Part shown: positions 1 to 54,922 of the stretch, one piece after another
Position numbering within the stretch: position 1 is the first letter of the stretch
How the letters are laid out: each line of letters begins with the position of its first letter
IMG/VR virus record: IMGVR_UViG_3300028844_003773
Span: 1-54,922 of that record
Length of the DNA: 54,922 bases
Direction: 5' to 3' (one strand)
Source: a virus
Made by a program: the position numbers and the translations under genes
Notes under the pieces: model-generated
The model's database searches: none
What the model was told of the DNA's origin: nothing
The model's input: the letters and a program-made list of their open reading frames with translations, nothing else

Positions 1-74
1 GATCACGTTTTTCTATCAGCAATCCAATGGCACAAACCACATGCGGTTGCGGTAGTTCATTCTCACCATACTAA
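1..74 (+). CDS. A-type Fe-S carrier (IscA/HesB-like), C-terminal fragment
   Basis: Only the last 23 codons are inside the window (frame begins at base 3, stop TAA at 72-74). They end in NPMAQTTCGCGSSF, which matches the C-terminal signature of A-type iron-sulfur carriers (NP-x-A-x3-CGCG-x-SF); the two cysteines of CGCG bind iron or the Fe-S cluster with a third cysteine upstream, outside the window. HesB/IscA-like genes are known from T4-like marine phages. It lies just upstream of a late promoter and tail-fibre genes on the same strand. The motif is distinctive, but the rest of the protein cannot be assessed. Confidence 0.8.
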   Translation, partial: SRFSISNPMAQTTCGCGSSFSPY

Positions 75-85
75 TTCTCTTTATT

Positions 86-93
86 GATAAATA
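86..93 (+). promoter_or_regulatory. T4-type late promoter (GATAAATA)
   Basis: GATAAATAC matches the T4 late consensus TATAAATA at seven of eight bases. The predicted start at about base 99 gives a 20-nt leader with a Shine-Dalgarno-like AAGGAA before the ATG at 119. Confidence 0.75.
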
Positions 94-118
94 CAAGATA
101 TAAGGAACTTACACAAGT

Positions 119-1039
119 ATGGCTATAACAGGAAAACAATCAATTAATGTAGGTCTACCAAACGAATCTGTTGGTAGTGATTCACTATACACTGCATTTA
201 CTAAAACCAATGTAAACTTTGATACATTATTTGCTAATGCAAGTAATTTCAGCACATTTAATCCAGGTGATGCGATTGGTGTGACATCAAATGCAACAAC
301 AGGAACGGTAACTATTACTAATACAGGTGTTGCAAGGTTAATTGCAGGAACAGGTGTAACACTAAGTGGTACTACTGGCAATATAACAATCTCTGCTAAT
401 GGTGGCGGTAATGGAAGTGGCGGTACAGTAACAAGTGTAGGCGTATCTACTTCAAGTAGACTTACTGTTTCAGGAAGTCCGATAGTATCTTCTGGCACAA
501 TTGCTTTAGATTTAGCAACATCAGGTGTAGTAGCAGGATCATATGCACAAGCAAATGTCACAGTAGACGCATACGGTAGAATCACATCTATTGCAAACGG
601 TACTGCAGGTGGTACAGTTACTAGTGTTGGATTAAATCCAAGTACAGGTATATCAGTATCAGGTGGTCCAATTACTACAACAGGTAACATTACAGTTACT
701 AACACTGGTGTTACAAGATTAAATGCCGGAACAGGTATAGCAGTTAGTAGTTCAAACGGAAACGTTACAGTAAGTTCAACCAATCTATCAGACGGCACAG
801 TACAAAGTGTAGGTCTTACTAGTGATACTTTAACAGTAACAGGCGGACCAATTACATCTATTGGTTTAATCGATGTAGAATTTAACAAAGTACCTGTTTA
901 TACTGCCGCAACCGTGCCCGGTACAGGCGTAGTTGGACAATTAATTGCAATTAGTGATAGTACACCTGGTGGTAAGATGGCATATTATGATACAACAAAC
1001 ACACGTTGGTCATATGTCAGTGATGACAGTGCTGTTTAA
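119..1039 (+). CDS. tail fibre / virion structural protein with beta repeats
   Basis: 306 residues of low-complexity Gly/Thr/Ser/Val sequence with repeats such as GGTVTSVGL, GTGI and NITVTNTGV, typical of trimeric beta-helical phage fibres. The first 40 residues (MAITGKQSINVGLPNE...) form a non-repetitive head that probably attaches to the virion, and the last 50 (VVGQLIAISD...MAYYDTTNTRW) form a compact end domain seen in marine T4-like fibres. SD AAGGAA precedes the ATG and a late promoter lies upstream. It is first in a four-gene plus-strand fibre operon. The exact position in the virion is not known. Confidence 0.7.
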   Translation: MAITGKQSINVGLPNESVGSDSLYTAFTKTNVNFDTLFANASNFSTFNPGDAIGVTSNATTGTVTITNTGVARLIAGTGVTLSGTTGNITISANGGGNGSGGTVTSVGVSTSSRLTVSGSPIVSSGTIALDLATSGVVAGSYAQANVTVDAYGRITSIANGTAGGTVTSVGLNPSTGISVSGGPITTTGNITVTNTGVTRLNAGTGIAVSSSNGNVTVSSTNLSDGTVQSVGLTSDTLTVTGGPITSIGLIDVEFNKVPVYTAATVPGTGVVGQLIAISDSTPGGKMAYYDTTNTRWSYVSDDSAV

Positions 1040-1049
1040 CTCGGTAAAA

Positions 1050-1057
1050 GATAAATA
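1050..1057 (+). promoter_or_regulatory. T4-type late promoter (GATAAATA)
   Basis: GATAAATAC lies between the two fibre genes. The predicted start is near 1063, leaving an 18-nt leader that contains an AGGGGA ribosome-binding site before the ATG at 1081. Confidence 0.75.
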
Positions 1058-1080
1058 CTACTATTAGGGGATAATAGAAC

Positions 1081-3471
1081 ATGGCAACAAACATTAAAAT
1101 TACAGCACTATCAGATATAACAAGTGCAAACATGACCTACAACGATTTATTAGCCGTTGTAGACATGAACGGGACACCAGAAACCAAGAAATCAACTGTA
1201 CAATTAGCAGGTAATTTGATTCTCGCAGGTGCTGGTGGAAGTAACTTTGTACCGGCCGCAGTTGCAACTCTTGCAGGAGATGTAACAAACGCCGCTCAAC
1301 CAAACATTACTTCAGTAGGAAATCTGACAAGTGCAAACGTCACAGGAAATTTAGATGCAGGCAACGTAAACGCAACTACAGCAGTTGTAGCCGCATACTT
1401 CTCAGGTGATGGAGCAAACTTAACAAATTTACCTGCTGGTACAGCAACTAAAATTACAGACGGAACATCTAATGTTGATATCCCCACAACAGATGGAAAC
1501 GTAACTGTAGGCGTTGGTGGTACAGCAGACGTATTGATCGTAACTAGCACAGGTGCTAATGTAACTGGAACATTAAATGCAACAGGCATTATCACAGGTG
1601 ATGCAGGCGGAATATCAAACGTTGTTTATGCTAATGTAACTGGTACACCAACACTAGGTAATATCTCCCCTCTTAACTTAGACGGCAATGTATCTAATGT
1701 TCTCAGAGGAGACGGAACATTTGCCGCAGATGCAGAATCTACATATAGTGACAGCAATGTTGTTACTCTATTAAATGCATTCGGCTCTAACACAATTACA
1801 ACAACCGGTCTCGTTACTGCTGACGGTGGCGGAATATCAAACGTCCCATATGCAAACGTAACTGGTACACCTACATTAGGCAACATTTCAACTATCGACA
1901 TCGATGGATCTGGATCAAACGTATTATACGGTAACGGAGTTTTTGCTCCTGCGACAAGTCCAGCATTAACTGGAGACGGTTATCAATTATCAAACATTAC
2001 AGGTGCAAACGTTTCTGGAGAAGTATCATTCGCGGCTACTGCTAACGCAGTTGCTGGTGCTAATGTATCTGGAGAAGTCACAAACGCCGCTACAGCAAAT
2101 GCAGTAGCAGGTGCTAATGTAAGTGGTGAAGTCGGATTCTCAGCAGTTTCTAACTCAGTAGCCGGAGCAAATGTCTCCGGTGAAGTTACTTTTGCCGCAA
2201 CAGCAAACGCAGTTGCTTATGCAAATGTTTCAGGTACACCTACTTTAGGTAATATTTCAACAATCGATATTGACGGTGATGCCGCTAATGTCTTATATGG
2301 TAATGGAGTATTTGCGGCCGCAACGAGTCCAGCATTAACTGGAGATGGTTATCAATTATCAAACATTACAGGTGCTAATGTAAGTGGCGAAGTCGGATTT
2401 GCCGCAGTTGCAAACGCAGTTGCTTTGGCAAACGTATCAGGCGCAGGTAACATTGCGTCAATCAACATTGACGGAGCAGCCGGGAACGTACTATATGGTA
2501 ACGGTGTGTTCGCCGCGGCCCCAGGTGGCAGTACATACGGTGATTCAAACGTTGTTACTTTATTAGGTGCATTTAGTGCTAACCCAATTACAACAACTGG
2601 ATTAATCACAGGTGATGGTGGCGGTCTATCTAATATCGCAGGTGCAAACGTAACTGGAACAATCAATACAGCAGTTCTTGCACAAGAAGTAATCAATTCA
2701 GCACAACCAAATATCGGATCTGTTGGTACTTTAACAGCACTAAATGTTAATGATACAATCGTATCAGTAGGCTTGACAGCAAACACAGGCGACATTACAG
2801 TAACAGCAGGCGTATTTGCAGGTGACGGTGGAAGCATTTCTAACGTAGTCGGTGCTAATGTAACAGGTGAAGTTGGATTCTCAGCAGTTGCTAATAGTGT
2901 TGCTATCGCAAACGTATCTGGTGCAGGTAATATTGCAACAGTTAACTTAGACGGTAACACAGCAAATTACTTAGACGGTACAGGTTCATGGGGACCAGTT
3001 ACAGCAACTAGTGCTACAACAGCAGGTACTGTAACAACAGCCGCACAGCCTAACATTACTAGTCTCGGTACTTTAGTAGACTTAACTGTAACAGGAAACA
3101 TTGCAGGTGCAAACATCAATGCAAACACAAACGGATTTGCAATAGGTTATAAAGAAATTCCCCCTGTAGTATTATCAGCAAATGATACAATCGCACTTGA
3201 AGATTCAGGTAAACATTTCAGATCAACAACAGCAGGAAATATTACATTATCAATTCCAACAAACGCAACTGTTGCATTCCCAACAGGAACAGCAATTAGT
3301 ATTGTTGAACAAGCCGCAGGTAACATTCTAGTTAATGCTATCTCTGGTGTAACTCTTTATCAAGCAGGTAATTCAACTGCAGGTAACAGAGTGATTTCAA
3401 CATATGGAGTTGCGACATTAATGAAAGTTGATACTGATACATGGTTTATTAGCGGCACCGGAGTAAGTTAA
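1081..3471 (+). CDS. long repetitive tail fibre protein
   Basis: 796 residues built from repeats: AAQPNITSVGTLT, GDGGGLSNI, ANVSGEV, GNVLYGNGVFA and similar. These are found in tail fibres of T4-like marine phages and recur in the minus-strand fibre cluster at 37-50 kb. A non-repetitive N-terminus (MATNIKITALSDITSANMT) and a C-terminal domain from about residue 685 (GYKEIPPVV... to ...WFISGTGVS) cap it. The last codons (TGVS, stop) and the start of the next gene are part of a 34-bp sequence repeated at the next gene junction. The ATG of the next gene directly follows its stop codon. Role: host recognition, inferred. Confidence 0.75.
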   Translation: MATNIKITALSDITSANMTYNDLLAVVDMNGTPETKKSTVQLAGNLILAGAGGSNFVPAAVATLAGDVTNAAQPNITSVGNLTSANVTGNLDAGNVNATTAVVAAYFSGDGANLTNLPAGTATKITDGTSNVDIPTTDGNVTVGVGGTADVLIVTSTGANVTGTLNATGIITGDAGGISNVVYANVTGTPTLGNISPLNLDGNVSNVLRGDGTFAADAESTYSDSNVVTLLNAFGSNTITTTGLVTADGGGISNVPYANVTGTPTLGNISTIDIDGSGSNVLYGNGVFAPATSPALTGDGYQLSNITGANVSGEVSFAATANAVAGANVSGEVTNAATANAVAGANVSGEVGFSAVSNSVAGANVSGEVTFAATANAVAYANVSGTPTLGNISTIDIDGDAANVLYGNGVFAAATSPALTGDGYQLSNITGANVSGEVGFAAVANAVALANVSGAGNIASINIDGAAGNVLYGNGVFAAAPGGSTYGDSNVVTLLGAFSANPITTTGLITGDGGGLSNIAGANVTGTINTAVLAQEVINSAQPNIGSVGTLTALNVNDTIVSVGLTANTGDITVTAGVFAGDGGSISNVVGANVTGEVGFSAVANSVAIANVSGAGNIATVNLDGNTANYLDGTGSWGPVTATSATTAGTVTTAAQPNITSLGTLVDLTVTGNIAGANINANTNGFAIGYKEIPPVVLSANDTIALEDSGKHFRSTTAGNITLSIPTNATVAFPTGTAISIVEQAAGNILVNAISGVTLYQAGNSTAGNRVISTYGVATLMKVDTDTWFISGTGVS

Positions 3472-3489
3472 ATGGCAGGCGCATTGATG
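3456..3489 (+). repeat. 34-bp perfect direct repeat, copy 1
   Basis: This covers the last codons of the long fibre gene, its stop, and the first six codons (MAGALM) of the next gene. An identical 34-bp copy is at 4286-4319. The two copies frame the lectin-like gene. Confidence 0.95.
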
Positions 3490-4284
3490 ATGGCGCAAAT
3501 GTCTTGGCATAGTGCTGAAACCGAATTATTATCTCCCACAAATCTTGGAGCAGATGTCTGGGTTGACTTCAGTGATCCAACATCATACACTACAGTAGGA
3601 AGCACAATCACAGCCGTAACAGATAAAGCAAGTAACTTTACAATAACGGTTGACGGTACACCAACTACTGGCACCACACTAAACAGTTTGGCTACAGGAA
3701 CTTTTGACGGTAATGAAAGTCTTATTAGTACTGGAACTGGTCCTTATGCAGATAGTGGAAATCATTATGCAGTAGGCATTTTTCAATGGGCAAGTACTAC
3801 TAGTACAAGAGATAGTTTTTGGAGTGCTGATGGTAGCAGAACTTATGCAGTCAGCAGTAGTGATTCTAGTAACGGTTGGCCTGGCGAAATTGATTATGAT
3901 GGATCTAATAGTATTTCATCAGGTAAAGCAAAACAAAACTTTACAGTATCCGTTTCGCAAAACACTTGGACTATAGTTAGTACATCATTTAATAAAACAG
4001 GTGATGAAATCTTTGGTAGAATAAACGGTTCTCAAGCCTCAGCAGGTGATCCATATACTAACTCTATGAATACTACAGCAGACTTTAGATTAATGCGTAA
4101 CAGAGCCTCTGTTGAATTAGCAGGTAAAGCCGCTGAATTCTTTTGGGTAGCAGGACCTACAGGCACAGGTGGTACTGATATTTCTAACGTAGAAAAAGCA
4201 GAAGGTTACATAGCATGGAAATGGGGACTACAAGGTAACTTACCAGTAAGTCACCCATACAAAACTGCCGCACCCACGACATGA
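3472..4284 (+). CDS. concanavalin A/LamG-like adhesin
   Basis: 270 residues. After a short tag (MAGALMMAQMSWHS) the sequence reads as a beta-sandwich lectin-type domain: ADVWVDFSDPTSYTT, an ITAVTDKASN strand, NTWTIVSTSFN, GRINGSQAS, and a terminal EKAEGYIAWKWGLQGNLPVSHPY typical of phage and bacterial LamG-like proteins (last strand plus helix EGYIAWKWGL). No signal peptide. It probably binds a carbohydrate on the host surface as a fibre-tip protein. It starts immediately after the fibre stop codon and is framed by a perfect 34-bp repeat, which suggests exchange as a cassette. Fold assignment is by pattern only. Confidence 0.65.
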   Translation: MAGALMMAQMSWHSAETELLSPTNLGADVWVDFSDPTSYTTVGSTITAVTDKASNFTITVDGTPTTGTTLNSLATGTFDGNESLISTGTGPYADSGNHYAVGIFQWASTTSTRDSFWSADGSRTYAVSSSDSSNGWPGEIDYDGSNSISSGKAKQNFTVSVSQNTWTIVSTSFNKTGDEIFGRINGSQASAGDPYTNSMNTTADFRLMRNRASVELAGKAAEFFWVAGPTGTGGTDISNVEKAEGYIAWKWGLQGNLPVSHPYKTAAPTT

Positions 4285-4285
4285 A

Positions 4286-4319
4286 CACCGGAGTAAGTTA
4301 AATGGCAGGCGCATTGATG
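4286..4319 (+). repeat. 34-bp perfect direct repeat, copy 2
   Basis: Identical to 3456-3489. The left part here is non-coding: it is a leftover of the C-terminal codons and stop of the fibre gene, placed after the TGA of the lectin-like gene. The right part encodes MAGALM of the next protein. Confidence 0.95.
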
Positions 4320-5276
4320 GTGTCTCAAATGAACTCTCACAGAGACCCAGAATACTTTAGCGGCCCGCTCGGTGATGTTGTCGGTGACGGCAGTGATTTC
4401 TTTAAACGTGAAGTTTCAACTAACGGTACAAGAATTATGGCGGCTGGTGCTGTAGGTGGTCAACTAGCAGTTCCTGATGTTTGGTTAGAAAAAGTTGCCC
4501 GCATGTTTCAATTATTCACAGATCCAACAGGTGCAGGTATTAACATTAACTTACAAAGACAATTTATTCAAACACTAAGCGGAGATAGAGAAACTTATCA
4601 TGTAGGTTTCCCAACTCTACAAAGAGTAGCAAGAGGAGCAGGAGATGATTACACTCCAAACTTCTTAACTGATGCGGGAATTATTAGTTGGAACCTAACA
4701 AACTTATACGACACTCACGTACAAAATGATATGGTGTGGTATTTAAATTCGTCAGGTGATGGATACGGTGACGGTGATACAGATGCACAGGAAGTTATTG
4801 AACACGTAATGCATACATTACACATGTGCGGCTTACCTGCAGAAGATATAAAATTATATCCTTACATAAGTTCTGATTGGAACACTAGTGATTTGTACAA
4901 TGCAATGGTACAAGCATATGATGCAGGCAAGTGGGATCCATCAGGATATGAACCAAGTCCCGGTGCATTCAAAACTGACCCTGATGCGTTTGAATTAGCC
5001 GCAAAAGAATACTTGTATCTACTAAACTTTTGTATGTTTGACTACTCAGATTTATGGGAGGGAGGAAGTTTATCTCCGGAATGGACAGACGATATGCGTA
5101 CACCATCAGGCATTCAAACAAATAATGCATTAGGTTATGCATTTTTTAACACATGGATTGCCCCAGTTATCAGTAAGCCATCACTTGTTACTATCAGAAG
5201 TATATTTGGAGATGGCAACACACCAGCACAAGACGATCCTAGCCTATCAGGTTCATCAGGATATGTTCCTGGCTAA
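4302..5276 (+). CDS. fibre-associated protein of unknown function
   Basis: 324 residues with no recognised family. It shares the N-terminal tag MAGALM-x2-QM with the preceding lectin-like protein, so both may dock by the same peptide. The body is rich in aromatic and acidic residues and has a histidine cluster (EVIEHVMHTLHMCGLP, about residues 162-177) that might bind metal, but it is not a canonical HExxH motif. It lacks the Gly/Thr repeats of the fibre genes. Last gene before a strong terminator. Possibly a host-binding tip or enzyme on the fibre; this is a guess from context. Confidence 0.55.
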   Translation: MAGALMVSQMNSHRDPEYFSGPLGDVVGDGSDFFKREVSTNGTRIMAAGAVGGQLAVPDVWLEKVARMFQLFTDPTGAGININLQRQFIQTLSGDRETYHVGFPTLQRVARGAGDDYTPNFLTDAGIISWNLTNLYDTHVQNDMVWYLNSSGDGYGDGDTDAQEVIEHVMHTLHMCGLPAEDIKLYPYISSDWNTSDLYNAMVQAYDAGKWDPSGYEPSPGAFKTDPDAFELAAKEYLYLLNFCMFDYSDLWEGGSLSPEWTDDMRTPSGIQTNNALGYAFFNTWIAPVISKPSLVTIRSIFGDGNTPAQDDPSLSGSSGYVPG

Positions 5277-5290
5277 ATTTTACCCAATAA

Positions 5291-5317
5291 AAAAGGGCCC
5301 GAAAGCCCTTTTTTTGT
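5291..5317 (+). terminator. bidirectional intrinsic terminator
   Basis: Stem AAAAGGGC/GCCCTTTT with a six-base loop (5299-5304) and a T run on the plus strand; the A run gives a T run on the minus strand. It separates the plus fibre operon from the convergent minus genes. Confidence 0.9.
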
Positions 5318-5328
5318 GGCTGTTGTTA

Positions 5329-5682
5329 TTAACTAACTACAGCATTCAACACTGATTCTAATGTATCAGCATCTTGCTTACCGCGTTCACGGATAGCATC
5401 AAGTGACATGGTCACTTTTACTTTACCAGATGTCTTAGAACGATCTGCAATCGCATCTGAGATCGTTGCTTGATCTTCAGGTGACGAGAACATGTCATGC
5501 GTAAGCATGAATTCTAGTGCATCTAGTTTAGTCATTGATTCAGGTAGAGAGATAAACTCGCAACGAGTTGCACCGCCCTTGCTGAATTGCTTGACACGCC
5601 TAACCATGTCATCTGTGAATCGGACTTTTGAATTACCGTTGTGTTCAGTAATACCAACTACCGAAAAAGTTTGAGTTGTCAT
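5329..5682 (-). CDS. conserved phage hypothetical protein
   Basis: 117 residues; no enzymatic motif recognised. The N-terminal half is beta-rich (FSVVGITEHNGNSKVRF) and the C-terminal half is helical and charged. Good Shine-Dalgarno (AGGAG, 7 nt before ATG). It is last in a small early gene group on the minus strand, preceded by a 93-nt intercistronic region with two tandem hairpins. Function unknown. Confidence 0.7.
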   Translation of the reverse strand: MTTQTFSVVGITEHNGNSKVRFTDDMVRRVKQFSKGGATRCEFISLPESMTKLDALEFMLTHDMFSSPEDQATISDAIADRSKTSGKVKVTMSLDAIRERGKQDADTLESVLNAVVS

Positions 5683-5727
5683 AATGTTTCTCCTAAAATA
5701 TAAACTAAGTTTAACTCATTAAAATAC

Positions 5728-5770
5728 ATGCAACTCCCATTGCATACCTTTGTGGCATTATTGCCACAAA
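5728..5770 (-). other. two tandem hairpins between small genes
   Basis: A perfect 9-bp stem with a 4-base loop (5749-5757 with 5762-5770, TTTGTGGCA/TGCCACAAA) and a 6-bp stem (5728-5733 with 5740-5745). Neither is followed by a T run on the minus strand, so they are not simple terminators. They lie in the leader of the downstream gene and could be processing or stability elements. Confidence 0.6.
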
Positions 5771-5775
5771 TTCTG

Positions 5776-5949
5776 TTACACCCTTGAGGCGTATTCGTTG
5801 ATCAACTGACTGCCGTACAATGATTTGAAGATATTACTAGCCTCAAATGCATTTGCCGCAGTACAGTATACTCTTTGAGGATACCCGTTGATGTTAGCCA
5901 CAGTCCACCATTCATGTAGACTGTTGCTATATTGACTTGATGCCTGCAT
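5776..5949 (-). CDS. small phage protein, 57 aa
   Basis: An ORF starting MQASSQYSNSLHEWW and ending NEYASRV. Its ATG overlaps the stop of the upstream gene (TAATG), with GGAGG in the upstream coding sequence as ribosome-binding site, a strong sign of translational coupling. No known domain; aromatic-rich start and polar middle. Same operon as its neighbours behind the early promoter at 6256-6284. Confidence 0.6.
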   Translation of the reverse strand: MQASSQYSNSLHEWWTVANINGYPQRVYCTAANAFEASNIFKSLYGSQLINEYASRV

Positions 5950-6224
5950 TACACTACCTCCAGCATTGACAGGGGAACATTGTATCGTCCACCTCTCATT
6001 TCAACAATTGCTTTTTTGATGTTGACTTTTACAACAACACCCTGTTCACGTTTAGTCTTTTGAACAATCCAAACATTATCTCCTACTGAGATAGAACGTT
6101 TAGCATTGCTTACGGATACAGATACGATGAAAGAACGCAACTCATTCAATTGCTGAAGATCAAAATGACCTTTGCTAATTGCTGATTTGATATCATCCAA
6201 CTTCTGATTACTTGTTATTGACAT
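5949..6224 (-). CDS. small protein with SH3/KOW-like C-terminus
   Basis: 91 residues. The first half is helical (LDDIKSAISKGHFDLQQLNELRSFI); the second half (VGDNVWIVQKTKREQGVVVKVNIKKAIVEM) looks like a small KOW/SH3-type barrel often used to bind nucleic acid. AGGAG lies upstream of the ATG, and a consensus sigma70-type promoter lies 30-60 nt upstream, so it is expected early in infection. Specific function unknown. Confidence 0.65.
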   Translation of the reverse strand: MSITSNQKLDDIKSAISKGHFDLQQLNELRSFIVSVSVSNAKRSISVGDNVWIVQKTKREQGVVVKVNIKKAIVEMRGGRYNVPLSMLEVV

Positions 6225-6255
6225 AAACTTCTCCTTTGATTTAATTTATACAACT

Positions 6256-6284
6256 ATTATAGCAAAACGGGTACCCAATGTCAA
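6256..6284 (-). promoter_or_regulatory. sigma70-type early promoter with palindrome
   Basis: Minus strand TTGACA (6284-6279), a 17-bp spacer and TATAAT (6261-6256): a perfect consensus. The spacer begins TTGGGTACCC, containing the palindrome GGGTACCC, which recurs at the same place in the promoter at 6835-6863. Confidence 0.9.
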
Positions 6285-6292
6285 GCCTTTTT

Positions 6293-6556
6293 TTAATATT
6301 TTTGACATTTTTTTAGTGCCCATTTTTCGACTACAGGAAGACCAAATTCGTCTTCATCGACACAAACATACGCAACAGTCTTTTTGACCAAACCATATCG
6401 GTATGGAGAGCCGATAGTATCACCTACCCAAATTTTGTGGGGGAAGTCCTCACAAAACACCATATGATCATCATTTACAGACCATTCAAAGTAGTTACCA
6501 CATTCCTTTTCAGTGAAAACACCGATAGGATTGACGGTATGCGTATAATAAGCCAT
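6293..6556 (-). CDS. hypothetical protein, 87 aa
   Basis: Starts MAYYTHTVNPIGVFTEKE; rich in aromatic and acidic residues, with three cysteines and a central VGDTIGSPYRYGLVKKT stretch. No family recognised. SD AAGGAA, 6 nt before ATG. Second gene behind the early promoter at 6835-6863. Confidence 0.6.
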   Translation of the reverse strand: MAYYTHTVNPIGVFTEKECGNYFEWSVNDDHMVFCEDFPHKIWVGDTIGSPYRYGLVKKTVAYVCVDEDEFGLPVVEKWALKKCQKY

Positions 6557-6566
6557 GAAGTATTCC

Positions 6567-6800
6567 TTAAGCGGTTACGAGACGATCAGCAAGAGTGATC
6601 TTGCCAGTATAGCAATCAGCCAGATAGTCAAATTGCTCAATGTAATCAATGTTAGCAGGGAGATCAGAATTGCTATCTGCTAGATCCATGTAACAATCTG
6701 CATCGACAAAGTTCCAGTTGATAGAACCATCTTTGTTGATGTTTTCAGCAGTAGTAACTGCTCGGTTGAAGGCTTTTGCTAGTTGAGTGTTGATTTGCAT
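6567..6800 (-). CDS. hypothetical protein, 77 aa
   Basis: Small acidic protein (MQINTQLAKAFNRAV..., NWNFVDADCYMDL...). Resembles short early proteins of T4-like marine phages; no catalytic motif. SD-like AAAGGGAA upstream. First gene after the early promoter at 6835-6863. Confidence 0.6.
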   Translation of the reverse strand: MQINTQLAKAFNRAVTTAENINKDGSINWNFVDADCYMDLADSNSDLPANIDYIEQFDYLADCYTGKITLADRLVTA

Positions 6801-6834
6801 ATATTTCCCTTTCCTTTATTGTTTAATATAATAT

Positions 6835-6863
6835 ATTATACTGGATTGGGTACCCAATGTCAA
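6835..6863 (-). promoter_or_regulatory. sigma70-type early promoter with palindrome
   Basis: TTGACA (6863-6858), 17-bp spacer, TATAAT (6840-6835). The first 10 spacer bases are identical to those of the promoter at 6256-6284, and here the palindrome extends to 12 bp (TTGGGTACCCAA). Confidence 0.9.
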
Positions 6864-6903
6864 CCTTTTTCTTCAAAAAAGTGAAATTAAATTGTCTTAT
6901 AAA

Positions 6904-7503
6904 TCAATAGATTGCATCATTTGTGTAAAAAACATGCCTTCCTACAGTAGCCACATGCGTCATTTTGCGTGACCAATGAGGTTTTACATAGTCTGCATGG
7001 TAATATCTGACGTTTTCTAGCCCATCGACACGATATCCTTTGTCCATAACTTGCCGGGCAATTTCATATGATTTGTCCCAATTGGCTCCTTTTGGGCGTG
7101 TCCAATGTCGGGACCTTTTATTTGCCCACGAAAACTGATATCTATCTAGTACTACTTTACAGACAGTATTGGGATATTGGCGACTTGCTACACGATTAAG
7201 AGTAACTTGAGCCACAGCATATTTGCCTATATCTGGCTCTATACCTGCTTCATGGAAGATATTTTTTGCTAGACAGAATACATCTATATCTTCATACACC
7301 ATTTCAGAGTTATCTACAATTACAACTTGAGGTGCCATATCTTCTTTAATTATCTTGGTCTCACGTACAGGAACTTCGATAATGATGATTTCGGGTTGGA
7401 TGTATTGCACTTGGGGTGCAGGTGTGGATACGGGTTCGATAAGTTTTGATACACTAAACACCATCAAAACTAGTACACAGGCTTTTATTAGAGTCTGTTT
7501 CAT
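6904..7503 (-). CDS. SleB-type cell wall hydrolase
   Basis: 199 residues: an N-terminal membrane anchor or signal (residues 5-20, LIKACVLVLMVFSVS), a Val/Ile/Pro-rich linker to about residue 70, then a Hydrolase_2 (SleB) domain with NIFHEAGIEPDIGKYAVAQVTLNRV (probable catalytic Glu85) and the downstream QFSWANK and GLENVRYYHADYV blocks. The family cleaves peptidoglycan glycan strands. Strong SD (AAGGAG) and a late-type promoter upstream fit a role in lysis or wall penetration. The N-terminal anchor suggests export by the host Sec system. Confidence 0.85.
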   Translation of the reverse strand: MKQTLIKACVLVLMVFSVSKLIEPVSTPAPQVQYIQPEIIIIEVPVRETKIIKEDMAPQVVIVDNSEMVYEDIDVFCLAKNIFHEAGIEPDIGKYAVAQVTLNRVASRQYPNTVCKVVLDRYQFSWANKRSRHWTRPKGANWDKSYEIARQVMDKGYRVDGLENVRYYHADYVKPHWSRKMTHVATVGRHVFYTNDAIY

Positions 7504-7531
7504 GTTAATCTCCTTTGCAATAGAGTAATAT

Positions 7532-7539
7532 TATTTACT
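7532..7539 (-). promoter_or_regulatory. T4-type late promoter (AGTAAATA)
   Basis: AGTAAATA on the minus strand, predicted start near 7526, giving a 23-nt leader with AAGGAG before the hydrolase ATG. Confidence 0.6.
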
Positions 7540-7622
7540 TAATGCATGAGTTTCCAATATTTTACTATATAGACCTGTGCTAATCAATAGTTAATGGGTA
7601 GATTTCAATGACCTACACATTT

Positions 7623-7805
7623 TCATGTGCCCAAATCTTTTTTGATGTCTTGTTTTTGCTTTTTTCTAAAACGTTTGTTATATTGTTGTTTAATCTTTTT
7701 TGCAACACCAGAACGAGTTAGATAAACATAATATTTACGAGCAGATGTTAGTGCATCAAATTCTGCGCCGGCATTCATAGGGATCCTTTCTTTTTTCTTA
7801 GCCAT
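7623..7805 (-). CDS. small basic protein
   Basis: 60 residues from MAKKKERIPMNAG, very rich in Lys/Arg at both ends (KKIKQQYNKRFRKKQKQDIKK). This start is chosen because GGAG lies 8 nt upstream; a longer reading would begin five codons earlier. It overlaps the end of the preceding small gene by 8 nt. Probably nucleic-acid or ribosome associated; function unknown. Confidence 0.6.
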   Translation of the reverse strand: MAKKKERIPMNAGAEFDALTSARKYYVYLTRSGVAKKIKQQYNKRFRKKQKQDIKKDLGT

Positions 7806-7962
7806 ATTTGTACTCCACAAATGTGTAGAACTTAAAACATAAAAACGAAATGTCTAAGCAATACTCATGTATACTTATAGAGACTGACGGAAGCAAGTAA
7901 ATAGTTTTTTCATGCGTCCACTGATTACTAAATTTATACACCCTTCTTTTATATGCTTTCAT
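7798..7962 (-). CDS. small protein, 54 aa
   Basis: MKAYKRRVYKFSNQWTHEK... with AGGAG 8 nt before the ATG. The C-terminal half is aromatic and hydrophobic (ISFLCFKFYTFVEYKYG). The stop overlaps the next gene start, typical of coupled phage genes. The start lies just after the 3' end of the upstream tRNA (7980). No homology recognised. Confidence 0.5.
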   Translation of the reverse strand: MKAYKRRVYKFSNQWTHEKTIYLLPSVSISIHEYCLDISFLCFKFYTFVEYKYG

Positions 7963-7979
7963 TTTCTTCTCCTAAAAGT

Positions 7980-8056
7980 TGGTGGGCCCACTAGGACTTG
8001 AACCTAGACTCTACCGATTATGAGTCGGTTGCATTAACCAGTTATGCTATAGGCCC
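7980..8056 (-). tRNA. tRNA with CAT anticodon (Met or Ile2)
   Basis: 77 nt including encoded CCA. Acceptor GGGCCTA/TGGGCCC, anticodon loop CTCATAA, T arm CTAGG-TTCAAGT-CCTAG. A CAT anticodon may be elongator Met or, after lysidine modification, Ile reading AUA; the sequence alone does not decide. Confidence 0.9.
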
Positions 8057-8138
8057 AAATGGGGAGGGGCAGAGTGACAGGGTTTGCATGTCTCAAGCAT
8101 CCGATTGAGGCTAGTGTTGTTCTAGCCGTACCCCAATT
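8057..8138 (-). ncRNA. structured 82-nt spacer RNA between two tRNAs
   Basis: This segment lies exactly between the CCA of tRNA-Arg and the 5' end of the CAT tRNA. It has a closing stem (AAATGGGG with CCCCAATTT, one bulge) and three internal hairpins: GGCTAG/CTAGCC with a 7-base loop, TCAA/TTGA, and GACA/TGTC. None of the loops is a T-loop or a normal 7-base anticodon loop, so it is not a canonical tRNA. T4 tRNA clusters carry two stable RNAs of unknown function; this may be an analogue. Confidence 0.5.
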
Positions 8139-8214
8139 TGGCCCGCCCTCCAGGATTCGAACCTGGGACCTACTGCTTAGAAGGCAGTTGTTCTATCCAC
8201 TGAACTAAGAGCGG
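8139..8214 (-). tRNA. tRNA-Arg (TCT)
   Basis: 76 nt including CCA; acceptor CCGCTCT/AGGGCGG, anticodon stem ACTGC/GCAGT with loop CTTCTAA, T arm with TTCGAAT. Reads AGA, favoured in AT-rich genomes. Confidence 0.93.
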
Positions 8215-8242
8215 TAAAACTTTTCCTTATGTTGATTGATCT

Positions 8243-8319
8243 TGGCGCGCCTGGAAGGATTCGAACCTCCGACTTCCTGGTTCGTAGCCAGGTACTCTAT
8301 CCAACTGAGTTACAGGCGC
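8243..8319 (-). tRNA. tRNA-Arg (ACG)
   Basis: 77 nt including CCA; acceptor GCGCCTG/CAGGCGC, anticodon stem CCTGG/CCAGG with loop CTACGAA, T arm with TTCGAAT. Its 5' end overlaps the last 10 nt of the upstream WYL_2-like coding sequence. Confidence 0.93.
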
Positions 8320-8624
8320 GGGCTAGTATCGACTGATTTGATGTTCCTTATAAGAAAACTTCTCCAACCTTCTGCTTTTGTATCAAAGACAGCAAGACTA
8401 TTTTCAGGGTTTTTCATTACCCTTTCTTTCTTTTCTTCACCTTCTTTGACTACAACTTTAGGTAAGTTGTCTGGATGCAATGTACATGTCATTACACGTT
8501 CATCACCGTTGATCTTAGTAAAAGTAACTGTTACGATATCCTCAACGAGTACATCTTTAACTTGCGATCTAAAACTGTTCCATTCTTCATCAGTCCAATT
8601 TTGATCTGGGGTCATTATTGTCAT
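8310..8624 (-). CDS. WYL_2/DUF2693-like SH3-barrel protein
   Basis: 104 residues with the pattern of the phage WYL_2 (Sm/SH3-like) family: VTVTFTKINGDERVMTCTLHPDNLP followed by a charged segment and ENSLAVFDTKAEGWRSFLIRNI. Such proteins may sense a ligand or bind nucleic acid; no function is established. An alternative start three codons in is possible. The stop codon lies inside the tRNA-Arg(ACG) gene, so the mRNA would be cut when the tRNA is processed. Confidence 0.7.
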   Translation of the reverse strand: MTIMTPDQNWTDEEWNSFRSQVKDVLVEDIVTVTFTKINGDERVMTCTLHPDNLPKVVVKEGEEKKERVMKNPENSLAVFDTKAEGWRSFLIRNIKSVDTSPRL

Positions 8625-8626
8625 AA

Positions 8627-8770
8627 TTATGCCTGTTGTTTGTTTTGCTTTTCGATTAAATCACACATTTGATAATATGCGATGAGTTCTTCCCAACTAA
8701 AAAAGTCTTTTCTGATATGACACCAAAATCTACCCTTGTTAGTTGTTTTCGGTTTTTTTACTGCTTCCAT
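8627..8770 (-). CDS. small protein, 47 aa
   Basis: MEAVKKPKTTNKGRFWCHIRKDFFSWEELIAYYQMCDLIEKQ... SD AAGGAA, 5 nt before the ATG; the stop is 2 nt upstream of the next gene. Its leader is the structured RNA at 8786-8901. No known family; Trp/Tyr-rich helical core. Confidence 0.55.
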   Translation of the reverse strand: MEAVKKPKTTNKGRFWCHIRKDFFSWEELIAYYQMCDLIEKQNKQQA

Positions 8771-8785
8771 CTGTTCCTTAAAAAG

Positions 8786-8901
8786 TGAGTCTCAAACAGT
8801 GTAAATCTTAAGACTTACCTAGCCCTTCAACGGGCGCCTGACGAGACTCAAAGTGTTCGACACAATCCTTAGCAATCATTAGCAATTTAACGTTTTGTGT
8901 C
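8786..8901 (-). ncRNA. structured leader RNA (three-way junction)
   Basis: On the minus strand TGAGTCTC... pairs with GAGACTCA (8850-8843 with 8793-8786, 8 bp), enclosing a GCCC/GGGC hairpin (8835-8822) and a GTAAGTC-TTAA-GATTTAC hairpin (8818-8801). Upstream, GACACAA (8901-8895) can pair with TTGTGTC (8865-8859), which competes with a GTGT-CGA-ACAC hairpin (8863-8853). The element lies 15 nt before the AAGGAACAG ribosome-binding site of the small gene at 8770. The layout resembles a cis-regulatory leader, but no known riboswitch core was recognised. Confidence 0.5.
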
Positions 8902-8912
8902 TTATGTGATAC

Positions 8913-8918
8913 ATTATA
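8913..8918 (-). promoter_or_regulatory. possible -10 box (TATAAT)
   Basis: A perfect TATAAT with only a poor -35 match (TTCATT at 18 bp). A start near 8906 would place the first stem of the leader RNA at the very 5' end of the transcript. Confidence 0.4.
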
Positions 8919-8922
8919 CTAC

Positions 8923-9513
8923 CTAATGACTCCTAAATGAAGCATTTTGGGTAATTTGTTTCTGAGAACCATTGCCATTAATCATGCCCATCTTTCCACC
9001 TTGTGATACAATCCTATCAACCATATCTTCAAAATCGATCGGCTTCAAGTTTGTATGCTCGACAGAGACACACAAGAATCTAGGATCAATCTTGTCACCT
9101 TGCATGACTCTTCCACCATGTAAGTGACCGTGTACGTTGCACCCAAATCTACCCAATTGATCAACGTGAATCGGTATATGAGTAAACACTAACCCGTTAG
9201 TCACGTGACAGCCTCTGACATCTTTGAATACATCTACGTACTTGTTCAACTTTAACTGATCATGGTTACCCTTGACAAGTATTTTGATTCCGTTCATTTG
9301 CTTAACTTTGTTAAGCCCTCGAACATTAAAGGCAATGTCTCCTAACATGTAGACTTTATCGGTCGGCTTTACAATTTCATTGTGTGCTTGAACCATAGCA
9401 TCTTCCATATCCTCAACGGTATCGAACGGACGACATTTTGTGCCATCCGGATTTGTAAAATTGATCACGTTCTTGTGACCAAAATGCAAATCTGCTGTGA
9501 AAAATTGAGACAT
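8923..9513 (-). CDS. calcineurin-like metallophosphoesterase
   Basis: 196 residues with all five metal-site blocks in order: ADLHFGH (near residue 10), MLGDIAF (about 57), VKGNHD (about 80), FTHIPIH (about 110) and NVHGHLHGG (about 127). Closest to the small YfcE/phage phosphoesterase group; substrate (phosphodiester or protein phosphate) not predictable. AGG-type ribosome-binding site and a consensus early promoter upstream (9595-9623) point to early expression. Confidence 0.85.
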   Translation of the reverse strand: MSQFFTADLHFGHKNVINFTNPDGTKCRPFDTVEDMEDAMVQAHNEIVKPTDKVYMLGDIAFNVRGLNKVKQMNGIKILVKGNHDQLKLNKYVDVFKDVRGCHVTNGLVFTHIPIHVDQLGRFGCNVHGHLHGGRVMQGDKIDPRFLCVSVEHTNLKPIDFEDMVDRIVSQGGKMGMINGNGSQKQITQNASFRSH

Positions 9514-9594
9514 TTTTTTTACCCTTTTAATTTATATATCATTTAGGGCAATGGTTCTTATGATAGCAATCGCCCTTTTTGATGATACTAGTCT

Positions 9595-9623
9595 ATTATA
9601 CGGCATTTTGACCCAAATGTCAA
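9595..9623 (-). promoter_or_regulatory. sigma70-type early promoter
   Basis: TTGACA (9623-9618), 17-bp spacer, TATAAT (9600-9595). The spacer starts TTTGGGTCAAA, an imperfect palindrome resembling those at 6.26 and 6.84 kb. Confidence 0.88.
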
Positions 9624-9657
9624 GCCTTTTTAAAATTTTTTTGTCTCCTATAAACCT

Positions 9658-9665
9658 ACTAAATA
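9658..9665 (+). promoter_or_regulatory. late promoter placing start on the ATG
   Basis: ACTAAATA; last base plus 6 is 9671, exactly the A of the ATG. No Shine-Dalgarno sequence lies between them. Confidence 0.65.
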
Positions 9666-9670
9666 TATAC

Positions 9671-10378
9671 ATGAATATATTAATACCAGCCGCAGGTCGA
9701 GGAACTCGTTTCAAGGGTCACTATGACCAACCTAAAAATCTAATCGATGTTAAGGGCGAGCCTATGTTAGTGGCTGCCGCAAGAAGTTTAGGACTAGAAC
9801 ATCCAGACAATAAGTTTATCTTCTTGCTACCTGAAGATATGATGAATGATACCCATAAAGAGTTAGGTGCTCGTTTAGTAGAAGAATTCCCGGGGTGTAC
9901 AGTCCTTATTGTTGTAGGACACACAGAAGGAGCCGCACAAACTGCAATTCAAGCAGTCCAGTTTATTGAAAACGATGAAGAACTATTGATTGCAAACTGT
10001 GATCAAATTATGAATTGGAAACCTAAACTACGTGATGAAGTGTTTGAGAAATTAAGAGAACATGATGCCGGCATTATTACAATTGAAAGTGATGATCCGA
10101 AACACAGTTATTTAGATATGGTGTCAGGTACTATCTTTGAAAAAGAAGTACAAGCAGGTAACATGGCACTAACAGGACTTCATTATTTTAAGAAAGGTAA
10201 AGATTTTGTTATAAGCACACGTTTAATGATGCAATCAGGTATTAAGTCTCAGGGAGAATACTATATAGGACCTGCATTTAACTGGTTTCAAGGAGATGCA
10301 GGCTTCTATCAAATTATGCCCGATGATATTTCATTCATAGGCACCCCCAAAGATTTAGCAGAATACTTAGAAAAGTGA
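9671..10378 (+). CDS. sugar-phosphate nucleotidyltransferase-like protein
   Basis: 235 residues. The N-terminus MNILIPAAGRGTRF plus KNLIDVKGEPML is the NTP-transferase signature (nucleotide-binding loop and catalytic Lys), and LLIANCDQIM is the metal-binding Asp region. Family members join a sugar-1-phosphate to an NTP for surface polysaccharide synthesis. An in-frame extension to 9551 is rejected because the motif begins at this Met. No ribosome-binding site; a late promoter predicts a leaderless mRNA. First gene of a seven-gene operon in which each gene overlaps the next. Confidence 0.75.
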   Translation: MNILIPAAGRGTRFKGHYDQPKNLIDVKGEPMLVAAARSLGLEHPDNKFIFLLPEDMMNDTHKELGARLVEEFPGCTVLIVVGHTEGAAQTAIQAVQFIENDEELLIANCDQIMNWKPKLRDEVFEKLREHDAGIITIESDDPKHSYLDMVSGTIFEKEVQAGNMALTGLHYFKKGKDFVISTRLMMQSGIKSQGEYYIGPAFNWFQGDAGFYQIMPDDISFIGTPKDLAEYLEK

Positions 10379-10695
10379 TCGTAGGAAAATTATCAGACAC
10401 AACTAGGGGTTGGGTCATTGGTGATTTTGAACCTAGTCTTTTGAAGACTAAAGATTTTGAAGTAGGTATTCTAACACATCTCAAAGGTGAGCAATGGCCT
10501 GCTCACTATCACAAGCAAGGCACAGAATACAATATATTAATTAAAGGCAAAATGAATGTCTGCGACATTGAATTAGAAGCAGGTGATACATTTATTATTG
10601 AACCCAATGAAGTCGCCGATCCAACATTCTATGAAGATTGTACTATTGTTTGCATTAAAGTGCCGGGCGATTCTACGGATAAGTATCTAGTATGA
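10375..10695 (+). CDS. cupin-domain protein
   Basis: 106 residues starting at GTG, overlapping the previous stop by 4 nt (GTGA). A single small beta-barrel: EQWPAHYHKQGTEYNILIKGKMNV (cupin motif 1 with His-x-His) and LEAGDTFIIEPNEVADPTF (motif 2). In this setting it could be a sugar-processing epimerase/isomerase or a metal-dependent sensor; activity not predictable. Confidence 0.75.
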   Translation: MIVGKLSDTTRGWVIGDFEPSLLKTKDFEVGILTHLKGEQWPAHYHKQGTEYNILIKGKMNVCDIELEAGDTFIIEPNEVADPTFYEDCTIVCIKVPGDSTDKYLV

Positions 10696-11414
10696 TAAAA
10701 TATATATTTGATGTCGATGGTGTGCTATGTGATACTAGTCAACGCATTGATGAAGAATTTAGTGAATACTTTCAGGAGTGGGCACAAGATAAAGAATACT
10801 ATCTAGTTACAGGAAGTTATAAAGAAAAAACAATCGACCAAATTGGTTCAAAGATAGTAGATAATCAATATATAGGTTTTCATTGTTTAGGTAATGCTAT
10901 CTATCCTCCAGGGGGCAACGAAGTTCTTATCAATGACTTTGAATTTACCGAAGATGAAATAGAACACTTTTATAATTTTTGGACTCAAAGTAAGTACGAT
11001 CAGAAACCTGAGTTTAAAACTGTTTTAGAAAAGAGACAGGGAAGTTATAACTTTTCTTTAGCAACGAGAAGCGGAGACAGAGAACTTAGAAGTCATTACA
11101 CAAAACACGATGAATTGTACAAAGAAAGACAAAATTTAATTATACAATTAAATGACAATCATCCAAGATTAGAAGCATATGCAGGTGGAAGTGTGAGTGT
11201 TGATATATGTTTGCGTGGCGCAAACAAAGGACAAGTATTAGACTTAATAGACGATGATCAAGCAGACATTGTTTTCTTTTGTGATCAATATGGCGAGTAT
11301 GGCATTGATACACCACTAGTAAAAAAAATAGATTTCTTGCCTAGAGAAAGAGGAACTACTTACAAAATAGATAACGGTTATAAAGAAACTTGGGAAATAC
11401 TGAAAACATTATGA
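10692..11414 (+). CDS. HAD-superfamily phosphatase/phosphomannomutase-like
   Basis: 240 residues. HAD motif I FDVDGVLCDT (nucleophile D8, acid D10), motif II LVTGS (about residues 38-42), a conserved NKG (Lys of motif III, about 178), and motif IV FFCDQYGEYGIDTPL. The layout, with the cap between motifs II and III, resembles eukaryotic-type phosphomannomutase. It would fit sugar-phosphate metabolism next to the nucleotidyltransferase. ATG overlaps the previous TGA. Confidence 0.65.
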   Translation: MIKYIFDVDGVLCDTSQRIDEEFSEYFQEWAQDKEYYLVTGSYKEKTIDQIGSKIVDNQYIGFHCLGNAIYPPGGNEVLINDFEFTEDEIEHFYNFWTQSKYDQKPEFKTVLEKRQGSYNFSLATRSGDRELRSHYTKHDELYKERQNLIIQLNDNHPRLEAYAGGSVSVDICLRGANKGQVLDLIDDDQADIVFFCDQYGEYGIDTPLVKKIDFLPRERGTTYKIDNGYKETWEILKTL

Positions 11415-11866
11415 AATACATTGCACACAGAGGAAACATAAACGGGCCGTCTGCATTAGAAAATCATCCTGATCATATAAGAGAAGCATTACAAGCAGGC
11501 TTTGATGTAGAAGTTGATACTTGGGTTATAGACGGAGAAATAGTCTTTGGGCATGATGAACCTCAATATACTGTTAGTGTTACATCATTAGACAAAAGAT
11601 ATTGGATACATTGCAAGAACCTGGAAGCATTACGTTTCTTTTGTGGCATTGAGATGAATGAAGCAAATGCATTTTGGCATGAGTATGATGATTACACATT
11701 AACAAACAAAAAATATGTATGGACTAATATAGGTAGAGAATTAACTGGTCGTAGTATTATGGTTATGCCAGAAGTACAAGACGAAACATTAAAGAATACA
11801 TTAAATGTAAGATGTGCAGGTATATGTAGTGATTGGGTACAGAAAATTAAAGTGATAAGAGCATGA
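11411..11866 (+). CDS. glycerophosphodiester phosphodiesterase-like protein
   Basis: 151 residues from MKYIAHRGN. Contains AHRGN, ENHPDHIREAL, FDVEVDTWVIDGEIVFGHD: the His, Glu, Asp and His of GDPD-type TIM barrels. The protein is short for the family and may be a phage-specific variant. The ATG overlaps the previous stop (ATGA); a TTG 21 nt upstream is a weaker start. Likely acts on a phosphodiester-linked glycan or lipid headgroup; inference. Confidence 0.65.
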   Translation: MKYIAHRGNINGPSALENHPDHIREALQAGFDVEVDTWVIDGEIVFGHDEPQYTVSVTSLDKRYWIHCKNLEALRFFCGIEMNEANAFWHEYDDYTLTNKKYVWTNIGRELTGRSIMVMPEVQDETLKNTLNVRCAGICSDWVQKIKVIRA

Positions 11867-12702
11867 AACTAATAGGTGCCGGAGATAGTTGGTGTTGGGG
11901 AGCAGAACTTGTAGACCCTGCTATAGATCCAGAACCAATTATGAATTTGCCCGGGGGCGGATTTGAAAGACAAAGTATACCAGAGAATATAGAATACAGA
12001 TTAAAGAATAGATACATCAATCGATTTGCAGACATGATGAATGCAAATGAACTAGTAGACTTAAGTGATCCGTCGTTGTCAAACGATGCAATCGTCAGAG
12101 TCTTAATGGAGTATTTGTCTTCAGAAGGATACTTTACAGGTAGAGATACTTCAGATTTATTTGTATCTATTGGTTGGACTAGTCCAGAACGCAGAGAGTT
12201 TCATACTAGAAAACCTTGGCGTCATAGTGATACAGGATTTGATGATCATAAGATTGCATTTGGACCTTGGAGCATGGATCAAGACCACGAAGGTGATGAA
12301 GATTTAAATAAATTTTTTCGTTTATACTTTGATAAGTTTTGGTCAGAGACTGAGTTTATTCATAGACACATTAATCAAGTTTGGCAGATGTCAAAGATAC
12401 TAAAGAACTATAACATTAAGTTTGTTATGCATCAAGCATTTTATCATCACCACGAGAAGATGATTTATCAATGGGACGATAAAGAATACGAAAAGAATTT
12501 TAATAAGATTACGCCGGGCGATAAAACACTATGGGAAGACATAGATAGTGATACATTTATCAGAGATACAACTGCATGGCAACATATGTTAACTAAAGGA
12601 ACCGCTGAAGAAGTTTTTATTATTTTTCATCCTAGTGCTGAAGGACATAAGCACTGGGCTGAATATTTATATCAACATTGTAAAGAGAAAAAACTATGGT
12701 AA
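11863..12702 (+). CDS. SGNH/GDSL-type hydrolase-like protein
   Basis: 279 residues. MKLIGAGDSWCWGAEL has the GDS nucleophile motif; near the C-terminus FHPSAEGHKHWAEYL supplies a His as in the SGNH block V. Middle is rich in Trp, His and Asp. The family includes esterases and glycan O-acetyl transferases/hydrolases. It is coupled to neighbours by ATGA overlap. A second SGNH-type protein lies at 26.5-27.4 kb. Confidence 0.6.
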   Translation: MKLIGAGDSWCWGAELVDPAIDPEPIMNLPGGGFERQSIPENIEYRLKNRYINRFADMMNANELVDLSDPSLSNDAIVRVLMEYLSSEGYFTGRDTSDLFVSIGWTSPERREFHTRKPWRHSDTGFDDHKIAFGPWSMDQDHEGDEDLNKFFRLYFDKFWSETEFIHRHINQVWQMSKILKNYNIKFVMHQAFYHHHEKMIYQWDDKEYEKNFNKITPGDKTLWEDIDSDTFIRDTTAWQHMLTKGTAEEVFIIFHPSAEGHKHWAEYLYQHCKEKKLW

Positions 12703-12929
12703 AGAAAAGTAAAAAGAATCCACAAGTAGGAGACTTGATATATCACATATGTAAACTCAACGGTAGATTTGAAGGTAAAGTTGTACAGATGTTAGCAATG
12801 CAATTTGTTTATGAAACACTTGATAAAAACAGACGTTTTTGTTTATTCAGAGAAGATTGGGATTATGTTGATGAATTGTCGCCCATAAAGAGAAAACCTG
12901 TACAGAAGACTAAAAAGAAAAGACGATGA
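12696..12929 (+). CDS. small basic protein
   Basis: 77 residues, Lys-rich ends (MVKKSKKNPQ... and PVQKTKKKRR) around a beta-type core (VGDLIYHICKLNGRFEGKVVQM). Overlaps both neighbours. Function unknown; possibly an SH3-like nucleic acid or partner-binding module. Confidence 0.55.
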   Translation: MVKKSKKNPQVGDLIYHICKLNGRFEGKVVQMLAMQFVYETLDKNRRFCLFREDWDYVDELSPIKRKPVQKTKKKRR

Positions 12930-13798
12930 AGAAAATGAAAAACATTGCTGTAGTATTAAGAGGACATGTTCGTACATGGCACTTTAATACATCCAAAGTG
13001 TTTGAGTTTTATAACGAGATTGCAGAAAACGTAGATTATTACTTTATAACTTGGGACACATCTAATACTGAGGGCATTGAAGAATCTTTTGTAGATCAAA
13101 ATTTAATTCATTTTCATATTCTTAGTTATTCAATACACAATGCATTAATAACAGATGGCGCAAAAGAAGGAAACTATTACAACGGGCATCTTGGGCCTCC
13201 GTTTATGAATATGATAATGTTGCCTCATATTAGAAGACAAGAAAAACGTTTAGGCGCACAATATGATTGTATCTTTGATACTAGACCAGATGTTTTACCT
13301 GTCAGAAATCAAATCATTTGGGGAGAAAATGCCGGAGATGATTTATCCATAACTTATCCTGACCCTGATACGATATACTTTGCAGGATTAGAAATGCAAA
13401 CAAATATAAAAACAAATGAATTAGATGTTGCAATGCAAGATTGGTTCATGTATATGGGTAGTGATGAGTTTGAAATATTTAACATGCGATATCATTCAGA
13501 TAATTGGGTGTATCAACATGATGACGGCCCCGGTACTCAAATAGAAATACGAGAATATGTCGAGTCTAATCCTGTCACTCCGATGACTGTTTGTATACAA
13601 GACTGGTGTAGTGCTTACATGTTGCGTCCTAATGTATTCAGACTTGATTGGTTAGACAGCAGAGAGACAGAAACTATATTACATCAAAGTAGGAAATGGC
13701 CTACAATGACAAAAGAAGATAAAATCGCAGACTGCGAAAGATATGGTATTTCGTTATCTGATTATGTTGATACCCCGTCAATCACTTGTAAGATTTAA
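12926..13798 (+). CDS. glycosyltransferase-like protein (RGHxRTW family)
   Basis: 290 residues. MKNIAVVLRGHVRTWHF plus YYFITWDTSN and YDCIFDTRPDVLPVRN form a pattern common in marine phage and algal-virus proteins annotated as glycosyltransferase-like; DTRPD may play the DxD role. Last gene of the coupled operon, so the whole cassette may build or modify a sugar on the phage or host surface. Its 3' end overlaps the convergent metallopeptidase gene by 17 bp. Confidence 0.55.
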   Translation: MKKMKNIAVVLRGHVRTWHFNTSKVFEFYNEIAENVDYYFITWDTSNTEGIEESFVDQNLIHFHILSYSIHNALITDGAKEGNYYNGHLGPPFMNMIMLPHIRRQEKRLGAQYDCIFDTRPDVLPVRNQIIWGENAGDDLSITYPDPDTIYFAGLEMQTNIKTNELDVAMQDWFMYMGSDEFEIFNMRYHSDNWVYQHDDGPGTQIEIREYVESNPVTPMTVCIQDWCSAYMLRPNVFRLDWLDSRETETILHQSRKWPTMTKEDKIADCERYGISLSDYVDTPSITCKI

Positions 13799-14216
13799 GC
13801 AGTTTTTGTAGCACCTTAGGCTGTCTGTGTCTAACGTCTGCTTCCCAAGGCAACATCTGATAGTCTTTATAATGTATATTCTTTAAATCAATTTCATAAG
13901 GCAAAGTGTCCCAAATAAAAATACCATCTTCTGTTATCATCAACTTACCTTCATACATTTGATTTACATGTATTAGTTCATGTACTAACGGTATCATCAA
14001 ATCGTTTACTCTCAACTGAGAGTTAAGTCTTATTAACTTGTTACTTTTATTATCTAATGTAGAATCTCCATATACATTACTAGGCATTGCTACAAACTCT
14101 ATAGTTAAAGAGTCAGGCAATGACATTAATGCTGACATGCCTTCGCAAATTGAACGTGCTATTTTACATTTGATTGCATAAGCATCTTTTTGAGGAACTA
14201 TAAATTTTAATTGCAT
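13782..14216 (-). CDS. small HExxH zinc metallopeptidase
   Basis: 144 residues from MQLKFIVPQ. Zinc motif HELIH (H79, E80, H83) with probable third ligand E125 in MLPWEADVRHR, a layout seen in minimal gluzincins of phage. No signal peptide. The start is chosen because the predicted start of a late promoter falls exactly on this ATG; a longer reading to 14321 runs through the divergent promoter. Expressed late; substrate unknown. Confidence 0.7.
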   Translation of the reverse strand: MQLKFIVPQKDAYAIKCKIARSICEGMSALMSLPDSLTIEFVAMPSNVYGDSTLDNKSNKLIRLNSQLRVNDLMIPLVHELIHVNQMYEGKLMITEDGIFIWDTLPYEIDLKNIHYKDYQMLPWEADVRHRQPKVLQKLLKSYK

Positions 14217-14221
14217 ACATC

Positions 14222-14238
14222 TATTTACTGAATAAATA
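14222..14238. promoter_or_regulatory. back-to-back divergent late promoters
   Basis: Minus AGTAAATA (14229-14222) predicts a start at 14216, the A of the metallopeptidase ATG. Plus AATAAATA (14231-14238) predicts 14244, one base before the oxygenase ATG. Only 28 bp separate the two start codons, with no Shine-Dalgarno on either side. Confidence 0.65.
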
Positions 14239-14244
14239 TGATAT

Positions 14245-14877
14245 ATGGCTACGTTAACAGATTTTATAATTAACTGGGGAGATGTCGTTGAACTAGACTT
14301 TCCCAAGATGGACTTAAACAATATCAGAAAAATTTGTGATAGTCATCCAGGATGGAAAGAGTATCAAGGTCATAAGAAGCCCAATAATAGATTTGGACTT
14401 AGTGTTACAAGTTTAGATGGAAGATTTGACGGACCCGACTTAAACAGTTTAAGAGAGTGGGAACGTATACACGGTGAAGCCTACAACGAAGCAGACTTTA
14501 CTACACGAACAAATGTCTGTGCATTGATACCAGAACTAGATGAGTATTTAAATTTTTGGGAACCTAATTTAGGAAGAACACATTTTCTTAGATTAGATAA
14601 AGGTGGATTTTTTCCACCGCACAGAGATAATGGAGCAATTGTTGCTGTGCCTACATTTAGAATTATGATACCTATATACAATTTTGGTATCAACGATATG
14701 AAGTGGGTACAAGAAGAAAAATTATTAAGATTTGATTTGGGAGCAACGTACTTTATTAACACAAGCAGATTACATAGTCTGTTTAGTTTTGTTGATAACT
14801 GTTTAATGTTGGTTATTAACGTAAATGCAGATGAGCATATTTTAAAGAAAATGGTGAAAAAAATTGTCGCAGTATAA
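14245..14877 (+). CDS. 2OG-Fe(II) oxygenase-like (aspartyl hydroxylase type)
   Basis: 210 residues. FFPPHRDNGAIVAVPTFRIMIPIYNF carries the HxD iron ligands, and INTSRLHSLFSFVDNCLMLVINVN supplies the distal His in a double-stranded beta-helix layout like aspartyl/asparaginyl beta-hydroxylases. A clear C-terminal Arg for 2-oxoglutarate is not obvious. Leaderless by prediction. Overlaps the next gene by 14 nt. Substrate unknown; protein or sugar hydroxylation is possible. Confidence 0.6.
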   Translation: MATLTDFIINWGDVVELDFPKMDLNNIRKICDSHPGWKEYQGHKKPNNRFGLSVTSLDGRFDGPDLNSLREWERIHGEAYNEADFTTRTNVCALIPELDEYLNFWEPNLGRTHFLRLDKGGFFPPHRDNGAIVAVPTFRIMIPIYNFGINDMKWVQEEKLLRFDLGATYFINTSRLHSLFSFVDNCLMLVINVNADEHILKKMVKKIVAV

Positions 14878-15865
14878 ATCAGTACCTTTTTATAATAATT
14901 GGTTAGACATGTCTGGTATGACTACCGGCAACGGTCAGAATCATAAAATGAATGTATCTACAAAACTCATACGTGATTTAGAAAATATCAATGATGAAAA
15001 ATTAAAAAAGTGGAGAATAGATGCCGCAAAAAGATGCCATGAGACATTAGGTCCTTTCCCGGCATTATGTTTTAGTGGAGGCATTGATAGTCAAGCAATG
15101 CTACACTGTTTTGCAGAGGCAGACCTAGAAGCACATGTTATTATATTTAAGTACAATGATGATTTAAACAAACATGATGTTGATCATGCTAAAGCATATT
15201 GTCATACGTTTGACATACCATACAGAGAAATAGAGTTTGATATTGTTTCATTTTTAACTAGAGACAACGTAGCAATGACTGAACAGTATGGTGGATTCAG
15301 CCCGCAGTTCAATGCACATTATAGATTTGTAGAAGTATTAACTCATATGGGATATACTGGTGTATGTTTTGGAGGCAATGCTCCTGATAAAAATAGACAG
15401 GGTTATGGTAGAAATTTAGAAAAAAATCAAATGCACTGGGTTACTTGCAAAGATAAATTTCAAATAGCAGTGCAAGGAAGTTTCTTATCATTTAGTCCTG
15501 AGTTGGCACTAGCATTAGCAGTATCTACACCTGCCTTAGGCGCAGAACTTCCTGATCAGTCTACAGACTGGGAAGAATATAAAAAACTACGGGATCTTAA
15601 ATATAAGCAAAAAATAGTCGGCTACAAACGTATAGGTTTTGATATTATGCAACAACCAACTAAGTATACGGGCTTTGAAAAAGTCAAAGAATTATTTGAA
15701 GAAAAAACAGGAGACGGATGGGAATTTGAAAAACAATTTAGATATCCATTAAGTAGACTTCCTGGAACTAAAGTAGACAACAACAACTACGAAATAGATG
15801 TGCCGAAAGATCAAAAAGTATTTTTAGATTCAATCTACTTCAAGCACTTTCCCACGCGGCCCTGA
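14864..15865 (+). CDS. PP-loop ATP pyrophosphatase (asparagine synthase-like)
   Basis: 333 residues. PALCFSGGIDSQAM (about 66-79) is the SGGxDS PP-loop that binds ATP and adenylates a substrate. Similar proteins of marine phages are annotated as asparagine synthase or N-acetyl sugar amidotransferase-like, but the glutaminase domain is absent. TTG is used as start, overlapping the preceding gene; an ATG at codon 16 is an alternative. The 3' end overlaps a convergent gene by 36 bp. Confidence 0.7.
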   Translation: MSQYKSVPFYNNWLDMSGMTTGNGQNHKMNVSTKLIRDLENINDEKLKKWRIDAAKRCHETLGPFPALCFSGGIDSQAMLHCFAEADLEAHVIIFKYNDDLNKHDVDHAKAYCHTFDIPYREIEFDIVSFLTRDNVAMTEQYGGFSPQFNAHYRFVEVLTHMGYTGVCFGGNAPDKNRQGYGRNLEKNQMHWVTCKDKFQIAVQGSFLSFSPELALALAVSTPALGAELPDQSTDWEEYKKLRDLKYKQKIVGYKRIGFDIMQQPTKYTGFEKVKELFEEKTGDGWEFEKQFRYPLSRLPGTKVDNNNYEIDVPKDQKVFLDSIYFKHFPTRP

Positions 15866-16648
15866 TCCTCGTCCTGGATTACTTACTAAATCTGCGCCTA
15901 CATAATTTATTTTTTCTTTTGAATGAGTAGTAGCCCATATACGTTTATGTAAGTGTATGTTGTAGCCTGTATACGATATACCTTCTAATCTAGTATCTTT
16001 ATAAGGGCTCAAATGAGTTACTAATATACCGTAGTATTTGTTTGCTATCTGCTTAGTTTCCCAATCTCTAATCATATCAAGTTGTTCTGTGTATTTTTGT
16101 TGAATAAATTCTTTAGTTGCCCACTTATCAATGTCACCAAAGATTTTTAGATCGGTGCCTGGCAAAATATCTGACTCTAATTTATATACTGGAATCTGTC
16201 CTTCACATATATTACAATAAAACCACGAGTCTTCCCAATCAGTATCACATTTAATAACATTAGGAAAGCCAAATGCACACCAAACAGATATAGTTTGTCC
16301 TGTTTGTAGTAATATTTCTAAACCTTGAGGTGCTCTAGGATCTTTCCAGTGTAAGTTTTTAGGCCACGCCTTTTGTTTTGTCCGTATAGACATGCCATTT
16401 TCATGTTCATGTTCCCATTTACCGGACATTAATCGATATCTTTCTGTATAACCTTCATTATACACAAAATGTATGTTAGGATACAGATGTGCAAGTTCAA
16501 ATGCATATAACATACTGCGTTTGCCGTTCTCTGCTATATTACCATTAAGAATGACTAAATCACATTCAGGCAATTTTAAATCAGCAGGATCAGTAGGTTC
16601 ATTAAAACCGTAATATAAATCATGGATTAGATGCACTTTAAAAGACAT
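15830..16648 (-). CDS. degenerate metallophosphoesterase-like protein
   Basis: 272 residues from MSFKVHLIHDLYYGF. Blocks sit where calcineurin-like enzymes have theirs, but altered: CDLVILNGNIAENG for GDxxD, NIHFVYNEGYTE for GNHD/E, GILVTHLSP for the THxP block and GYNIHLHKRIWATTHS for GHxH. Several ligands are missing, so it may be inactive or use another chemistry. The start is set by a late promoter whose predicted transcript begins at this ATG. Function unknown. Confidence 0.5.
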   Translation of the reverse strand: MSFKVHLIHDLYYGFNEPTDPADLKLPECDLVILNGNIAENGKRSMLYAFELAHLYPNIHFVYNEGYTERYRLMSGKWEHEHENGMSIRTKQKAWPKNLHWKDPRAPQGLEILLQTGQTISVWCAFGFPNVIKCDTDWEDSWFYCNICEGQIPVYKLESDILPGTDLKIFGDIDKWATKEFIQQKYTEQLDMIRDWETKQIANKYYGILVTHLSPYKDTRLEGISYTGYNIHLHKRIWATTHSKEKINYVGADLVSNPGRGSGPRGKVLEVD

Positions 16649-16653
16649 ACAAT

Positions 16654-16661
16654 TATTTAAT
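16654..16661 (-). promoter_or_regulatory. late promoter placing start on the ATG
   Basis: ATTAAATA on the minus strand; end plus 6 is 16648, the A of the ATG. No Shine-Dalgarno. Confidence 0.65.
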
Positions 16662-16662
16662 C

Positions 16663-16670
16663 GATAAATA
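16663..16670 (+). promoter_or_regulatory. T4-type late promoter (GATAAATA), distal
   Basis: Immediately adjacent to the divergent minus promoter. It would make an 88-nt leader for the subtilase gene, in addition to the closer one at 16718. Confidence 0.5.
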
Positions 16671-16717
16671 GTGTTGTGAAATATATCTGCGTTTATCCTT
16701 GCGTATTCACAATTAAT

Positions 16718-16725
16718 GATAAATA
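16718..16725 (+). promoter_or_regulatory. T4-type late promoter (GATAAATA), proximal
   Basis: Predicted start about 16731; leader of 33 nt with GGAG at 16751 before the subtilase ATG at 16764. Confidence 0.75.
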
Positions 16726-16763
16726 CAATATAGTTATGCACACAAATTTTGGAGCCCAAACAC

Positions 16764-18563
16764 ATGAGTAAATTAAAAGTTACATTTGACAGTGATGTAA
16801 ATGCAAAGGCATTTGCACATAAGTGGAAACTGTCTGCCCCTGAAGGGGATTCACTTGATATAGAGTGGCATTTAGCAGAAGATGCAATTAAAGATCAAAC
16901 ATGTTCACTAGAACAAAAAGATGAAGACGAACATGAATTTATTGTTAAAGGTCAGAAAAACACAATTGAATCATGTGAAGATACAACTGTTGAAGAAGAT
17001 TTAGGCAACGGTTTCTTTAGAGTTAAATCATCTAAAGGTTTAGCATTAGGAGAAGCAGTCGAAGGAATTGATCATTCAGATTCTCCTGTAGAGTTCTTGT
17101 CAACAAGTAGTATATCTGAAATGAATACTACAGATACTGATCTGAATCCTACTGATGCTGAAGGACAATGGCCAAGACTCAGAGTTGCATCAACATATCG
17201 TCCTCTCGTTACTTCATATCAAATGATGGATACAAATTTTGTAAGCAAACCTGAACTTTATATTATGGATACAGGTATTGATTCTACTCATGCTGAATTT
17301 CAAGGCGAAGATTTAGAGATTGACACATTTTGGTGTTTAGACGGTATATGGGAAGATGGAGATCAAAAAGGTCACGGAACTGGTGTAGCATCAATGGCAG
17401 TCGGTACCAACTTAGGTATTTCAGATAACGTAAAACTTAGAATTATCAAAATTGCAGGAAACAAAATAAATGAAGATGGCAATTTGATTGATCCGGGCGT
17501 AAGCAAACAAGCATCTGTTTTAGAATTAGGTAGAGCATTAGATGCATTGGAAGCAGAAGTAGTAGCAAATCCAAATAAAACACGTATCTTAAATGTGTCT
17601 TGGGGTGTTGCTCGTTCAGCATACTTAGATGCTAAATTTGAATCACTAATGTCAGCAGGTGTGACAGTTATTGCGGCAGCCGGTAACAGCGGCATTGATG
17701 TTGAGTTAGTTACCCCAGCAGGTATTAATGGGTGTTTAACAATTGGTGCAACTGATAAGTATGATATTCCTGCAGGTTTTAACAATATTTCACCTAGTGA
17801 CGAAGGTCTTACAACAGGTGCTGGTTTATCATTAGATTTATTTGCTCCGGGTGAGTCAGTAATGATAGCACATACAATAGGCGCTGGTGCACCATATGGT
17901 ATCACATCTGGTACATCACTTTCGGCTCCAATAGTTGCAGGTATTGCAGGTGTAATCGGTTCAATGAATGATGATATGGTTTCAGCACAAGCCATGAAAG
18001 AAATGATTTTAGGAACAGCAACTGAAAACGCATTGTTATTTGAAGATTCAACATTTACAGAAGAACAAAACAAATTAGCACATGTATTTACTGCTGACCC
18101 ATTAGCAACCTATAAAGATGCAGATATGGTATCATATTTAGGTGTTGCAAATGCAAACGATGGTGATGCTATTGTTATTGATTTAAACTCAACATTAGAT
18201 TTATCAAAATGGAAAAAATTATATCCAAATGACGAGTTTACATATTCTATAGAATTCTTAGATGAAAGTATAAAAGCAAAATACAATGAATATATTGATG
18301 TAGACTCTGTTTCTGGTAGTGTTAGAATTGAAACTGCAAAAGGTGTGTTATTGCCCGCTGACACTGCATTAGAAATGGTAGAATTTAAGGCTCTTGCAAC
18401 TTCAGTAAAGGCTAAAGTAGAATCTAATACAATTTTTTACTTTCATTCAAACTCATGGTCAGATCAGTCTGCTTATGATACATTAGAAGCGGACGTTACA
18501 CTAGCATTAACAGATGTTAACAGCATCAGTTTCTTTATTGCTTGGGGCGGATCAATTAAATAA
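16764..18563 (+). CDS. subtilisin-like serine protease (S8)
   Basis: 599 residues from MSKLKVTFD. Catalytic Asp in YIMDTGIDSTH (about 169), His in GDQKGHGTGVASM (about 204), oxyanion Asn in AAAGNSGID (about 308), Ser in SGTSLSAPIVAG (about 385). About 130 residues precede the domain and could be a propeptide; about 180 follow, ending in a beta-rich region of unknown role. No signal peptide, so it may act in the virion or the infected cell. The ATG at 16764 is preferred over an upstream TTG because GGAG precedes it. Confidence 0.9.
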   Translation: MSKLKVTFDSDVNAKAFAHKWKLSAPEGDSLDIEWHLAEDAIKDQTCSLEQKDEDEHEFIVKGQKNTIESCEDTTVEEDLGNGFFRVKSSKGLALGEAVEGIDHSDSPVEFLSTSSISEMNTTDTDLNPTDAEGQWPRLRVASTYRPLVTSYQMMDTNFVSKPELYIMDTGIDSTHAEFQGEDLEIDTFWCLDGIWEDGDQKGHGTGVASMAVGTNLGISDNVKLRIIKIAGNKINEDGNLIDPGVSKQASVLELGRALDALEAEVVANPNKTRILNVSWGVARSAYLDAKFESLMSAGVTVIAAAGNSGIDVELVTPAGINGCLTIGATDKYDIPAGFNNISPSDEGLTTGAGLSLDLFAPGESVMIAHTIGAGAPYGITSGTSLSAPIVAGIAGVIGSMNDDMVSAQAMKEMILGTATENALLFEDSTFTEEQNKLAHVFTADPLATYKDADMVSYLGVANANDGDAIVIDLNSTLDLSKWKKLYPNDEFTYSIEFLDESIKAKYNEYIDVDSVSGSVRIETAKGVLLPADTALEMVEFKALATSVKAKVESNTIFYFHSNSWSDQSAYDTLEADVTLALTDVNSISFFIAWGGSIK

Positions 18564-18573
18564 AGGAAATATT

Positions 18574-18774
18574 ATGGATAAAATTAAAGCAATTTTCAGT
18601 TTTGTTAAGGGTTGGATCAGTGCAAGATTAAAAGAAAGAACATCTTGGGACGGAGCCGCTTTAATTACAGCAGGCGTGTGTTTCTTAATGTTTAAAGGTA
18701 TTGCAACACTAGTTGCTTATGCCGCTATCGCATACGGTGCATGGACATTATGGAAAGAAGAATACAAAAGTTAA
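18574..18774 (+). CDS. small membrane protein (possible holin-like)
   Basis: 66 residues from MDKIKAIFSFVKGW, SD AAGGAA. An amphipathic start, then one long or two short membrane segments (GAALITAGVCFLMFKG and ATLVAYAAIAYGAWTLW) and a charged tail. It leads a group of envelope proteins (lipoprotein, cysteine peptidase) after the protease. The size fits a holin but no family match is claimed. Confidence 0.6.
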   Translation: MDKIKAIFSFVKGWISARLKERTSWDGAALITAGVCFLMFKGIATLVAYAAIAYGAWTLWKEEYKS

Positions 18775-18941
18775 TTAGTCTATTTGCAATTTGCTTTTTA
18801 GTAAGTTGTACTACTGTTGAAGAAACAGGACCTACAGAGATGACAGGAGAACCTGTTAACATTGTTCTTAAAGGTCAAAAAGAAATGTGTGAACGTGAAC
18901 CTGAATCTATTCTTTGCAAAGAGGAAGAAGTAGATGAGTAA
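18741..18941 (+). CDS. small lipoprotein
   Basis: 66 residues with a short signal (KLISLFAICFLVSC) ending in a lipobox LVSC, so lipidation at Cys23 (or Cys20 if the ATG at 18750 is used) is expected. The mature part is acidic with two more Cys (KEMCEREPESILCKEE). It overlaps both neighbours. Could be an outer-membrane spanin partner, given its size and place after a membrane protein, but this is inference. Confidence 0.6.
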   Translation: MDIMERRIQKLISLFAICFLVSCTTVEETGPTEMTGEPVNIVLKGQKEMCEREPESILCKEEEVDE

Positions 18942-19332
18942 GGATATTGCAAAAAAAGTTCATGCATTAGTTGAAAGTAAATTCACATATCTACACGATG
19001 ATAAGCAATATATGCAAGCCGAACACTGGACTAGTCATGCTGATAAAGTATTAGCAGGTGAAGACTTTAGTGACGATTGTGATGGTTTTGCTAACACATG
19101 TGCAGAGTTATTAATTAAAGAAGGCATTGACAAATCAGATGTGTCTGTGATATACTGTGTTACCGAAGAAGGAGAAGATCATTTAGTATGCGGTGTTGCT
19201 GTAGACGGCAAGACTTACATATTAGAAAACAGATATGATAATCCATATGATTGGAAAGACAAACCAAGATATGATTTTAAATATTTTATGAAGTTTGATG
19301 ATCCAGGACAGTGGTTCAAAGTTAATAATTAA
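18934..19332 (+). CDS. transglutaminase-like cysteine peptidase
   Basis: 132 residues. SDDCDGFANTCAELL (Cys near residue 50), EDHLVCGVAVDGKTYILENRYDNPYDW (His and Asp/Asn) match the bacterial transglutaminase-like cysteine peptidase (BTLCP) pattern. No signal peptide. Related proteins process peptidoglycan-associated or secreted substrates. Follows the lipoprotein with an 8-nt overlap. Confidence 0.7.
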   Translation: MSKDIAKKVHALVESKFTYLHDDKQYMQAEHWTSHADKVLAGEDFSDDCDGFANTCAELLIKEGIDKSDVSVIYCVTEEGEDHLVCGVAVDGKTYILENRYDNPYDWKDKPRYDFKYFMKFDDPGQWFKVNN

Positions 19333-19346
19333 ACAAACCTAAACGT

Positions 19347-19354
19347 CATAAATA
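19347..19354 (+). promoter_or_regulatory. late promoter placing start on the ATG
   Basis: CATAAATA; end plus 6 is 19360, the A of the ATG. No Shine-Dalgarno. Confidence 0.7.
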
Positions 19355-19359
19355 TCTTT

Positions 19360-20133
19360 ATGAACGTTACAGAATATAAAGAAGACAAGCCCAATAAGCA
19401 TTGGTCAGACGTGACTCAACCATTGCACATATATAAATATTCTAATATATATGACAAAACTTTTTATAAATTATTAAAAGATACTGTCCAATCTCATTTA
19501 GATAGGCCCAGTAGAGATACATACCTAACCCACAGAACTTCATTTACTCATAATGATAAACGACATCATATTGTATCACATAGACAAAACGCAAGAGAGC
19601 AAGAAGTAATATATGATTTAACTGCTGAAAAAGAATGGTGGAATCAAACATCTGATACATTAATCGATTGGGGCTGGGATAAATTAAAAAATTCAATTCA
19701 TCCTGTATTTTTTCAACATTTGAATAACTTTAAAAACAAAGAACCTATCGATAAAAATTGGGTGCCGCATAGATTACATCTTAATTATTTATCCTATCAA
19801 AGTTATCTTCATGCTCATGTTGACATGGCTGATCAATTTTTTAATACACCTTCATCTAAAACTGCTAGAGCAAGATCACTGACATTTTATCTACATGATC
19901 ATGTAAAAGATTGCGGAGGAGAGTTATATTCATTAAGTGGTTACATCTATGAGCCCAAACAAAATGAGGCACTTTTTATTAATGGAAACTGTGCAATACA
20001 CGGTGTTAATTCTAACATGAGCAAAGATAAAAAACCTCGACTAGCATTTACAGTCAGATGGGCACATAAAGATGATTTATATTTACCTGGATCTCCTGAA
20101 AAATCGATGTGGAGTATAGACTTTCCAGTATGA
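19360..20133 (+). CDS. 2OG-Fe(II) oxygenase (prolyl 4-hydroxylase type)
   Basis: 257 residues. Iron ligands HxD in SYLHAHVDMADQ, a GGELYSLSGYIY block, the distal His in FINGNCAIHGVN and the 2-oxoglutarate-binding Arg in RLAFTVRW follow the order of P4H-like phage oxygenases. A late promoter predicts a leaderless message. The stop overlaps the next ATG. The substrate (protein, nucleic acid or glycan) is not known. Confidence 0.75.
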   Translation: MNVTEYKEDKPNKHWSDVTQPLHIYKYSNIYDKTFYKLLKDTVQSHLDRPSRDTYLTHRTSFTHNDKRHHIVSHRQNAREQEVIYDLTAEKEWWNQTSDTLIDWGWDKLKNSIHPVFFQHLNNFKNKEPIDKNWVPHRLHLNYLSYQSYLHAHVDMADQFFNTPSSKTARARSLTFYLHDHVKDCGGELYSLSGYIYEPKQNEALFINGNCAIHGVNSNMSKDKKPRLAFTVRWAHKDDLYLPGSPEKSMWSIDFPV

Positions 20134-20705
20134 TTACTATTAAAAAAATTACATGGGAACAAACCAAAGACATGTGGAAAATGCATATGCCAAACATGTC
20201 AATAGAACCTACAAGTGCAATGACTTGCCCAAAAAGTTTTGAATATCAACTACAAGATGATGAGTATCACATGGAACAAATTGATACATATGATTTACAA
20301 AATCAACGATTCACTCCTACGTTTTGGGGAGCCTTTGATAACGAAAGACTAGTAGGTGTAAACTCTGGACACATGACTTTATATGAGTTATATCGATCAC
20401 GTGGTTTATATGTTGAAAAAGAATACAGAGGACATGGTATAGGACAAAAGTTATTACTTAAAACTATTTCACAGGGTTATTTTGAAAAAGCAATCGGTGT
20501 TTGGAGTTACCCTAATAGAAAGGCTTGGATGTCATATCATAATGCAGGCTATATATTATCTAGTGAGGAATTTAATTTTGAATGGGTAACAAATGATGAG
20601 GGTCAGATGAATAGTAAAGCAATAAGAGTATTTGATAGACAAAAGGTAAACAAAGTTGTTGCTGGTGTTTTGTCAGAAAGTCTTAATAAGATAGAAACCG
20701 AGTAG
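20130..20705 (+). CDS. GNAT-family N-acetyltransferase
   Basis: 191 residues from MITIKKITWEQT. Acetyl-CoA binding motif A is RGLYVEKEYRGHGIGQKLL (R/Q-x2-GxG/A), preceded by GVNSGHMTLYE and followed by NRKAWMSYHNAGYI. The ATG overlaps the previous TGA, so it is coupled to the oxygenase. The upstream in-frame start at 20109 is rejected. The 3' end overlaps a convergent gene by 33 bp. Substrate unknown. Confidence 0.8.
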   Translation: MITIKKITWEQTKDMWKMHMPNMSIEPTSAMTCPKSFEYQLQDDEYHMEQIDTYDLQNQRFTPTFWGAFDNERLVGVNSGHMTLYELYRSRGLYVEKEYRGHGIGQKLLLKTISQGYFEKAIGVWSYPNRKAWMSYHNAGYILSSEEFNFEWVTNDEGQMNSKAIRVFDRQKVNKVVAGVLSESLNKIETE

Positions 20706-20837
20706 ACAAATCGCAACTGATCCTAAAAACAATGATGCAAGGAGGAATGCAAAAGTCAAAATATTTGAAGCAGTCAACTCTATTGGTCCACTCGGTTTAC
20801 CCAAGCCCATAAAGGCTTTAATAGCATTTTTTAACAT
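20673..20837 (-). CDS. small membrane protein, 54 aa
   Basis: From MLKNAIKAFMGLGKPSG; C-terminal hydrophobic segments (NILTFAFLLASLFLGSVAICLLGFYLI). The ATG overlaps the previous stop (TAATG), so translation is coupled. Last of a run of tiny membrane proteins on the minus strand. Function unknown. Confidence 0.55.
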   Translation of the reverse strand: MLKNAIKAFMGLGKPSGPIELTASNILTFAFLLASLFLGSVAICLLGFYLIKTF

Positions 20838-21019
20838 TAGAATAAAAAAGAATTTAAGTACATTACTATTCCCATCATACCTAAACACATTATCTGAATA
20901 ACAGCAGGTACCACTACAAATAGTTTCATTACATCAAAGTCTCCTTTCATAAAGAAGTCTTCTTCAAACCAATCTTTCTGTTCTTGTGGTGTTGCGTTTT
21001 TTATCGTGCCGTGTGCCAT
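20837..21019 (-). CDS. small membrane protein with possible dual start
   Basis: 60 residues from MAHGTIKNATPQ: a soluble acidic N-terminus (QKDWFEEDFF) then one membrane span (VVVPAVIQIMCLGMMGIVMYL). The first ATG has no Shine-Dalgarno, but an internal ATG at 20929 has AAAGGAG upstream and would make a 30-residue version that is almost only the span. A 20-codon ORF (21001-21063) leads into the long start. Confidence 0.55.
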   Translation of the reverse strand: MAHGTIKNATPQEQKDWFEEDFFMKGDFDVMKLFVVVPAVIQIMCLGMMGIVMYLNSFLF

Positions 21020-21062
21020 GGTGCTATCCAGTATTTGTAAATGATTGCTTTTAACTTTTTCA

Positions 21063-21194
21063 TTACATATATGCTAGTTGTGACATACATAAAAACATCG
21101 ATCCCCAAAGCATAGCATAACATAATGCTTCTAACTTTTGATCAACTTTTTTAAAAATGCCTGATTTGTCTATTACTAATCTAATAGTATTCAT
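21063..21194 (-). CDS. tiny protein, 43 aa
   Basis: MNTIRLVIDKSGIFKKVDQKLEALCY then AMLWGSMFLCMSQLAYM, a C-terminal hydrophobic segment. AGGAG 6 nt before the ATG; overlaps the end of the previous tiny gene. Probable membrane-associated peptide. Confidence 0.5.
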   Translation of the reverse strand: MNTIRLVIDKSGIFKKVDQKLEALCYAMLWGSMFLCMSQLAYM

Positions 21195-21325
21195 AATACT
21201 CCTGTATGTCTATAGTGTGAATCTTTAATCTGTCTTAATGCTGAATGTATGCCGGCTCCACTATCCATTATGTGAAGTGACACCATTAACATTGCGTAAA
21301 AACTAAACCTTATTGCGGTTATCAT
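21191..21325 (-). CDS. tiny protein, 44 aa
   Basis: MITAIRFSFYAMLMVSLHIMDSG... with an N-terminal hydrophobic helix and a basic, His-rich tail (RQIKDSHYRHTGVL). AGGAAAG 6 nt before the ATG. Coupled to the next tiny gene by a 4-nt overlap. Confidence 0.5.
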   Translation of the reverse strand: MITAIRFSFYAMLMVSLHIMDSGAGIHSALRQIKDSHYRHTGVL

Positions 21326-21341
21326 AATCTTTCCTGTGTGT

Positions 21342-21446
21342 CTATATAGAAGGACTAACTGCCATAATAGACAAAAGAAAAATTGAAACGAGGGTTACTA
21401 GTTCTAACCGATCTTTAAATTTATAATGTCTATGCATGTGTGTCAT
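21342..21446 (-). CDS. tiny membrane peptide, 34 aa
   Basis: MTHMHRHYKFKDR then LELVTLVSIFLLSIMAVSPSI, a single membrane span. AAAGGGA directly precedes the ATG. First gene behind the late promoter at 21506-21513. Confidence 0.45.
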   Translation of the reverse strand: MTHMHRHYKFKDRLELVTLVSIFLLSIMAVSPSI

Positions 21447-21505
21447 TCCCTTTATTCATGTGTCTTATAAAACTTTATAACGTGTGGTTATAAATGTTTC
21501 GACTC

Positions 21506-21513
21506 TATTTATG
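21506..21513 (-). promoter_or_regulatory. T4-type late promoter (CATAAATA)
   Basis: Predicted start about 21500, upstream of the run of tiny membrane protein genes. Confidence 0.65.
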
Positions 21514-21543
21514 CCTGGAATCACAAAAGTATATTTTATCCAC

Positions 21544-21570
21544 AAAAAAAGGCGCCTTTAAAAGACGCCT
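21544..21570 (-). terminator. intrinsic terminator after outer-membrane protein gene
   Basis: Minus-strand stem AGGCG/CGCCT (plus one more pair after a mismatch) with loop and a run of seven T at 21550-21544. Confidence 0.75.
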
Positions 21571-21590
21571 AATATTTAGTTTAGATTAGA

Positions 21591-22268
21591 CTAAAATTCG
21601 TATGTATATCCTACAAAAATATTGTCTTCATCTAAGAATCCTGAGTTGTCATCAGCAGTAAAATCTGACCATCCAACTTGAATTGAGCCATTAAAAAGAT
21701 CAAAAGTCTTTGAAACTCCCCAATGCGTTCCTTCACCTTCTGCATCGCCATATGTCAAGTCTACTACTTTTAATATACCAGTTGAGTATTCAGTATAATC
21801 ACCTGCTTCATCTTGTCCCATATAATGAGATATAGTAAAACCGGCTACAGTAGCAGAAAGTAATATTTCTTCATAGTCATATGAGGTGTCCCCTCTGTAA
21901 TGAAAATCAATATAGGCTACGTTAAAGCCAATATGTTCCCATTGCTTTTGAAAACCAATCACTGTGTCTATTTCATGTGAAGCAGGACCGTCAACATTAG
22001 TAGAATCACTATTGGCGTAGTCTAGTTCAGATGCCCAAACACTTCCGTACAATCCTCCCCACTCAGCATAAACTTCTGCTGATAGTGTGAGTTCTCCTGC
22101 GGTCTGTAGTTGGCCCCTAGAAATATAGTCTGATGATAAGCCAACTGATCCGCTCAATATTGGTGCGGCGCTGACACTTGATGCAATACAAACTAATGAT
22201 AGTGCTATCACTAATTTAATTACATTGTCGAAATGAGCCGATATAAGACTCTTAATGCTTTCTAACAT
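21591..22268 (-). CDS. outer-membrane beta-barrel protein (Gcw_chp/TIGR02001-like)
   Basis: 225 residues. Signal peptide with hydrophobic core VIKLVIALSLVCIAS and likely cleavage after SVSA (about residue 34). The mature part begins LSGSVGLSSDYISRGQLQTAGE..., the hallmark of the Gcw_chp outer-membrane family of Proteobacteria, followed by alternating strands and a terminal aromatic (GYTYEF) as needed for barrel insertion. AGGAG precedes the ATG. A phage-made outer-membrane protein could alter the host surface, for example to block superinfection; that role is inference. Confidence 0.75.
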   Translation of the reverse strand: MLESIKSLISAHFDNVIKLVIALSLVCIASSVSAAPILSGSVGLSSDYISRGQLQTAGELTLSAEVYAEWGGLYGSVWASELDYANSDSTNVDGPASHEIDTVIGFQKQWEHIGFNVAYIDFHYRGDTSYDYEEILLSATVAGFTISHYMGQDEAGDYTEYSTGILKVVDLTYGDAEGEGTHWGVSKTFDLFNGSIQVGWSDFTADDNSGFLDEDNIFVGYTYEF

Positions 22269-22324
22269 ATTCTTTCTCCTTGCATGAATTGCAATTATTA
22301 TTATTTAATAAGGTGGGTTAAATC

Positions 22325-22483
22325 TTATTTGCGTTGTGAATTTTTATATTTTGAAATAGATCCGCCGCCGCCTTTGCCTCCACCGGCTTTACCGCCAGAA
22401 GATTTTTTGTCGTTGCGTTTCTTCATTACAAAGTAAACTACACCTGCTATAATAACTATTGCTAGTATTGTTTGAAAATCCAT
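22325..22483 (-). CDS. small single-span membrane protein
   Basis: 52 residues from MDFQTILAIVIIAGVVYFVM, then a basic Gly/Lys tail (KKSSGGKAGGGKGGGGS). The start is fixed by GGAGG 7 nt upstream; the longer reading to 22522 lacks support. Located before the outer-membrane protein in the same late operon. Function unknown. Confidence 0.6.
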   Translation of the reverse strand: MDFQTILAIVIIAGVVYFVMKKRNDKKSSGGKAGGGKGGGGSISKYKNSQRK

Positions 22484-22568
22484 ATTGTTTCCTCCATTAG
22501 ATTTTTTTCTACGAAATAGCATAAATGCAGTTCCGTGTTGTTATTTAGCAACAAATAGAGTGCTTAAA

Positions 22569-22576
22569 TATTTATA
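22569..22576 (-). promoter_or_regulatory. T4 late promoter, perfect consensus TATAAATA
   Basis: Perfect octamer on the minus strand with predicted start about 22563, serving the small membrane protein and the outer-membrane protein. A second, weaker motif (GCTAAATA) lies near 22550. Together with 22651-22658 this accounts for the 180-bp gap between divergent genes. Confidence 0.75.
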
Positions 22577-22650
22577 TATTAACATTTGCCCAAAAAAACC
22601 GTTATTTAACAATAATTAAAGAATACTTCTTTATAAACACCCTAAAATTC

Positions 22651-22658
22651 ACTAAATA
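22651..22658 (+). promoter_or_regulatory. T4-type late promoter (ACTAAATA)
   Basis: Predicted start about 22664; a 40-nt leader with GAGGAGGA before the ATG at 22704. Confidence 0.65.
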
Positions 22659-22703
22659 CTAGTGAGGAAATGCAATAATGCAAATATTTGAGGAGGACTC
22701 AAT

Positions 22704-22925
22704 ATGAATAATGTAATAGCAATAGTCAATGATTTTGTCAAAGGACTAACAAGCATCTTTATGGGCCTAATAGGTCTTGGTGTTTTAGCAGGCATTCTAT
22801 TCGGTGACCTAATGGGTATCGATGTTGTCAGCGGATTACTAAGTTTAGTCAACACTCTAGGTGAATCTGGAATAGTTGGACTACTAGTAGCAATCATACT
22901 AATTCATTTATTTACGAAAGAGTAA
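22704..22925 (+). CDS. small two-span membrane protein
   Basis: 73 residues: two hydrophobic segments (LTSIFMGLIGLGVLAGILFG and GIVGLLVAIILIHLF) joined by a Gly/Ser-rich turn region, ending KE. Excellent ribosome-binding site. It stands alone between a late promoter and a strong terminator. Size and topology fit a holin or antiholin, but no family is recognised. Confidence 0.6.
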   Translation: MNNVIAIVNDFVKGLTSIFMGLIGLGVLAGILFGDLMGIDVVSGLLSLVNTLGESGIVGLLVAIILIHLFTKE

Positions 22926-22937
22926 ATTTAGAATATT

Positions 22938-22963
22938 AAAAAGCAGACTTCGGTCTGCTTTTT
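22938..22963. terminator. bidirectional intrinsic terminator
   Basis: AAAAAGCAGAC-TTCG-GTCTGCTTTTT: an 11-bp stem with a TTCG tetraloop, serving convergent genes on both sides. Confidence 0.95.
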
Positions 22964-22968
22964 ATTGG

Positions 22969-23682
22969 CTATTGATCCACGAATGCCTTTTCAATAACGA
23001 ATTGACCAGGTTCTCTATTTGATCCTTCAGTCATGCCTAATGCTTTACACCATTCAACGACATCATAGTTAAATTGTAAATTACCGCATGCCATGACACG
23101 ATCATCTGATTGTATAAATCTTGCATCTATACGTTCATCTCCTGCACCTGTTACGAGTGCTGTGTACTCTAATTTGTTTTTTAATAGTTCATGTAGATCG
23201 GGTTCATCTTCAAATGCAGATAGTAGTTCATACCAATATGCAAGATCGTCTCTGTTTCTTACACTATGAACTAAATGAATTTTATCATAGGCTTCTACTA
23301 AATTAATATCTCTTATAGTTGACATAAAAGGAGCAAGACCTGTTCCTGTTGCTAATAATACTAATCTCTTACCACCTTCAGTAAGAAAAGTGTCACGTAA
23401 TGTTCCAGTACATTTAGGAAGCAACAATACTTCTGCACCTTCTTCTACTTTACTAAGTTGATTAGTTAACGGACCTACATCTTTGATACTTAGAAATTCT
23501 AAGTAATCAGCCCAATCAGGACTAACAATACTGTAAGCACGTAATACATTTTTACCGTCTACTTCTTGTCCTATCATTGCAAACTCACCAGAGTTAAATC
23601 TGAACGACTCACTTCTAGTTGTTCTAAAACTAAATGTGCGATCAGACCAATGATTGACTTGTATTACTTTTTCTTTTAACAT
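22969..23682 (-). CDS. ferredoxin-NADP reductase (Fpr type)
   Basis: 237 residues from MLKEKVIQVNHW. FAD-binding block FRFNSGEFAMIG plus LRAYSIVSP (RxYS), NADP-binding block LLATGTGLAPFMSTIRD, and MACGNLQFNYDVVEW. Transfers electrons between NADPH and ferredoxin/flavodoxin. The long reading through the tRNA upstream is rejected; this ATG begins 5 nt after the CCA of tRNA-Leu, with no room for a ribosome-binding site after tRNA processing. It could supply electrons to NrdA/B or the Fe-S assembly proteins encoded here; inference. Confidence 0.85.
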   Translation of the reverse strand: MLKEKVIQVNHWSDRTFSFRTTRSESFRFNSGEFAMIGQEVDGKNVLRAYSIVSPDWADYLEFLSIKDVGPLTNQLSKVEEGAEVLLLPKCTGTLRDTFLTEGGKRLVLLATGTGLAPFMSTIRDINLVEAYDKIHLVHSVRNRDDLAYWYELLSAFEDEPDLHELLKNKLEYTALVTGAGDERIDARFIQSDDRVMACGNLQFNYDVVEWCKALGMTEGSNREPGQFVIEKAFVDQ

Positions 23683-23687
23683 GTGAT

Positions 23688-23774
23688 TGGTACCCGAGGC
23701 CGGACTTGAACCGGCATGACCGTAAGGTCGAGGGATTTTAAGTCCCTTGTGTCTACCAATTCCACCACTCGGGC
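23688..23774 (-). tRNA. tRNA-Leu (TAA)
   Basis: 87 nt with encoded CCA; long variable arm (CGACCTTACGGTCATG), acceptor GCCCGAG/CTCGGGT, anticodon stem AGGGA/TCCCT with loop CTTAAAA. Confidence 0.95.
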
Positions 23775-23790
23775 AAAACTTTTTGAACAC

Positions 23791-23866
23791 TGGTGGAGCC
23801 GGGCGGGGTCGAACCGCCGACCTTCTGGTTGCAAACCAGACGTTCTCCCAACTGAACTACGGCCCC
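23791..23866 (-). tRNA. tRNA-Ala (TGC)
   Basis: 76 nt with encoded CCA; acceptor GGGGCCG/CGGCTCC, anticodon stem TCTGG/CCAGA with loop TTTGCAA. Confidence 0.95.
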
Positions 23867-23869
23867 ATT

Positions 23870-24082
23870 TCATTTATTTGGATCTCCCCATGGAGTAGAT
23901 TCTTCGATAGCATCTTGGGCACACTGTATATATTCTCTGTCTTCTTCTGTTAAAACAGACCAAAACTTACTAACATTAAGAGTGTGTTCATAGACTTCTT
24001 CTGCATGATCTAAGTGATAATTGCTCTCCATCCAGGCTTGCAATTGATCCATTCTATCATTAATCTTCTCTTTAAGGTTCAA
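23870..24082 (-). CDS. small helical protein between tRNA genes
   Basis: 70 residues starting at TTG (MNLKEKINDRMDQ...), chosen because GAGGGAAAG lies just upstream; the first ATG is at codon 11. Acidic and helical, ending EESTPWGDPNK. It sits 3 nt before tRNA-Ala and 17 nt after tRNA-Thr, so its mRNA would be released by tRNA processing. Function unknown. Confidence 0.5.
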   Translation of the reverse strand: MNLKEKINDRMDQLQAWMESNYHLDHAEEVYEHTLNVSKFWSVLTEEDREYIQCAQDAIEESTPWGDPNK

Positions 24083-24099
24083 ACTTTCCCTCTAAAATA

Positions 24100-24175
24100 T
24101 GGAGCTCCAGGACGGATTCGAACCGCCGACCTACTGATTACAAATCAGTTACTCTACCAACTGAGTTACTGGAGC
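24100..24175 (-). tRNA. tRNA-Thr (TGT)
   Basis: 76 nt with encoded CCA; acceptor GCTCCAG/CTGGAGC, anticodon stem ACTGA/TCAGT with loop TTTGTAA. Confidence 0.95.
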
Positions 24176-24198
24176 ATTTGTTCATATATTTAGTAGTC

Positions 24199-24227
24199 AT
24201 TATATCAGCATCATTATTTTTTGTCAA
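24199..24227 (-). promoter_or_regulatory. sigma70-type early promoter of tRNA-reductase operon
   Basis: TTGACA (24227-24222), 17-bp spacer, TATAAT (24204-24199): perfect consensus, 24 nt upstream of tRNA-Thr. Predicted transcript: tRNA-Thr, 70-aa gene, tRNA-Ala, tRNA-Leu, ferredoxin reductase. Confidence 0.9.
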
Positions 24228-24241
24228 CGGTTTTTTTACCC

Positions 24242-24249
24242 ATTAAATA
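24242..24249 (+). promoter_or_regulatory. late promoter placing start on the ATG
   Basis: ATTAAATA; end plus 6 is 24255, the A of the ATG. Divergent from the early promoter 15 bp away. Confidence 0.65.
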
Positions 24250-24254
24250 CTATT

Positions 24255-24806
24255 ATGGACCTATTATCTTTCTCCCATGGTCAAACACAATCTAAACTTT
24301 GGTTGTGTGAAACTATTGAACCGTATATACCAAAAGATGCCGTAGTAGCAGTGCCTGGGTGCTGGTATAATTTATTAGGTTTTATGCTTTTAACTCGTAA
24401 TAAAAACAAGTATCAACACATCTTAGGCATAGATATCGACTCAGAGGCGATTAGAGGCGCTGATATGCTGTGTCAGGGCTTCATGTTAGGCGTTAATTCG
24501 CAAGTCAGAAACACATGTGCAAACGCAGACACCTATAATTTGCAAGGTCATAATGTAGTAATTAACTGTAGTGTAGAGCATATGAAAGATGATTGGTATA
24601 ATAATGTTGACCCAAATGCATTAGTATGTATTCAATCAAGTGACGTTACAGAACACGGAGACCCGTGGCTAATATCGAATCCTTGTCCGTCTATAGAAGT
24701 ATTAAAAGAGAGATTTCAAATGTCAGAACTCCTATACTCAGAAACAAAATATTTCGACTACGGGAGTTCTAGTTATAATAGATTTATGTTAATTGGTAAA
24801 AAATAA
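24255..24806 (+). CDS. class I SAM-dependent methyltransferase-like protein
   Basis: 183 residues. DAVVAVPGCWYNLLGFML is a modified motif I, HILGIDIDSEAIRGADML the acidic motif II, and NVVINCSVEHMKDDWY motif IV-like, together a Rossmann methyltransferase pattern. Leaderless by prediction. Ends one base before the convergent membrane protein gene ends. A phage MetK at 28-29 kb could supply its cofactor. Confidence 0.6.
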   Translation: MDLLSFSHGQTQSKLWLCETIEPYIPKDAVVAVPGCWYNLLGFMLLTRNKNKYQHILGIDIDSEAIRGADMLCQGFMLGVNSQVRNTCANADTYNLQGHNVVINCSVEHMKDDWYNNVDPNALVCIQSSDVTEHGDPWLISNPCPSIEVLKERFQMSELLYSETKYFDYGSSSYNRFMLIGKK

Positions 24807-25613
24807 TTACTTTTTAACTTTAAAGATGTTAAGTTCAATAAAGAAGAACGCAACCAACCATAAGAAAGAGTCCCAAAAGTCTAAGAAGTCTCCCAAGAAT
24901 CCCCAATATGTAGCACATGCAAATAGTACAGAATATAATACCACTTTTGCTTGTTTACTGTAAGGAACAACTTTATCTACTTTACCTAATCTCAAGTCTG
25001 CTTCAAGTAAAATTACTACTAGCATCCAAGTAACTGAGTTAGTTACATCTACTAATGCTAACCATTGGATAGCAGAAAAGTCACTAGCACTTCCAATAAC
25101 GGATGTGTCTCCAAGCCTAAACAAGTCTTGTCCGTTTAACGCATTACAGTTTTCAGAAACAATCATTGGGTAGATGTCTAAATCTTCAACTAATGCAAAG
25201 TTTTGACCAATTAGTGAACAAGCATCAGCAATTTCATATGGTGAAATGCCATATACTAGTAATACTTTTGAGATATAGCCATAACATGCATATGCAATAA
25301 AACTATAACTGAATACCCGTAACAGATTAAAACCGATATTAACCGATGGTTTTGCTAGTGTGTGTTGTCTCAATACAGCAGTTTCTAGTTCAAACAGCAA
25401 CAATAAAACGACCCATGCCGCTGTATCTATTGTTGCCGCATATCCTTCAATAATGTTGAAAAGACTGACTCCTTGAGTCATAGTTTGTACTACTGCCGCG
25501 GCTTCTTCCTGATAAAACAAAAAGATATTATATGTTAGAAATGCATAAACAGAATATTTAAATGCTTTAAACAGAGCCTCTGTTGGATTTAAGAGTATAT
25601 TAGATGTGTTCAT
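24807..25613 (-). CDS. polytopic membrane protein of unknown function
   Basis: 268 residues with about six hydrophobic spans (around residues 17-35, 60-80, 95-120, 185-210, 225-245, 248-265) and a non-membrane loop of about 50 residues with two Cys (SENCNALNGQDLFRLGDTS). No transporter signature recognised. Its ATG overlaps the peroxiredoxin stop, so the two proteins are produced together. Possibly a redox-related or envelope protein; function unknown. Confidence 0.6.
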   Translation of the reverse strand: MNTSNILLNPTEALFKAFKYSVYAFLTYNIFLFYQEEAAAVVQTMTQGVSLFNIIEGYAATIDTAAWVVLLLLFELETAVLRQHTLAKPSVNIGFNLLRVFSYSFIAYACYGYISKVLLVYGISPYEIADACSLIGQNFALVEDLDIYPMIVSENCNALNGQDLFRLGDTSVIGSASDFSAIQWLALVDVTNSVTWMLVVILLEADLRLGKVDKVVPYSKQAKVVLYSVLFACATYWGFLGDFLDFWDSFLWLVAFFFIELNIFKVKK

Positions 25614-26128
25614 AGTAGTTCATCTCCTTCGCTCCAAGCACAGCCTGTAAGTCCACCTGCTTGTAATGCTTTCAATGTTCTTAATGCTTCATCTGCATTT
25701 CTGCCTGTATCTAGTGCATTGATCGATACGTGTTGAATAGTTCTTTCTTTATCAAAGATAAATGTTGCTCTATAACAAACACCTGCTTCTTCATGTACAA
25801 TACCTAATTCACGTGATAATGCTAGTCCACAGTCTGCGGCTAGAGTATGTTTGATATCACCTATCAATGCATTCTCTTTCTTCCATGCAAGTTTGCAGAA
25901 TTCATTGTCGCCACTGATACCTACAACGTTAGCATGTTCTGCTAAAACGTCCATACCAGCAATTTCCGTTGGGCAAACAAATGTAAAGTCTTTAGGATAG
26001 AAATAAACTACAGACCAATCTTTTTTATGTGGGGTGTAACTTTCATGTATGTCTACTTGGACAAACTCGTTGTTTTCATCAATACCCGGCAATGAGAATG
26101 CGGGAAATTTATCGCCTACTGTTTTCAA
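25610..26128 (-). CDS. AhpC/TSA-family 2-Cys peroxiredoxin
   Basis: 172 residues. Peroxidatic Cys52 in YFYPKDFTFVCPTEI, conserved Arg in GVCYRATFIFD, and a probable resolving Cys163 in TGCAWSEGDELL. Reduces peroxides using a thiol donor, possibly the phage glutaredoxin or host thioredoxin. Late promoter and AGGAG upstream. A phage peroxiredoxin would protect an Fe-dependent reductase and Fe-S proteins during infection; inference. Confidence 0.88.
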   Translation of the reverse strand: MKTVGDKFPAFSLPGIDENNEFVQVDIHESYTPHKKDWSVVYFYPKDFTFVCPTEIAGMDVLAEHANVVGISGDNEFCKLAWKKENALIGDIKHTLAADCGLALSRELGIVHEEAGVCYRATFIFDKERTIQHVSINALDTGRNADEALRTLKALQAGGLTGCAWSEGDELL

Positions 26129-26157
26129 TATGTTCTCCTAAATAAGTTATTGTGTAG

Positions 26158-26165
26158 TATTTACT
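26158..26165 (-). promoter_or_regulatory. T4-type late promoter (AGTAAATA)
   Basis: Predicted start about 26152; 24-nt leader with AGGAG before the peroxiredoxin ATG. Confidence 0.6.
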
Positions 26166-26257
26166 TGATTTATAAAGAGTAAAAATATTTTTTGAAGGAA
26201 AAGGCATATATACTTATATGTCACAATTTTGTAACATTACTGTCACATAGGAGAAAC

Positions 26258-26341
26258 ATGGCACGAAAATACTTTAAAGCCTTTCATAAATTAATGAAAT
26301 CCGGAAGATTAAACAAAGTAATAAAATTAGTTACTCACTAG
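26258..26341 (+). CDS. tiny basic peptide, 27 aa
   Basis: MARKYFKAFHKLMKSGRLNK... with AGGAG 6 nt before the ATG. Basic and amphipathic. It overlaps the 3' end of a convergent tiny gene by 11 bp. Coding status rests on the ribosome-binding site only. Confidence 0.35.
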   Translation: MARKYFKAFHKLMKSGRLNKVIKLVTH

Positions 26342-26450
26342 GTTTTACTTCAATTTTAACTTTCTTTTTCTGATTAGAAAACTGAATTCTACGATTCCTT
26401 TGTTGGTTGGATCTCAATCGATTCGCATGTCTACGTCTACTCGCACTCAT
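26331..26450 (-). CDS. tiny highly basic peptide, 39 aa
   Basis: MSASRRRHANRLRSNQQRNRR... then KKKVKIEVKPSE; AAGGGG 9 nt before the ATG. Arg-rich, probably RNA or DNA binding if expressed. Confidence 0.45.
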   Translation of the reverse strand: MSASRRRHANRLRSNQQRNRRIQFSNQKKKVKIEVKPSE

Positions 26451-26470
26451 TAGATATGTCCCCTTATTAA

Positions 26471-27448
26471 CTATCTAAGTTTTATAAATTTTTGATCTAG
26501 TTTTTCATAAAAATAATCAGCAACAAACCCATTAGTTTGTTTACTCATATGCCTAAAGTCTCTATTGCGGTAAGCATATCCACCGCATCTTTCATTAAGT
26601 TGTTTCATAAAGAAATGTCTATCTACATCACTTAGCATATTATTCATGTGATTATGTCCTGCTAATTGTGTATAGATAGCATCTAATGAAGGCCAGTTCG
26701 CATTAGAATATGTTTGATAATCTTGTTGAGCCATTAACATAAAGACTTCATAAGGTATGTCTTTCCATGTTAATGGAATCTGTCTCATATAATCAAATGC
26801 ATCTGGAAAATGCGATAGTAAAATTTTTCGCATATCAGGGTTCCAGCACCACGGGGGAATAAATGCAATTTCTGATCCAATTGGCCATTCATATTCTTTT
26901 AAGATATGTATTTTTTGCTCAGTAGAGTTAGCATCTGCAAGTTGATCTGCTGAGGCTCCACCATGCAAGTTGAATAGACAAAAAGTATGTTGTACATCAA
27001 AGTACTTTCTCATTTTGTCTACGATAAGATGATAAGAGTCGGGACCTAATCCATCAACTCCACCATTAAGAATTGGAATATTAACTCGTTCTTGTAACTG
27101 ACTGGGCCAACTATGTTCCAACGGTCCACCAACATTCATAGTGAAACTATCACCAATAGCAAGTATAATTTTTGCTTTTTTGCCGTCTATGTTTAATGCT
27201 TCATAATCATAGTCAGCACGAAATCCCCATGAATTAAAAGTGTATTGAAAATCTTTTTCTGGGTGTAGTTGCATATATGCATTATAAAATGGCATCTTGC
27301 TAAACATTTCATCTGATGCACACTTATCTACTGTTTTATTTCGATATTTTAATAACTGTCGCCATAGTTTCTTTGGTAATCCGAATCCTTTGGGTGACAT
27401 ATCCATTTCTGTTTTAAAATCCTTGTAGACGTTGTTTTGCTTTTTCAT
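26471..27448 (-). CDS. SGNH/GDSL-type hydrolase
   Basis: 325 residues. Block I IILAIGDSFTMNVGG (Ser nucleophile about residue 100), NGGVDGLGPDSY (block II/III Gly), and near the end NRDFRHMSKQTNGFVADYF with Asp-x2-His as the remaining catalytic pair. Likely an esterase acting on an acylated glycan or lipid. Overlaps the DUF1289 gene by 35 nt. Confidence 0.7.
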   Translation of the reverse strand: MKKQNNVYKDFKTEMDMSPKGFGLPKKLWRQLLKYRNKTVDKCASDEMFSKMPFYNAYMQLHPEKDFQYTFNSWGFRADYDYEALNIDGKKAKIILAIGDSFTMNVGGPLEHSWPSQLQERVNIPILNGGVDGLGPDSYHLIVDKMRKYFDVQHTFCLFNLHGGASADQLADANSTEQKIHILKEYEWPIGSEIAFIPPWCWNPDMRKILLSHFPDAFDYMRQIPLTWKDIPYEVFMLMAQQDYQTYSNANWPSLDAIYTQLAGHNHMNNMLSDVDRHFFMKQLNERCGGYAYRNRDFRHMSKQTNGFVADYFYEKLDQKFIKLR

Positions 27449-27620
27449 TTATTAACATTTTGTCTTCGTTAGTATAGATTGACCAATTACCAATTTCATC
27501 TATTGTTCTACCGCAACCTTGACATACTTGATGAGTTTCAAAATCTAAGTTACATATACCTTTGCAAGGTGATCTAACTGTTTTTGTCTCTGTAATCTTT
27601 GACTGCGGCTTTGATTGCAT
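27414..27620 (-). CDS. DUF1289 small Cys-rich protein
   Basis: 68 residues. SPCKGICNLDFETHQVCQGCGRTIDEIGNW matches DUF1289 (SPC-x3-C-x-LD-x5-C-x-GCGRT-x-DEI-x2-W): four Cys that probably bind Zn or an Fe-S cluster. In Proteobacteria this family is of unknown function. It overlaps iscU by 47 nt, so it is strongly coupled to Fe-S assembly here. Confidence 0.8.
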   Translation of the reverse strand: MQSKPQSKITETKTVRSPCKGICNLDFETHQVCQGCGRTIDEIGNWSIYTNEDKMLINEKAKQRLQGF

Positions 27621-27954
27621 CTTCTGCTAAAACTGAACAGTGGATCTTGACCGGGGGGAGTGCGAGTTCTTCCGCGAGTTCAGTGTTTCTAATTGCTTCT
27701 GCTTGTTCGAGGGTTTGTCCTTTGACCCATTCTGTGAGGAGACTACTTGATGCAATTGCAGACCCGCACCCATACGTTTTAAACTTAGCATCTTCAATAA
27801 CTCCTTCGTCATTTACTTTAATTTGTAACCTCATCACGTCTCCGCATGCCGGTGCACCTACCATTCCCGTACCTACACCTTCTTCATTAGGATCCCATTT
27901 GCCAACATTACGAGGATTTTCATAATGATCAATTACTTTATCACTATAAGCCAT
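27574..27954 (-). CDS. iscU: IscU-type Fe-S cluster scaffold
   Basis: 126 residues from MAYSDKVIDHYENPRNVG. All functional residues are present: Cys37 and Asp39 in GAPACGD, Cys63 in TYGCGSAIASSS, the chaperone-binding LPPVK (99-103) and Cys106. Full length for the family, so it should be active with host IscS and HscA. Its ATG overlaps the stop of a 17-codon upstream ORF (27944-27997) with a strong Shine-Dalgarno site. An A-type carrier is encoded at the left edge of the window. Confidence 0.92.
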   Translation of the reverse strand: MAYSDKVIDHYENPRNVGKWDPNEEGVGTGMVGAPACGDVMRLQIKVNDEGVIEDAKFKTYGCGSAIASSSLLTEWVKGQTLEQAEAIRNTELAEELALPPVKIHCSVLAEDAIKAAVKDYRDKNS

Positions 27955-27997
27955 GAGTACCAACTCTCGTTGATACTACATTGATAGTCTGATTCAT
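27944..27997 (-). CDS. 17-codon upstream ORF of iscU
   Basis: MNQTINVVSTRVGTHGL, with AAAGGAG before the ATG; its TAG lies 8-10 nt inside iscU. It probably delivers ribosomes to iscU, which has only a weak site of its own (GAGAG). Contains no Cys, so not an obvious cysteine attenuator. Confidence 0.5.
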   Translation of the reverse strand: MNQTINVVSTRVGTHGL

Positions 27998-28019
27998 AAT
28001 TAGACTCCTTTGTCTAACT

Positions 28020-29153
28020 CTATTTATTCTTAACTGATTTCTTCTTTGGCTTTTCTTCTGGGAACAAGTCGAGTTTTTCCCAAGGTAAATATTCTTTTCC
28101 GAAGTGACCATAATTAGTAGTCGCTCCGTATATAGGAGAGAATAAATTAAATCTATCGATAATACCTTTAGGTGATAAATCTACGTTATCTGTAATCCAT
28201 TTAGTTAAATCTCTGCTATCTCTATCACTTTCTACATATACACTTGTTGGCTGATCAACTCCTATCGCATAACTTAATTGAATTGTTGCCCAATCTGCTT
28301 GCCCGGATGCTACAATATTTTTTGCAAGATAACGAGCCATATACGCCGCTGATCTATCTACTTTGGATGGATCTTTACCACTAAATGCTCCGCCACCATG
28401 AGGTGCACTTCCACCATATGTATCAACAATAATCTTACGACCAGTTAAGCCTGAATCTCCATCTGGGCCACCAACAACAAATCTACCTGTTGGGTTAATT
28501 AAGTATTGTGTCTTTTCATCTAAGAGTTCTTGGGGTAAAGTCTTTTGTATTACTTCTTGTATCTGTACCCTCACAGTCTCTATATCGATCTGATCGACAT
28601 GCTGAGTAGAACAAACTACTTTATCTATACGTTTTACTGTGCTATCGTCATTGTATTCTACGGTAACTTGTGATTTAGAATCAGGACCTAACCAAGGAAT
28701 AATTCCTTGCTTTCTTACTGCTGTAAGCATTTCTACAATTCTATGTGAGTAATAAAGAGGGGCAGGCATATATGTTTCTGTGTCTTTAGTTGCATAACCA
28801 AACATAATACCTTGATCACCTGCACCAAAACTATCTGTGCCTAATGCAATATCAGGCGATTGACCATGTAATAGATTTTGAATGTCTAGGTTATTCCAAT
28901 GAAAACCTTCTTGTTCATAACCGATATTCTTAACGACTCTACGTACAAGGTATTCAACATCTAAACTATCAATTGCCCCTTTGTATTCTCCTGCAACTAC
29001 TACTTTATTTGTAGTTACTAGAGTTTCACATGCACAACGTAAAGTAGGATCTCTATGTTGCATAAATGAATCAAGTATAGCATCACTAATTGCATCTGCA
29101 ACTTTATCTGGGTGTCCTTCTGAGACACTTTCACTCGTAAAATAATAACTCAT
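28020..29153 (-). CDS. metK: S-adenosylmethionine synthetase
   Basis: 377 residues, close to the bacterial length. SESVSEGHPDKVADAISDAILD (ATP/methionine site), GAGDQGIMFGYA hexapeptide signature and GGGAFSGKDPSKVDRSAAYMAR loop are intact. Makes SAM from ATP and methionine. SD AAAGGAC before the ATG and a near-consensus early promoter upstream. A phage MetK would support methylation, including by the methyltransferase-like protein at 24.3 kb, or replenish SAM. Confidence 0.95.
   Translation of the reverse strand: MSYYFTSESVSEGHPDKVADAISDAILDSFMQHRDPTLRCACETLVTTNKVVVAGEYKGAIDSLDVEYLVRRVVKNIGYEQEGFHWNNLDIQNLLHGQSPDIALGTDSFGAGDQGIMFGYATKDTETYMPAPLYYSHRIVEMLTAVRKQGIIPWLGPDSKSQVTVEYNDDSTVKRIDKVVCSTQHVDQIDIETVRVQIQEVIQKTLPQELLDEKTQYLINPTGRFVVGGPDGDSGLTGRKIIVDTYGGSAPHGGGAFSGKDPSKVDRSAAYMARYLAKNIVASGQADWATIQLSYAIGVDQPTSVYVESDRDSRDLTKWITDNVDLSPKGIIDRFNLFSPIYGATTNYGHFGKEYLPWEKLDLFPEEKPKKKSVKNK
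28021..28028 (-). promoter_or_regulatory. late promoter motif (AATAAATA) upstream of iscU
   Basis: Lies in the last codons of metK; predicted start about 28015, giving a leader that includes the short upstream ORF. Confidence 0.5.
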
Positions 29154-29169
29154 ATATGTCCTTTAGTAT

Positions 29170-29198
29170 ATTGTATACTAATATTTAATACGAGTCAA
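29170..29198 (-). promoter_or_regulatory. sigma70-type early promoter of metK
   Basis: TTGACT (29198-29193), 17-bp spacer, TACAAT (29175-29170). The spacer contains ATTAAATA, a late-type motif, so early and late signals may overlap. Confidence 0.8.
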
Positions 29199-29217
29199 GG
29201 GGTAGGTAGAAAAAGTT

Positions 29218-32200
29218 TTATCCTAGTAGGTCCCAACAGTCGCAGTTACAATGAATAACTTGATCGATTGCTGATTCAGCAGATTGTTTCGGAACAAACG
29301 GGTTATCAGGGCCGGAAGGTTCACCGCCACCAGAATCTGTACCTGCGCCTCCGCCTCCGCCATCAAATTGAGTACCAGTAGGATCATCTTCTGTGCCGTC
29401 ACCAGGTGTTCTAATTATTGTATCAGGAGGACCGACAGATATAATTGAACCTATTACTGGGTATTCGGCGTCTGTAAACAAAGGTGTAAAATCTCCGGGT
29501 GCTTCGCCTGTTGTAGGAACTAAGAAGAATCCATCATCTACTACCCCGGGTGATGTTACTGTAGGTGATCCCGGAGGTCCTATTTGTGGCCAGCCTGGAT
29601 TAACCCATTCAGTGTCATTGATAACAATGCCCTCTTGTGCTCCTGGCACTGTTCCGTTTGTGACTAATGTTTGTATTGTTGAAGGACTAGTAACGTCTGG
29701 AATATTATTGTTGATTGGTATACCACAATTTGAAAGAGCCTTCTCATTTTTTTCTTGTCTTAATTGTGCCATTATGTTTTGTCCAACATTACAATCTCTG
29801 TCTACAATTAACTCTAATGTTGTTCTTGCTTGAAGACCTTTCAGAAAATCAGAATAATCTGGCATACTGTCTACAAATGAAACCAAGTCTTGGTTACTAT
29901 AAGTAAAAGGATCTCTAGGAATTTCTACTCTACCTATAGAATTATATCTAGTACGTTGTTCAACTTTCATCTGTTTTCCCATAATATTCCAAATCATATT
30001 TACTTGACTTATAGAATTCAGAGACTGCTTAGAGATTTCCAAAATTTCATTGTTAGCCGCATTAATATAATATTGAGGAACAGAAGAAAAACTATAACTA
30101 GATCCATAAGGCGAATTTGTTCCGCCGTCTGCTTTTCTCCAAGGATAAGTTCCTGTTGGGGGATATTCAGGCTCTGCAATTACATCTGTATTAGCAACTG
30201 GTGCGCCGTATCCCGGATTTGCATCTTGGTAATTAGGATAAACACCATCTGGGTCTTCAAAACCCGGTGGAGGATCATTCGGTGCCGGTATGGGTGCGTA
30301 TGGCACCGGAGATTGCCAATCCGCAGTTGGGATATTTGTAGCAAAATATACTGCTCCGCCGCCACTAACTTCGGCGCCTTGAACTCTTCCAAACGTTCCA
30401 CCACCGTTGCTACCTGTTTGTGCATCGTCTCTGCCTATACTTGATACTTCGATACTTGAACCATCACTATTAAATGTTGTGTAGTTAATAGTGGCGACCG
30501 GATCAGGGGCACCGCCTCTACCATATCCGCCACCGTCATTAGTTAATAAAGTATATTCTCCTTGACTTGGTTTAATTCTATACCCCGCGGCCCACAATGA
30601 AGGTTGCCATTGATTATTTGTGTATGAGGGAGGATCAGTTTCTGGTGCAAGAATAAACAGATAAGGATTATAATCTGGTAGTGCGGGATCTGGTTGATAA
30701 TCCGGATTAGAAACATTTGCTACTGCATCTGTAGTTCTTGTACAAGTGTATTCTAATTGTAAAGACATTGCCATTGCTTCCCAGGATACTGCTAAAAACA
30801 ATTGTTGATAAATGGCTGCTAGATCAGAAATCTCAGCATCGTCTGTAACATTCTGTATTTCTTTGTCGCCGGCTAGAAAATCATATAACTCACGCCAGTT
30901 GTATGGATTACCTGACATATTGCCAAAAAAGTCATCCATTCTATAGTTGCCATGTACATTAGATCCTAGTCCCATTTGTGCTTGAATTTCACTTACTAAA
31001 TCTTGGTCTACTGGTTTTTGTAATGAACTTCCAGATGCCTCTGTTCCATTTGCATCAGTAGTATCTTCTGATAGTAATTCTAAAAATTGAATACAGTTGC
31101 CCAATTTACCTGGAGTAATTTGTTCAATATTACTAATTTGTAAAAAAGCATATCTTACTGCGCCGGCTGCTACTCCGATAGCCTCAGGCAAAATTTCATT
31201 TGGAAACCCTAAATATGAATCATACCCCTCCGGAAGGTTTCTTAGACTAATTCCAGAAATATTGGCTTCGTTATTTGTCGGTTGAGGTTGACCTGCAGTA
31301 AATAATGTACCGACAACACTTCTTACTTGGTCAGATGTAAGTGCCGAGTTTACACCGTCACCATAATCATATAGGGTATCGTCAGGGTAAATTAAATAAT
31401 ATGTTTTAGAGCCAGTAGGCAATCCGACTTGTGTATTGTATAACGGCACTGTAAGGGTTTTTCTAGTATTATAAAATAAATACCATGGGTTTAATAAATC
31501 TGCTAATGTGCGTATTGTAATAGCATCATTGAAGTCAGGGTTTAATTGGTCTGCTAAAAAGAAACGATTTGTTGTTAATGATGATACACATACTCGTAAG
31601 TTTTTACCGGCTATCGATAAAAATGCTGTATATATTTTACGTTCTTGCGATGCTGTACCGTGGTCATTTTTAGTAGATAAAATTTTAATTTCTTTTTCAG
31701 AAAGTCCAGCAGAGCCCAAAGCCAAATTTAAATCTGTTGACAATCCACCTGCATCATATAATTGTTGTAGTAAAGTTGAGGGGAAACCAAAACGATCTAA
31801 CCGTTTAAAGTCAAATATTTTCTGCAATCTTTGCAAATCTCTTGCAAGACCTTGGGTATATAAAGTTACTCCAGTAACATCTCCAGTAATTAAATCATTC
31901 ATGTTACTGAATGAACCTTCTAAGAAAGTTTGTGCATTCTGTGCAGTAGAAATTGTTTTATTATTGTACTGAATAAAACTATAGGCTTCGTTAAATGATC
32001 CTAAGAAATCTTCATATCTAGGAGATGGATTAGAATCTAATACCGCCCCTTCAAGTCCTTCTTTAGCATGCCAATTAAATTCGTTGTGTGCTTGTAAAGC
32101 ATGACATCTAATCCAACCCCATTGAGTAATACTTTTGTTAGGGTTTGACGAATTGTAGGGTATCCAAGTTGCTTGTTGACCATAGTCTGTATTACCAGTT

Positions 32201-32625
32201 ACAGAGTATCCTGCATTTGCAGGACCCGGTAATGCACCTGTGACTCCTGCTGATTCTCCGTAATCTACTGCTTTACATGTTGTTGGGTTTGTTGGATGAT
32301 ATGCCCATGATTCTGATGCATCTTCTGCTATGTATGTGGGAGGTTTTGAATTTCCTAACGCATAACAACTACCATAACCATTAATTGAAATAAGATTATC
32401 GTAAGTACCAGTAGGCACAACACCCCTTGTATAACCGTCATTAATAGACCATACAAGCATTCTAAGCACGGTATTGTCAACTAGTGTACCGAATGTATAC
32501 TGAGAGTTTGATCTGCTGATTCCCATAAAAAACTGAGCATTAGGATTTATGCGAATACATCTATTTTGTAAGATTCCGCCTAATACGTTTTGACCTAAGG
32601 GACTTTGTTTACCTGTATCTGCCAT
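29218..32625 (-). CDS. large virion structural protein (tail/baseplate associated)
   Basis: 1135 residues. The N-terminus MADTGKQSPLGQNVLGG and the following body are typical of a large conserved structural protein of T4-like marine phages. The second half is rich in Pro, Gly, Tyr and Asp (residues 650-850 and 1020-1120), likely extended linkers. It is followed upstream in the operon by the PAAR spike-tip protein, which supports a baseplate or tail location. SD AGGA. No enzymatic motif seen. Confidence 0.7.
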   Translation of the reverse strand: MADTGKQSPLGQNVLGGILQNRCIRINPNAQFFMGISRSNSQYTFGTLVDNTVLRMLVWSINDGYTRGVVPTGTYDNLISINGYGSCYALGNSKPPTYIAEDASESWAYHPTNPTTCKAVDYGESAGVTGALPGPANAGYSVTGNTDYGQQATWIPYNSSNPNKSITQWGWIRCHALQAHNEFNWHAKEGLEGAVLDSNPSPRYEDFLGSFNEAYSFIQYNNKTISTAQNAQTFLEGSFSNMNDLITGDVTGVTLYTQGLARDLQRLQKIFDFKRLDRFGFPSTLLQQLYDAGGLSTDLNLALGSAGLSEKEIKILSTKNDHGTASQERKIYTAFLSIAGKNLRVCVSSLTTNRFFLADQLNPDFNDAITIRTLADLLNPWYLFYNTRKTLTVPLYNTQVGLPTGSKTYYLIYPDDTLYDYGDGVNSALTSDQVRSVVGTLFTAGQPQPTNNEANISGISLRNLPEGYDSYLGFPNEILPEAIGVAAGAVRYAFLQISNIEQITPGKLGNCIQFLELLSEDTTDANGTEASGSSLQKPVDQDLVSEIQAQMGLGSNVHGNYRMDDFFGNMSGNPYNWRELYDFLAGDKEIQNVTDDAEISDLAAIYQQLFLAVSWEAMAMSLQLEYTCTRTTDAVANVSNPDYQPDPALPDYNPYLFILAPETDPPSYTNNQWQPSLWAAGYRIKPSQGEYTLLTNDGGGYGRGGAPDPVATINYTTFNSDGSSIEVSSIGRDDAQTGSNGGGTFGRVQGAEVSGGGAVYFATNIPTADWQSPVPYAPIPAPNDPPPGFEDPDGVYPNYQDANPGYGAPVANTDVIAEPEYPPTGTYPWRKADGGTNSPYGSSYSFSSVPQYYINAANNEILEISKQSLNSISQVNMIWNIMGKQMKVEQRTRYNSIGRVEIPRDPFTYSNQDLVSFVDSMPDYSDFLKGLQARTTLELIVDRDCNVGQNIMAQLRQEKNEKALSNCGIPINNNIPDVTSPSTIQTLVTNGTVPGAQEGIVINDTEWVNPGWPQIGPPGSPTVTSPGVVDDGFFLVPTTGEAPGDFTPLFTDAEYPVIGSIISVGPPDTIIRTPGDGTEDDPTGTQFDGGGGGAGTDSGGGEPSGPDNPFVPKQSAESAIDQVIHCNCDCWDLLG

Positions 32626-32633
32626 ATATTATC

Positions 32634-32912
32634 CTAGGGCACGAATACCGTATCTGCGCCTTCAACAATTTTATGTTTACAATCGTTGCCGGAACCTACT
32701 CTAAGTACTGGTTTCCCTTCACAAAAAACTGTAGGGCTACCTTCAGTTGTCTTTGCAGATTTATGAGGTTTTTTATTTGGTTTTGGATTATGAGGAGAAA
32801 TTTCACTAACATGCAGACCTACAGGTTTTCCTTCTGCAAAGACAGTTTCTGAGCCTTTGAGAATTTTTCCACCTGTAGTGTTTTTATCTCCCTTTCGGCT
32901 TAATTTAGCCAT
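32634..32912 (-). CDS. PAAR-domain spike tip protein
   Basis: 92 residues. RKGDKNTTGGKILKGSETVFAEGKPVGLHVSE and the second half SPTVFCEGKPVLRVGSGNDCKHKIVEGADTVFVP fit the PAAR beta-cone that caps phage gp5-type spikes (T4 gp5.4) and binds a metal via His/Cys. It punctures the outer membrane during injection. Nine nt upstream of the large structural gene in the same operon. Confidence 0.8.
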   Translation of the reverse strand: MAKLSRKGDKNTTGGKILKGSETVFAEGKPVGLHVSEISPHNPKPNKKPHKSAKTTEGSPTVFCEGKPVLRVGSGNDCKHKIVEGADTVFVP

Positions 32913-32918
32913 GTACTT

Positions 32919-33236
32919 TTATCCTACTAATATTTTTTTCTCGGGTACAGTTACCCCAGTAGTAGCCTCTCTATATTTGTCTTTAACTTCATCTGCTGTA
33001 ACTGCAACAAGAGAAACACTATTAGTATTTAGTCTTGGGTTTTCTGCCATTGAAGCAGAAAAGACACTAGGCACTAATGCCATGCCAGTTTGACTAGGTG
33101 CAAGAGATACAGGATCTTCTAGTTCTAAAAAACCATCTTCATTTCCTACTACTTTGGATACGATTTCTTCTCCACTAAAAATTTTAAGTGTGTACACCTT
33201 TCCTAGTTCAATCATTGATATTGCTTTATTTTCCAT
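32919..33236 (-). CDS. Sm-like small phage protein
   Basis: 105 residues. GKVYTLKIFSGEEIVSKVVGNEDGFLELEDPVSLAPS resembles the Sm1 strand order of LSM/Hfq-like folds and is frequent in T4-like marine phages without known function. The start codon overlaps the last base of the glutaredoxin gene. May bind RNA or act as a virion component. Confidence 0.5.
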   Translation of the reverse strand: MENKAISMIELGKVYTLKIFSGEEIVSKVVGNEDGFLELEDPVSLAPSQTGMALVPSVFSASMAENPRLNTNSVSLVAVTADEVKDKYREATTGVTVPEKKILVG

Positions 33237-33460
33237 TATGACTCCAGTTTTTGTTTAAGTTCAGTAAATCCACCAACGTAATCTTCATTCAAAAAGATTT
33301 GAGGTGCTGTACGTGCATTGGGAACTACTGCTAATAAATCTTCTAAAGTATATCCATGTCCTATTTTTTTAATTTCTGTATCAATACCTTCTGCTTCTAA
33401 TAGTTTAATTGCTTGATCACAATAGGTACAATTATCTTTACTCCATACAATGGCTTTCAT
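33236..33460 (-). CDS. glutaredoxin
   Basis: 74 residues. Active site CTYC (11-14), cis-Pro motif TAPQIF and GGFTELKQKL near the end. Reduces disulfides, here most likely as electron donor to the adjacent NrdA/NrdB reductase, as in T4 where a glutaredoxin-like thioredoxin serves. AGGAG lies 5 nt before the ATG. Full length for a phage glutaredoxin. Confidence 0.92.
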   Translation of the reverse strand: MKAIVWSKDNCTYCDQAIKLLEAEGIDTEIKKIGHGYTLEDLLAVVPNARTAPQIFLNEDYVGGFTELKQKLES

Positions 33461-33487
33461 TCTTTCTCCTAGTTAATGTTATACGTA

Positions 33488-33495
33488 TATTTAAT
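33488..33495 (-). promoter_or_regulatory. late promoter motif (ATTAAATA)
   Basis: Predicted start about 33482, 22-nt leader with AGGAG before the glutaredoxin ATG. Confidence 0.5.
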
Positions 33496-33520
33496 ACGAT
33501 TTGATGTGGTCAAATAAATT

Positions 33521-34624
33521 TTATGCTAACTCAGGTAACTCGTCATAGTCAAGTGATTCTGACATAACACCTATTACGTAGTTAGTTGATTCATTTTCTT
33601 GTAGTGCAGTTTGCTTCTTGCTAGTATCACTATGCTTGTTAAACCAAGGAATAGGACTTGCTTTTGGGGCAGGTTCATTATATTTTATATTAATTGCTTT
33701 TAATGATTCTAATGCTGTGTAGTCTACAAACTCTTTTAAAATGTTTGCATTAAGACCGATTACAGGACCTTTCTTAAACAAGTAATCTGCCCATTCTTTT
33801 TCTTCTCTAATGACATCCATATACATATCGTATACTTCTTTCTCACATTCTTTTGCCGCTTTTGCGAATCTTGGATCTTCTTTGACAACTTGTTTAATGA
33901 TCCAACCTGTCCAACCTTTATGAAGTAGTTCATCTTGTAAGATTAATGAAATGATGTTGCCATTACCCATGAAGATTCTATTTTCTACCATTGCTAATGA
34001 TGTAGCAAATGATACCATAAATCGTAATGCTTCTAAGGCATAACTTGCATGTAGAGCCATCCAAATTGCTTTGATATGTTTTTCTTCATCGATCTTTTTG
34101 CCCATTTCTTTTTGACAGTTGATTTCATGTAAGCCATCATAGTAATCACAAACTGAAGATGCCATGTCAGCAATTTCTTTTGTGTCATGGATAGTATCAA
34201 AGATATTTTTAGGTACATTATAGATGTTTCTAATGATATGACTGTAAGAACGTGAGTGTATATTAGTTTCAAAGAAAGACCAGTTATACATTAATGCTTC
34301 TAGTTCAGGCAGACTTACAACAGGAGTAAAAACTTGTACAGGGCCTCTGCCTTGTAGACTATCTAATGCTGTTTGTCTTAATAAGTTAGCAGTGAAGATG
34401 TGTTTAACTGCATCACTAGCATCTTTAAAGTCTCCGGCGTCTTTAGTCAGACTAATTTCTTCTGGTACCCAAAAGAAGCCTCTTGCAGTTTCTTCAAAGT
34501 TTGCTATTTGATCATACTTGACTTCTTCAAAACGTTGTATAGTAACCGGGCCTGCTGGATCCAAAAACATTTTGTTGTCTAAGTATGTTGTTTGTTTTGT
34601 TAAATCGTATTGTTCTTTGCTCAT
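33521..34624 (-). CDS. nrdB: class Ia ribonucleotide reductase beta subunit
   Basis: 367 residues. Diiron ligands: Asp in TALDSLQGR, Glu and His in the FFETNIHSRSYSHI helix (with the radical Tyr), Glu in YALEALRFMV, and Glu and His in LQDELLHKG. Compared with E. coli NrdB (ETIH) there is one extra residue between the Glu and His of the second site (ETNIH). C-terminal tail SLDYDELPELA binds NrdA. AAGGG ribosome-binding site; 9 nt after nrdA. Confidence 0.95.
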   Translation of the reverse strand: MSKEQYDLTKQTTYLDNKMFLDPAGPVTIQRFEEVKYDQIANFEETARGFFWVPEEISLTKDAGDFKDASDAVKHIFTANLLRQTALDSLQGRGPVQVFTPVVSLPELEALMYNWSFFETNIHSRSYSHIIRNIYNVPKNIFDTIHDTKEIADMASSVCDYYDGLHEINCQKEMGKKIDEEKHIKAIWMALHASYALEALRFMVSFATSLAMVENRIFMGNGNIISLILQDELLHKGWTGWIIKQVVKEDPRFAKAAKECEKEVYDMYMDVIREEKEWADYLFKKGPVIGLNANILKEFVDYTALESLKAINIKYNEPAPKASPIPWFNKHSDTSKKQTALQENESTNYVIGVMSESLDYDELPELA

Positions 34625-34633
34625 AATTAACCC

Positions 34634-36967
34634 TTATAATTTACATGCTTCACAGTCATCATCTTCAAACTCTGGCTCTGCTATGTATTGTTTTGCTATT
34701 TCTTGTAGTTGTTCGTCGGATCTTTTGACTCCCGCTTTATTTATTAAAGAATAATAAAAAGTCTTAAGTCCCCATTGATGTGCCTGCATTAAGTTTTTTG
34801 CAATTAATGTAGTAGGCACCTTTTGATCTTTAAAGTGTGCTGGATTGTAGAATGTATTTGTTGAAATACTTTGATCTACATATGCCGCTAACACTGATGC
34901 AGTTTTAAGATATGCATCACAATCTGTTTGCTCCCACATCAATTGATAAGAGTTTCTTACACGTTTAATATGATAGTCTGGTACTACTTGTGTCAATGAT
35001 CCTGCTTTACTTTCTTTAACAGAGATTAAACTCATTGGCATTTCAATACCGTTTGTTGAATTGATTACTACACTAGATGATTCTACAGGCGCAATCGCCA
35101 TTAGAGTCGCATTTCTAACACCATACTCTTTCATATCTTTTCGTAATGATTCCCAATCACATTCTGGCTTAAAGTTTGCTAATTTGTTTACACCTTTTGC
35201 TCTACGTTCCCAAGGGAATGTCCCTTTACCATACCATGTTTTATCACTATCTAAACACTTGCCTCTTTCTTTTGCCATTTCTACTGTTGCTTCTGTTAAG
35301 AAGAATGCTTGATGCTCCATCCATGCTTTAACATCTTGTAATGCATCTTTGTCACCATAGACGTAATCTCGTTTTGCATGCCAGTATGCTAAGTTAGTAA
35401 CACCAATACCCAACGGTTGTATTTCATCGTTACTTAACTTACTCTGAATCGACAAGAAATCTTGGTAATCTAAGATGTTACATAGACTTCTCTGAAGTAT
35501 ACGACATGCTCTACGCATGTCCTCAGGGTGTCTGAATGCTCCCCAGTTGATCGATCCCAGTGTACACAATGCAATACGTCCCTTATCGTCATCTAAACGT
35601 TTAAAAGGCTTTGTAGGCAATAATATCTCACAACACAAGTTGCTTTGATAGATCGGATGATCTGTGGTGTCGAACGGTCCTTGATTAGATACATTGTCTA
35701 CATAGACTAAGTACACCCTTCCTGTATCAGTTCTTTCTTTTAATATACCGGACTTAAATACTTCTTCTGCTGACATTACTTTTTTACGCAGGCTACGGGA
35801 CCTTTCATATTTGATATAAAGTTCCTCAAATTTAGCAGTATCTGAATAAAATGCTTCATAAAGATCAGGTACTTCATTTGGATCAAAGAATGTGATGTTT
35901 CCTTTGTCTTTGAATCGTTTCCAAAAGAATGCATTTAGACATACGCCATAGTCCATATGTCTAACTCTGGTTTCATCTGTTCCTTGATTGTTTTTAAGAA
36001 CGATTAAGTCATCAAATTGATGATGCCATATAGGATAAAATACTGTAGCACTCGCATTACGAATACCACCTTGAGAGCATGAACGTAAGTCTCCGAACCA
36101 CTTCTTAAGAAAGGGTATCATGCCCGTATGCATGATCTCTCCGCCTCTTATAGGTGCCCCTAGGGGTCTTAAACGACCTATTTCAAGACCTATACCTGCA
36201 CGTTTACTAGCATACTTAGCCATCATTTCACCTGATGCAAAGATACTATCTAAATCATCATCACTCTTAATAAGAACACATGAACTAAATTGTTTAGTAG
36301 GTGTTCCGAGCCCTGCAAGTACTGGAGTTGCAAGAGTGAATAGTCCATCACTAGCACAATTGTAATACTCTTTAATAAATCTCATTCTAGCAGATTCTGG
36401 TTCTTCTGTATGAAATACTGTTGCGGCGGCTACCATATATCTTACTTGAGGCGTCTCATAGATTTGACCAGTTGATCTGTTTCTTACAAGGTACTTACCA
36501 ATCATTTGTTCGACAGCGGCATAAGATGCATTTTCATCTTTCTCATGGTTGATCATCTTATCCATCTTGTTCCAGTCTTCTTCAGAATACCATTCAAGTA
36601 AATCTGTAGTATACAATCCTGCTTCCACGTTTTTCTTTACAATTTCATACAGAGACGGCGGTTGATATTGACCATATACATCTTTACGCAACATAGATAA
36701 ACGTTGTTTTCCTGCTACAAATTGATAATTAGTGTGTCCTGTTTCTGGTGCTTGTTCTTCATCGATAAGATCAACAATAGCACGTAAAGTAAGTTCATCA
36801 ATTTCTCTTGTTGTAATACCATCAAAAAAATGAGGTTGTGACGTAATCTCAATCATTGATTGCGATACATCTGAAACTCCTTCACATACTTTTGCTATTT
36901 GGGCTTGCCACTTTTCTAACTCTAACTCTACTATTTTTCCCGATCTTTTAGTGACTTTAATATTCAT
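34634..36967 (-). CDS. nrdA: class Ia ribonucleotide reductase alpha subunit
   Basis: 777 residues. N-terminal ATP cone (residues 1-95, KVTKRSGKIVELELEKWQ) for allosteric control, then the ten-stranded barrel with FSSCVLIKSDDDLDS, SKRAGIGLEIGRLRPLG, ALCTLGSINWGAF and PVESSSVVINSTNGIEMP. C-terminal CEAC (772-775) is the redox pair reloaded by glutaredoxin. Converts NDPs to dNDPs for phage DNA synthesis. Confidence 0.97.
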   Translation of the reverse strand: MNIKVTKRSGKIVELELEKWQAQIAKVCEGVSDVSQSMIEITSQPHFFDGITTREIDELTLRAIVDLIDEEQAPETGHTNYQFVAGKQRLSMLRKDVYGQYQPPSLYEIVKKNVEAGLYTTDLLEWYSEEDWNKMDKMINHEKDENASYAAVEQMIGKYLVRNRSTGQIYETPQVRYMVAAATVFHTEEPESARMRFIKEYYNCASDGLFTLATPVLAGLGTPTKQFSSCVLIKSDDDLDSIFASGEMMAKYASKRAGIGLEIGRLRPLGAPIRGGEIMHTGMIPFLKKWFGDLRSCSQGGIRNASATVFYPIWHHQFDDLIVLKNNQGTDETRVRHMDYGVCLNAFFWKRFKDKGNITFFDPNEVPDLYEAFYSDTAKFEELYIKYERSRSLRKKVMSAEEVFKSGILKERTDTGRVYLVYVDNVSNQGPFDTTDHPIYQSNLCCEILLPTKPFKRLDDDKGRIALCTLGSINWGAFRHPEDMRRACRILQRSLCNILDYQDFLSIQSKLSNDEIQPLGIGVTNLAYWHAKRDYVYGDKDALQDVKAWMEHQAFFLTEATVEMAKERGKCLDSDKTWYGKGTFPWERRAKGVNKLANFKPECDWESLRKDMKEYGVRNATLMAIAPVESSSVVINSTNGIEMPMSLISVKESKAGSLTQVVPDYHIKRVRNSYQLMWEQTDCDAYLKTASVLAAYVDQSISTNTFYNPAHFKDQKVPTTLIAKNLMQAHQWGLKTFYYSLINKAGVKRSDEQLQEIAKQYIAEPEFEDDDCEACKL

Positions 36968-36974
36968 TCTTTAC

Positions 36975-37412
36975 CTAATTTATTTTGTTATATAACATTT
37001 GGATGTCAATTTTTTTGACATTTTTGAAATCTGACAGCACAGTATTTACTACCGAATCTGGCCAGTAATTCAACACATATTTTGCGTTGTCTACTAGGAC
37101 TAATACAACCTCTGTATCAGTATAATCGATTGCTGAACACAAGTCAACATCTTTTATACCCAATATTGCCAAAGTATATATGTTACCTAAAGCACGTGCA
37201 TAAAAACAATAATGATTATCTTGTAAGAGTTGCCATGGATTGGGCCAATCTTTTATATCATGTGGATGTAGATAATAGTTATTTAATGGACATTGTTGCC
37301 AAAATTTATCTATTTCAATACATTGTTTTTCTAAATCTAACTCAGTGATACGTTGTCTTAACATGTACCATTCTGCCATTCTGGTGTCAAAAGACATCGT
37401 AAAAGTATTCAT
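36975..37412 (-). CDS. conserved T4-like phage hypothetical protein
   Basis: 145 residues. MSFDTRMAEWYMLRQRI..., YLHPHDIKDWPNPWQLLQDNHYCFYARALGNIYTLAILG: Trp/Tyr-rich, found beside nrd genes of marine T4-like phages as a hypothetical protein. No catalytic motif. No Shine-Dalgarno; a GATAAGTA motif at the leaderless distance lies upstream. Function unknown. Confidence 0.6.
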   Translation of the reverse strand: MNTFTMSFDTRMAEWYMLRQRITELDLEKQCIEIDKFWQQCPLNNYYLHPHDIKDWPNPWQLLQDNHYCFYARALGNIYTLAILGIKDVDLCSAIDYTDTEVVLVLVDNAKYVLNYWPDSVVNTVLSDFKNVKKIDIQMLYNKIN

Positions 37413-37417
37413 ACATA

Positions 37418-37425
37418 TACTTATC
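37418..37425 (-). promoter_or_regulatory. variant late promoter (GATAAGTA) placing start on the ATG
   Basis: One mismatch to GATAAATA; end plus 6 is 37412, the A of the ATG. Confidence 0.4.
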
Positions 37426-37460
37426 TGATCTTAATTTAGTGAATTAATTATCCGTATATG

Positions 37461-37485
37461 GAAAGAGAGTCTTTCGACTCTCTCT
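37461..37485 (-). terminator. intrinsic terminator of tail-fibre operon
   Basis: AGAGAGTC-GAAA-GACTCTCT followed by TTTCC on the minus strand: 8-bp stem with a GAAA tetraloop, 40 nt after the last fibre gene. Confidence 0.75.
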
Positions 37486-37525
37486 ACATGTTAAGTGTGA
37501 CTTAACGATTCTAAGGTAGTTAGAA

Positions 37526-40500
37526 TTAGTTTTTACCTACGAGTACTTCGACTACGCCGTCTAGGCCATCATTAAATGATGAGATTGCTTTACCGATAAT
37601 AGTACCTGGTTTGATGTTTTCAGGATCACCTTTACATCCATATCCTGCATTTTCAGAAGTAACAATCAAATCACCTTGTGTGATTGGCCCCATTACTTTA
37701 CATGGTACACGTCCGATCAATGCTAATTCAACTACGAATTCGCCTTCACCTGCTGTACACTCTGCGTTATAGACTTGAGCAGGATTAGTTGTGATAATAC
37801 CTGCGACAGTGTGTGATGCATGTTGACCTGTTATTGATAGTTCTGCCTCTCCACCGAATACTACTACTGTTCCAGGCTCATAGTCTACGTCTGCTGTGTA
37901 TTTCTCCGCCAAGTCAGCATATGTTGCATTAAGTGTTGATCCACTTGTTAGAGTGTAGTCACCAGTAATAGTACCTGCTGTTGAACTAGACCCTGTAGTA
38001 ATTGTAGTAGACTGTAATGTTCCAGTATTAGTAGTTCCTGATACTGTTAATGAACCCAATGTACCTACAGAAGTGATGTTTGGTTGCGCCGCAGTAGTTA
38101 CCGTACCAGCAGTTGTTGCTGATCCTGCACTTCCTGCTGAACCAGTAACATTGATTCCCCATGAACCTGATGCTCCTGAACCAGTTGTACTTGGTGCACC
38201 GACTGTATTATAAGAGATAGTTCTTGCAGTACCACCGTTATAAGTTGTTCCTGAGGCTGCTCCTGAACCACCGTTATTAAATGTAACAGAGTTATCTACA
38301 CTTCCTGCTGTAGTTGCTGAACCTGCTGATCCACTTACTGAACCAGAGATCGTACCTGATACAGTTAATCCTGATAGTGTACCTAAAGAAGTGATGTTTG
38401 GTTGTGCCGCTGTTGATACAGTTGCCGCATATCCTGTTGTGTTCTGATTCAGAGTTGAAACGTATGCCGCTCCAATTGCTGTACCTTGCCATACACCTGT
38501 ATCGATTGTTCCCAATGATGTTAGTGATGAATCTACAACACTTGAATTAAGAACTGTACCAGTCAATGAACCTGCGCCTGCAGTAATTTCAACGTTAGCC
38601 GCCGCTGTCAGTTGACCTCTTGCGTTAACTGTGAATGTTGCATTATGAGTACCGTTACCATATGATGCGGCTGATACTGCTGTGTCAGTTATTGAGAACT
38701 CTGCACCAGTTAGTGTAAGTCCAGTTCCTGCTGTGAATGTACCAGCACCTGAGAACTGTACAAAATTAACTGGATCTGTTCCAACTGTTGATACTGGGTC
38801 TGTGTTAACAAAACCAGAATCATTTAGAGTTGTTCCTGTTGATATAAATGTAAAGTCACCGCCTGCGATCTCTGTTGGAGTATCAAAATCATCTGCTCTT
38901 GTTAGAACCGTAGATGATGTTTTAACATAGATACCGTTATTTGCTTGAGTTGCTTCGTCTTTAACGAGTATTCTTTCACCAGTACCGAATGATTCACCGT
39001 CGATTGTGTCAAAGTTACCTGAAGATGTTGTTAATGTTGCACCAACACCTGCTGTTCCATTGTCATAAGTGATTGTTCCACCAGTGATAGATGTTAATGT
39101 TCCTGTAGTACCAACGTCACAAGGAGCATGTACTGCCAATCCTTGAGCAACATCGTCAACGTACTGCTTAGTAGCGGCATCTGTTGCGGCTGTTGGTGTT
39201 GCTAGTTCTATAATTCTTGCTGAGTTTACATCAACTGAACCAGTACCTGTTGTTACTAATGAGATAGGCTGATTAGTACCTATTGCTGTAATTGTAACAC
39301 CTGAAGATTTACCAATGATCTCATCAGTTACAACGTTTGCTGTTGTATCAACGTTACCTGTAGTTACTACAGAACTTAAAGTACCTACTGAAGTAATATT
39401 TGGTTGTGCCGCAGTATATACTGTACCTGCGACTGCTGAGTTTGCTACTTGTCCTGTTACGTTACCGCCCACTACGTTTGATAAACCACCTGCATCACCT
39501 GTAAACACTCCTGTGTTTGCTGTGATTGCTGAAGCAGTAATTGTTCCGTTAACACCTAAGCCACTTAATGTGCCTAATGATGTAATGTTACCTTGTGCGG
39601 CTGTTGATACCGTTCCTGCTACTGAAGCAAGAGCAACTGTGCCAGAAACGTTTGCACCTGCTACTGCATTTGCAGTCGCCGCAAAGTCAACTTCACCAGT
39701 CACGTTAGCGCCTGCTACTGCATTTGCTGATGTTGCACTTGTTGCTAGTGCTACTGCACCTGATACATTTCCGCCTGCTACTGCATTTGCAGTTGCGGCA
39801 AATGTGACTTCACCTGTTACGTTTCCACCAGCAGTTGACGTTAAGTTAGCGCCATCTCCTGATACGTATGTAAATACACCACCTGTACCGTTAACATTTC
39901 CTGCCCCAACGTTACCTGTAACAGATAGTGAACCTAATGTTCCTACTGAAGTAATGTTAGTTTGTGAAGCAGTACCTAATGTACCGTTTAAAGTTGTTGC
40001 TGTTACTGTTGTTGCTGACAAGACATTAGTGTCTTTGTCAAATGTAAATGTTGAATCTGCTCCGAAGTCTCCGTCATCATTAAAGATAACTTCTGTGTTT
40101 GAACCTGCTGGCTGTTGAAAGTCAACTGGTGCTCCGTTTGCATAATAATAGTTGTCTGTTTTAATACCTGCTGTTGCAGTAATATTACCTGTTACGTTTA
40201 AGTAACCTGTTGTTGAAATACCTTCAGCATTATCAGTAGATTCGATCATAAAGATGTTTGCTTTACCTGCTGAACTCCATCTTAATGCGCCTGCTTCATT
40301 ATCTGCAACTTCCCATGTAATTGGGTTTTCTATAGTTCCGATACTTCCTTGTACAAGATACAAAGAATAGTTAGAAACACTTGAACCAGAAGCAAGACCG
40401 TATAAACCTACGTTCATACCACTAGCATGTACTCCGGCTGTTGTACCTCGTACACCTACTGCCGCTCCAGTATCAGTCGTGTCTCCGATTAGACCTTGAC

Positions 40501-41710
40501 CATAAACACCAGTACCTTTATCTGATCCGTCTGTTGCACCGTATCCGTATACACCGATACCGTTGATACTTGCTGATGAGTTTGCCGCGGCTTCACCAAC
40601 AACACCGATGTTATCACCTAATGATGAACCTGTGTTGTCTTTGCCGAATATTGCTGTTGCGTTTCCAAAATCTGATGCAGAACCTTCTCCACCAACAAGA
40701 CTTGTTAGTGTACCTACAGATGTGATATTTGCTTGAGCCGCATCAACTACTGTATTTGCTGTTGATGCATGTGTTGCATTTGCTACAGTGCCTGAGATAT
40801 TTGCGGCAATCACATTAGATAAACCACCTGCATCACCTATGAATACGTTACCATGAACGTTACCATATGTGTTAACTGAGATTACTTCGTCTGTGTTACT
40901 AACATCAGCACCGAAAATAAACTCTGATCCTGAGTTATCCCAACCCATAAATCCTACAATTGCACCACCGTCATAATATTGTAATGCTGTACCACGATCT
41001 TTACCATCATCTGTTGTAGGAGCCGCTCCGTTTGGGCCACCTCCCATTGTGATAATTGGATCTTCAACATCGAAAGAACTTACGTTGACATATGTTAAGT
41101 CACCGTTAACTGTTAAGTTTCCACCAATGATTCCATTTCCTGAAATATCTAAGTCTGTACCGCTTAATGTATTAGTTGCGTTGAGGTTTCCAGCATCTGA
41201 GTTACCTGTTACTGCTAGTGCGGTTAGGGTGCCAACACTTGTAATATTAGTTTGCCCGGCTGTTTGTATTTCACCTGTTAATGCAGTTGCAACAACATTA
41301 GTTGCTGATAGGGTATCAGTTGCTTTATCAAATGTAAACGTTGAATCTGCACCAAAATCACCTTCATCGTTGAAAATAACTTGAGTGTTTGAACCTGCTG
41401 GCTGTTGTAAGTCCCATGCAACTCCGTTAGCATATAAAAGATTGTCTGTTAATACTCTAGTAGCACCAACATTACCTGTTACAGTAAGAACACTAGTGGC
41501 TTTGTCAAACGTTAAGTTTGCATTGCCGCCGATTGCTTGGTCATCGTTAAAGAAGACTTGTGTATTTGACCCGCCTACTGTAGGAAACGATTCTACCGAT
41601 CCTGAACTTTTTTTGACTGACAGTACATCTGAATCACTTAAGAAGATTGTACCTTTTCCCGCAGCCGGGGTGGGGACTGATGCCGCCGTGTTTTGTTTTA
41701 ATATTAACAT
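37526..41710 (-). CDS. very long repetitive tail fibre protein
   Basis: 1394 residues. N-terminal MLILKQNTAASVPTPAAGKGTIFLSD, then repeats (AAQPNITSVGTLSGLTV, GDAGGLSNV, AGSNTQVIFNDDGDFGADSTFTFDK). Residues about 350-450 carry a Gly-rich module (GVYGYGATDG, GVRGTTAGVH) and about 845-1005 a module (TDAATKQYVDDVAQGLAVHAP to AGTGLTLTG) shared with the 973-aa fibre. The C-terminal 135 residues (YADLAEKYTADVDYEPGTVV...VLVGKN) are a conserved end domain of marine T4-like fibres, possibly an assembly or self-cleavage domain. Late promoter at 41757. Confidence 0.8.
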   Translation of the reverse strand: MLILKQNTAASVPTPAAGKGTIFLSDSDVLSVKKSSGSVESFPTVGGSNTQVFFNDDQAIGGNANLTFDKATSVLTVTGNVGATRVLTDNLLYANGVAWDLQQPAGSNTQVIFNDEGDFGADSTFTFDKATDTLSATNVVATALTGEIQTAGQTNITSVGTLTALAVTGNSDAGNLNATNTLSGTDLDISGNGIIGGNLTVNGDLTYVNVSSFDVEDPIITMGGGPNGAAPTTDDGKDRGTALQYYDGGAIVGFMGWDNSGSEFIFGADVSNTDEVISVNTYGNVHGNVFIGDAGGLSNVIAANISGTVANATHASTANTVVDAAQANITSVGTLTSLVGGEGSASDFGNATAIFGKDNTGSSLGDNIGVVGEAAANSSASINGIGVYGYGATDGSDKGTGVYGQGLIGDTTDTGAAVGVRGTTAGVHASGMNVGLYGLASGSSVSNYSLYLVQGSIGTIENPITWEVADNEAGALRWSSAGKANIFMIESTDNAEGISTTGYLNVTGNITATAGIKTDNYYYANGAPVDFQQPAGSNTEVIFNDDGDFGADSTFTFDKDTNVLSATTVTATTLNGTLGTASQTNITSVGTLGSLSVTGNVGAGNVNGTGGVFTYVSGDGANLTSTAGGNVTGEVTFAATANAVAGGNVSGAVALATSATSANAVAGANVTGEVDFAATANAVAGANVSGTVALASVAGTVSTAAQGNITSLGTLSGLGVNGTITASAITANTGVFTGDAGGLSNVVGGNVTGQVANSAVAGTVYTAAQPNITSVGTLSSVVTTGNVDTTANVVTDEIIGKSSGVTITAIGTNQPISLVTTGTGSVDVNSARIIELATPTAATDAATKQYVDDVAQGLAVHAPCDVGTTGTLTSITGGTITYDNGTAGVGATLTTSSGNFDTIDGESFGTGERILVKDEATQANNGIYVKTSSTVLTRADDFDTPTEIAGGDFTFISTGTTLNDSGFVNTDPVSTVGTDPVNFVQFSGAGTFTAGTGLTLTGAEFSITDTAVSAASYGNGTHNATFTVNARGQLTAAANVEITAGAGSLTGTVLNSSVVDSSLTSLGTIDTGVWQGTAIGAAYVSTLNQNTTGYAATVSTAAQPNITSLGTLSGLTVSGTISGSVSGSAGSATTAGSVDNSVTFNNGGSGAASGTTYNGGTARTISYNTVGAPSTTGSGASGSWGINVTGSAGSAGSATTAGTVTTAAQPNITSVGTLGSLTVSGTTNTGTLQSTTITTGSSSTAGTITGDYTLTSGSTLNATYADLAEKYTADVDYEPGTVVVFGGEAELSITGQHASHTVAGIITTNPAQVYNAECTAGEGEFVVELALIGRVPCKVMGPITQGDLIVTSENAGYGCKGDPENIKPGTIIGKAISSFNDGLDGVVEVLVGKN

Positions 41711-41756
41711 TTCCTATTACCCTATTATAGTTAAATTTGCCTTTTCAGCATAATTC

Positions 41757-41764
41757 TATTTATC
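41757..41764 (-). promoter_or_regulatory. T4-type late promoter (GATAAATA)
   Basis: Predicted start about 41751; 40-nt leader with AGGAAA before the ATG at 41710. Confidence 0.75.
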
Positions 41765-41784
41765 GTTATTTCCCGCATTGATTT

Positions 41785-43335
41785 TTAGTCTGGTACATAT
41801 GTACCCATTAAATTAACACTAGTACTGCTGTTTTCTGGTGTTGCTCTCAACAACACATTAGATCCTGATATTACAGTAGTCAATGATACTAAATCTGCTC
41901 CTGTAGTTGATATCGAACCATAAACTGTCATTATCGGAGTTACACCGTCATGTACTAAAAGTACTTCTATTGCTTGATAACCTGTGTTATCAGAAACTTT
42001 AAGTGTATATTTTGCTGATCTATATGAAGATGCGGCAAATGTATCAATTGTAGTGTTTGCACTACCTACTGAAACTGCTGTTCTACTACTATATAAATCA
42101 TCGACAGATAAAGTTGTCGAATTTAAATTATCTGCTGACACGTTACCACGTGCTGTTAATGTCTTTCCTGTACCACATATTACAACATTAGCATTTAAAC
42201 CAATGTTGACATCTGTCATTGTTGTTGTAAATACGCCGGCTGTTGTTGTGCCGGTATCTACAGAAATTGTACCTGCACTTGCACCTGAACCAAATATTAC
42301 TGATCCTGATGTAGATATATAATTGTTGCCAGATACATTGCCGGTTGCTGTTACTAATCCACTTGTTTTATTAAGTGTAAGTGTTGATGACCCGCCGAAT
42401 GTACTTCCGCCATCATTAAACTGAATTTGTGTGTCTGATCCGCCCGGATCTTGACCGAAATTAATAGGATCGCCGTTTGCGTAATAATAATTATCTGTTT
42501 TAATTCCTAATGATTCGACATTACCTGTTGTAGTTAAGACACCTGTTGATGCCATATTAAATACATCTGCTACTCCACCAACACCCATTGTGACTGCTGA
42601 TCCTGTTGAGTCTATTGATACATTAGATGTACCATTAAAGATTGCAGTATGATCAAAGTCTGCTGAGCCTTCAAAAATAAACTGACCACCGTCGCCATTA
42701 GTCATTACCATAGCGCCGTTTGCGGCTTCTTGTATTAGTCCATCACCAATAAAAATAGATGATCCTGCTAGATATAAATCATTCCAACGTGATGTAGATG
42801 AACCTAAATCATATGTAACATTTGCACTAGGAATAATGCTTCCTGTTGGATTAATATTACCTGGTACATCTAAGTTACCAGACGTTATATTAAATGTAAA
42901 TCCTGTATTACCATAGAATGTACCTGAATTATCAAAATATATTTGTGATGATTCTGCATTTTGAGAAACACCTACTTCGATAAGAATACCTTCTACATCT
43001 AATTCGCCATCAATTTCGATAGGTTGTGAAAATAGACCCTGAAGATTAGCACCAATTTGATATGATTCAGATGAATTAATAATATAAGGCATGACTGCGG
43101 CTGTGTTTGCCGCAAGACCTGCAGAACCAAATGATAGTCCACCAGATCCATCTGTAATTAATGCTTGATTTGCGGAGCCTCCAGTAATTGTAACATTGCC
43201 GATCGCACCGAGATCAGATAGTCCAGCACTAACGTCTAAGTTAGTTGGTGTAACGTTACCTACGTTACTGACTATCTCAACTGGTGTTTCGGCTACTGAG
43301 AACCCGCCAACTGAATTGAAGGACCTAATTGCCAT
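41785..43335 (-). CDS. tail fibre/structural protein
   Basis: 516 residues. The N-terminus MAIRSFNSVGGFSVAETPVEI is shared in pattern with the 725- and 509-aa proteins of this cluster, suggesting a common docking domain. Repeats: YYANGDPINFGQDPGGSDTQ, FNDGGSTFGGSSTLTLNK. The C-terminal 90 residues (YRSAKYTLKVSDNTGYQAIEVLLVHDG...) form a beta domain related to the ends of its neighbours. The start codon follows 2 nt after the stop of the upstream gene. Confidence 0.7.
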   Translation of the reverse strand: MAIRSFNSVGGFSVAETPVEIVSNVGNVTPTNLDVSAGLSDLGAIGNVTITGGSANQALITDGSGGLSFGSAGLAANTAAVMPYIINSSESYQIGANLQGLFSQPIEIDGELDVEGILIEVGVSQNAESSQIYFDNSGTFYGNTGFTFNITSGNLDVPGNINPTGSIIPSANVTYDLGSSTSRWNDLYLAGSSIFIGDGLIQEAANGAMVMTNGDGGQFIFEGSADFDHTAIFNGTSNVSIDSTGSAVTMGVGGVADVFNMASTGVLTTTGNVESLGIKTDNYYYANGDPINFGQDPGGSDTQIQFNDGGSTFGGSSTLTLNKTSGLVTATGNVSGNNYISTSGSVIFGSGASAGTISVDTGTTTAGVFTTTMTDVNIGLNANVVICGTGKTLTARGNVSADNLNSTTLSVDDLYSSRTAVSVGSANTTIDTFAASSYRSAKYTLKVSDNTGYQAIEVLLVHDGVTPIMTVYGSISTTGADLVSLTTVISGSNVLLRATPENSSTSVNLMGTYVPD

Positions 43336-43337
43336 TA

Positions 43338-46259
43338 TTAAATAAACCTATATTGTGTAACCCAAACCGTTGAGTTAGTTGATGCTGGTGTTACCAACAA
43401 TTCTAAATCACTGCCGTTTAAGCCTACTGCTAGTACTCCAGGTGCTCCTGTTAAGAATGTCTGACCATATGTAACGAAATCAACTGTTGATCCGTCTGTT
43501 ACAGTTAGTACTGATGCTACAGAAGTATTTCCTGATGTTGCGTCTATTCCTTTTACTAAAAACTCAATTCCGTTTATTCCTGAAACTGCGAAACTAGCAA
43601 TTGCTGTTTGTGATGTAGTTGTAGTAGTTACTGTACCTGCCGCTAATGTTGAAATTTCACTAGCACCAATGTTTACGTTTCCTGCTACATTTGCTGTACC
43701 ACTTACTTCGACACTTGTTAAAGTACCTACTGATGTAATGTTAGGCTGTGCCGCAGTATATACTGTACCTGAGACAAGTGCGTTTGCTACTTGACCTGAG
43801 ACATTTCCACCTGCTACTGCATTTGCAGTTGCCGCGAATGCTACTTCACCAGTTACGTTACCACCTGCTACATTAGATAGACCGCCACCGTCACCAGTGA
43901 ATAAGCCTGTGTTAGCAGTAAATGCTGGTGCTGTTACAGTAGAACTAATGCCTGCTGTTCCAGTTACTTCAATGCCTGCATCTGATACGATTACTATGTC
44001 ACCTGTACCGTTAACACCCATTGTGATGTTACCGTCTGAGGCTGCAATATCTACATTAGATGTGCCGTTTGAAATACTTGATAGACTTAAGCCTGTAATA
44101 TTTGCGGCTGGGATATTTGATAGTCCAAAACCGTCACCATTAAAGATGCCTGATGTTGAATCAATGTTACCAGTAACTTCTAATGATGTTAATGTTCCTA
44201 AAGATGTTACGTTTGGTTGTGCCGCTGTTGTTAATGAACCTGCGACATCTGTAAATGTACCTGTTGTACCTGCTACGTTTCCACCTGTTATGTTACCTGT
44301 TGCACTTACAACACCTGCTGTTGTTAAGTTACCACCTGCTACGTTACCAGTTGCTGTTAAACTTGTACCAGTTGCCTCTCCGATATTTGGAGTAGTTAAC
44401 TGAGCAGAAGTTTTAACAACTACGTTTCCACCTGAGATGTCTGTTGTTAAGTTATCAACGTTAACAGAGAATTCAGTACCAGTTAATGTAAGACCTGCAC
44501 CTGCTGTGAATGATCCTGCACCTGAGAACTGAACGAAATTAACGTCTGAAGTACCAACTGTTGTTACTGGATCAGTCATTACCCAACCAGTGTCATTGTA
44601 CTCAGTTCCTTGTTGTACAAATGTAAAGTCACCGCCTGCCATTTCAGTTGGAGTGTCAAAGTCTGATGCTCTTGTTAGAACAGTTGAACTTGTGTATACA
44701 TAGATACCATTATGTGCTGATGTAGTTTCGTCTTTAATTAAAATCCTGTCATCTGTGCTTAAAGTTACACCATCAATTGCTGTTAATGTTGCTCCAGAAA
44801 TTGTAAGAGTTGCACCGACACCTGCTGTGCCGTTATCATATGTTACAGTACCACCTGACATTGTTGCCACAGTATCTGTTGCTGATACAACACAAGGAGC
44901 CTGAATTGCAAGACCTTGTGCTACGTCATCTACATATTGTTTTGTTGCCGCATCTGTTGATGCAGTTGGAGTTCCCAATGATTCAATTTTGAAACCACCA
45001 ACGTGAACTTGTCCAGTTCCTGTAGGTCTAATTTCAACGTAATCATCTGCTGAACCCGCTGTTAATGTTAAGTTACCACTACCTGCACCTGTTACTTGTG
45101 CTGTTACGACTGAGCCTAATGTTGCTACACCGTTTGCGTTAACAGTACCAACAATATTTGCGCCAGAATCTGTAATGACAGCAGTTGTGTTTCCTGCGGC
45201 TACTAAATCAACGTTACCGTTGTTATTGACTGTAACATTTGATGTACCGTCGATTAATGTACCTGTAAAGAATGATGCTTGTACTAAATTACCACCGTCT
45301 ACGTTACCAGCAGTTAAGTTACCTGTTACGTCTGCTTGTCCACCTGTGCTAACATTACCTGCTGAAACATTACCTGTGAATGTACCTACTCCTGTTGCAA
45401 TGACATTACCGAGGTCTAAATTACCACTAGTCATTACTATGCCAGTGTCAGTAACGTTTGCTGTTAGTCCACCATTAACATTTAATTCGACATTACCATC
45501 TGCGGCTGGTATACGAACATTAGATGTTCCATTTTGAATACCTGTTGCATCAATACCTGTTAACTGAGAGCCATTACCATAAAAGAATGATGCTGTTACA
45601 TTACCTGAAGTAACAACTTGTCCTGTTCCGTTTGGAGTAAGGATAATATTAGCATCAGTATCTTGTCCAGTAATAGTCTGATCAGTTATGTCTAAGTTAC
45701 CAATCTGTGAATCAGGTAAGTTATTAACACCTGTTTTACCAATGTATCTGTAACCTACGATGTAAAGAACTTTACTACTTGTTAAAGCAGTCGGAATTGT
45801 TTCTCCGATAAAGTTAAGGACACCTGATTGATAGTTATAGAAGAACTCACCAGTTCCACCTGAACCAGCACCAAAGATTTGAGTACCTGTTGAAGTTGGA
45901 TCTGCAACGCCTGAATCGTCTACATAGACTGCTACTGCATAAGTAGAACCAAATTCTTGTGGTACCCAGTAAGTTAAGTCTGTTTTCCAAGTAGGGTAAA
46001 CACCACCAACTGGTACAGTAGTATTATCTGCTGTACACTCGACTGCACTTGATCCTGTATATGCTTGAACAATACTAGCAACGGCTGCCGCTGTTCCTGG
46101 TATCTGATCAGCCTGAGTCCATAAAGTATCACCACGATTAAGTAGTGGACTTGCTATAGCCTCGTTACTAGGGCTTTTGTTAGATTCTATGTCAGTTTTA
46201 GTGACACCGAATGCCTGTTTATAAAGTAGGTCGACTTTTTGTGAAATAGGTATACTCAT
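43338..46259 (-). CDS. long tail fibre protein
   Basis: 973 residues. A non-repetitive N-terminal domain of about 190 residues (MSIPISQKVDLLYKQAFGVTKTD..., RGDTLWTQADQIPGT...) is typical of a conserved T4-like marine fibre. Then FYGNGSQLTGIDATGIQNG, DGNVELNV and TSVGTL repeats; a module at about 433-596 shared with the 1394-aa fibre; and a C-terminal beta domain ending VWVTQYRFI. Translation is coupled to the 725-aa gene upstream. Confidence 0.78.
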   Translation of the reverse strand: MSIPISQKVDLLYKQAFGVTKTDIESNKSPSNEAIASPLLNRGDTLWTQADQIPGTAAAVASIVQAYTGSSAVECTADNTTVPVGGVYPTWKTDLTYWVPQEFGSTYAVAVYVDDSGVADPTSTGTQIFGAGSGGTGEFFYNYQSGVLNFIGETIPTALTSSKVLYIVGYRYIGKTGVNNLPDSQIGNLDITDQTITGQDTDANIILTPNGTGQVVTSGNVTASFFYGNGSQLTGIDATGIQNGTSNVRIPAADGNVELNVNGGLTANVTDTGIVMTSGNLDLGNVIATGVGTFTGNVSAGNVSTGGQADVTGNLTAGNVDGGNLVQASFFTGTLIDGTSNVTVNNNGNVDLVAAGNTTAVITDSGANIVGTVNANGVATLGSVVTAQVTGAGSGNLTLTAGSADDYVEIRPTGTGQVHVGGFKIESLGTPTASTDAATKQYVDDVAQGLAIQAPCVVSATDTVATMSGGTVTYDNGTAGVGATLTISGATLTAIDGVTLSTDDRILIKDETTSAHNGIYVYTSSTVLTRASDFDTPTEMAGGDFTFVQQGTEYNDTGWVMTDPVTTVGTSDVNFVQFSGAGSFTAGAGLTLTGTEFSVNVDNLTTDISGGNVVVKTSAQLTTPNIGEATGTSLTATGNVAGGNLTTAGVVSATGNITGGNVAGTTGTFTDVAGSLTTAAQPNVTSLGTLTSLEVTGNIDSTSGIFNGDGFGLSNIPAANITGLSLSSISNGTSNVDIAASDGNITMGVNGTGDIVIVSDAGIEVTGTAGISSTVTAPAFTANTGLFTGDGGGLSNVAGGNVTGEVAFAATANAVAGGNVSGQVANALVSGTVYTAAQPNITSVGTLTSVEVSGTANVAGNVNIGASEISTLAAGTVTTTTTSQTAIASFAVSGINGIEFLVKGIDATSGNTSVASVLTVTDGSTVDFVTYGQTFLTGAPGVLAVGLNGSDLELLVTPASTNSTVWVTQYRFI

Positions 46260-46261
46260 TT

Positions 46262-48439
46262 TTAGTTACTCGCAGATTCTAGTGATAAGGCTGTTATCGA
46301 TTGACCGCTAGTTAATGCGATACGAACATAAATTTCATTAGTTGATGTACTAGATGAACTTACCGTACCGAATGTAGCAGTCGTTGATTTGTTTGTTTGA
46401 GCAGATCCTGTAGGTATAACGCCGCCTAACGCACACCCGTCTGAACCGTTACCACCAGCGCCTGTATTAGCACCGGGGACACCTGCTCCCGCGTAAGATG
46501 TTGACATATCAATCCAACCATTCAATGAAGATGATGAATCAATTGTAGATCCGGGTACTGCTACCCAACATCCTGCCAACGTTCCAGAAAATTTAACATC
46601 GAATTTAGATGTCGATGTTCTTATAAATTTAAACGTAAAATACTGTGTTCCTGATCTACTTGCTGACAAGTCAGGTCCTACTGGTAAGTGACCAGTAGAA
46701 TAATCTGTTTCATCATGGCTTAATACATCTGCTACAACTGTTGAGTCATATGTCTGCAACGTTGATGTTTCACTGTCAAATACTGTTGCACTTGCAGAGA
46801 AAGTAGGTGTATCTGTTGAACCTGGGTTTTCAATACGTTGTGCTAACCCTGATCCTGAACCGATTGTTGAACCGATATAAACGTTTGCTTCTTCAATTCT
46901 ACTTGAAGAAGATGAAGTTCCTGTCTTATATAATACTGTATCTGAAGGAGTAAATGATTGTACTCCTGTTGCATAAGAGTTAAAGACTGATACTGATGGA
47001 CCCGATGCACTTGAACCGAATCCTGATATAATTGAAGCAGATGTTGTTACTGCTTGACTTCCTGATGCTACGTGTAACTGAGCCGCTAACGGAGTTGTTA
47101 CTCCAGCAGTTGAATATGTTACACTACTAGGTGAACTAAATGCACCGCCTGATGATCCTGATACAAAAGTATCACTTGTTGGATACATGTTGCCTGATAA
47201 TCTGTTTACGTTAAATGCTATAGCAAAATCATTTGTGTTGTTATAGTGAGGTACAGTTGAACTGTATGTATAACTAGGTGCACCCGGTGCAGTAAATGAT
47301 GTTGATGTAAACTGAGGGGTACCAGGAGCTGATGAATCATAGTACCAAGTTTCTTTGTTTGTTGAAGCAGTTGCTGTATCATCGATTAATACTTCGTTCC
47401 AACCATCTGATACAGTACCTGATGCATCTGCTGTAAAGACTGACCAGAAGCCTGCCGCTACATTTGAATTTACTTCACTATAATCTCTGTTATTACTGAT
47501 AATTAAGTCAGTGTAAGTTCCGTTGCCGTCTAGTGACGTTGTTAATGTTCTGCTACCTGCGGTTGAACCGTTCTTTTGAACAGAGACTGTACCATTATCA
47601 CCGGGGCCAGTATTTGTAATCGCATTAACGTTGTATGATGATGCTCTACGTGTTTTAGATACTGTTGTACCTGCTGCCACTGCCGCTGATCCACCTGCTG
47701 TATTGTCAGGCTGAGTGAAACTATCTGCCATTCTATATGAAGATGTACTTGCAATCGTAATGCTTTGTGATCCAGGGAAGTTATCTGGTGATTCAGGAAC
47801 TAATTTACCTAATACTTCGTTCAACTGTGCAATCGAATTGGAGACCGATGATGACGTTGTTAAAGTTAATGCATTAGATGTTAAGTTTCCTTGAGTAGGT
47901 GTTCCTAATGCAAAATCAATTGCACCAGATGTGCTAGGTACAGTAACAATACCTGTTACGTTTAATGTACCTGCAACGTTCACTCCTGTTGAAGTGATGT
48001 TTGCTTCTAGTCCGCCGTCAACATTTAATTCAATGTTGCCATCTGCGACTGGTATACGAACATTAGATGTTCCATTTTGAATACCTGTTGCATCAATACC
48101 TGTTAGTGCAGAACCGTCACCGTAATACTTACCTGTTGTAAGATTAAGATTTCCATCAACGTCTAAGTTAGCAGTCGCGGTATCAAATGTTAGTTTAGAT
48201 GATGCGCCAAAGTCTTGGTCATTATTAAACTGTATTTGAGTATTCGCTCCGGCTGGTTCTTGTAAGTCCCAGGGTACGCCGTTTGCGTAGTATAAGTTGT
48301 CAGTTAATACACCCAATGCCGCAATGTTTGCTGTAAACGTTGCTCCATTAGTTGTTATGTAACCGTTCGATAAAATTATGTTGGCCGGGGTCTCTCCTAC
48401 TGAGAATCCCGCTACCGAGTTAAATGCTTTGATTGCCAT
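46262..48439 (-). CDS. tail fibre/structural protein with unique C-terminal half
   Basis: 725 residues. Shares MAIKAFNSVAGFSVGETPANI with the other short fibres and one block of repeats (to about residue 200). From about 215 the sequence is unlike the others: Ser/Thr-rich beta sequence with few repeats (SITIASTSSYRMADSFTQP..., LAGCWVAVPGSTIDSSSSLNGWIDMSTSY...), perhaps a globular receptor-binding part. SD GGAG and a late promoter upstream. Confidence 0.68.
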   Translation of the reverse strand: MAIKAFNSVAGFSVGETPANIILSNGYITTNGATFTANIAALGVLTDNLYYANGVPWDLQEPAGANTQIQFNNDQDFGASSKLTFDTATANLDVDGNLNLTTGKYYGDGSALTGIDATGIQNGTSNVRIPVADGNIELNVDGGLEANITSTGVNVAGTLNVTGIVTVPSTSGAIDFALGTPTQGNLTSNALTLTTSSSVSNSIAQLNEVLGKLVPESPDNFPGSQSITIASTSSYRMADSFTQPDNTAGGSAAVAAGTTVSKTRRASSYNVNAITNTGPGDNGTVSVQKNGSTAGSRTLTTSLDGNGTYTDLIISNNRDYSEVNSNVAAGFWSVFTADASGTVSDGWNEVLIDDTATASTNKETWYYDSSAPGTPQFTSTSFTAPGAPSYTYSSTVPHYNNTNDFAIAFNVNRLSGNMYPTSDTFVSGSSGGAFSSPSSVTYSTAGVTTPLAAQLHVASGSQAVTTSASIISGFGSSASGPSVSVFNSYATGVQSFTPSDTVLYKTGTSSSSSRIEEANVYIGSTIGSGSGLAQRIENPGSTDTPTFSASATVFDSETSTLQTYDSTVVADVLSHDETDYSTGHLPVGPDLSASRSGTQYFTFKFIRTSTSKFDVKFSGTLAGCWVAVPGSTIDSSSSLNGWIDMSTSYAGAGVPGANTGAGGNGSDGCALGGVIPTGSAQTNKSTTATFGTVSSSSTSTNEIYVRIALTSGQSITALSLESASN

Positions 48440-48465
48440 GGTTTGGTCTCCGTAAACTATAATAG

Positions 48466-48473
48466 TATTTAGT
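48466..48473 (-). promoter_or_regulatory. T4-type late promoter (ACTAAATA)
   Basis: Predicted start about 48460; leader of about 20 nt with GGAG before the ATG at 48439. Confidence 0.65.
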
Positions 48474-48523
48474 GTTTTGTTTCAATAAAGAGTGCTAAGA
48501 TATGGTTTTTTACCCTTTTATTT

Positions 48524-50053
48524 TTAAGAAGAATATTCTTCTAATAATATGTTGTAGGTAGTCTCATTTGTAGTTGCCGGAGTAGCATATAAAACTACTT
48601 GAGCATCTCTAAATGCATCTCCAGGAACGTAAGTCACTGCAAAATCAGCAAGTAATGAACCAACTGATATTGTTGCATATTCAGTGTAGTTGACTGTTGC
48701 TCCATATACTGCTGATGTAATCTTAACTGTTTGTCTGGATGAATTTGCTGGGTCAGTAGCAACGATTGTATAATCTACTGCTGAAACAGTAGATGCTTCT
48801 GTTGCACAGATTTCTACTGCTGAAGTAGTAGTTGTTACGCCGTTCTTAACTTTAGTAGTTCTGAATGAATATGCACCTGATCCGACTGTCATGTTGTTTG
48901 CAACAAGAGTGCCTGCCATTGTCATTGTGTTTGTTGTTTTGTTGTAAACTACGTTGGCATCTCCACCAAATAGTCCACCGTCATTAAACTGCATCTGTGT
49001 GTTAGCACCGCCGGGTGATCCGCCTCCACCGCCACCTGAATTAAGAGTCCAACTTAATCCACCGGCGCCGTCAGTTGCTAATACATATCCGTTAAGTCCA
49101 CCGTCAATATGTAAGTTTGCTACTGGCAGTTCTATGTTAGGCGAAGTCTGTAAGTTTGCATTACCTTGTACTGTGAGATTTCCAAGAGAATCAATAACTA
49201 CTGGTCCAGTAAATGTAGCAGTGTCTGTGATTGCAATATTGCCTCCACCGATATTACCTACTACAGATAATCCTCCACTGATTTGAAGACCTGTTAACGT
49301 ACCTACAGAAGTTATGTTTGGTTGACTAGCAACTGTAAGATTACCCGCAAAGTTTGCAAAGTTTGCACTTGCTCCTGCTGAGATATCTGCAAACACACCG
49401 TTACCATATAGAACAGTATCAGATGCGCCTGTAAGATCAACTGCTGATATGTTTCCTATACCTGTAATGTTAGAATATGTTAGATTAGATAGATTTCCTG
49501 CTTCACCTGCAATATGAATTGCTGACATTAAATCATCGTCTACATCATATGTAAAACCTGCGTCTCCTGCAAATGATCCTGCACTATTGAACTGTACTTG
49601 CATGTTGGATCCGCCCGGAGTGCCATTGCCTCCTCCTCCGCCATTACCTGATTGTGCAGTCCAACTTAATCCACCTGCACCATCTGTTTGTAATACATAT
49701 CCGTTAACTCCACCTTCAATAGATACAGTCTGAACATCTCCTAATGCAGTGTTTCCAGTGACTGATACATTGAGTGCTGTTAATGTATCTGATACAGAGT
49801 CAAATACTAAATTTGCACTTGCTCCAAATACACCATTGTCATTAAATTGTACTTGAGTGTTTGATCCTGCTGGGTCACTTGAAAACGCCGCTCCATTTGC
49901 ATAGAAGTAATTGTTTGCATAAACACTGTTAGATGTGACGTTACCTGCAGGGTAATTATGATTTGTAACTATATTACCATTTGCGGCTACTACGTCTATT
50001 GAGGGTAATCCTACTGAATACCCAGTTAATGAATTAAATTTGTCTGCGGCCAT
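48524..50053 (-). CDS. tail fibre/structural protein
   Basis: 509 residues. Docking N-terminus MAADKFNSLTGYSVGLPSIDVV; two copies of an ADGAGGLSW-type module (GYVLQTDGAGGLSWT, GYVLATDGAGGLSWT) each followed by a poly-Gly turn and MQVQFN/MQMQFN; C-terminal beta domain (SAVDYTIVATDPANSSRQTV...). First gene of the minus fibre cluster, behind a CATAAATA late promoter, with GGAA before the ATG. Confidence 0.7.
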   Translation of the reverse strand: MAADKFNSLTGYSVGLPSIDVVAANGNIVTNHNYPAGNVTSNSVYANNYFYANGAAFSSDPAGSNTQVQFNDNGVFGASANLVFDSVSDTLTALNVSVTGNTALGDVQTVSIEGGVNGYVLQTDGAGGLSWTAQSGNGGGGGNGTPGGSNMQVQFNSAGSFAGDAGFTYDVDDDLMSAIHIAGEAGNLSNLTYSNITGIGNISAVDLTGASDTVLYGNGVFADISAGASANFANFAGNLTVASQPNITSVGTLTGLQISGGLSVVGNIGGGNIAITDTATFTGPVVIDSLGNLTVQGNANLQTSPNIELPVANLHIDGGLNGYVLATDGAGGLSWTLNSGGGGGGSPGGANTQMQFNDGGLFGGDANVVYNKTTNTMTMAGTLVANNMTVGSGAYSFRTTKVKNGVTTTTSAVEICATEASTVSAVDYTIVATDPANSSRQTVKITSAVYGATVNYTEYATISVGSLLADFAVTYVPGDAFRDAQVVLYATPATTNETTYNILLEEYSS

Positions 50054-50078
50054 GTGTCGGTTCCATTATTATATCTTG

Positions 50079-50086
50079 TATTTATG
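50079..50086 (-). promoter_or_regulatory. T4-type late promoter (CATAAATA)
   Basis: Predicted start about 50073; 20-nt leader before the ATG at 50053. Confidence 0.75.
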
Positions 50087-50136
50087 CTGATATAATAAAA
50101 ATTACCTTATAAAAAAGAACCCTACAGCACTTTTTT

Positions 50137-50144
50137 AATAAATA
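50137..50144 (+). promoter_or_regulatory. late promoter placing start on the ATG
   Basis: AATAAATA; end plus 6 is 50150, the A of the ATG. No Shine-Dalgarno. Confidence 0.65.
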
Positions 50145-50149
50145 AAATT

Positions 50150-50503
50150 ATGATTACAAGACAACCAGTTAGACCGAAATGCACTAGTTGCAACATTTCT
50201 TTTGCCAAACCTAATGGAGTTAGTAAACATGGCTTTCAAAAATGGCACAAATATTGTGTAGATTGTGCTAAAGCAATTTATAATAAAAAGATACCAAAGA
50301 AGAATACAATGTGTATTGAGTGTGGATTTGTACCTGAAGATATGATTCAATTAGATATTGCATATAGAGATTTTAATCCTATGAACAAAACAAAAGAAAA
50401 TATATTGACAGTTTGTGCAAACTGTAGTAGACTAAGAAAAAAGAAAATAAGAGAAAGTCAAAAACTGATGGATACCCCAGTAGATTCTACTATACGTATT
50501 TAA
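50150..50503 (+). CDS. four-CxxC zinc-finger protein, HNH-like remnant
   Basis: 117 residues with four CxxC pairs (CTSC, CVDC, CIEC, CANC), enough for two zinc knuckles. The C-terminal half (CIECGF... LDIAYRDFNPMNKTKENILTVCANCSRLRKK) follows the HNH endonuclease layout (Asn-Leu/Ile-x-x-x-Cys) but the catalytic His residues are absent, so it is probably a DNA/RNA-binding relic or regulator. A lone plus-strand gene inside minus-strand structural genes; leaderless by prediction; overlaps the convergent gene by 14 bp. Confidence 0.65.
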   Translation: MITRQPVRPKCTSCNISFAKPNGVSKHGFQKWHKYCVDCAKAIYNKKIPKKNTMCIECGFVPEDMIQLDIAYRDFNPMNKTKENILTVCANCSRLRKKKIRESQKLMDTPVDSTIRI

Positions 50504-51203
50504 TTTCTTCTATTTTATTATACCAATCATTGTAATAGATAGATAATTTTTCTCTATCGTACCCTCTGATTCCTAATAGATCATACATTTCTTTAACTGC
50601 ATCTAACGTTTCAGTTTCTGATTCATACTTTCGTACATCAAATTCGTAAACAACATTAGGTAATGCTCTCATTTCTGCTAAGTTTTCTTCATAATCAACT
50701 AGTCTATCATAAAAAACACATATTTTAGGGTCATTCTTTGCTCTTTTTTCAACATATCCATGAGGATGTGTAAACAAAATGATGTTTGCATTCTTCCAAA
50801 TCTTTTTAATTTCAATTACTTCTGGATTAAAATGTGATGCTATAAAAAATTTATAGTCACTTTTGGATACATCTTTAACATAATTCCAGTAAGATATACC
50901 TCTCCATGGATCAATATAATCTTTTTTATCAAAACCAAAAAATTTATTATCTGATATGTTAAGGTCAGTCCACCGGACACCTTTTTCAATTTCAGATATT
51001 TGACCTAACAAATAATTTAATTTATCGTCGGGTGAGAATTCTCCTCTTAATTGTGCTTCAGTCATTTCTTTATGACCGAACAATCCATGATCAGATAGAC
51101 TTAGACAATTAGCCATAAACTTACCACCTGAATAATTGTGGTACCAAATTATAGTTAAGTTGTCTGTTTCTAAATTACAATCTTCTGGACGACATCTAGC
51201 CAT
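50490..51203 (-). CDS. unknown protein, possibly sulfotransferase/P-loop-like
   Basis: 237 residues. TIIWYHNYSGGKFMANCLSLSDHGLFG near the N-terminus resembles a degenerate P-loop (SGGKF) as in some sulfotransferase-like phage proteins; later YKFFIASHFNPEV and NANIILFTHPHGYVEKRA fit alternating strands and helices. No firm family. The ATG directly follows the stop of the acidic protein upstream (TAA-ATG). Sits between structural genes. Confidence 0.5.
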   Translation of the reverse strand: MARCRPEDCNLETDNLTIIWYHNYSGGKFMANCLSLSDHGLFGHKEMTEAQLRGEFSPDDKLNYLLGQISEIEKGVRWTDLNISDNKFFGFDKKDYIDPWRGISYWNYVKDVSKSDYKFFIASHFNPEVIEIKKIWKNANIILFTHPHGYVEKRAKNDPKICVFYDRLVDYEENLAEMRALPNVVYEFDVRKYESETETLDAVKEMYDLLGIRGYDREKLSIYYNDWYNKIEEIKYV

Positions 51204-52136
51204 TTAAAGTTCTTCGCCTTCTTCTCCTCTACCGTCATCATGTCCATTGAGTTGAGTCAGTTGATCTTGTAGTTCTTTATAAGATTCTGCTTCTTGTTCA
51301 CTTACTATAGGTGGTTCAACGATCGGTTCGATTGCAGGATCAACATCACCTGGGTTTTCAATTGTGCCTACTTCCCCTACGATTTCTTCTGCTGAAATAT
51401 TCAATGCGACTGTAGTCGATGCTTCTTTCTTTTCATAGTCCACGGTATCGTTAAAGTCTTCCCAACACATAGGGTCTAAATTTTCTTTAGTGTATTTGTC
51501 ATCTGAGTCGTGCCATTTTTTGTTCAAGTAACCTACCGATGCGTAGTATCCTTTACCCATGCTTTCAGCATAGTCATACTCGGTATCTAACTCTTCTCCG
51601 TCATAATATGCAGAGTCAATAAATTCTCCCATATTAGTTTCAACGATTCCATATGTGAATTTATATTTGTCGAAAGGTTCACCGTCTGTTTCTACAAACC
51701 AACAACCGAAGTTACCTTTTTCTCCACTATGAAAGTTAATTACAGGTACATAATCATCATCGTCTTTAATGTCTTCATCATCAGGCATTTCATCTTGTGA
51801 ATATGCTTCTCTACTATATAAACAACCTACTGGCTCAAAGCCAGTCTCGGATTCAGAGTAATCATACTTATTTTCTTCGTTAGTTACTTCTGTTACAAAA
51901 AAACCACTATCAGCATATGCAGAATTTATATGTTCGATGTCATCACACTCCCACATGTAATAATCTTTCTTAGGTAATATACCCTCAAAGTCCATATCAT
52001 CTGTGCTTGTAAGATGTTCTATTAATTCACCTTCTCCTTCATCGATAAACTGTTCTACAAATTCTTTATCGACTTCTCCGATTACTGTTTCTCCGCCGTA
52101 TCGTCCGGCTTCAATTCTAAAAATTCTTTTTGCCAT
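51204..52136 (-). CDS. acidic conserved phage protein
   Basis: 310 residues, very acidic (for example DDEDIKDDDDY and a C-terminal GHDDGRGEEGEEL). The N-terminus FRIEAGRYGGETVIGEV may be a small beta fold. No catalytic motif. SD GGAGA before the ATG; both an early and a late promoter motif lie upstream. Found before gp23; could be a structural or scaffold-related protein. Function unknown. Confidence 0.6.
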   Translation of the reverse strand: MAKRIFRIEAGRYGGETVIGEVDKEFVEQFIDEGEGELIEHLTSTDDMDFEGILPKKDYYMWECDDIEHINSAYADSGFFVTEVTNEENKYDYSESETGFEPVGCLYSREAYSQDEMPDDEDIKDDDDYVPVINFHSGEKGNFGCWFVETDGEPFDKYKFTYGIVETNMGEFIDSAYYDGEELDTEYDYAESMGKGYYASVGYLNKKWHDSDDKYTKENLDPMCWEDFNDTVDYEKKEASTTVALNISAEEIVGEVGTIENPGDVDPAIEPIVEPPIVSEQEAESYKELQDQLTQLNGHDDGRGEEGEEL

Positions 52137-52162
52137 GTGTTATTCTCCAAACATATCTTTAT

Positions 52163-52200
52163 ATTATACAACCAATGGTTAATAATGTCAAGTATTTAAT
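52163..52200 (-). promoter_or_regulatory. overlapping late and early promoters
   Basis: TTGACA (52191-52186), 17-bp spacer, TATAAT (52168-52163) is a perfect early promoter. ATTAAATA (52200-52193) lies immediately upstream as a late motif. The spacer holds the inverted repeat AACC-ATT-GGTT. Confidence 0.8.
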
Positions 52201-52217
52201 GTGTTTTTGGGCAACCA

Positions 52218-52249
52218 TAAAAAAAGGAAGAGCCTAAAAGACTCTTCCT
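52218..52249 (-). terminator. intrinsic terminator after major capsid gene
   Basis: AGGAAGAG/CTCTTCCT 8-bp stem with a 9-base loop followed by seven T on the minus strand. Confidence 0.9.
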
Positions 52250-52285
52250 CAAACTTATTTAATAAGTGATTATATAATAATCGGC

Positions 52286-53485
52286 TTATTGGAAAGTTAA
52301 GTTTTGAACTGCGATTTCACCAACATAGTCAGCCGCGTTACCGAATGATGATGCAGTGTTAGTTAACTCTACATATCCGTAACGTGTCATAAATGATACG
52401 ACTGGTTCGAATGTTGCTGGATCTAGTACAACTCCACTGCTCATTAATGGAATATATGGGCAATAGAAAGCCGCCGCATCAGTTTCAGATGAACCTTTGT
52501 ATCCAACTAATACTGCTTGAGTATCAGGTGCATAAGAGTCAACGAAAACACGCATAGCGCCGTTCAACGTACCAACAAACTTAGTGTTAGTAGGAGCTTC
52601 AAAAGTTCCTTCAGTTGTACGTGCAAATGCTGATGTAGTTGCAGATTGTAATACAGTTAAGGCCGCAGAACTCACAACAGCCCAGTTACCTGCGCCTCTA
52701 CGTGTTCTTTGAGCAATCAAGTTTGCAACTCTGTTGATTAATACAGCAAGTGCCGCATGTTCATCACCAACATAAGTAGCAGTACCTGATACCGCTGCCT
52801 GGTTATAAGTGAACTCAGTTGCCGCTAACGTTCTAAGAGATAGTAAAATCTCCTGATCGATTTCAGCAGTGATTTCTTGTGCTAAAGCAGCCATAATTTC
52901 TGCTTCAACATCGATGCCGTGTTGAGACTGTGCGTCCTGAGCGGCTTCAAATGTCCAACGTGCTTGTAACTTACGTGACTTGGCTTCAACTGCCTGTCTT
53001 AAGATTTGCACACTGATTTGTTTACCACCGTTACCTTCTAAAGTTGCTGTATCAGCACCAGTATATGAAGCGGCTGTCGCAGTTCCACTAGCAGTACGTG
53101 AGTATGCTTGTGCAATTTTGAATGGTGATAATGCTTCTTCACCAGCAGTTACAGATGTAGCGGCTGCTGAGTTGTCAGTCAATGACTGAGCATAACGTAC
53201 ACGTAAAGTGTGAATCTGTCCAACAGGACCAGTCATTGGCTGAACGCCGACTAGTTCGTTAGCAATAACAGTAGGCATAACCCTTCTGATTACTGGTAAG
53301 ATTACACGGTTAAGTGTAGCAATATTTCCTGCAGAGGTACTACCTGCGGTAGCATTCTCATTTAAGAGACCTTTGCGAGTGTTTTCAAGGATAACACCCA
53401 TTGTTGATCGGCGAGTGCCTTTTAAGCCTTCAAGTAGGGCGTCTTTTGTTTCGTCCCAACGGCTTTCTAAGAGTACTTGTGACAT
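52286..53485 (-). CDS. 23: major capsid protein gp23
   Basis: 399 residues. VILPVIRRVMPTVIANELVGVQPMTGPVGQIHTLRVRY, KSRKLQARWTFEAAQDAQSQHGIDVEAEI and the C-terminal GVVLDPATFEPVVSFMTRYGYVELTN are hallmarks of T4-type gp23. Forms the hexameric capsid lattice after cleavage by gp21. Shorter than T4 gp23 (521 aa), as usual for marine T4-like phages lacking the insertion domain. AGGAG upstream; terminator downstream. Confidence 0.97.
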   Translation of the reverse strand: MSQVLLESRWDETKDALLEGLKGTRRSTMGVILENTRKGLLNENATAGSTSAGNIATLNRVILPVIRRVMPTVIANELVGVQPMTGPVGQIHTLRVRYAQSLTDNSAAATSVTAGEEALSPFKIAQAYSRTASGTATAASYTGADTATLEGNGGKQISVQILRQAVEAKSRKLQARWTFEAAQDAQSQHGIDVEAEIMAALAQEITAEIDQEILLSLRTLAATEFTYNQAAVSGTATYVGDEHAALAVLINRVANLIAQRTRRGAGNWAVVSSAALTVLQSATTSAFARTTEGTFEAPTNTKFVGTLNGAMRVFVDSYAPDTQAVLVGYKGSSETDAAAFYCPYIPLMSSGVVLDPATFEPVVSFMTRYGYVELTNTASSFGNAADYVGEIAVQNLTFQ

Positions 53486-53521
53486 GGTTATTTTCTCCTA
53501 AATTTCTATGTCTAGTTTAAA

Positions 53522-54628
53522 TTAAAGCCCTGCCAGGCGCTTAAGATCGATTACGTTGTTATCAACGTCATCTTCCCTAACTTGTTCTTTCTTGGCAGAT
53601 TTATTACCTGTTTGTGCAGTTGACACAGATTCAGTTAAAGGTGCCTTTTCAGACCTCTTTTCACTTCCTTCGTTCAATACTGCTGGTAAATACTTATCAA
53701 ATGCGTTCTTCAGTTTTGGCGTCTGAACACTTTCTAATAAAGATCGCATTACTTGAGCCTTCTCTTTGTTCAAAGATGACACTAAATTGTCTAAAGTCTT
53801 TTCACGTTGAGTAGATTCTTTAATAATGTTAACTTCACGTTCTTTTGATTCAATAATCTTCGTTGCTTTCGCAAGTTGGACTTTTGATTCGGCTAGTTCT
53901 TGTTCTTTGTCATTTAATACAGATACAATCTTACGTGTTTCAGCCTTATCATTTAGATAAGTTGTGCTGAATTCACCTGCGAATGTTTCAAATATTTTAC
54001 GACCGAAGTTATTCTCCCTAGCAATTTGAATATCTTCTTTAAGTTGTGATAATTCACCTTTCAGATGAGATGCTACTGATGTACTCAATCTTGCGGCACT
54101 TTCAGAAATAAATTTCTCTTTCAATGCTTCTAATTGTGTACGGCCTTCAGCAACTAACTTGACTCGTTGTGCTACCACTGCTTGTCTATCCTGAGCAAAT
54201 TCTTTGATCTCTCTAGCCAATGCATGAGTGATAAACTTTTGAAGTTTATCTTGGTTTTCCAACTGAATCTTGCGGTCTGCACGTAATTCTTTAATTTCTT
54301 CTGCTAACTTAGTTACCATAAAGTTATTAAATTTATTTGCACTTTCCTTAAGTTTCATTTTCGCCTTTACGCGGTCTTCGTTAATTGCAGTCTTTTCCTC
54401 ATGAAATTCTTTGATTTCTTCAGTAAGAGACTCTGTAATCATCTTATCAAGGGCTTCAACCATCACACTTCTGTCATGCTCGTATCTTTGTGCGAACTCA
54501 TTTCTAAGTTCACCACGAACTTGATCTTTAGCCTCATTTAACTTAGTGCTCCAAGTGCTTTCTAGTTCACTTGCAACATCTTCATTAATAAGACCTGAAT
54601 CAATTAATGGTTTGATAGCATCTAACAT
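53522..54628 (-). CDS. 22: prohead core scaffold protein gp22
   Basis: 368 residues. Nearly all charged alpha helix and coiled coil (Glu/Lys/Arg-rich, with repeats like AREIKEFAQDRQA and AEEIKELRADRK), beginning MLDAIKPLIDSGLINEDVASELESTW and ending VIDLKRLAGL. It forms the scaffold core on which gp23 assembles and is digested by gp21. Gene order gp21-gp22-gp23 is that of T4. AGGGGAAA before the ATG. Confidence 0.93.
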   Translation of the reverse strand: MLDAIKPLIDSGLINEDVASELESTWSTKLNEAKDQVRGELRNEFAQRYEHDRSVMVEALDKMITESLTEEIKEFHEEKTAINEDRVKAKMKLKESANKFNNFMVTKLAEEIKELRADRKIQLENQDKLQKFITHALAREIKEFAQDRQAVVAQRVKLVAEGRTQLEALKEKFISESAARLSTSVASHLKGELSQLKEDIQIARENNFGRKIFETFAGEFSTTYLNDKAETRKIVSVLNDKEQELAESKVQLAKATKIIESKEREVNIIKESTQREKTLDNLVSSLNKEKAQVMRSLLESVQTPKLKNAFDKYLPAVLNEGSEKRSEKAPLTESVSTAQTGNKSAKKEQVREDDVDNNVIDLKRLAGL

Positions 54629-54646
54629 GCTGATTTCCCCTCTATT

Positions 54647-54922
54647 TTAGTCGATTTTTAAGTCTTTGATTAAACGAGTAACCTCGTCTTTCAAAAACCG
54701 TTCTACTTGTTTATTGCCTCTTGCTTCTCTTGCAACTTCTAAAACTTTATGTCCGTTGGTCATATTCATAAGACCTTCGTATATTGCTTTAGGGTATGCA
54801 TTAGGAGCACTTGGTTGGGCAACAATATCTACAGTGATTATTTCAAAATCACTGACTCGGCCATCTAAATCGTTAACGTTTCCGCTACCTCTACTAGATA
54901 CTCCGAGTTTTACCCCTGACTC
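54647..54922 (-). CDS. 21: prohead core protease gp21, C-terminal part
   Basis: 91 codons to the stop; the start and catalytic region lie beyond the window. LGVSSRGSGNVND, VDIVAQPSAPNAYPKAIYEGLMNM and ERFLKDEVTRLIKDLKID match the conserved C-terminus of T4-type prohead protease, which cleaves scaffold and capsid proteins during head maturation. Confidence 0.93.
   Translation of the reverse strand, partial: ESGVKLGVSSRGSGNVNDLDGRVSDFEIITVDIVAQPSAPNAYPKAIYEGLMNMTNGHKVLEVAREARGNKQVERFLKDEVTRLIKDLKID

Follow-up and report, generated by a model that had tools for sequence, protein, structure and literature searches.

Within the window, by which we mean the whole stretch of DNA analyzed (a single metagenome record of 54,922 bp from a marine phage), a long tail-fiber gene is followed by two tip genes, the second of which lies in a stretch of 988 bp with its own copy of a short repeat (Table 1). 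The left edge of this added stretch is sharp, and the right edge falls within the shared TAAATTTTACCC or next to it. A GGAG sequence that resembles a ribosome site for the gene that follows lies among the final codons of the fiber gene. Elsewhere in the window, the minus strand bears a run of large fiber-like genes (41785-50053) with a shared N-terminal motif (FNSVGGFSV, FNSVAGFSV, FNSLTGYSV). A further minus-strand region (25610-36967) carries genes that, judging by eye, we take to be host-like (peroxiredoxin-like, IscU-like, S-adenosylmethionine synthetase-like, and ribonucleotide reductase-like).

Table 1. Features of the fiber and tip-gene locus (positions are those of the window)
Feature	Position	Strand	Size	Description
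Long tail-fiber gene	1081..3471	+	796 aa	Open reading frame; C-terminal end DTWFISGTGVS
Repeat copy 1	3456..3489	+	34 bp	Fiber C-terminal codons, TAA, and ATG/tag codons (ATGGCAGGCGCATTGATG) of the lectin-like gene
Resident lectin-like gene	3472..4284	+	270 aa	Tag MAGALMMAQM followed by a predicted ConA-like sandwich; same place in five relatives
Added stretch	4286..5273	+	988 bp	Missing from all five relatives
Repeat copy 2	4286..4319	+	34 bp	Untranslated fiber end with GGAG, TAA, and ATG/tag codons of the added gene
Added gene	4302..5276	+	324 aa	14-residue N-terminal tag MAGALMVSQMNSHR followed by the DN domain (residues 15-322)
TAA and terminator-like region	5274..5315	+		AAAAAAGGGCCCGAAAGCCCTTTTTTT; directly 3' of the lectin-like gene in relatives

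The two copies of the repeat are identical, as the first-pass annotation had reported, and the exact match ends at 34 bp, where the bases flanking the two copies differ. No further copy with ≤3 mismatches was found in the 54,922-bp window, no match to the repeat arose in 100 dinucleotide shuffles of the window, and base-shuffled windows had no exact repeat longer than 15-17 nt. The repeat is real and lies above chance expectation. Beyond the 34 bp, the copies extend to a 46-nt match at 93% (MAGALM-MA-QM vs. MAGALM-VS-QM in translation). Separately, the longest exact direct repeat of the window measures 57 nt and so exceeds the one described here.

The positions of the open reading frames bear out the original description of the repeated unit as the end of the fiber gene, its stop codon, and the first six codons of the next gene. 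Copy 2 begins right after the TGA of the lectin-like gene (4282-4284), with its fiber codons untranslated, as had also been pointed out, and closes with the same six codons (MAGALM) that open the added gene. Within the unit, a Shine-Dalgarno-like GGAG lies 8 nt before the ATG, and the start codon and the remainder of MAGALM follow. This spacing is a standard ribosome-site layout, and we infer that it functions as one. The copied unit would then supply the added gene with both a ribosome site and an N-terminal tag matching such fiber ends. An ability to act as the ribosome site of the second gene would explain why untranslated fiber codons precede it.

Queries with the lectin-like protein and with the fiber C terminus recovered the same five IMG/VR contigs, hereafter the relatives (L081, also L106; L082, also L104; L083, also L114; L086, also L105; L088, also L103). 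Over its C-terminal 110 aa, the fiber is 97-99% identical in four of them, and the fifth offers a 36-aa match. All five have the gene order fiber, MAGAMMMAQM-tagged lectin-like gene, terminator, and minus-strand gene, with one junction copy in each and the downstream tip gene absent. In other words, the gene content of this junction differs among related phages when it is compared as had been proposed at the outset, and the relatives present the empty site: their lectin stop leads to the terminator (ACATAAATTTTACCC) without intervening sequence. What stands 3' of that stop is ACATAAATTTTACCCAATAAAAAAGGGCCC or a close variant in most relatives, and ACATGAA/CACCGG...GGC/TAAATTTTACCCAATAAAAAAGGGCCC in the window (slashes mark the joins). 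Consistent with this, blastn matches window positions 3043-4285 and 5274-7352 to adjoining positions of L081, and none of the five has 4286-5273. No DN match was found elsewhere in the sequence covered for the five relatives (up to 128 kb, possibly fragments), and a search of IMG/VR with the junction pattern gave four other contigs, with a single copy in each. As assembled, the lectin-like gene carries a frameshift or a break in L086 (2445-3257) and in L083 (102-824). Given this comparison, we consider it probable that the resident lectin-like gene was joined by a second tip gene, placed behind it by way of a copy of the 34-bp junction, and that the fiber could thereby bear two tip proteins.

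The first-pass annotation had read the polarity the other way, taking the bracketed lectin-like gene (3456-4319) as the newcomer, either inserted at the junction or duplicated there and then diverged. Insertion of that gene at the repeat, between the fiber gene and the downstream gene, has in its favor that the lectin-like gene is what the two perfect copies enclose. It is nonetheless highly improbable, and we reject it as the origin of the arrangement: all five relatives have the lectin-like gene without the downstream gene, and in no relative does the downstream gene occur without the lectin. On this comparison, the lectin-like gene is the resident, and the second repeat copy arrived with the downstream gene. 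Nor is the added gene a diverged duplicate of the lectin-like gene, as the two bodies are nonhomologous (22% in a forced global alignment) and belong to different domain families. Alternatively, both genes could be original, with DN subsequently lost by the five relatives. Such a loss is formally compatible with the five genomes, and a distant phage (L107) carries a tandem pair of tagged genes; even so, we think it unlikely, given that the same clean stop-to-terminator junction, with no remnant, is seen in 5/5 relatives despite lectin bodies down to 55% identity, and that recombination between the 34-bp copies would delete the lectin-like gene rather than DN. In addition, the window copies are closer to each other than to the relatives, whose junction units are 2-4 of 34 positions off the identical pair in the window. 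That identity fits recent copying within the lineage; gene conversion from one copy to the other would fit as well.

Two further explanations concern the assembly and the behavior of the repeat. The source is a metagenome record, and the window could be a chimera of co-occurring fiber-lectin and fiber-DN alleles, both of which would share the fiber end and the terminator. This we judge very unlikely, as the join TGAA/CACCGG is supplied by neither allele as a shared k-mer, and no fiber-DN allele with the MAGALM tag was seen in IMG/VR; that left junction is not common to the relatives, and it argues against a simple mis-join without proving the point. It is also conceivable that the repeat is an active switch, with recombination between the copies deleting the lectin-like gene (830 bp) and putting DN directly behind the fiber, so that a single population would hold two tip types. 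The copies are perfect direct repeats that keep register with both reading frames, and their recombination would leave an intact tag-DN gene right after the fiber gene, but this deleted form (fiber followed by MAGALM-DN without the lectin) was not found in the junction and fiber-end searches of IMG/VR, and we regard such switching as rather unlikely.

Addition of a second gene behind the resident lectin-like gene, the reading that we prefer, concerns a site that is variable in its own right. Throughout the lineage, the lectin-like protein carries an N-terminal tag with the consensus MAGA[LM]M.AQM, and its ATG directly follows the fiber TAA in the window and in four relatives, with a 1-nt overlap in L086. 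The tag is conserved on different bodies, as the first-pass annotation had anticipated. That of L088 is alike at 13/14 positions to those of L081 and L082, with bodies only 54-55% identical (54-56% when the L088 body is compared with all the others), and the fiber end of L088 has 99% protein identity to that of the window despite the divergent lectin body. In L109, L111, and L112, 13-14 of 14 tag positions are alike and the bodies are dissimilar, and the two tip genes of the window itself agree at 9/14 tag positions and have unrelated bodies. The best match of the window switches across the slot, from L082 at the fiber end (96%) to L086 in the lectin body (96%) and L081 in the gene just downstream (99.8%). 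Given such mosaicism, the slot evidently recombines, and its original description as a swappable position behind the fiber is supported.

An M[AS]G tag follows in 6/6 cases where the fiber end fits W..G.G[VL][ST] and in 0/49 cases with other fiber ends, although the rows are related and the P value is only indicative. Position and co-occurrence suggest that the tag docks the tip protein on the fiber end. DN also follows the fiber in two further fiber and tag systems, standing alone in L042 and being fused with LamG and the lectin-like domain in one chain in L031. L107 (6327-8026) encodes two tandem tagged tip genes (MAGIMLTTIG..., MSGIMLQLVN...) behind a related fiber, with no DNA repeat. No long repeat was found at the tip-gene junctions of L107, L031, or L042, and thus the repeat-framed form is not general. 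A match to a degenerate, tag-only pattern (L183) was set aside as a single, unrelated contig.

The DN domain of the added protein is 51-79% identical to its IMG/VR phage matches, and at least 222 IMG/VR stretches encode a relative of it. Among cyanophages, 85 records carry DN, with 72-78% identity among the matches listed. We found at least 116 distinct copies, bacterial ones included. The DN matches that we inspected start at residue 15 or later and have unrelated sequence upstream, and the window is alone among 116 distinct copies in having the MAGALM tag on DN; in short, the tag is a graft. That the tag might instead be native to DN was suggested by tblastn matches of L026 and S-B43 from residue 1, which proved tagless on inspection.

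The contexts of DN are varied. For the 116 copies (again including bacterial ones), the 103 N-side flanks that were long enough fell into 25 clusters and the 89 C-side flanks into 20 at E 1e-4, although more sensitive methods could merge some of these. Hosts of the domain include a cyanophage protein behind gp9 that is annotated as a baseplate wedge subunit, a baseplate wedge initiator, a LamG protein, and fibers. In two subtilase virion proteins (L074, 7548-10436; L009, 3163-6168), DN interrupts Peptidase_S8 and separates its start from the remainder, after the first catalytic motif region, and in a third (L057, 5340-9680) it is placed after the subtilase domain. Particularly direct is a pair of S-RIM12 genomes: the protein behind gp9 contains a 319-residue in-frame DN insert in RW_06_0310 (L206, NC_047716.1) and lacks it in Sn_07_0910 (L205, KX349321.1), and the adjoining 200-residue flanks are 94% and 97% identical. 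DN has evidently moved repeatedly between tail proteins of marine phages. In a tree, the copies behind a fiber (window, L031, and L042) do not group together and thus look like separate captures, although the bootstrap is not fully settled. One copy (L058, 8001-9090) appears to be circularly permuted, with the DN start (DPEYNNGPLIS) coming after the DN C terminus.

Bacterial homologs of DN (40-64% identity) occur in marine assemblies assigned to Flavobacteriaceae, Opitutales, Actinomycetota, and Planktomarina, although a viral origin is possible for some of the contigs. Several have signal-peptide or lipoprotein-like N termini, as judged by eye. Among these homologs (L189-L204), we also noted an InlB B-repeat in L194 and L195 and a weakly scoring peptidoglycan-binding domain in L202.

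Family searches placed neither tip protein. Pfam and PHROGs gave no convincing family for either of them, and NCBIfam none for DN; there was no Pfam lectin match for the lectin-like protein, sequence searches against solved structures returned nothing useful, and no glycine-rich repeats were found in either protein. The model of the lectin-like protein has low confidence (pLDDT 63) and matches ConA-like folds at TM about 0.4-0.5. For the DN model (pLDDT 85.6), Foldseek found no match at E 0.001 in PDB or in a viral library. A second-look structure aligner, which covers only chains preselected by Foldseek, ranked the zincin metallopeptidases PPEP-1, -2, and -3 on top (Z about 7; the best, 7.1 for PPEP-2, is below the Z 8 treated as clear), followed by other zincins. 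Across 42 aligned copies, E164, E167, H168, and H171 are invariant (ExxEHxxH, within a conserved helix ExxEHxxHT), and EHxxH recurs in those bacterial homologs that cover the motif region. Unlike zincins, DN is without the HExxH metal-binding motif and has EHxxH in the corresponding place. The structural matches are suggestive of a distantly zincin-like domain. Ig-like domains are reportedly promiscuous in virion proteins of tailed phages (Fraser and colleagues in 2006 are said to have described this), and DN shares their in-frame presence or absence across many unrelated virion proteins. Unlike them, it has about 305 residues, a mixed alpha/beta and predicted zincin-like fold, and strong conservation around a His/Glu-rich helix.

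The history that we propose would start from a lineage with a long fiber and one tagged lectin-like tip gene. To this would have been added a piece that opens with a junction copy (GGAG and spacer, stop, ATG, tag), continues with DN, and stops at the common terminator. With the copied unit, the new gene could be translated and its product would bear the tag, and if the tag docks proteins on the fiber end, the fiber could hold two tip proteins, lectin-like and DN. Both would then be present in the virion, where DN may act on the host surface. Two sources would be most likely: a sister phage whose slot holds DN, or the junction of the phage itself, copied to a place before a DN domain. The simplest route would be recombination between a lectin allele and a tag-DN slot allele, with a left join that has no evident homology and a right join within the shared terminator; alternatively, the junction could have been copied ahead of a DN taken from another virion protein of the phage. 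Our searches found no donor for either route, and no phage with the fiber directly before MAGALM-DN. Much more tentatively, and with some doubt, we raise the possibility that DN is an undescribed metal-binding and perhaps proteolytic family, shared with secreted bacterial proteins, which marine phages move in frame from one virion protein to another and which became a separate tip protein here through the copied 34-bp unit; a short portable tag would then suffice to recruit a new domain to the fiber tip.

The nearest known counterpart is gp38, encoded in the gene 37/38 region of T-even phages (T2/PP01/S16-type), an exchange-prone region; gp38 touches gp37 through its N terminus, and its variable remainder makes the contact with the receptor (PMC12892980). 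As with gp38, the tip protein described here is encoded directly behind the distal fiber gene and combines a conserved N-terminal part with an exchanged distal part. Unlike gp38, the conserved part is a short tag of about 10-14 residues, in place of a more extensive N-terminal domain (a 113-residue swap is reported in PMC12892980), the bodies are lectin-like and DN by predicted fold (ConA-like and zincin-like) with no glycine-rich polyglycine II domain, and there are two tandem tip genes with a copied start region. In the Alteromonas phages V22 and A5, the fiber gene is likewise followed directly by another gene, and marine phages have exchanged this module; the V22 product, gp27, is a chaperone, with gp9 of A5 as its homolog (PMC7289586; PMC10579305). 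The copied junction and short tag seen here are not described for V22 or A5 in the accessible text of those reports (PMC7289586; PMC10579305). Tip genes behind fiber genes and their exchange are therefore already known, from gp38 (PMC12892980) and from the Alteromonas phages (PMC7289586; PMC10579305). Two things appear to be new, as far as our literature search extended: the copied unit of start and tag, and DN as a domain family.

The addition of a tip gene is resolved here to the base level, including which part was copied, which part was resident, and where the added piece ends. The case suggests that a copied unit of only 34 bp can bring all that a new protein needs for its synthesis and for targeting to the fiber. 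It also points to a widespread and apparently unnamed domain in the tails of ocean phages, which occurs in secreted proteins of marine bacteria as well.

Follow-up and report, generated by a model that had tools for sequence, protein, structure and literature searches.

Does the minus strand of the 54,922-nt phage DNA analyzed here, which we call the window, encode a structured control RNA between a predicted promoter and a 47-aa open reading frame (ORF), and if so, what might this RNA do? From position 8918 to 8768, the strand presents in order a TATAAT box, a hairpin (7-bp stem, 29-nt loop), a three-way junction, a run of U residues, a ribosome-binding site (RBS), and the start of the 47-aa ORF, such that promoter, leader, RBS, and gene are collinear. 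A first-pass annotation had proposed that this region forms a three-way-junction leader with a competing hairpin.

Organization of the leader in the window

The predicted promoter is sigma70-like and occupies positions 8913 to 8941 (minus strand), with the -35 element TTCATT at 8941 to 8936, a 17-nt spacer, and the -10 element TATAAT at 8918 to 8913. This -10 box, already noted in the first-pass annotation, adjoins the structured leader. The promoter matches the consensus at nine of 12 positions, with TATAAT being exact and the -35 element matching at only three of six, and the start of transcription is predicted near 8907 to 8905 (minus strand). A perfect sigma70 consensus promoter (TTGACA-17-TATAAT) lies farther upstream at 9595 to 9623 (minus strand), ahead of a phosphoesterase gene, and may read on into the leader. 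Given this promoter and the weak -35 element of the nearer one, the leader may in addition lie within a longer mRNA.

The upstream hairpin, which we term module A, spans positions 8859 to 8901 (minus strand). Its 7-bp stem pairs 8901–8895 with 8865–8859, as had been described, and its loop (8894–8866) carries the tandem repeat TTAGCAAT at plus-strand positions 8869–8876 and 8879–8886, where it had likewise been located. This repeat is the core of the conserved loop of module A. The three-way junction, termed module B, spans 8786 to 8850 (minus strand) and is composed of P1 (8850–8842/8794–8786), P1b (8840–8838/8799–8797), P2 (8835–8832/8825–8822), and P3 (8818–8812/8807–8801). A closing stem around two hairpins had been recognized previously and is present, although its length is 9 bp rather than 8 bp in the minimum free energy (MFE) fold. 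The leader fold exceeds chance: the MFE of the whole leader (z -2.64) was equalled by two of 200 shuffles, and that of the junction alone (z -3.28) by one of 200.

The remaining element of the earlier proposal, a local GTGT/ACAC hairpin that is mutually exclusive with the module A stem, can be drawn in the window (4 bp), but its four pairs are never all kept among seven relatives (zero of seven, by eye). Because this competing hairpin is not conserved, the proposed switch is unsupported. The observation itself is confirmed and its first interpretation is partly supported, in that the leader is a structured RNA with compensatory changes; the switch hairpin did not hold, and the independence of module A and the two-module nature of the leader had been missed.

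A U-rich run (UUUUU, 8780 to 8784, minus strand; alignment read by eye) follows P1, and direct reading of the sequence places the RBS AAGGAA of the 47-aa ORF at 8774 to 8779 (minus strand), as claimed. The gene order downstream is also as first reported. The 47-aa ORF (8627 to 8770, minus strand), which has no family match, is followed by a gene for a WYL_2 (Sm-like SH3 beta-barrel) protein (8310 to 8624, minus strand; PF10902, E 6e-11; phrog_1086), and then by tRNA-Arg(acg), tRNA-Arg(tct), a tRNA-like stretch, and tRNA-Met (7980 to 8319, minus strand), which are untranslated genes of the same operon. The end of the WYL_2 ORF overlaps the tRNA-Arg(acg) gene by 10 nt (8310 to 8319, minus strand).

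No Rfam 15 family hits the leader, which agrees with the earlier remark that it does not seem to match known riboswitch cores. The whole window yields only tRNAs above the gathering threshold, and the sole match to positions 8700 to 9000 at E≤10 is to a snoRNA, meaningless and on the opposite strand. Nine other module A loci likewise gave no family match. We found no description of the motif in the literature searched, a statement limited to those searches.

Comparative evidence for two RNA modules

Two protein searches gathered seven phage contigs that carry the same leader and that, with the window, constitute the window family. TATAA is common to all eight members in the alignment. All eight also carry tRNA-Arg(acg) and tRNA-Arg(tct) downstream, as well as WYL_2, which follows directly in L006, after a 218-aa ORF in L007, and after a small ORF in the others. 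This small ORF is similar to the 47-aa ORF in most relatives and is absent from L006 and L007. In L007, about 2 kb separates the phosphoesterase gene from the leader, and therefore promoter and leader are not tied to the upstream gene.

The evidence for module B comes from alignment A4 (eight rows, seven distinct), in which 98.7% of 158 cells are paired and both sides have changed in eight of 24 pairs, compared with only 23.7% to 44.7% pairing in slid registers used as a control. P1 is fully paired in L006 and L007 despite its different sequence, and compensatory changes are also found in P2 and P3. The 3-bp P1b is weaker, with a U-U mismatch in two rows. A U-rich run stands behind P1 in all eight members, at a gap of one to a few nucleotides (by eye). 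When applied to 37 sources, model R2, which was built from the sequences of the window and the seven relatives themselves, hit only the window and these relatives, and a tight pattern scan for module B also matched only the window's relatives. Module B, a second module separate from module A, is so far confined to the window family.

Beyond the family, many contigs keep the module A loop within stems of unrelated sequence. The motif consists of the loop NCGN(N)AAAUUGCUA-NNN-AUUGCUA-N-GG borne on a stem whose sequence is free; the fixed letters of the loop are partly imposed by the search patterns. A scan with the tandem-repeat pattern matched 28 contigs. Loosening four pattern positions added a single record, L077, which model R1 scored as a nonmember, and when the spacer was left free from N1 to N7, all accepted members showed the NNNA spacing. 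At E≤0.001, R1 recovered 27 of 41 sources and 14 of 49 sources, or 41 records including the window, 18 of which had served to build R1. One of the 41, L158, is doubtful, as it resembles coding sequence. With L158 excluded, leader sequence divides the set into approximately 19 groups.

For the covariation counts, coding-like pattern hits (for example, L032, L043, L045, L054, L056, L059, L062, L070, L077, and L120) were dropped beforehand by eye or by R1 score, and L035 and L158 were left out of the alignments. Alignment A2 holds 18 rows; alignment A6 holds 26 of the 41 records found by R1 at E≤0.001, near-duplicates having been removed, and its tested columns comprise nine stem pairs and one loop pair. 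In A6, 86.0% of 258 cells are paired (26 rows) versus 45.7% in shuffles, and 111 cells have changed on both sides versus 37.4 in shuffles, with slid registers giving 38.8% to 47.1% pairing. The loop pair (columns 15/35) is held in 19 of 26 rows (UA 12, AU 4, UG 2, GU 1) and broken in seven, a hint of structure within the loop.

A contiguous stem of at least 7 bp is present in 15 of 20 leaders versus 0.4% of random positions, and in 12 of 19 group representatives versus 1.0% of random positions. By a strict count, five representatives (L035, L041, L121, L130, and L153) have fewer than five contiguous pairs; L041, L121, and L130 fold into stems of another register or with interruptions, and the folds of L035 and L153 are weak. 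As judged by these pairing statistics, module A is shown to be a conserved, phage-borne RNA hairpin. Compensatory changes in homologues, which the first-pass annotation had named as the check for a structured cis-leader, are thus seen in both modules and, for the leader as a whole, in the seven relatives. On this comparative evidence, the leader is a real, evolutionarily conserved, two-part folded RNA.

Structure following module A varies among lineages or is absent. In L036, L037, L040, L053, and L060, module A is enclosed by an outer stem (GUAAGUGUAAU with AUUACACUUAC), beyond which the contigs diverge sharply. In L034, a 16-bp long-range stem (AUUGUUGGAUAGCACU and its complement) closing about 70 nt lies behind module A at approximately 2112 to 2215 (plus strand), and a terminator-like hairpin with seven T residues lies between this stem and the first gene.

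Genomic setting of module A

A sigma70-like promoter with at least nine of 12 consensus matches is found upstream in 15 of the first 17 leaders, eight of which are the window family and so are not independent, versus 7.9% of random windows. In these 15 leaders the predicted -10 element ends 15 to 26 nt before the loop, which would place the hairpin within a few bases of the predicted transcript start and at the head of a transcription unit. Among later records only two of 12 have such a promoter, L127 (12/12) and L134 (11/12). The 5′-terminal position, as predicted from these promoters, is therefore shown for only part of the set.

Long ORFs downstream are mostly on the strand of the motif, and the genes behind module A are unrelated: WYL_2, an AAA-type ATPase, genes ahead of terminase, and unknown small proteins. 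We considered WYL_2 as a general partner and rejected it, as PF10902 was found in six of 22 records (five above the cut-off) and was close to the motif in no records other than the window family and L132. The leader of L132 (9893 to 9939, minus strand) is a module A leader outside the window family, and its WYL_2 gene is the third ORF, about 650 nt downstream.

Each of the 33 records searched whole (20 of 20 and 13 of 13), which may be fragments, holds exactly one strong copy of module A. On this count we rejected an element repeated within one genome, although genomes represented by fragments may hold more copies. Shared ORFs group 19 representatives into five clusters (at least two shared ORFs), one of which is large and includes the window. 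By this gene-sharing measure, module A extends beyond a single phage lineage, although many of its carriers are distantly related to one another. The capsid of the window is closest to those of Vibrio phage 2.275.O and Pseudomonas phage PA5oct, and a search of these two phages, one Pelagibacter phage, and one Synechococcus phage for module A gave zero of four below E 1. An exact-pattern scan of genome_contigs matched a single contig, that of phage record L066 in a MAG, and R1 applied to 385 genomes of that MAG's class gave one of 385, again the contig of L066. A host-derived riboswitch was accordingly set aside, there being no independent bacterial copy in these scans.

Possible functions of the leader

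Because the downstream genes are unrelated, the action of module A should not be specific to one gene product, which speaks against a pathway-specific riboswitch and in favor of a general factor. Its recurrence in many phages before unrelated genes suggests that this part of the leader is probably a control element not yet catalogued.

The explanation that we favor, although only tentatively, is that module A is a nascent-RNA element bound by a conserved factor and acting like the put RNAs of phage HK022, with module B serving as a second control point. PMC9378689 describes HK022 putL as a nascent RNA that is found close behind its promoter and that binds the beta′ zinc-binding domain. By analogy, once the module A loop emerges from RNA polymerase, a conserved trans factor would bind it, the likeliest candidate being polymerase itself or an elongation or RNA-binding factor. 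The bound loop would then alter the later fate of the transcript, chiefly by allowing read-through of pauses or terminators. Between the leader and the RBS, module B would provide a family-specific control point. In the window family, the leader might guard the untranslated tRNA genes from termination, a setting in which read-through would be helpful.

According to PMC9378689, put is a phage noncoding RNA of the nascent transcript that is independent of the genes that follow and, in the case of putL, stands directly behind an early promoter. Module A would resemble it in these respects, with a position directly behind a promoter being predicted for only part of its set. Unlike module A, put is about 70 nt long, forms two irregular stem-loops, and is present in two copies in HK022, whereas module A has one stem, a conserved 28- to 29-nt loop, and one strong copy per record. 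Module A does not conform to the two-stem-loop, ~70-nt architecture, and by structure it is not a put RNA. A blastn search (E≤10) of the leader against 50,697 phage records, a collection in which a put-bearing record is not assured, gave no match.

We count in favor of the put-like model the stem covariation together with the conserved loop, the adjoining promoter, the unrelated genes, the single strong copy per record, and the lack of an independent bacterial copy. Against it we count the promoter in only two of 12 later records, the weak -35 element and the perfect promoter farther upstream in the window, the restriction of module B to one family, the lack of a sequence or structural match to put, and the lack of enrichment of intrinsic terminators downstream (five of 19 leaders versus 50 of 285 background windows in a crude scan, which missed one terminator-like hairpin seen by eye in L031). 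A bolder form of this model is speculative and rather unlikely. It holds that module A represents a second, unrelated class of nascent RNA that alters the host transcription machinery on emergence, carried as a portable leader cassette in large myophages and other phages, and allowing them to read through untranslated, termination-prone regions, tRNA clusters among them, without an antiterminator protein.

The predicted position of the hairpin at the 5′ end in many members would also suit a site recognized by an RNA-binding protein of phage or host, or a 5′-end stabilizer, acting on mRNA decay or translation instead of on polymerase. The conserved tandem heptamer placed in the loop and the proximity of an RBS and ATG in L044, L047, L052, and L064 also speak for such a role. 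However, a plain stabilizing hairpin would need no conserved loop, and the first gene is far away elsewhere (~350 nt in L034), and we consider this role possible but somewhat unlikely. Small-molecule sensing by either module or by the two together, in which the expression platform would be formed by P1 of module B and the U-run, draws on the aptamer-like shape and covariation of module B and on the U-rich run that lies after P1 beside the RBS in all eight family members (by eye). A riboswitch is nonetheless decidedly unlikely given that Rfam offers no match, that the genes behind module A are unrelated and nonmetabolic, that the only alternative hairpin proposed is not conserved, and that the genome scans gave no host copies.

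We also weighed whether the leader is, or yields, a small RNA that acts in trans by base pairing between its loop and a conserved target. The strongest complementarity found was with the 5′ part of 23S rRNA: all 17 of 17 loops form their best duplex with Escherichia coli 23S at ~30 to 60, and five of five loops tried on a second 23S pair best at that same site. The E. coli value of the window loop was reached by one of 400 dinucleotide shuffles and zero of 400 simple shuffles, and that of an L048-type loop on the second 23S by three of 150 and zero of 150. However, on E. coli 23S the L048-type loops stay close to background (-21.7 versus a shuffled mean of -19.4, sd 1.8), the 17 loops are not independent because they share the fixed letters, and ACGU, which is part of the match, is lost in later members. 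For an antisense RNA it would also be odd that the G-U-rich pairing never improves and that the invariant A residues are unpaired, and nothing was found for pairing of the loop with 16S or 5S. We therefore treat the 23S pairing as a weak lead of little weight, and a trans-acting role would come as a surprise. A role at the DNA level is more improbable still. Direct repeats with a 10-bp period behind a promoter, in a single strong copy per record, could form an operator or a replication origin with an R-loop-forming transcript, but an operator would need no covarying flanking arms, and across 16 contigs or stretches GC skew did not switch consistently at the element.

Among other structured RNAs, PMC2864571 describes manA, wcaG, and PhotoRC-II (RF01745, RF01761, and RF01717) from marine samples and cyanophages, with manA in potential 5′ untranslated regions. 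These motifs accompany metabolic or photosynthetic genes, whereas module A does not, and neither they nor any other Rfam family matched the window leader or the nine other module A loci. Like attenuators and riboswitches with a terminator-like platform, module B is branched and followed by a U-rich run and then the RBS; unlike them, the leader has no conserved alternative hairpin, and there is no enrichment of terminator-like sites behind module A.

The leader contributes two strongly covarying, defined RNA motifs, represented by models R1 and R2, for which no Rfam 15 family gives a match. Module A is the more interesting of the two. Its portability across unrelated operons and phages is atypical of a riboswitch dedicated to one gene and suggests a general factor. 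Module A could mark operon heads in phage metagenomes, and it is short enough for direct reporter testing.

Species 1 and 2 of phage T4 are reportedly stable RNAs of the phage tRNA cluster. Like them, module A in the window is a phage noncoding RNA near tRNA genes in a large myophage; unlike them, it stands at the 5′ end of the unit, not within the cluster. ARAGORN found no tRNA at the L047, L034, and L044 loci. The tRNA cluster of the window includes, between tRNA-Arg(tct) and tRNA-Met, an unannotated 82-nt stretch (8057 to 8138, minus strand) that was called by neither ARAGORN nor Rfam and whose fold is not unusual relative to shuffles (z -1.29). It has a cloverleaf-like fold ending in CCCCA and is near-identical in five of the eight family members (the window, L002, L003, L004, and L006).
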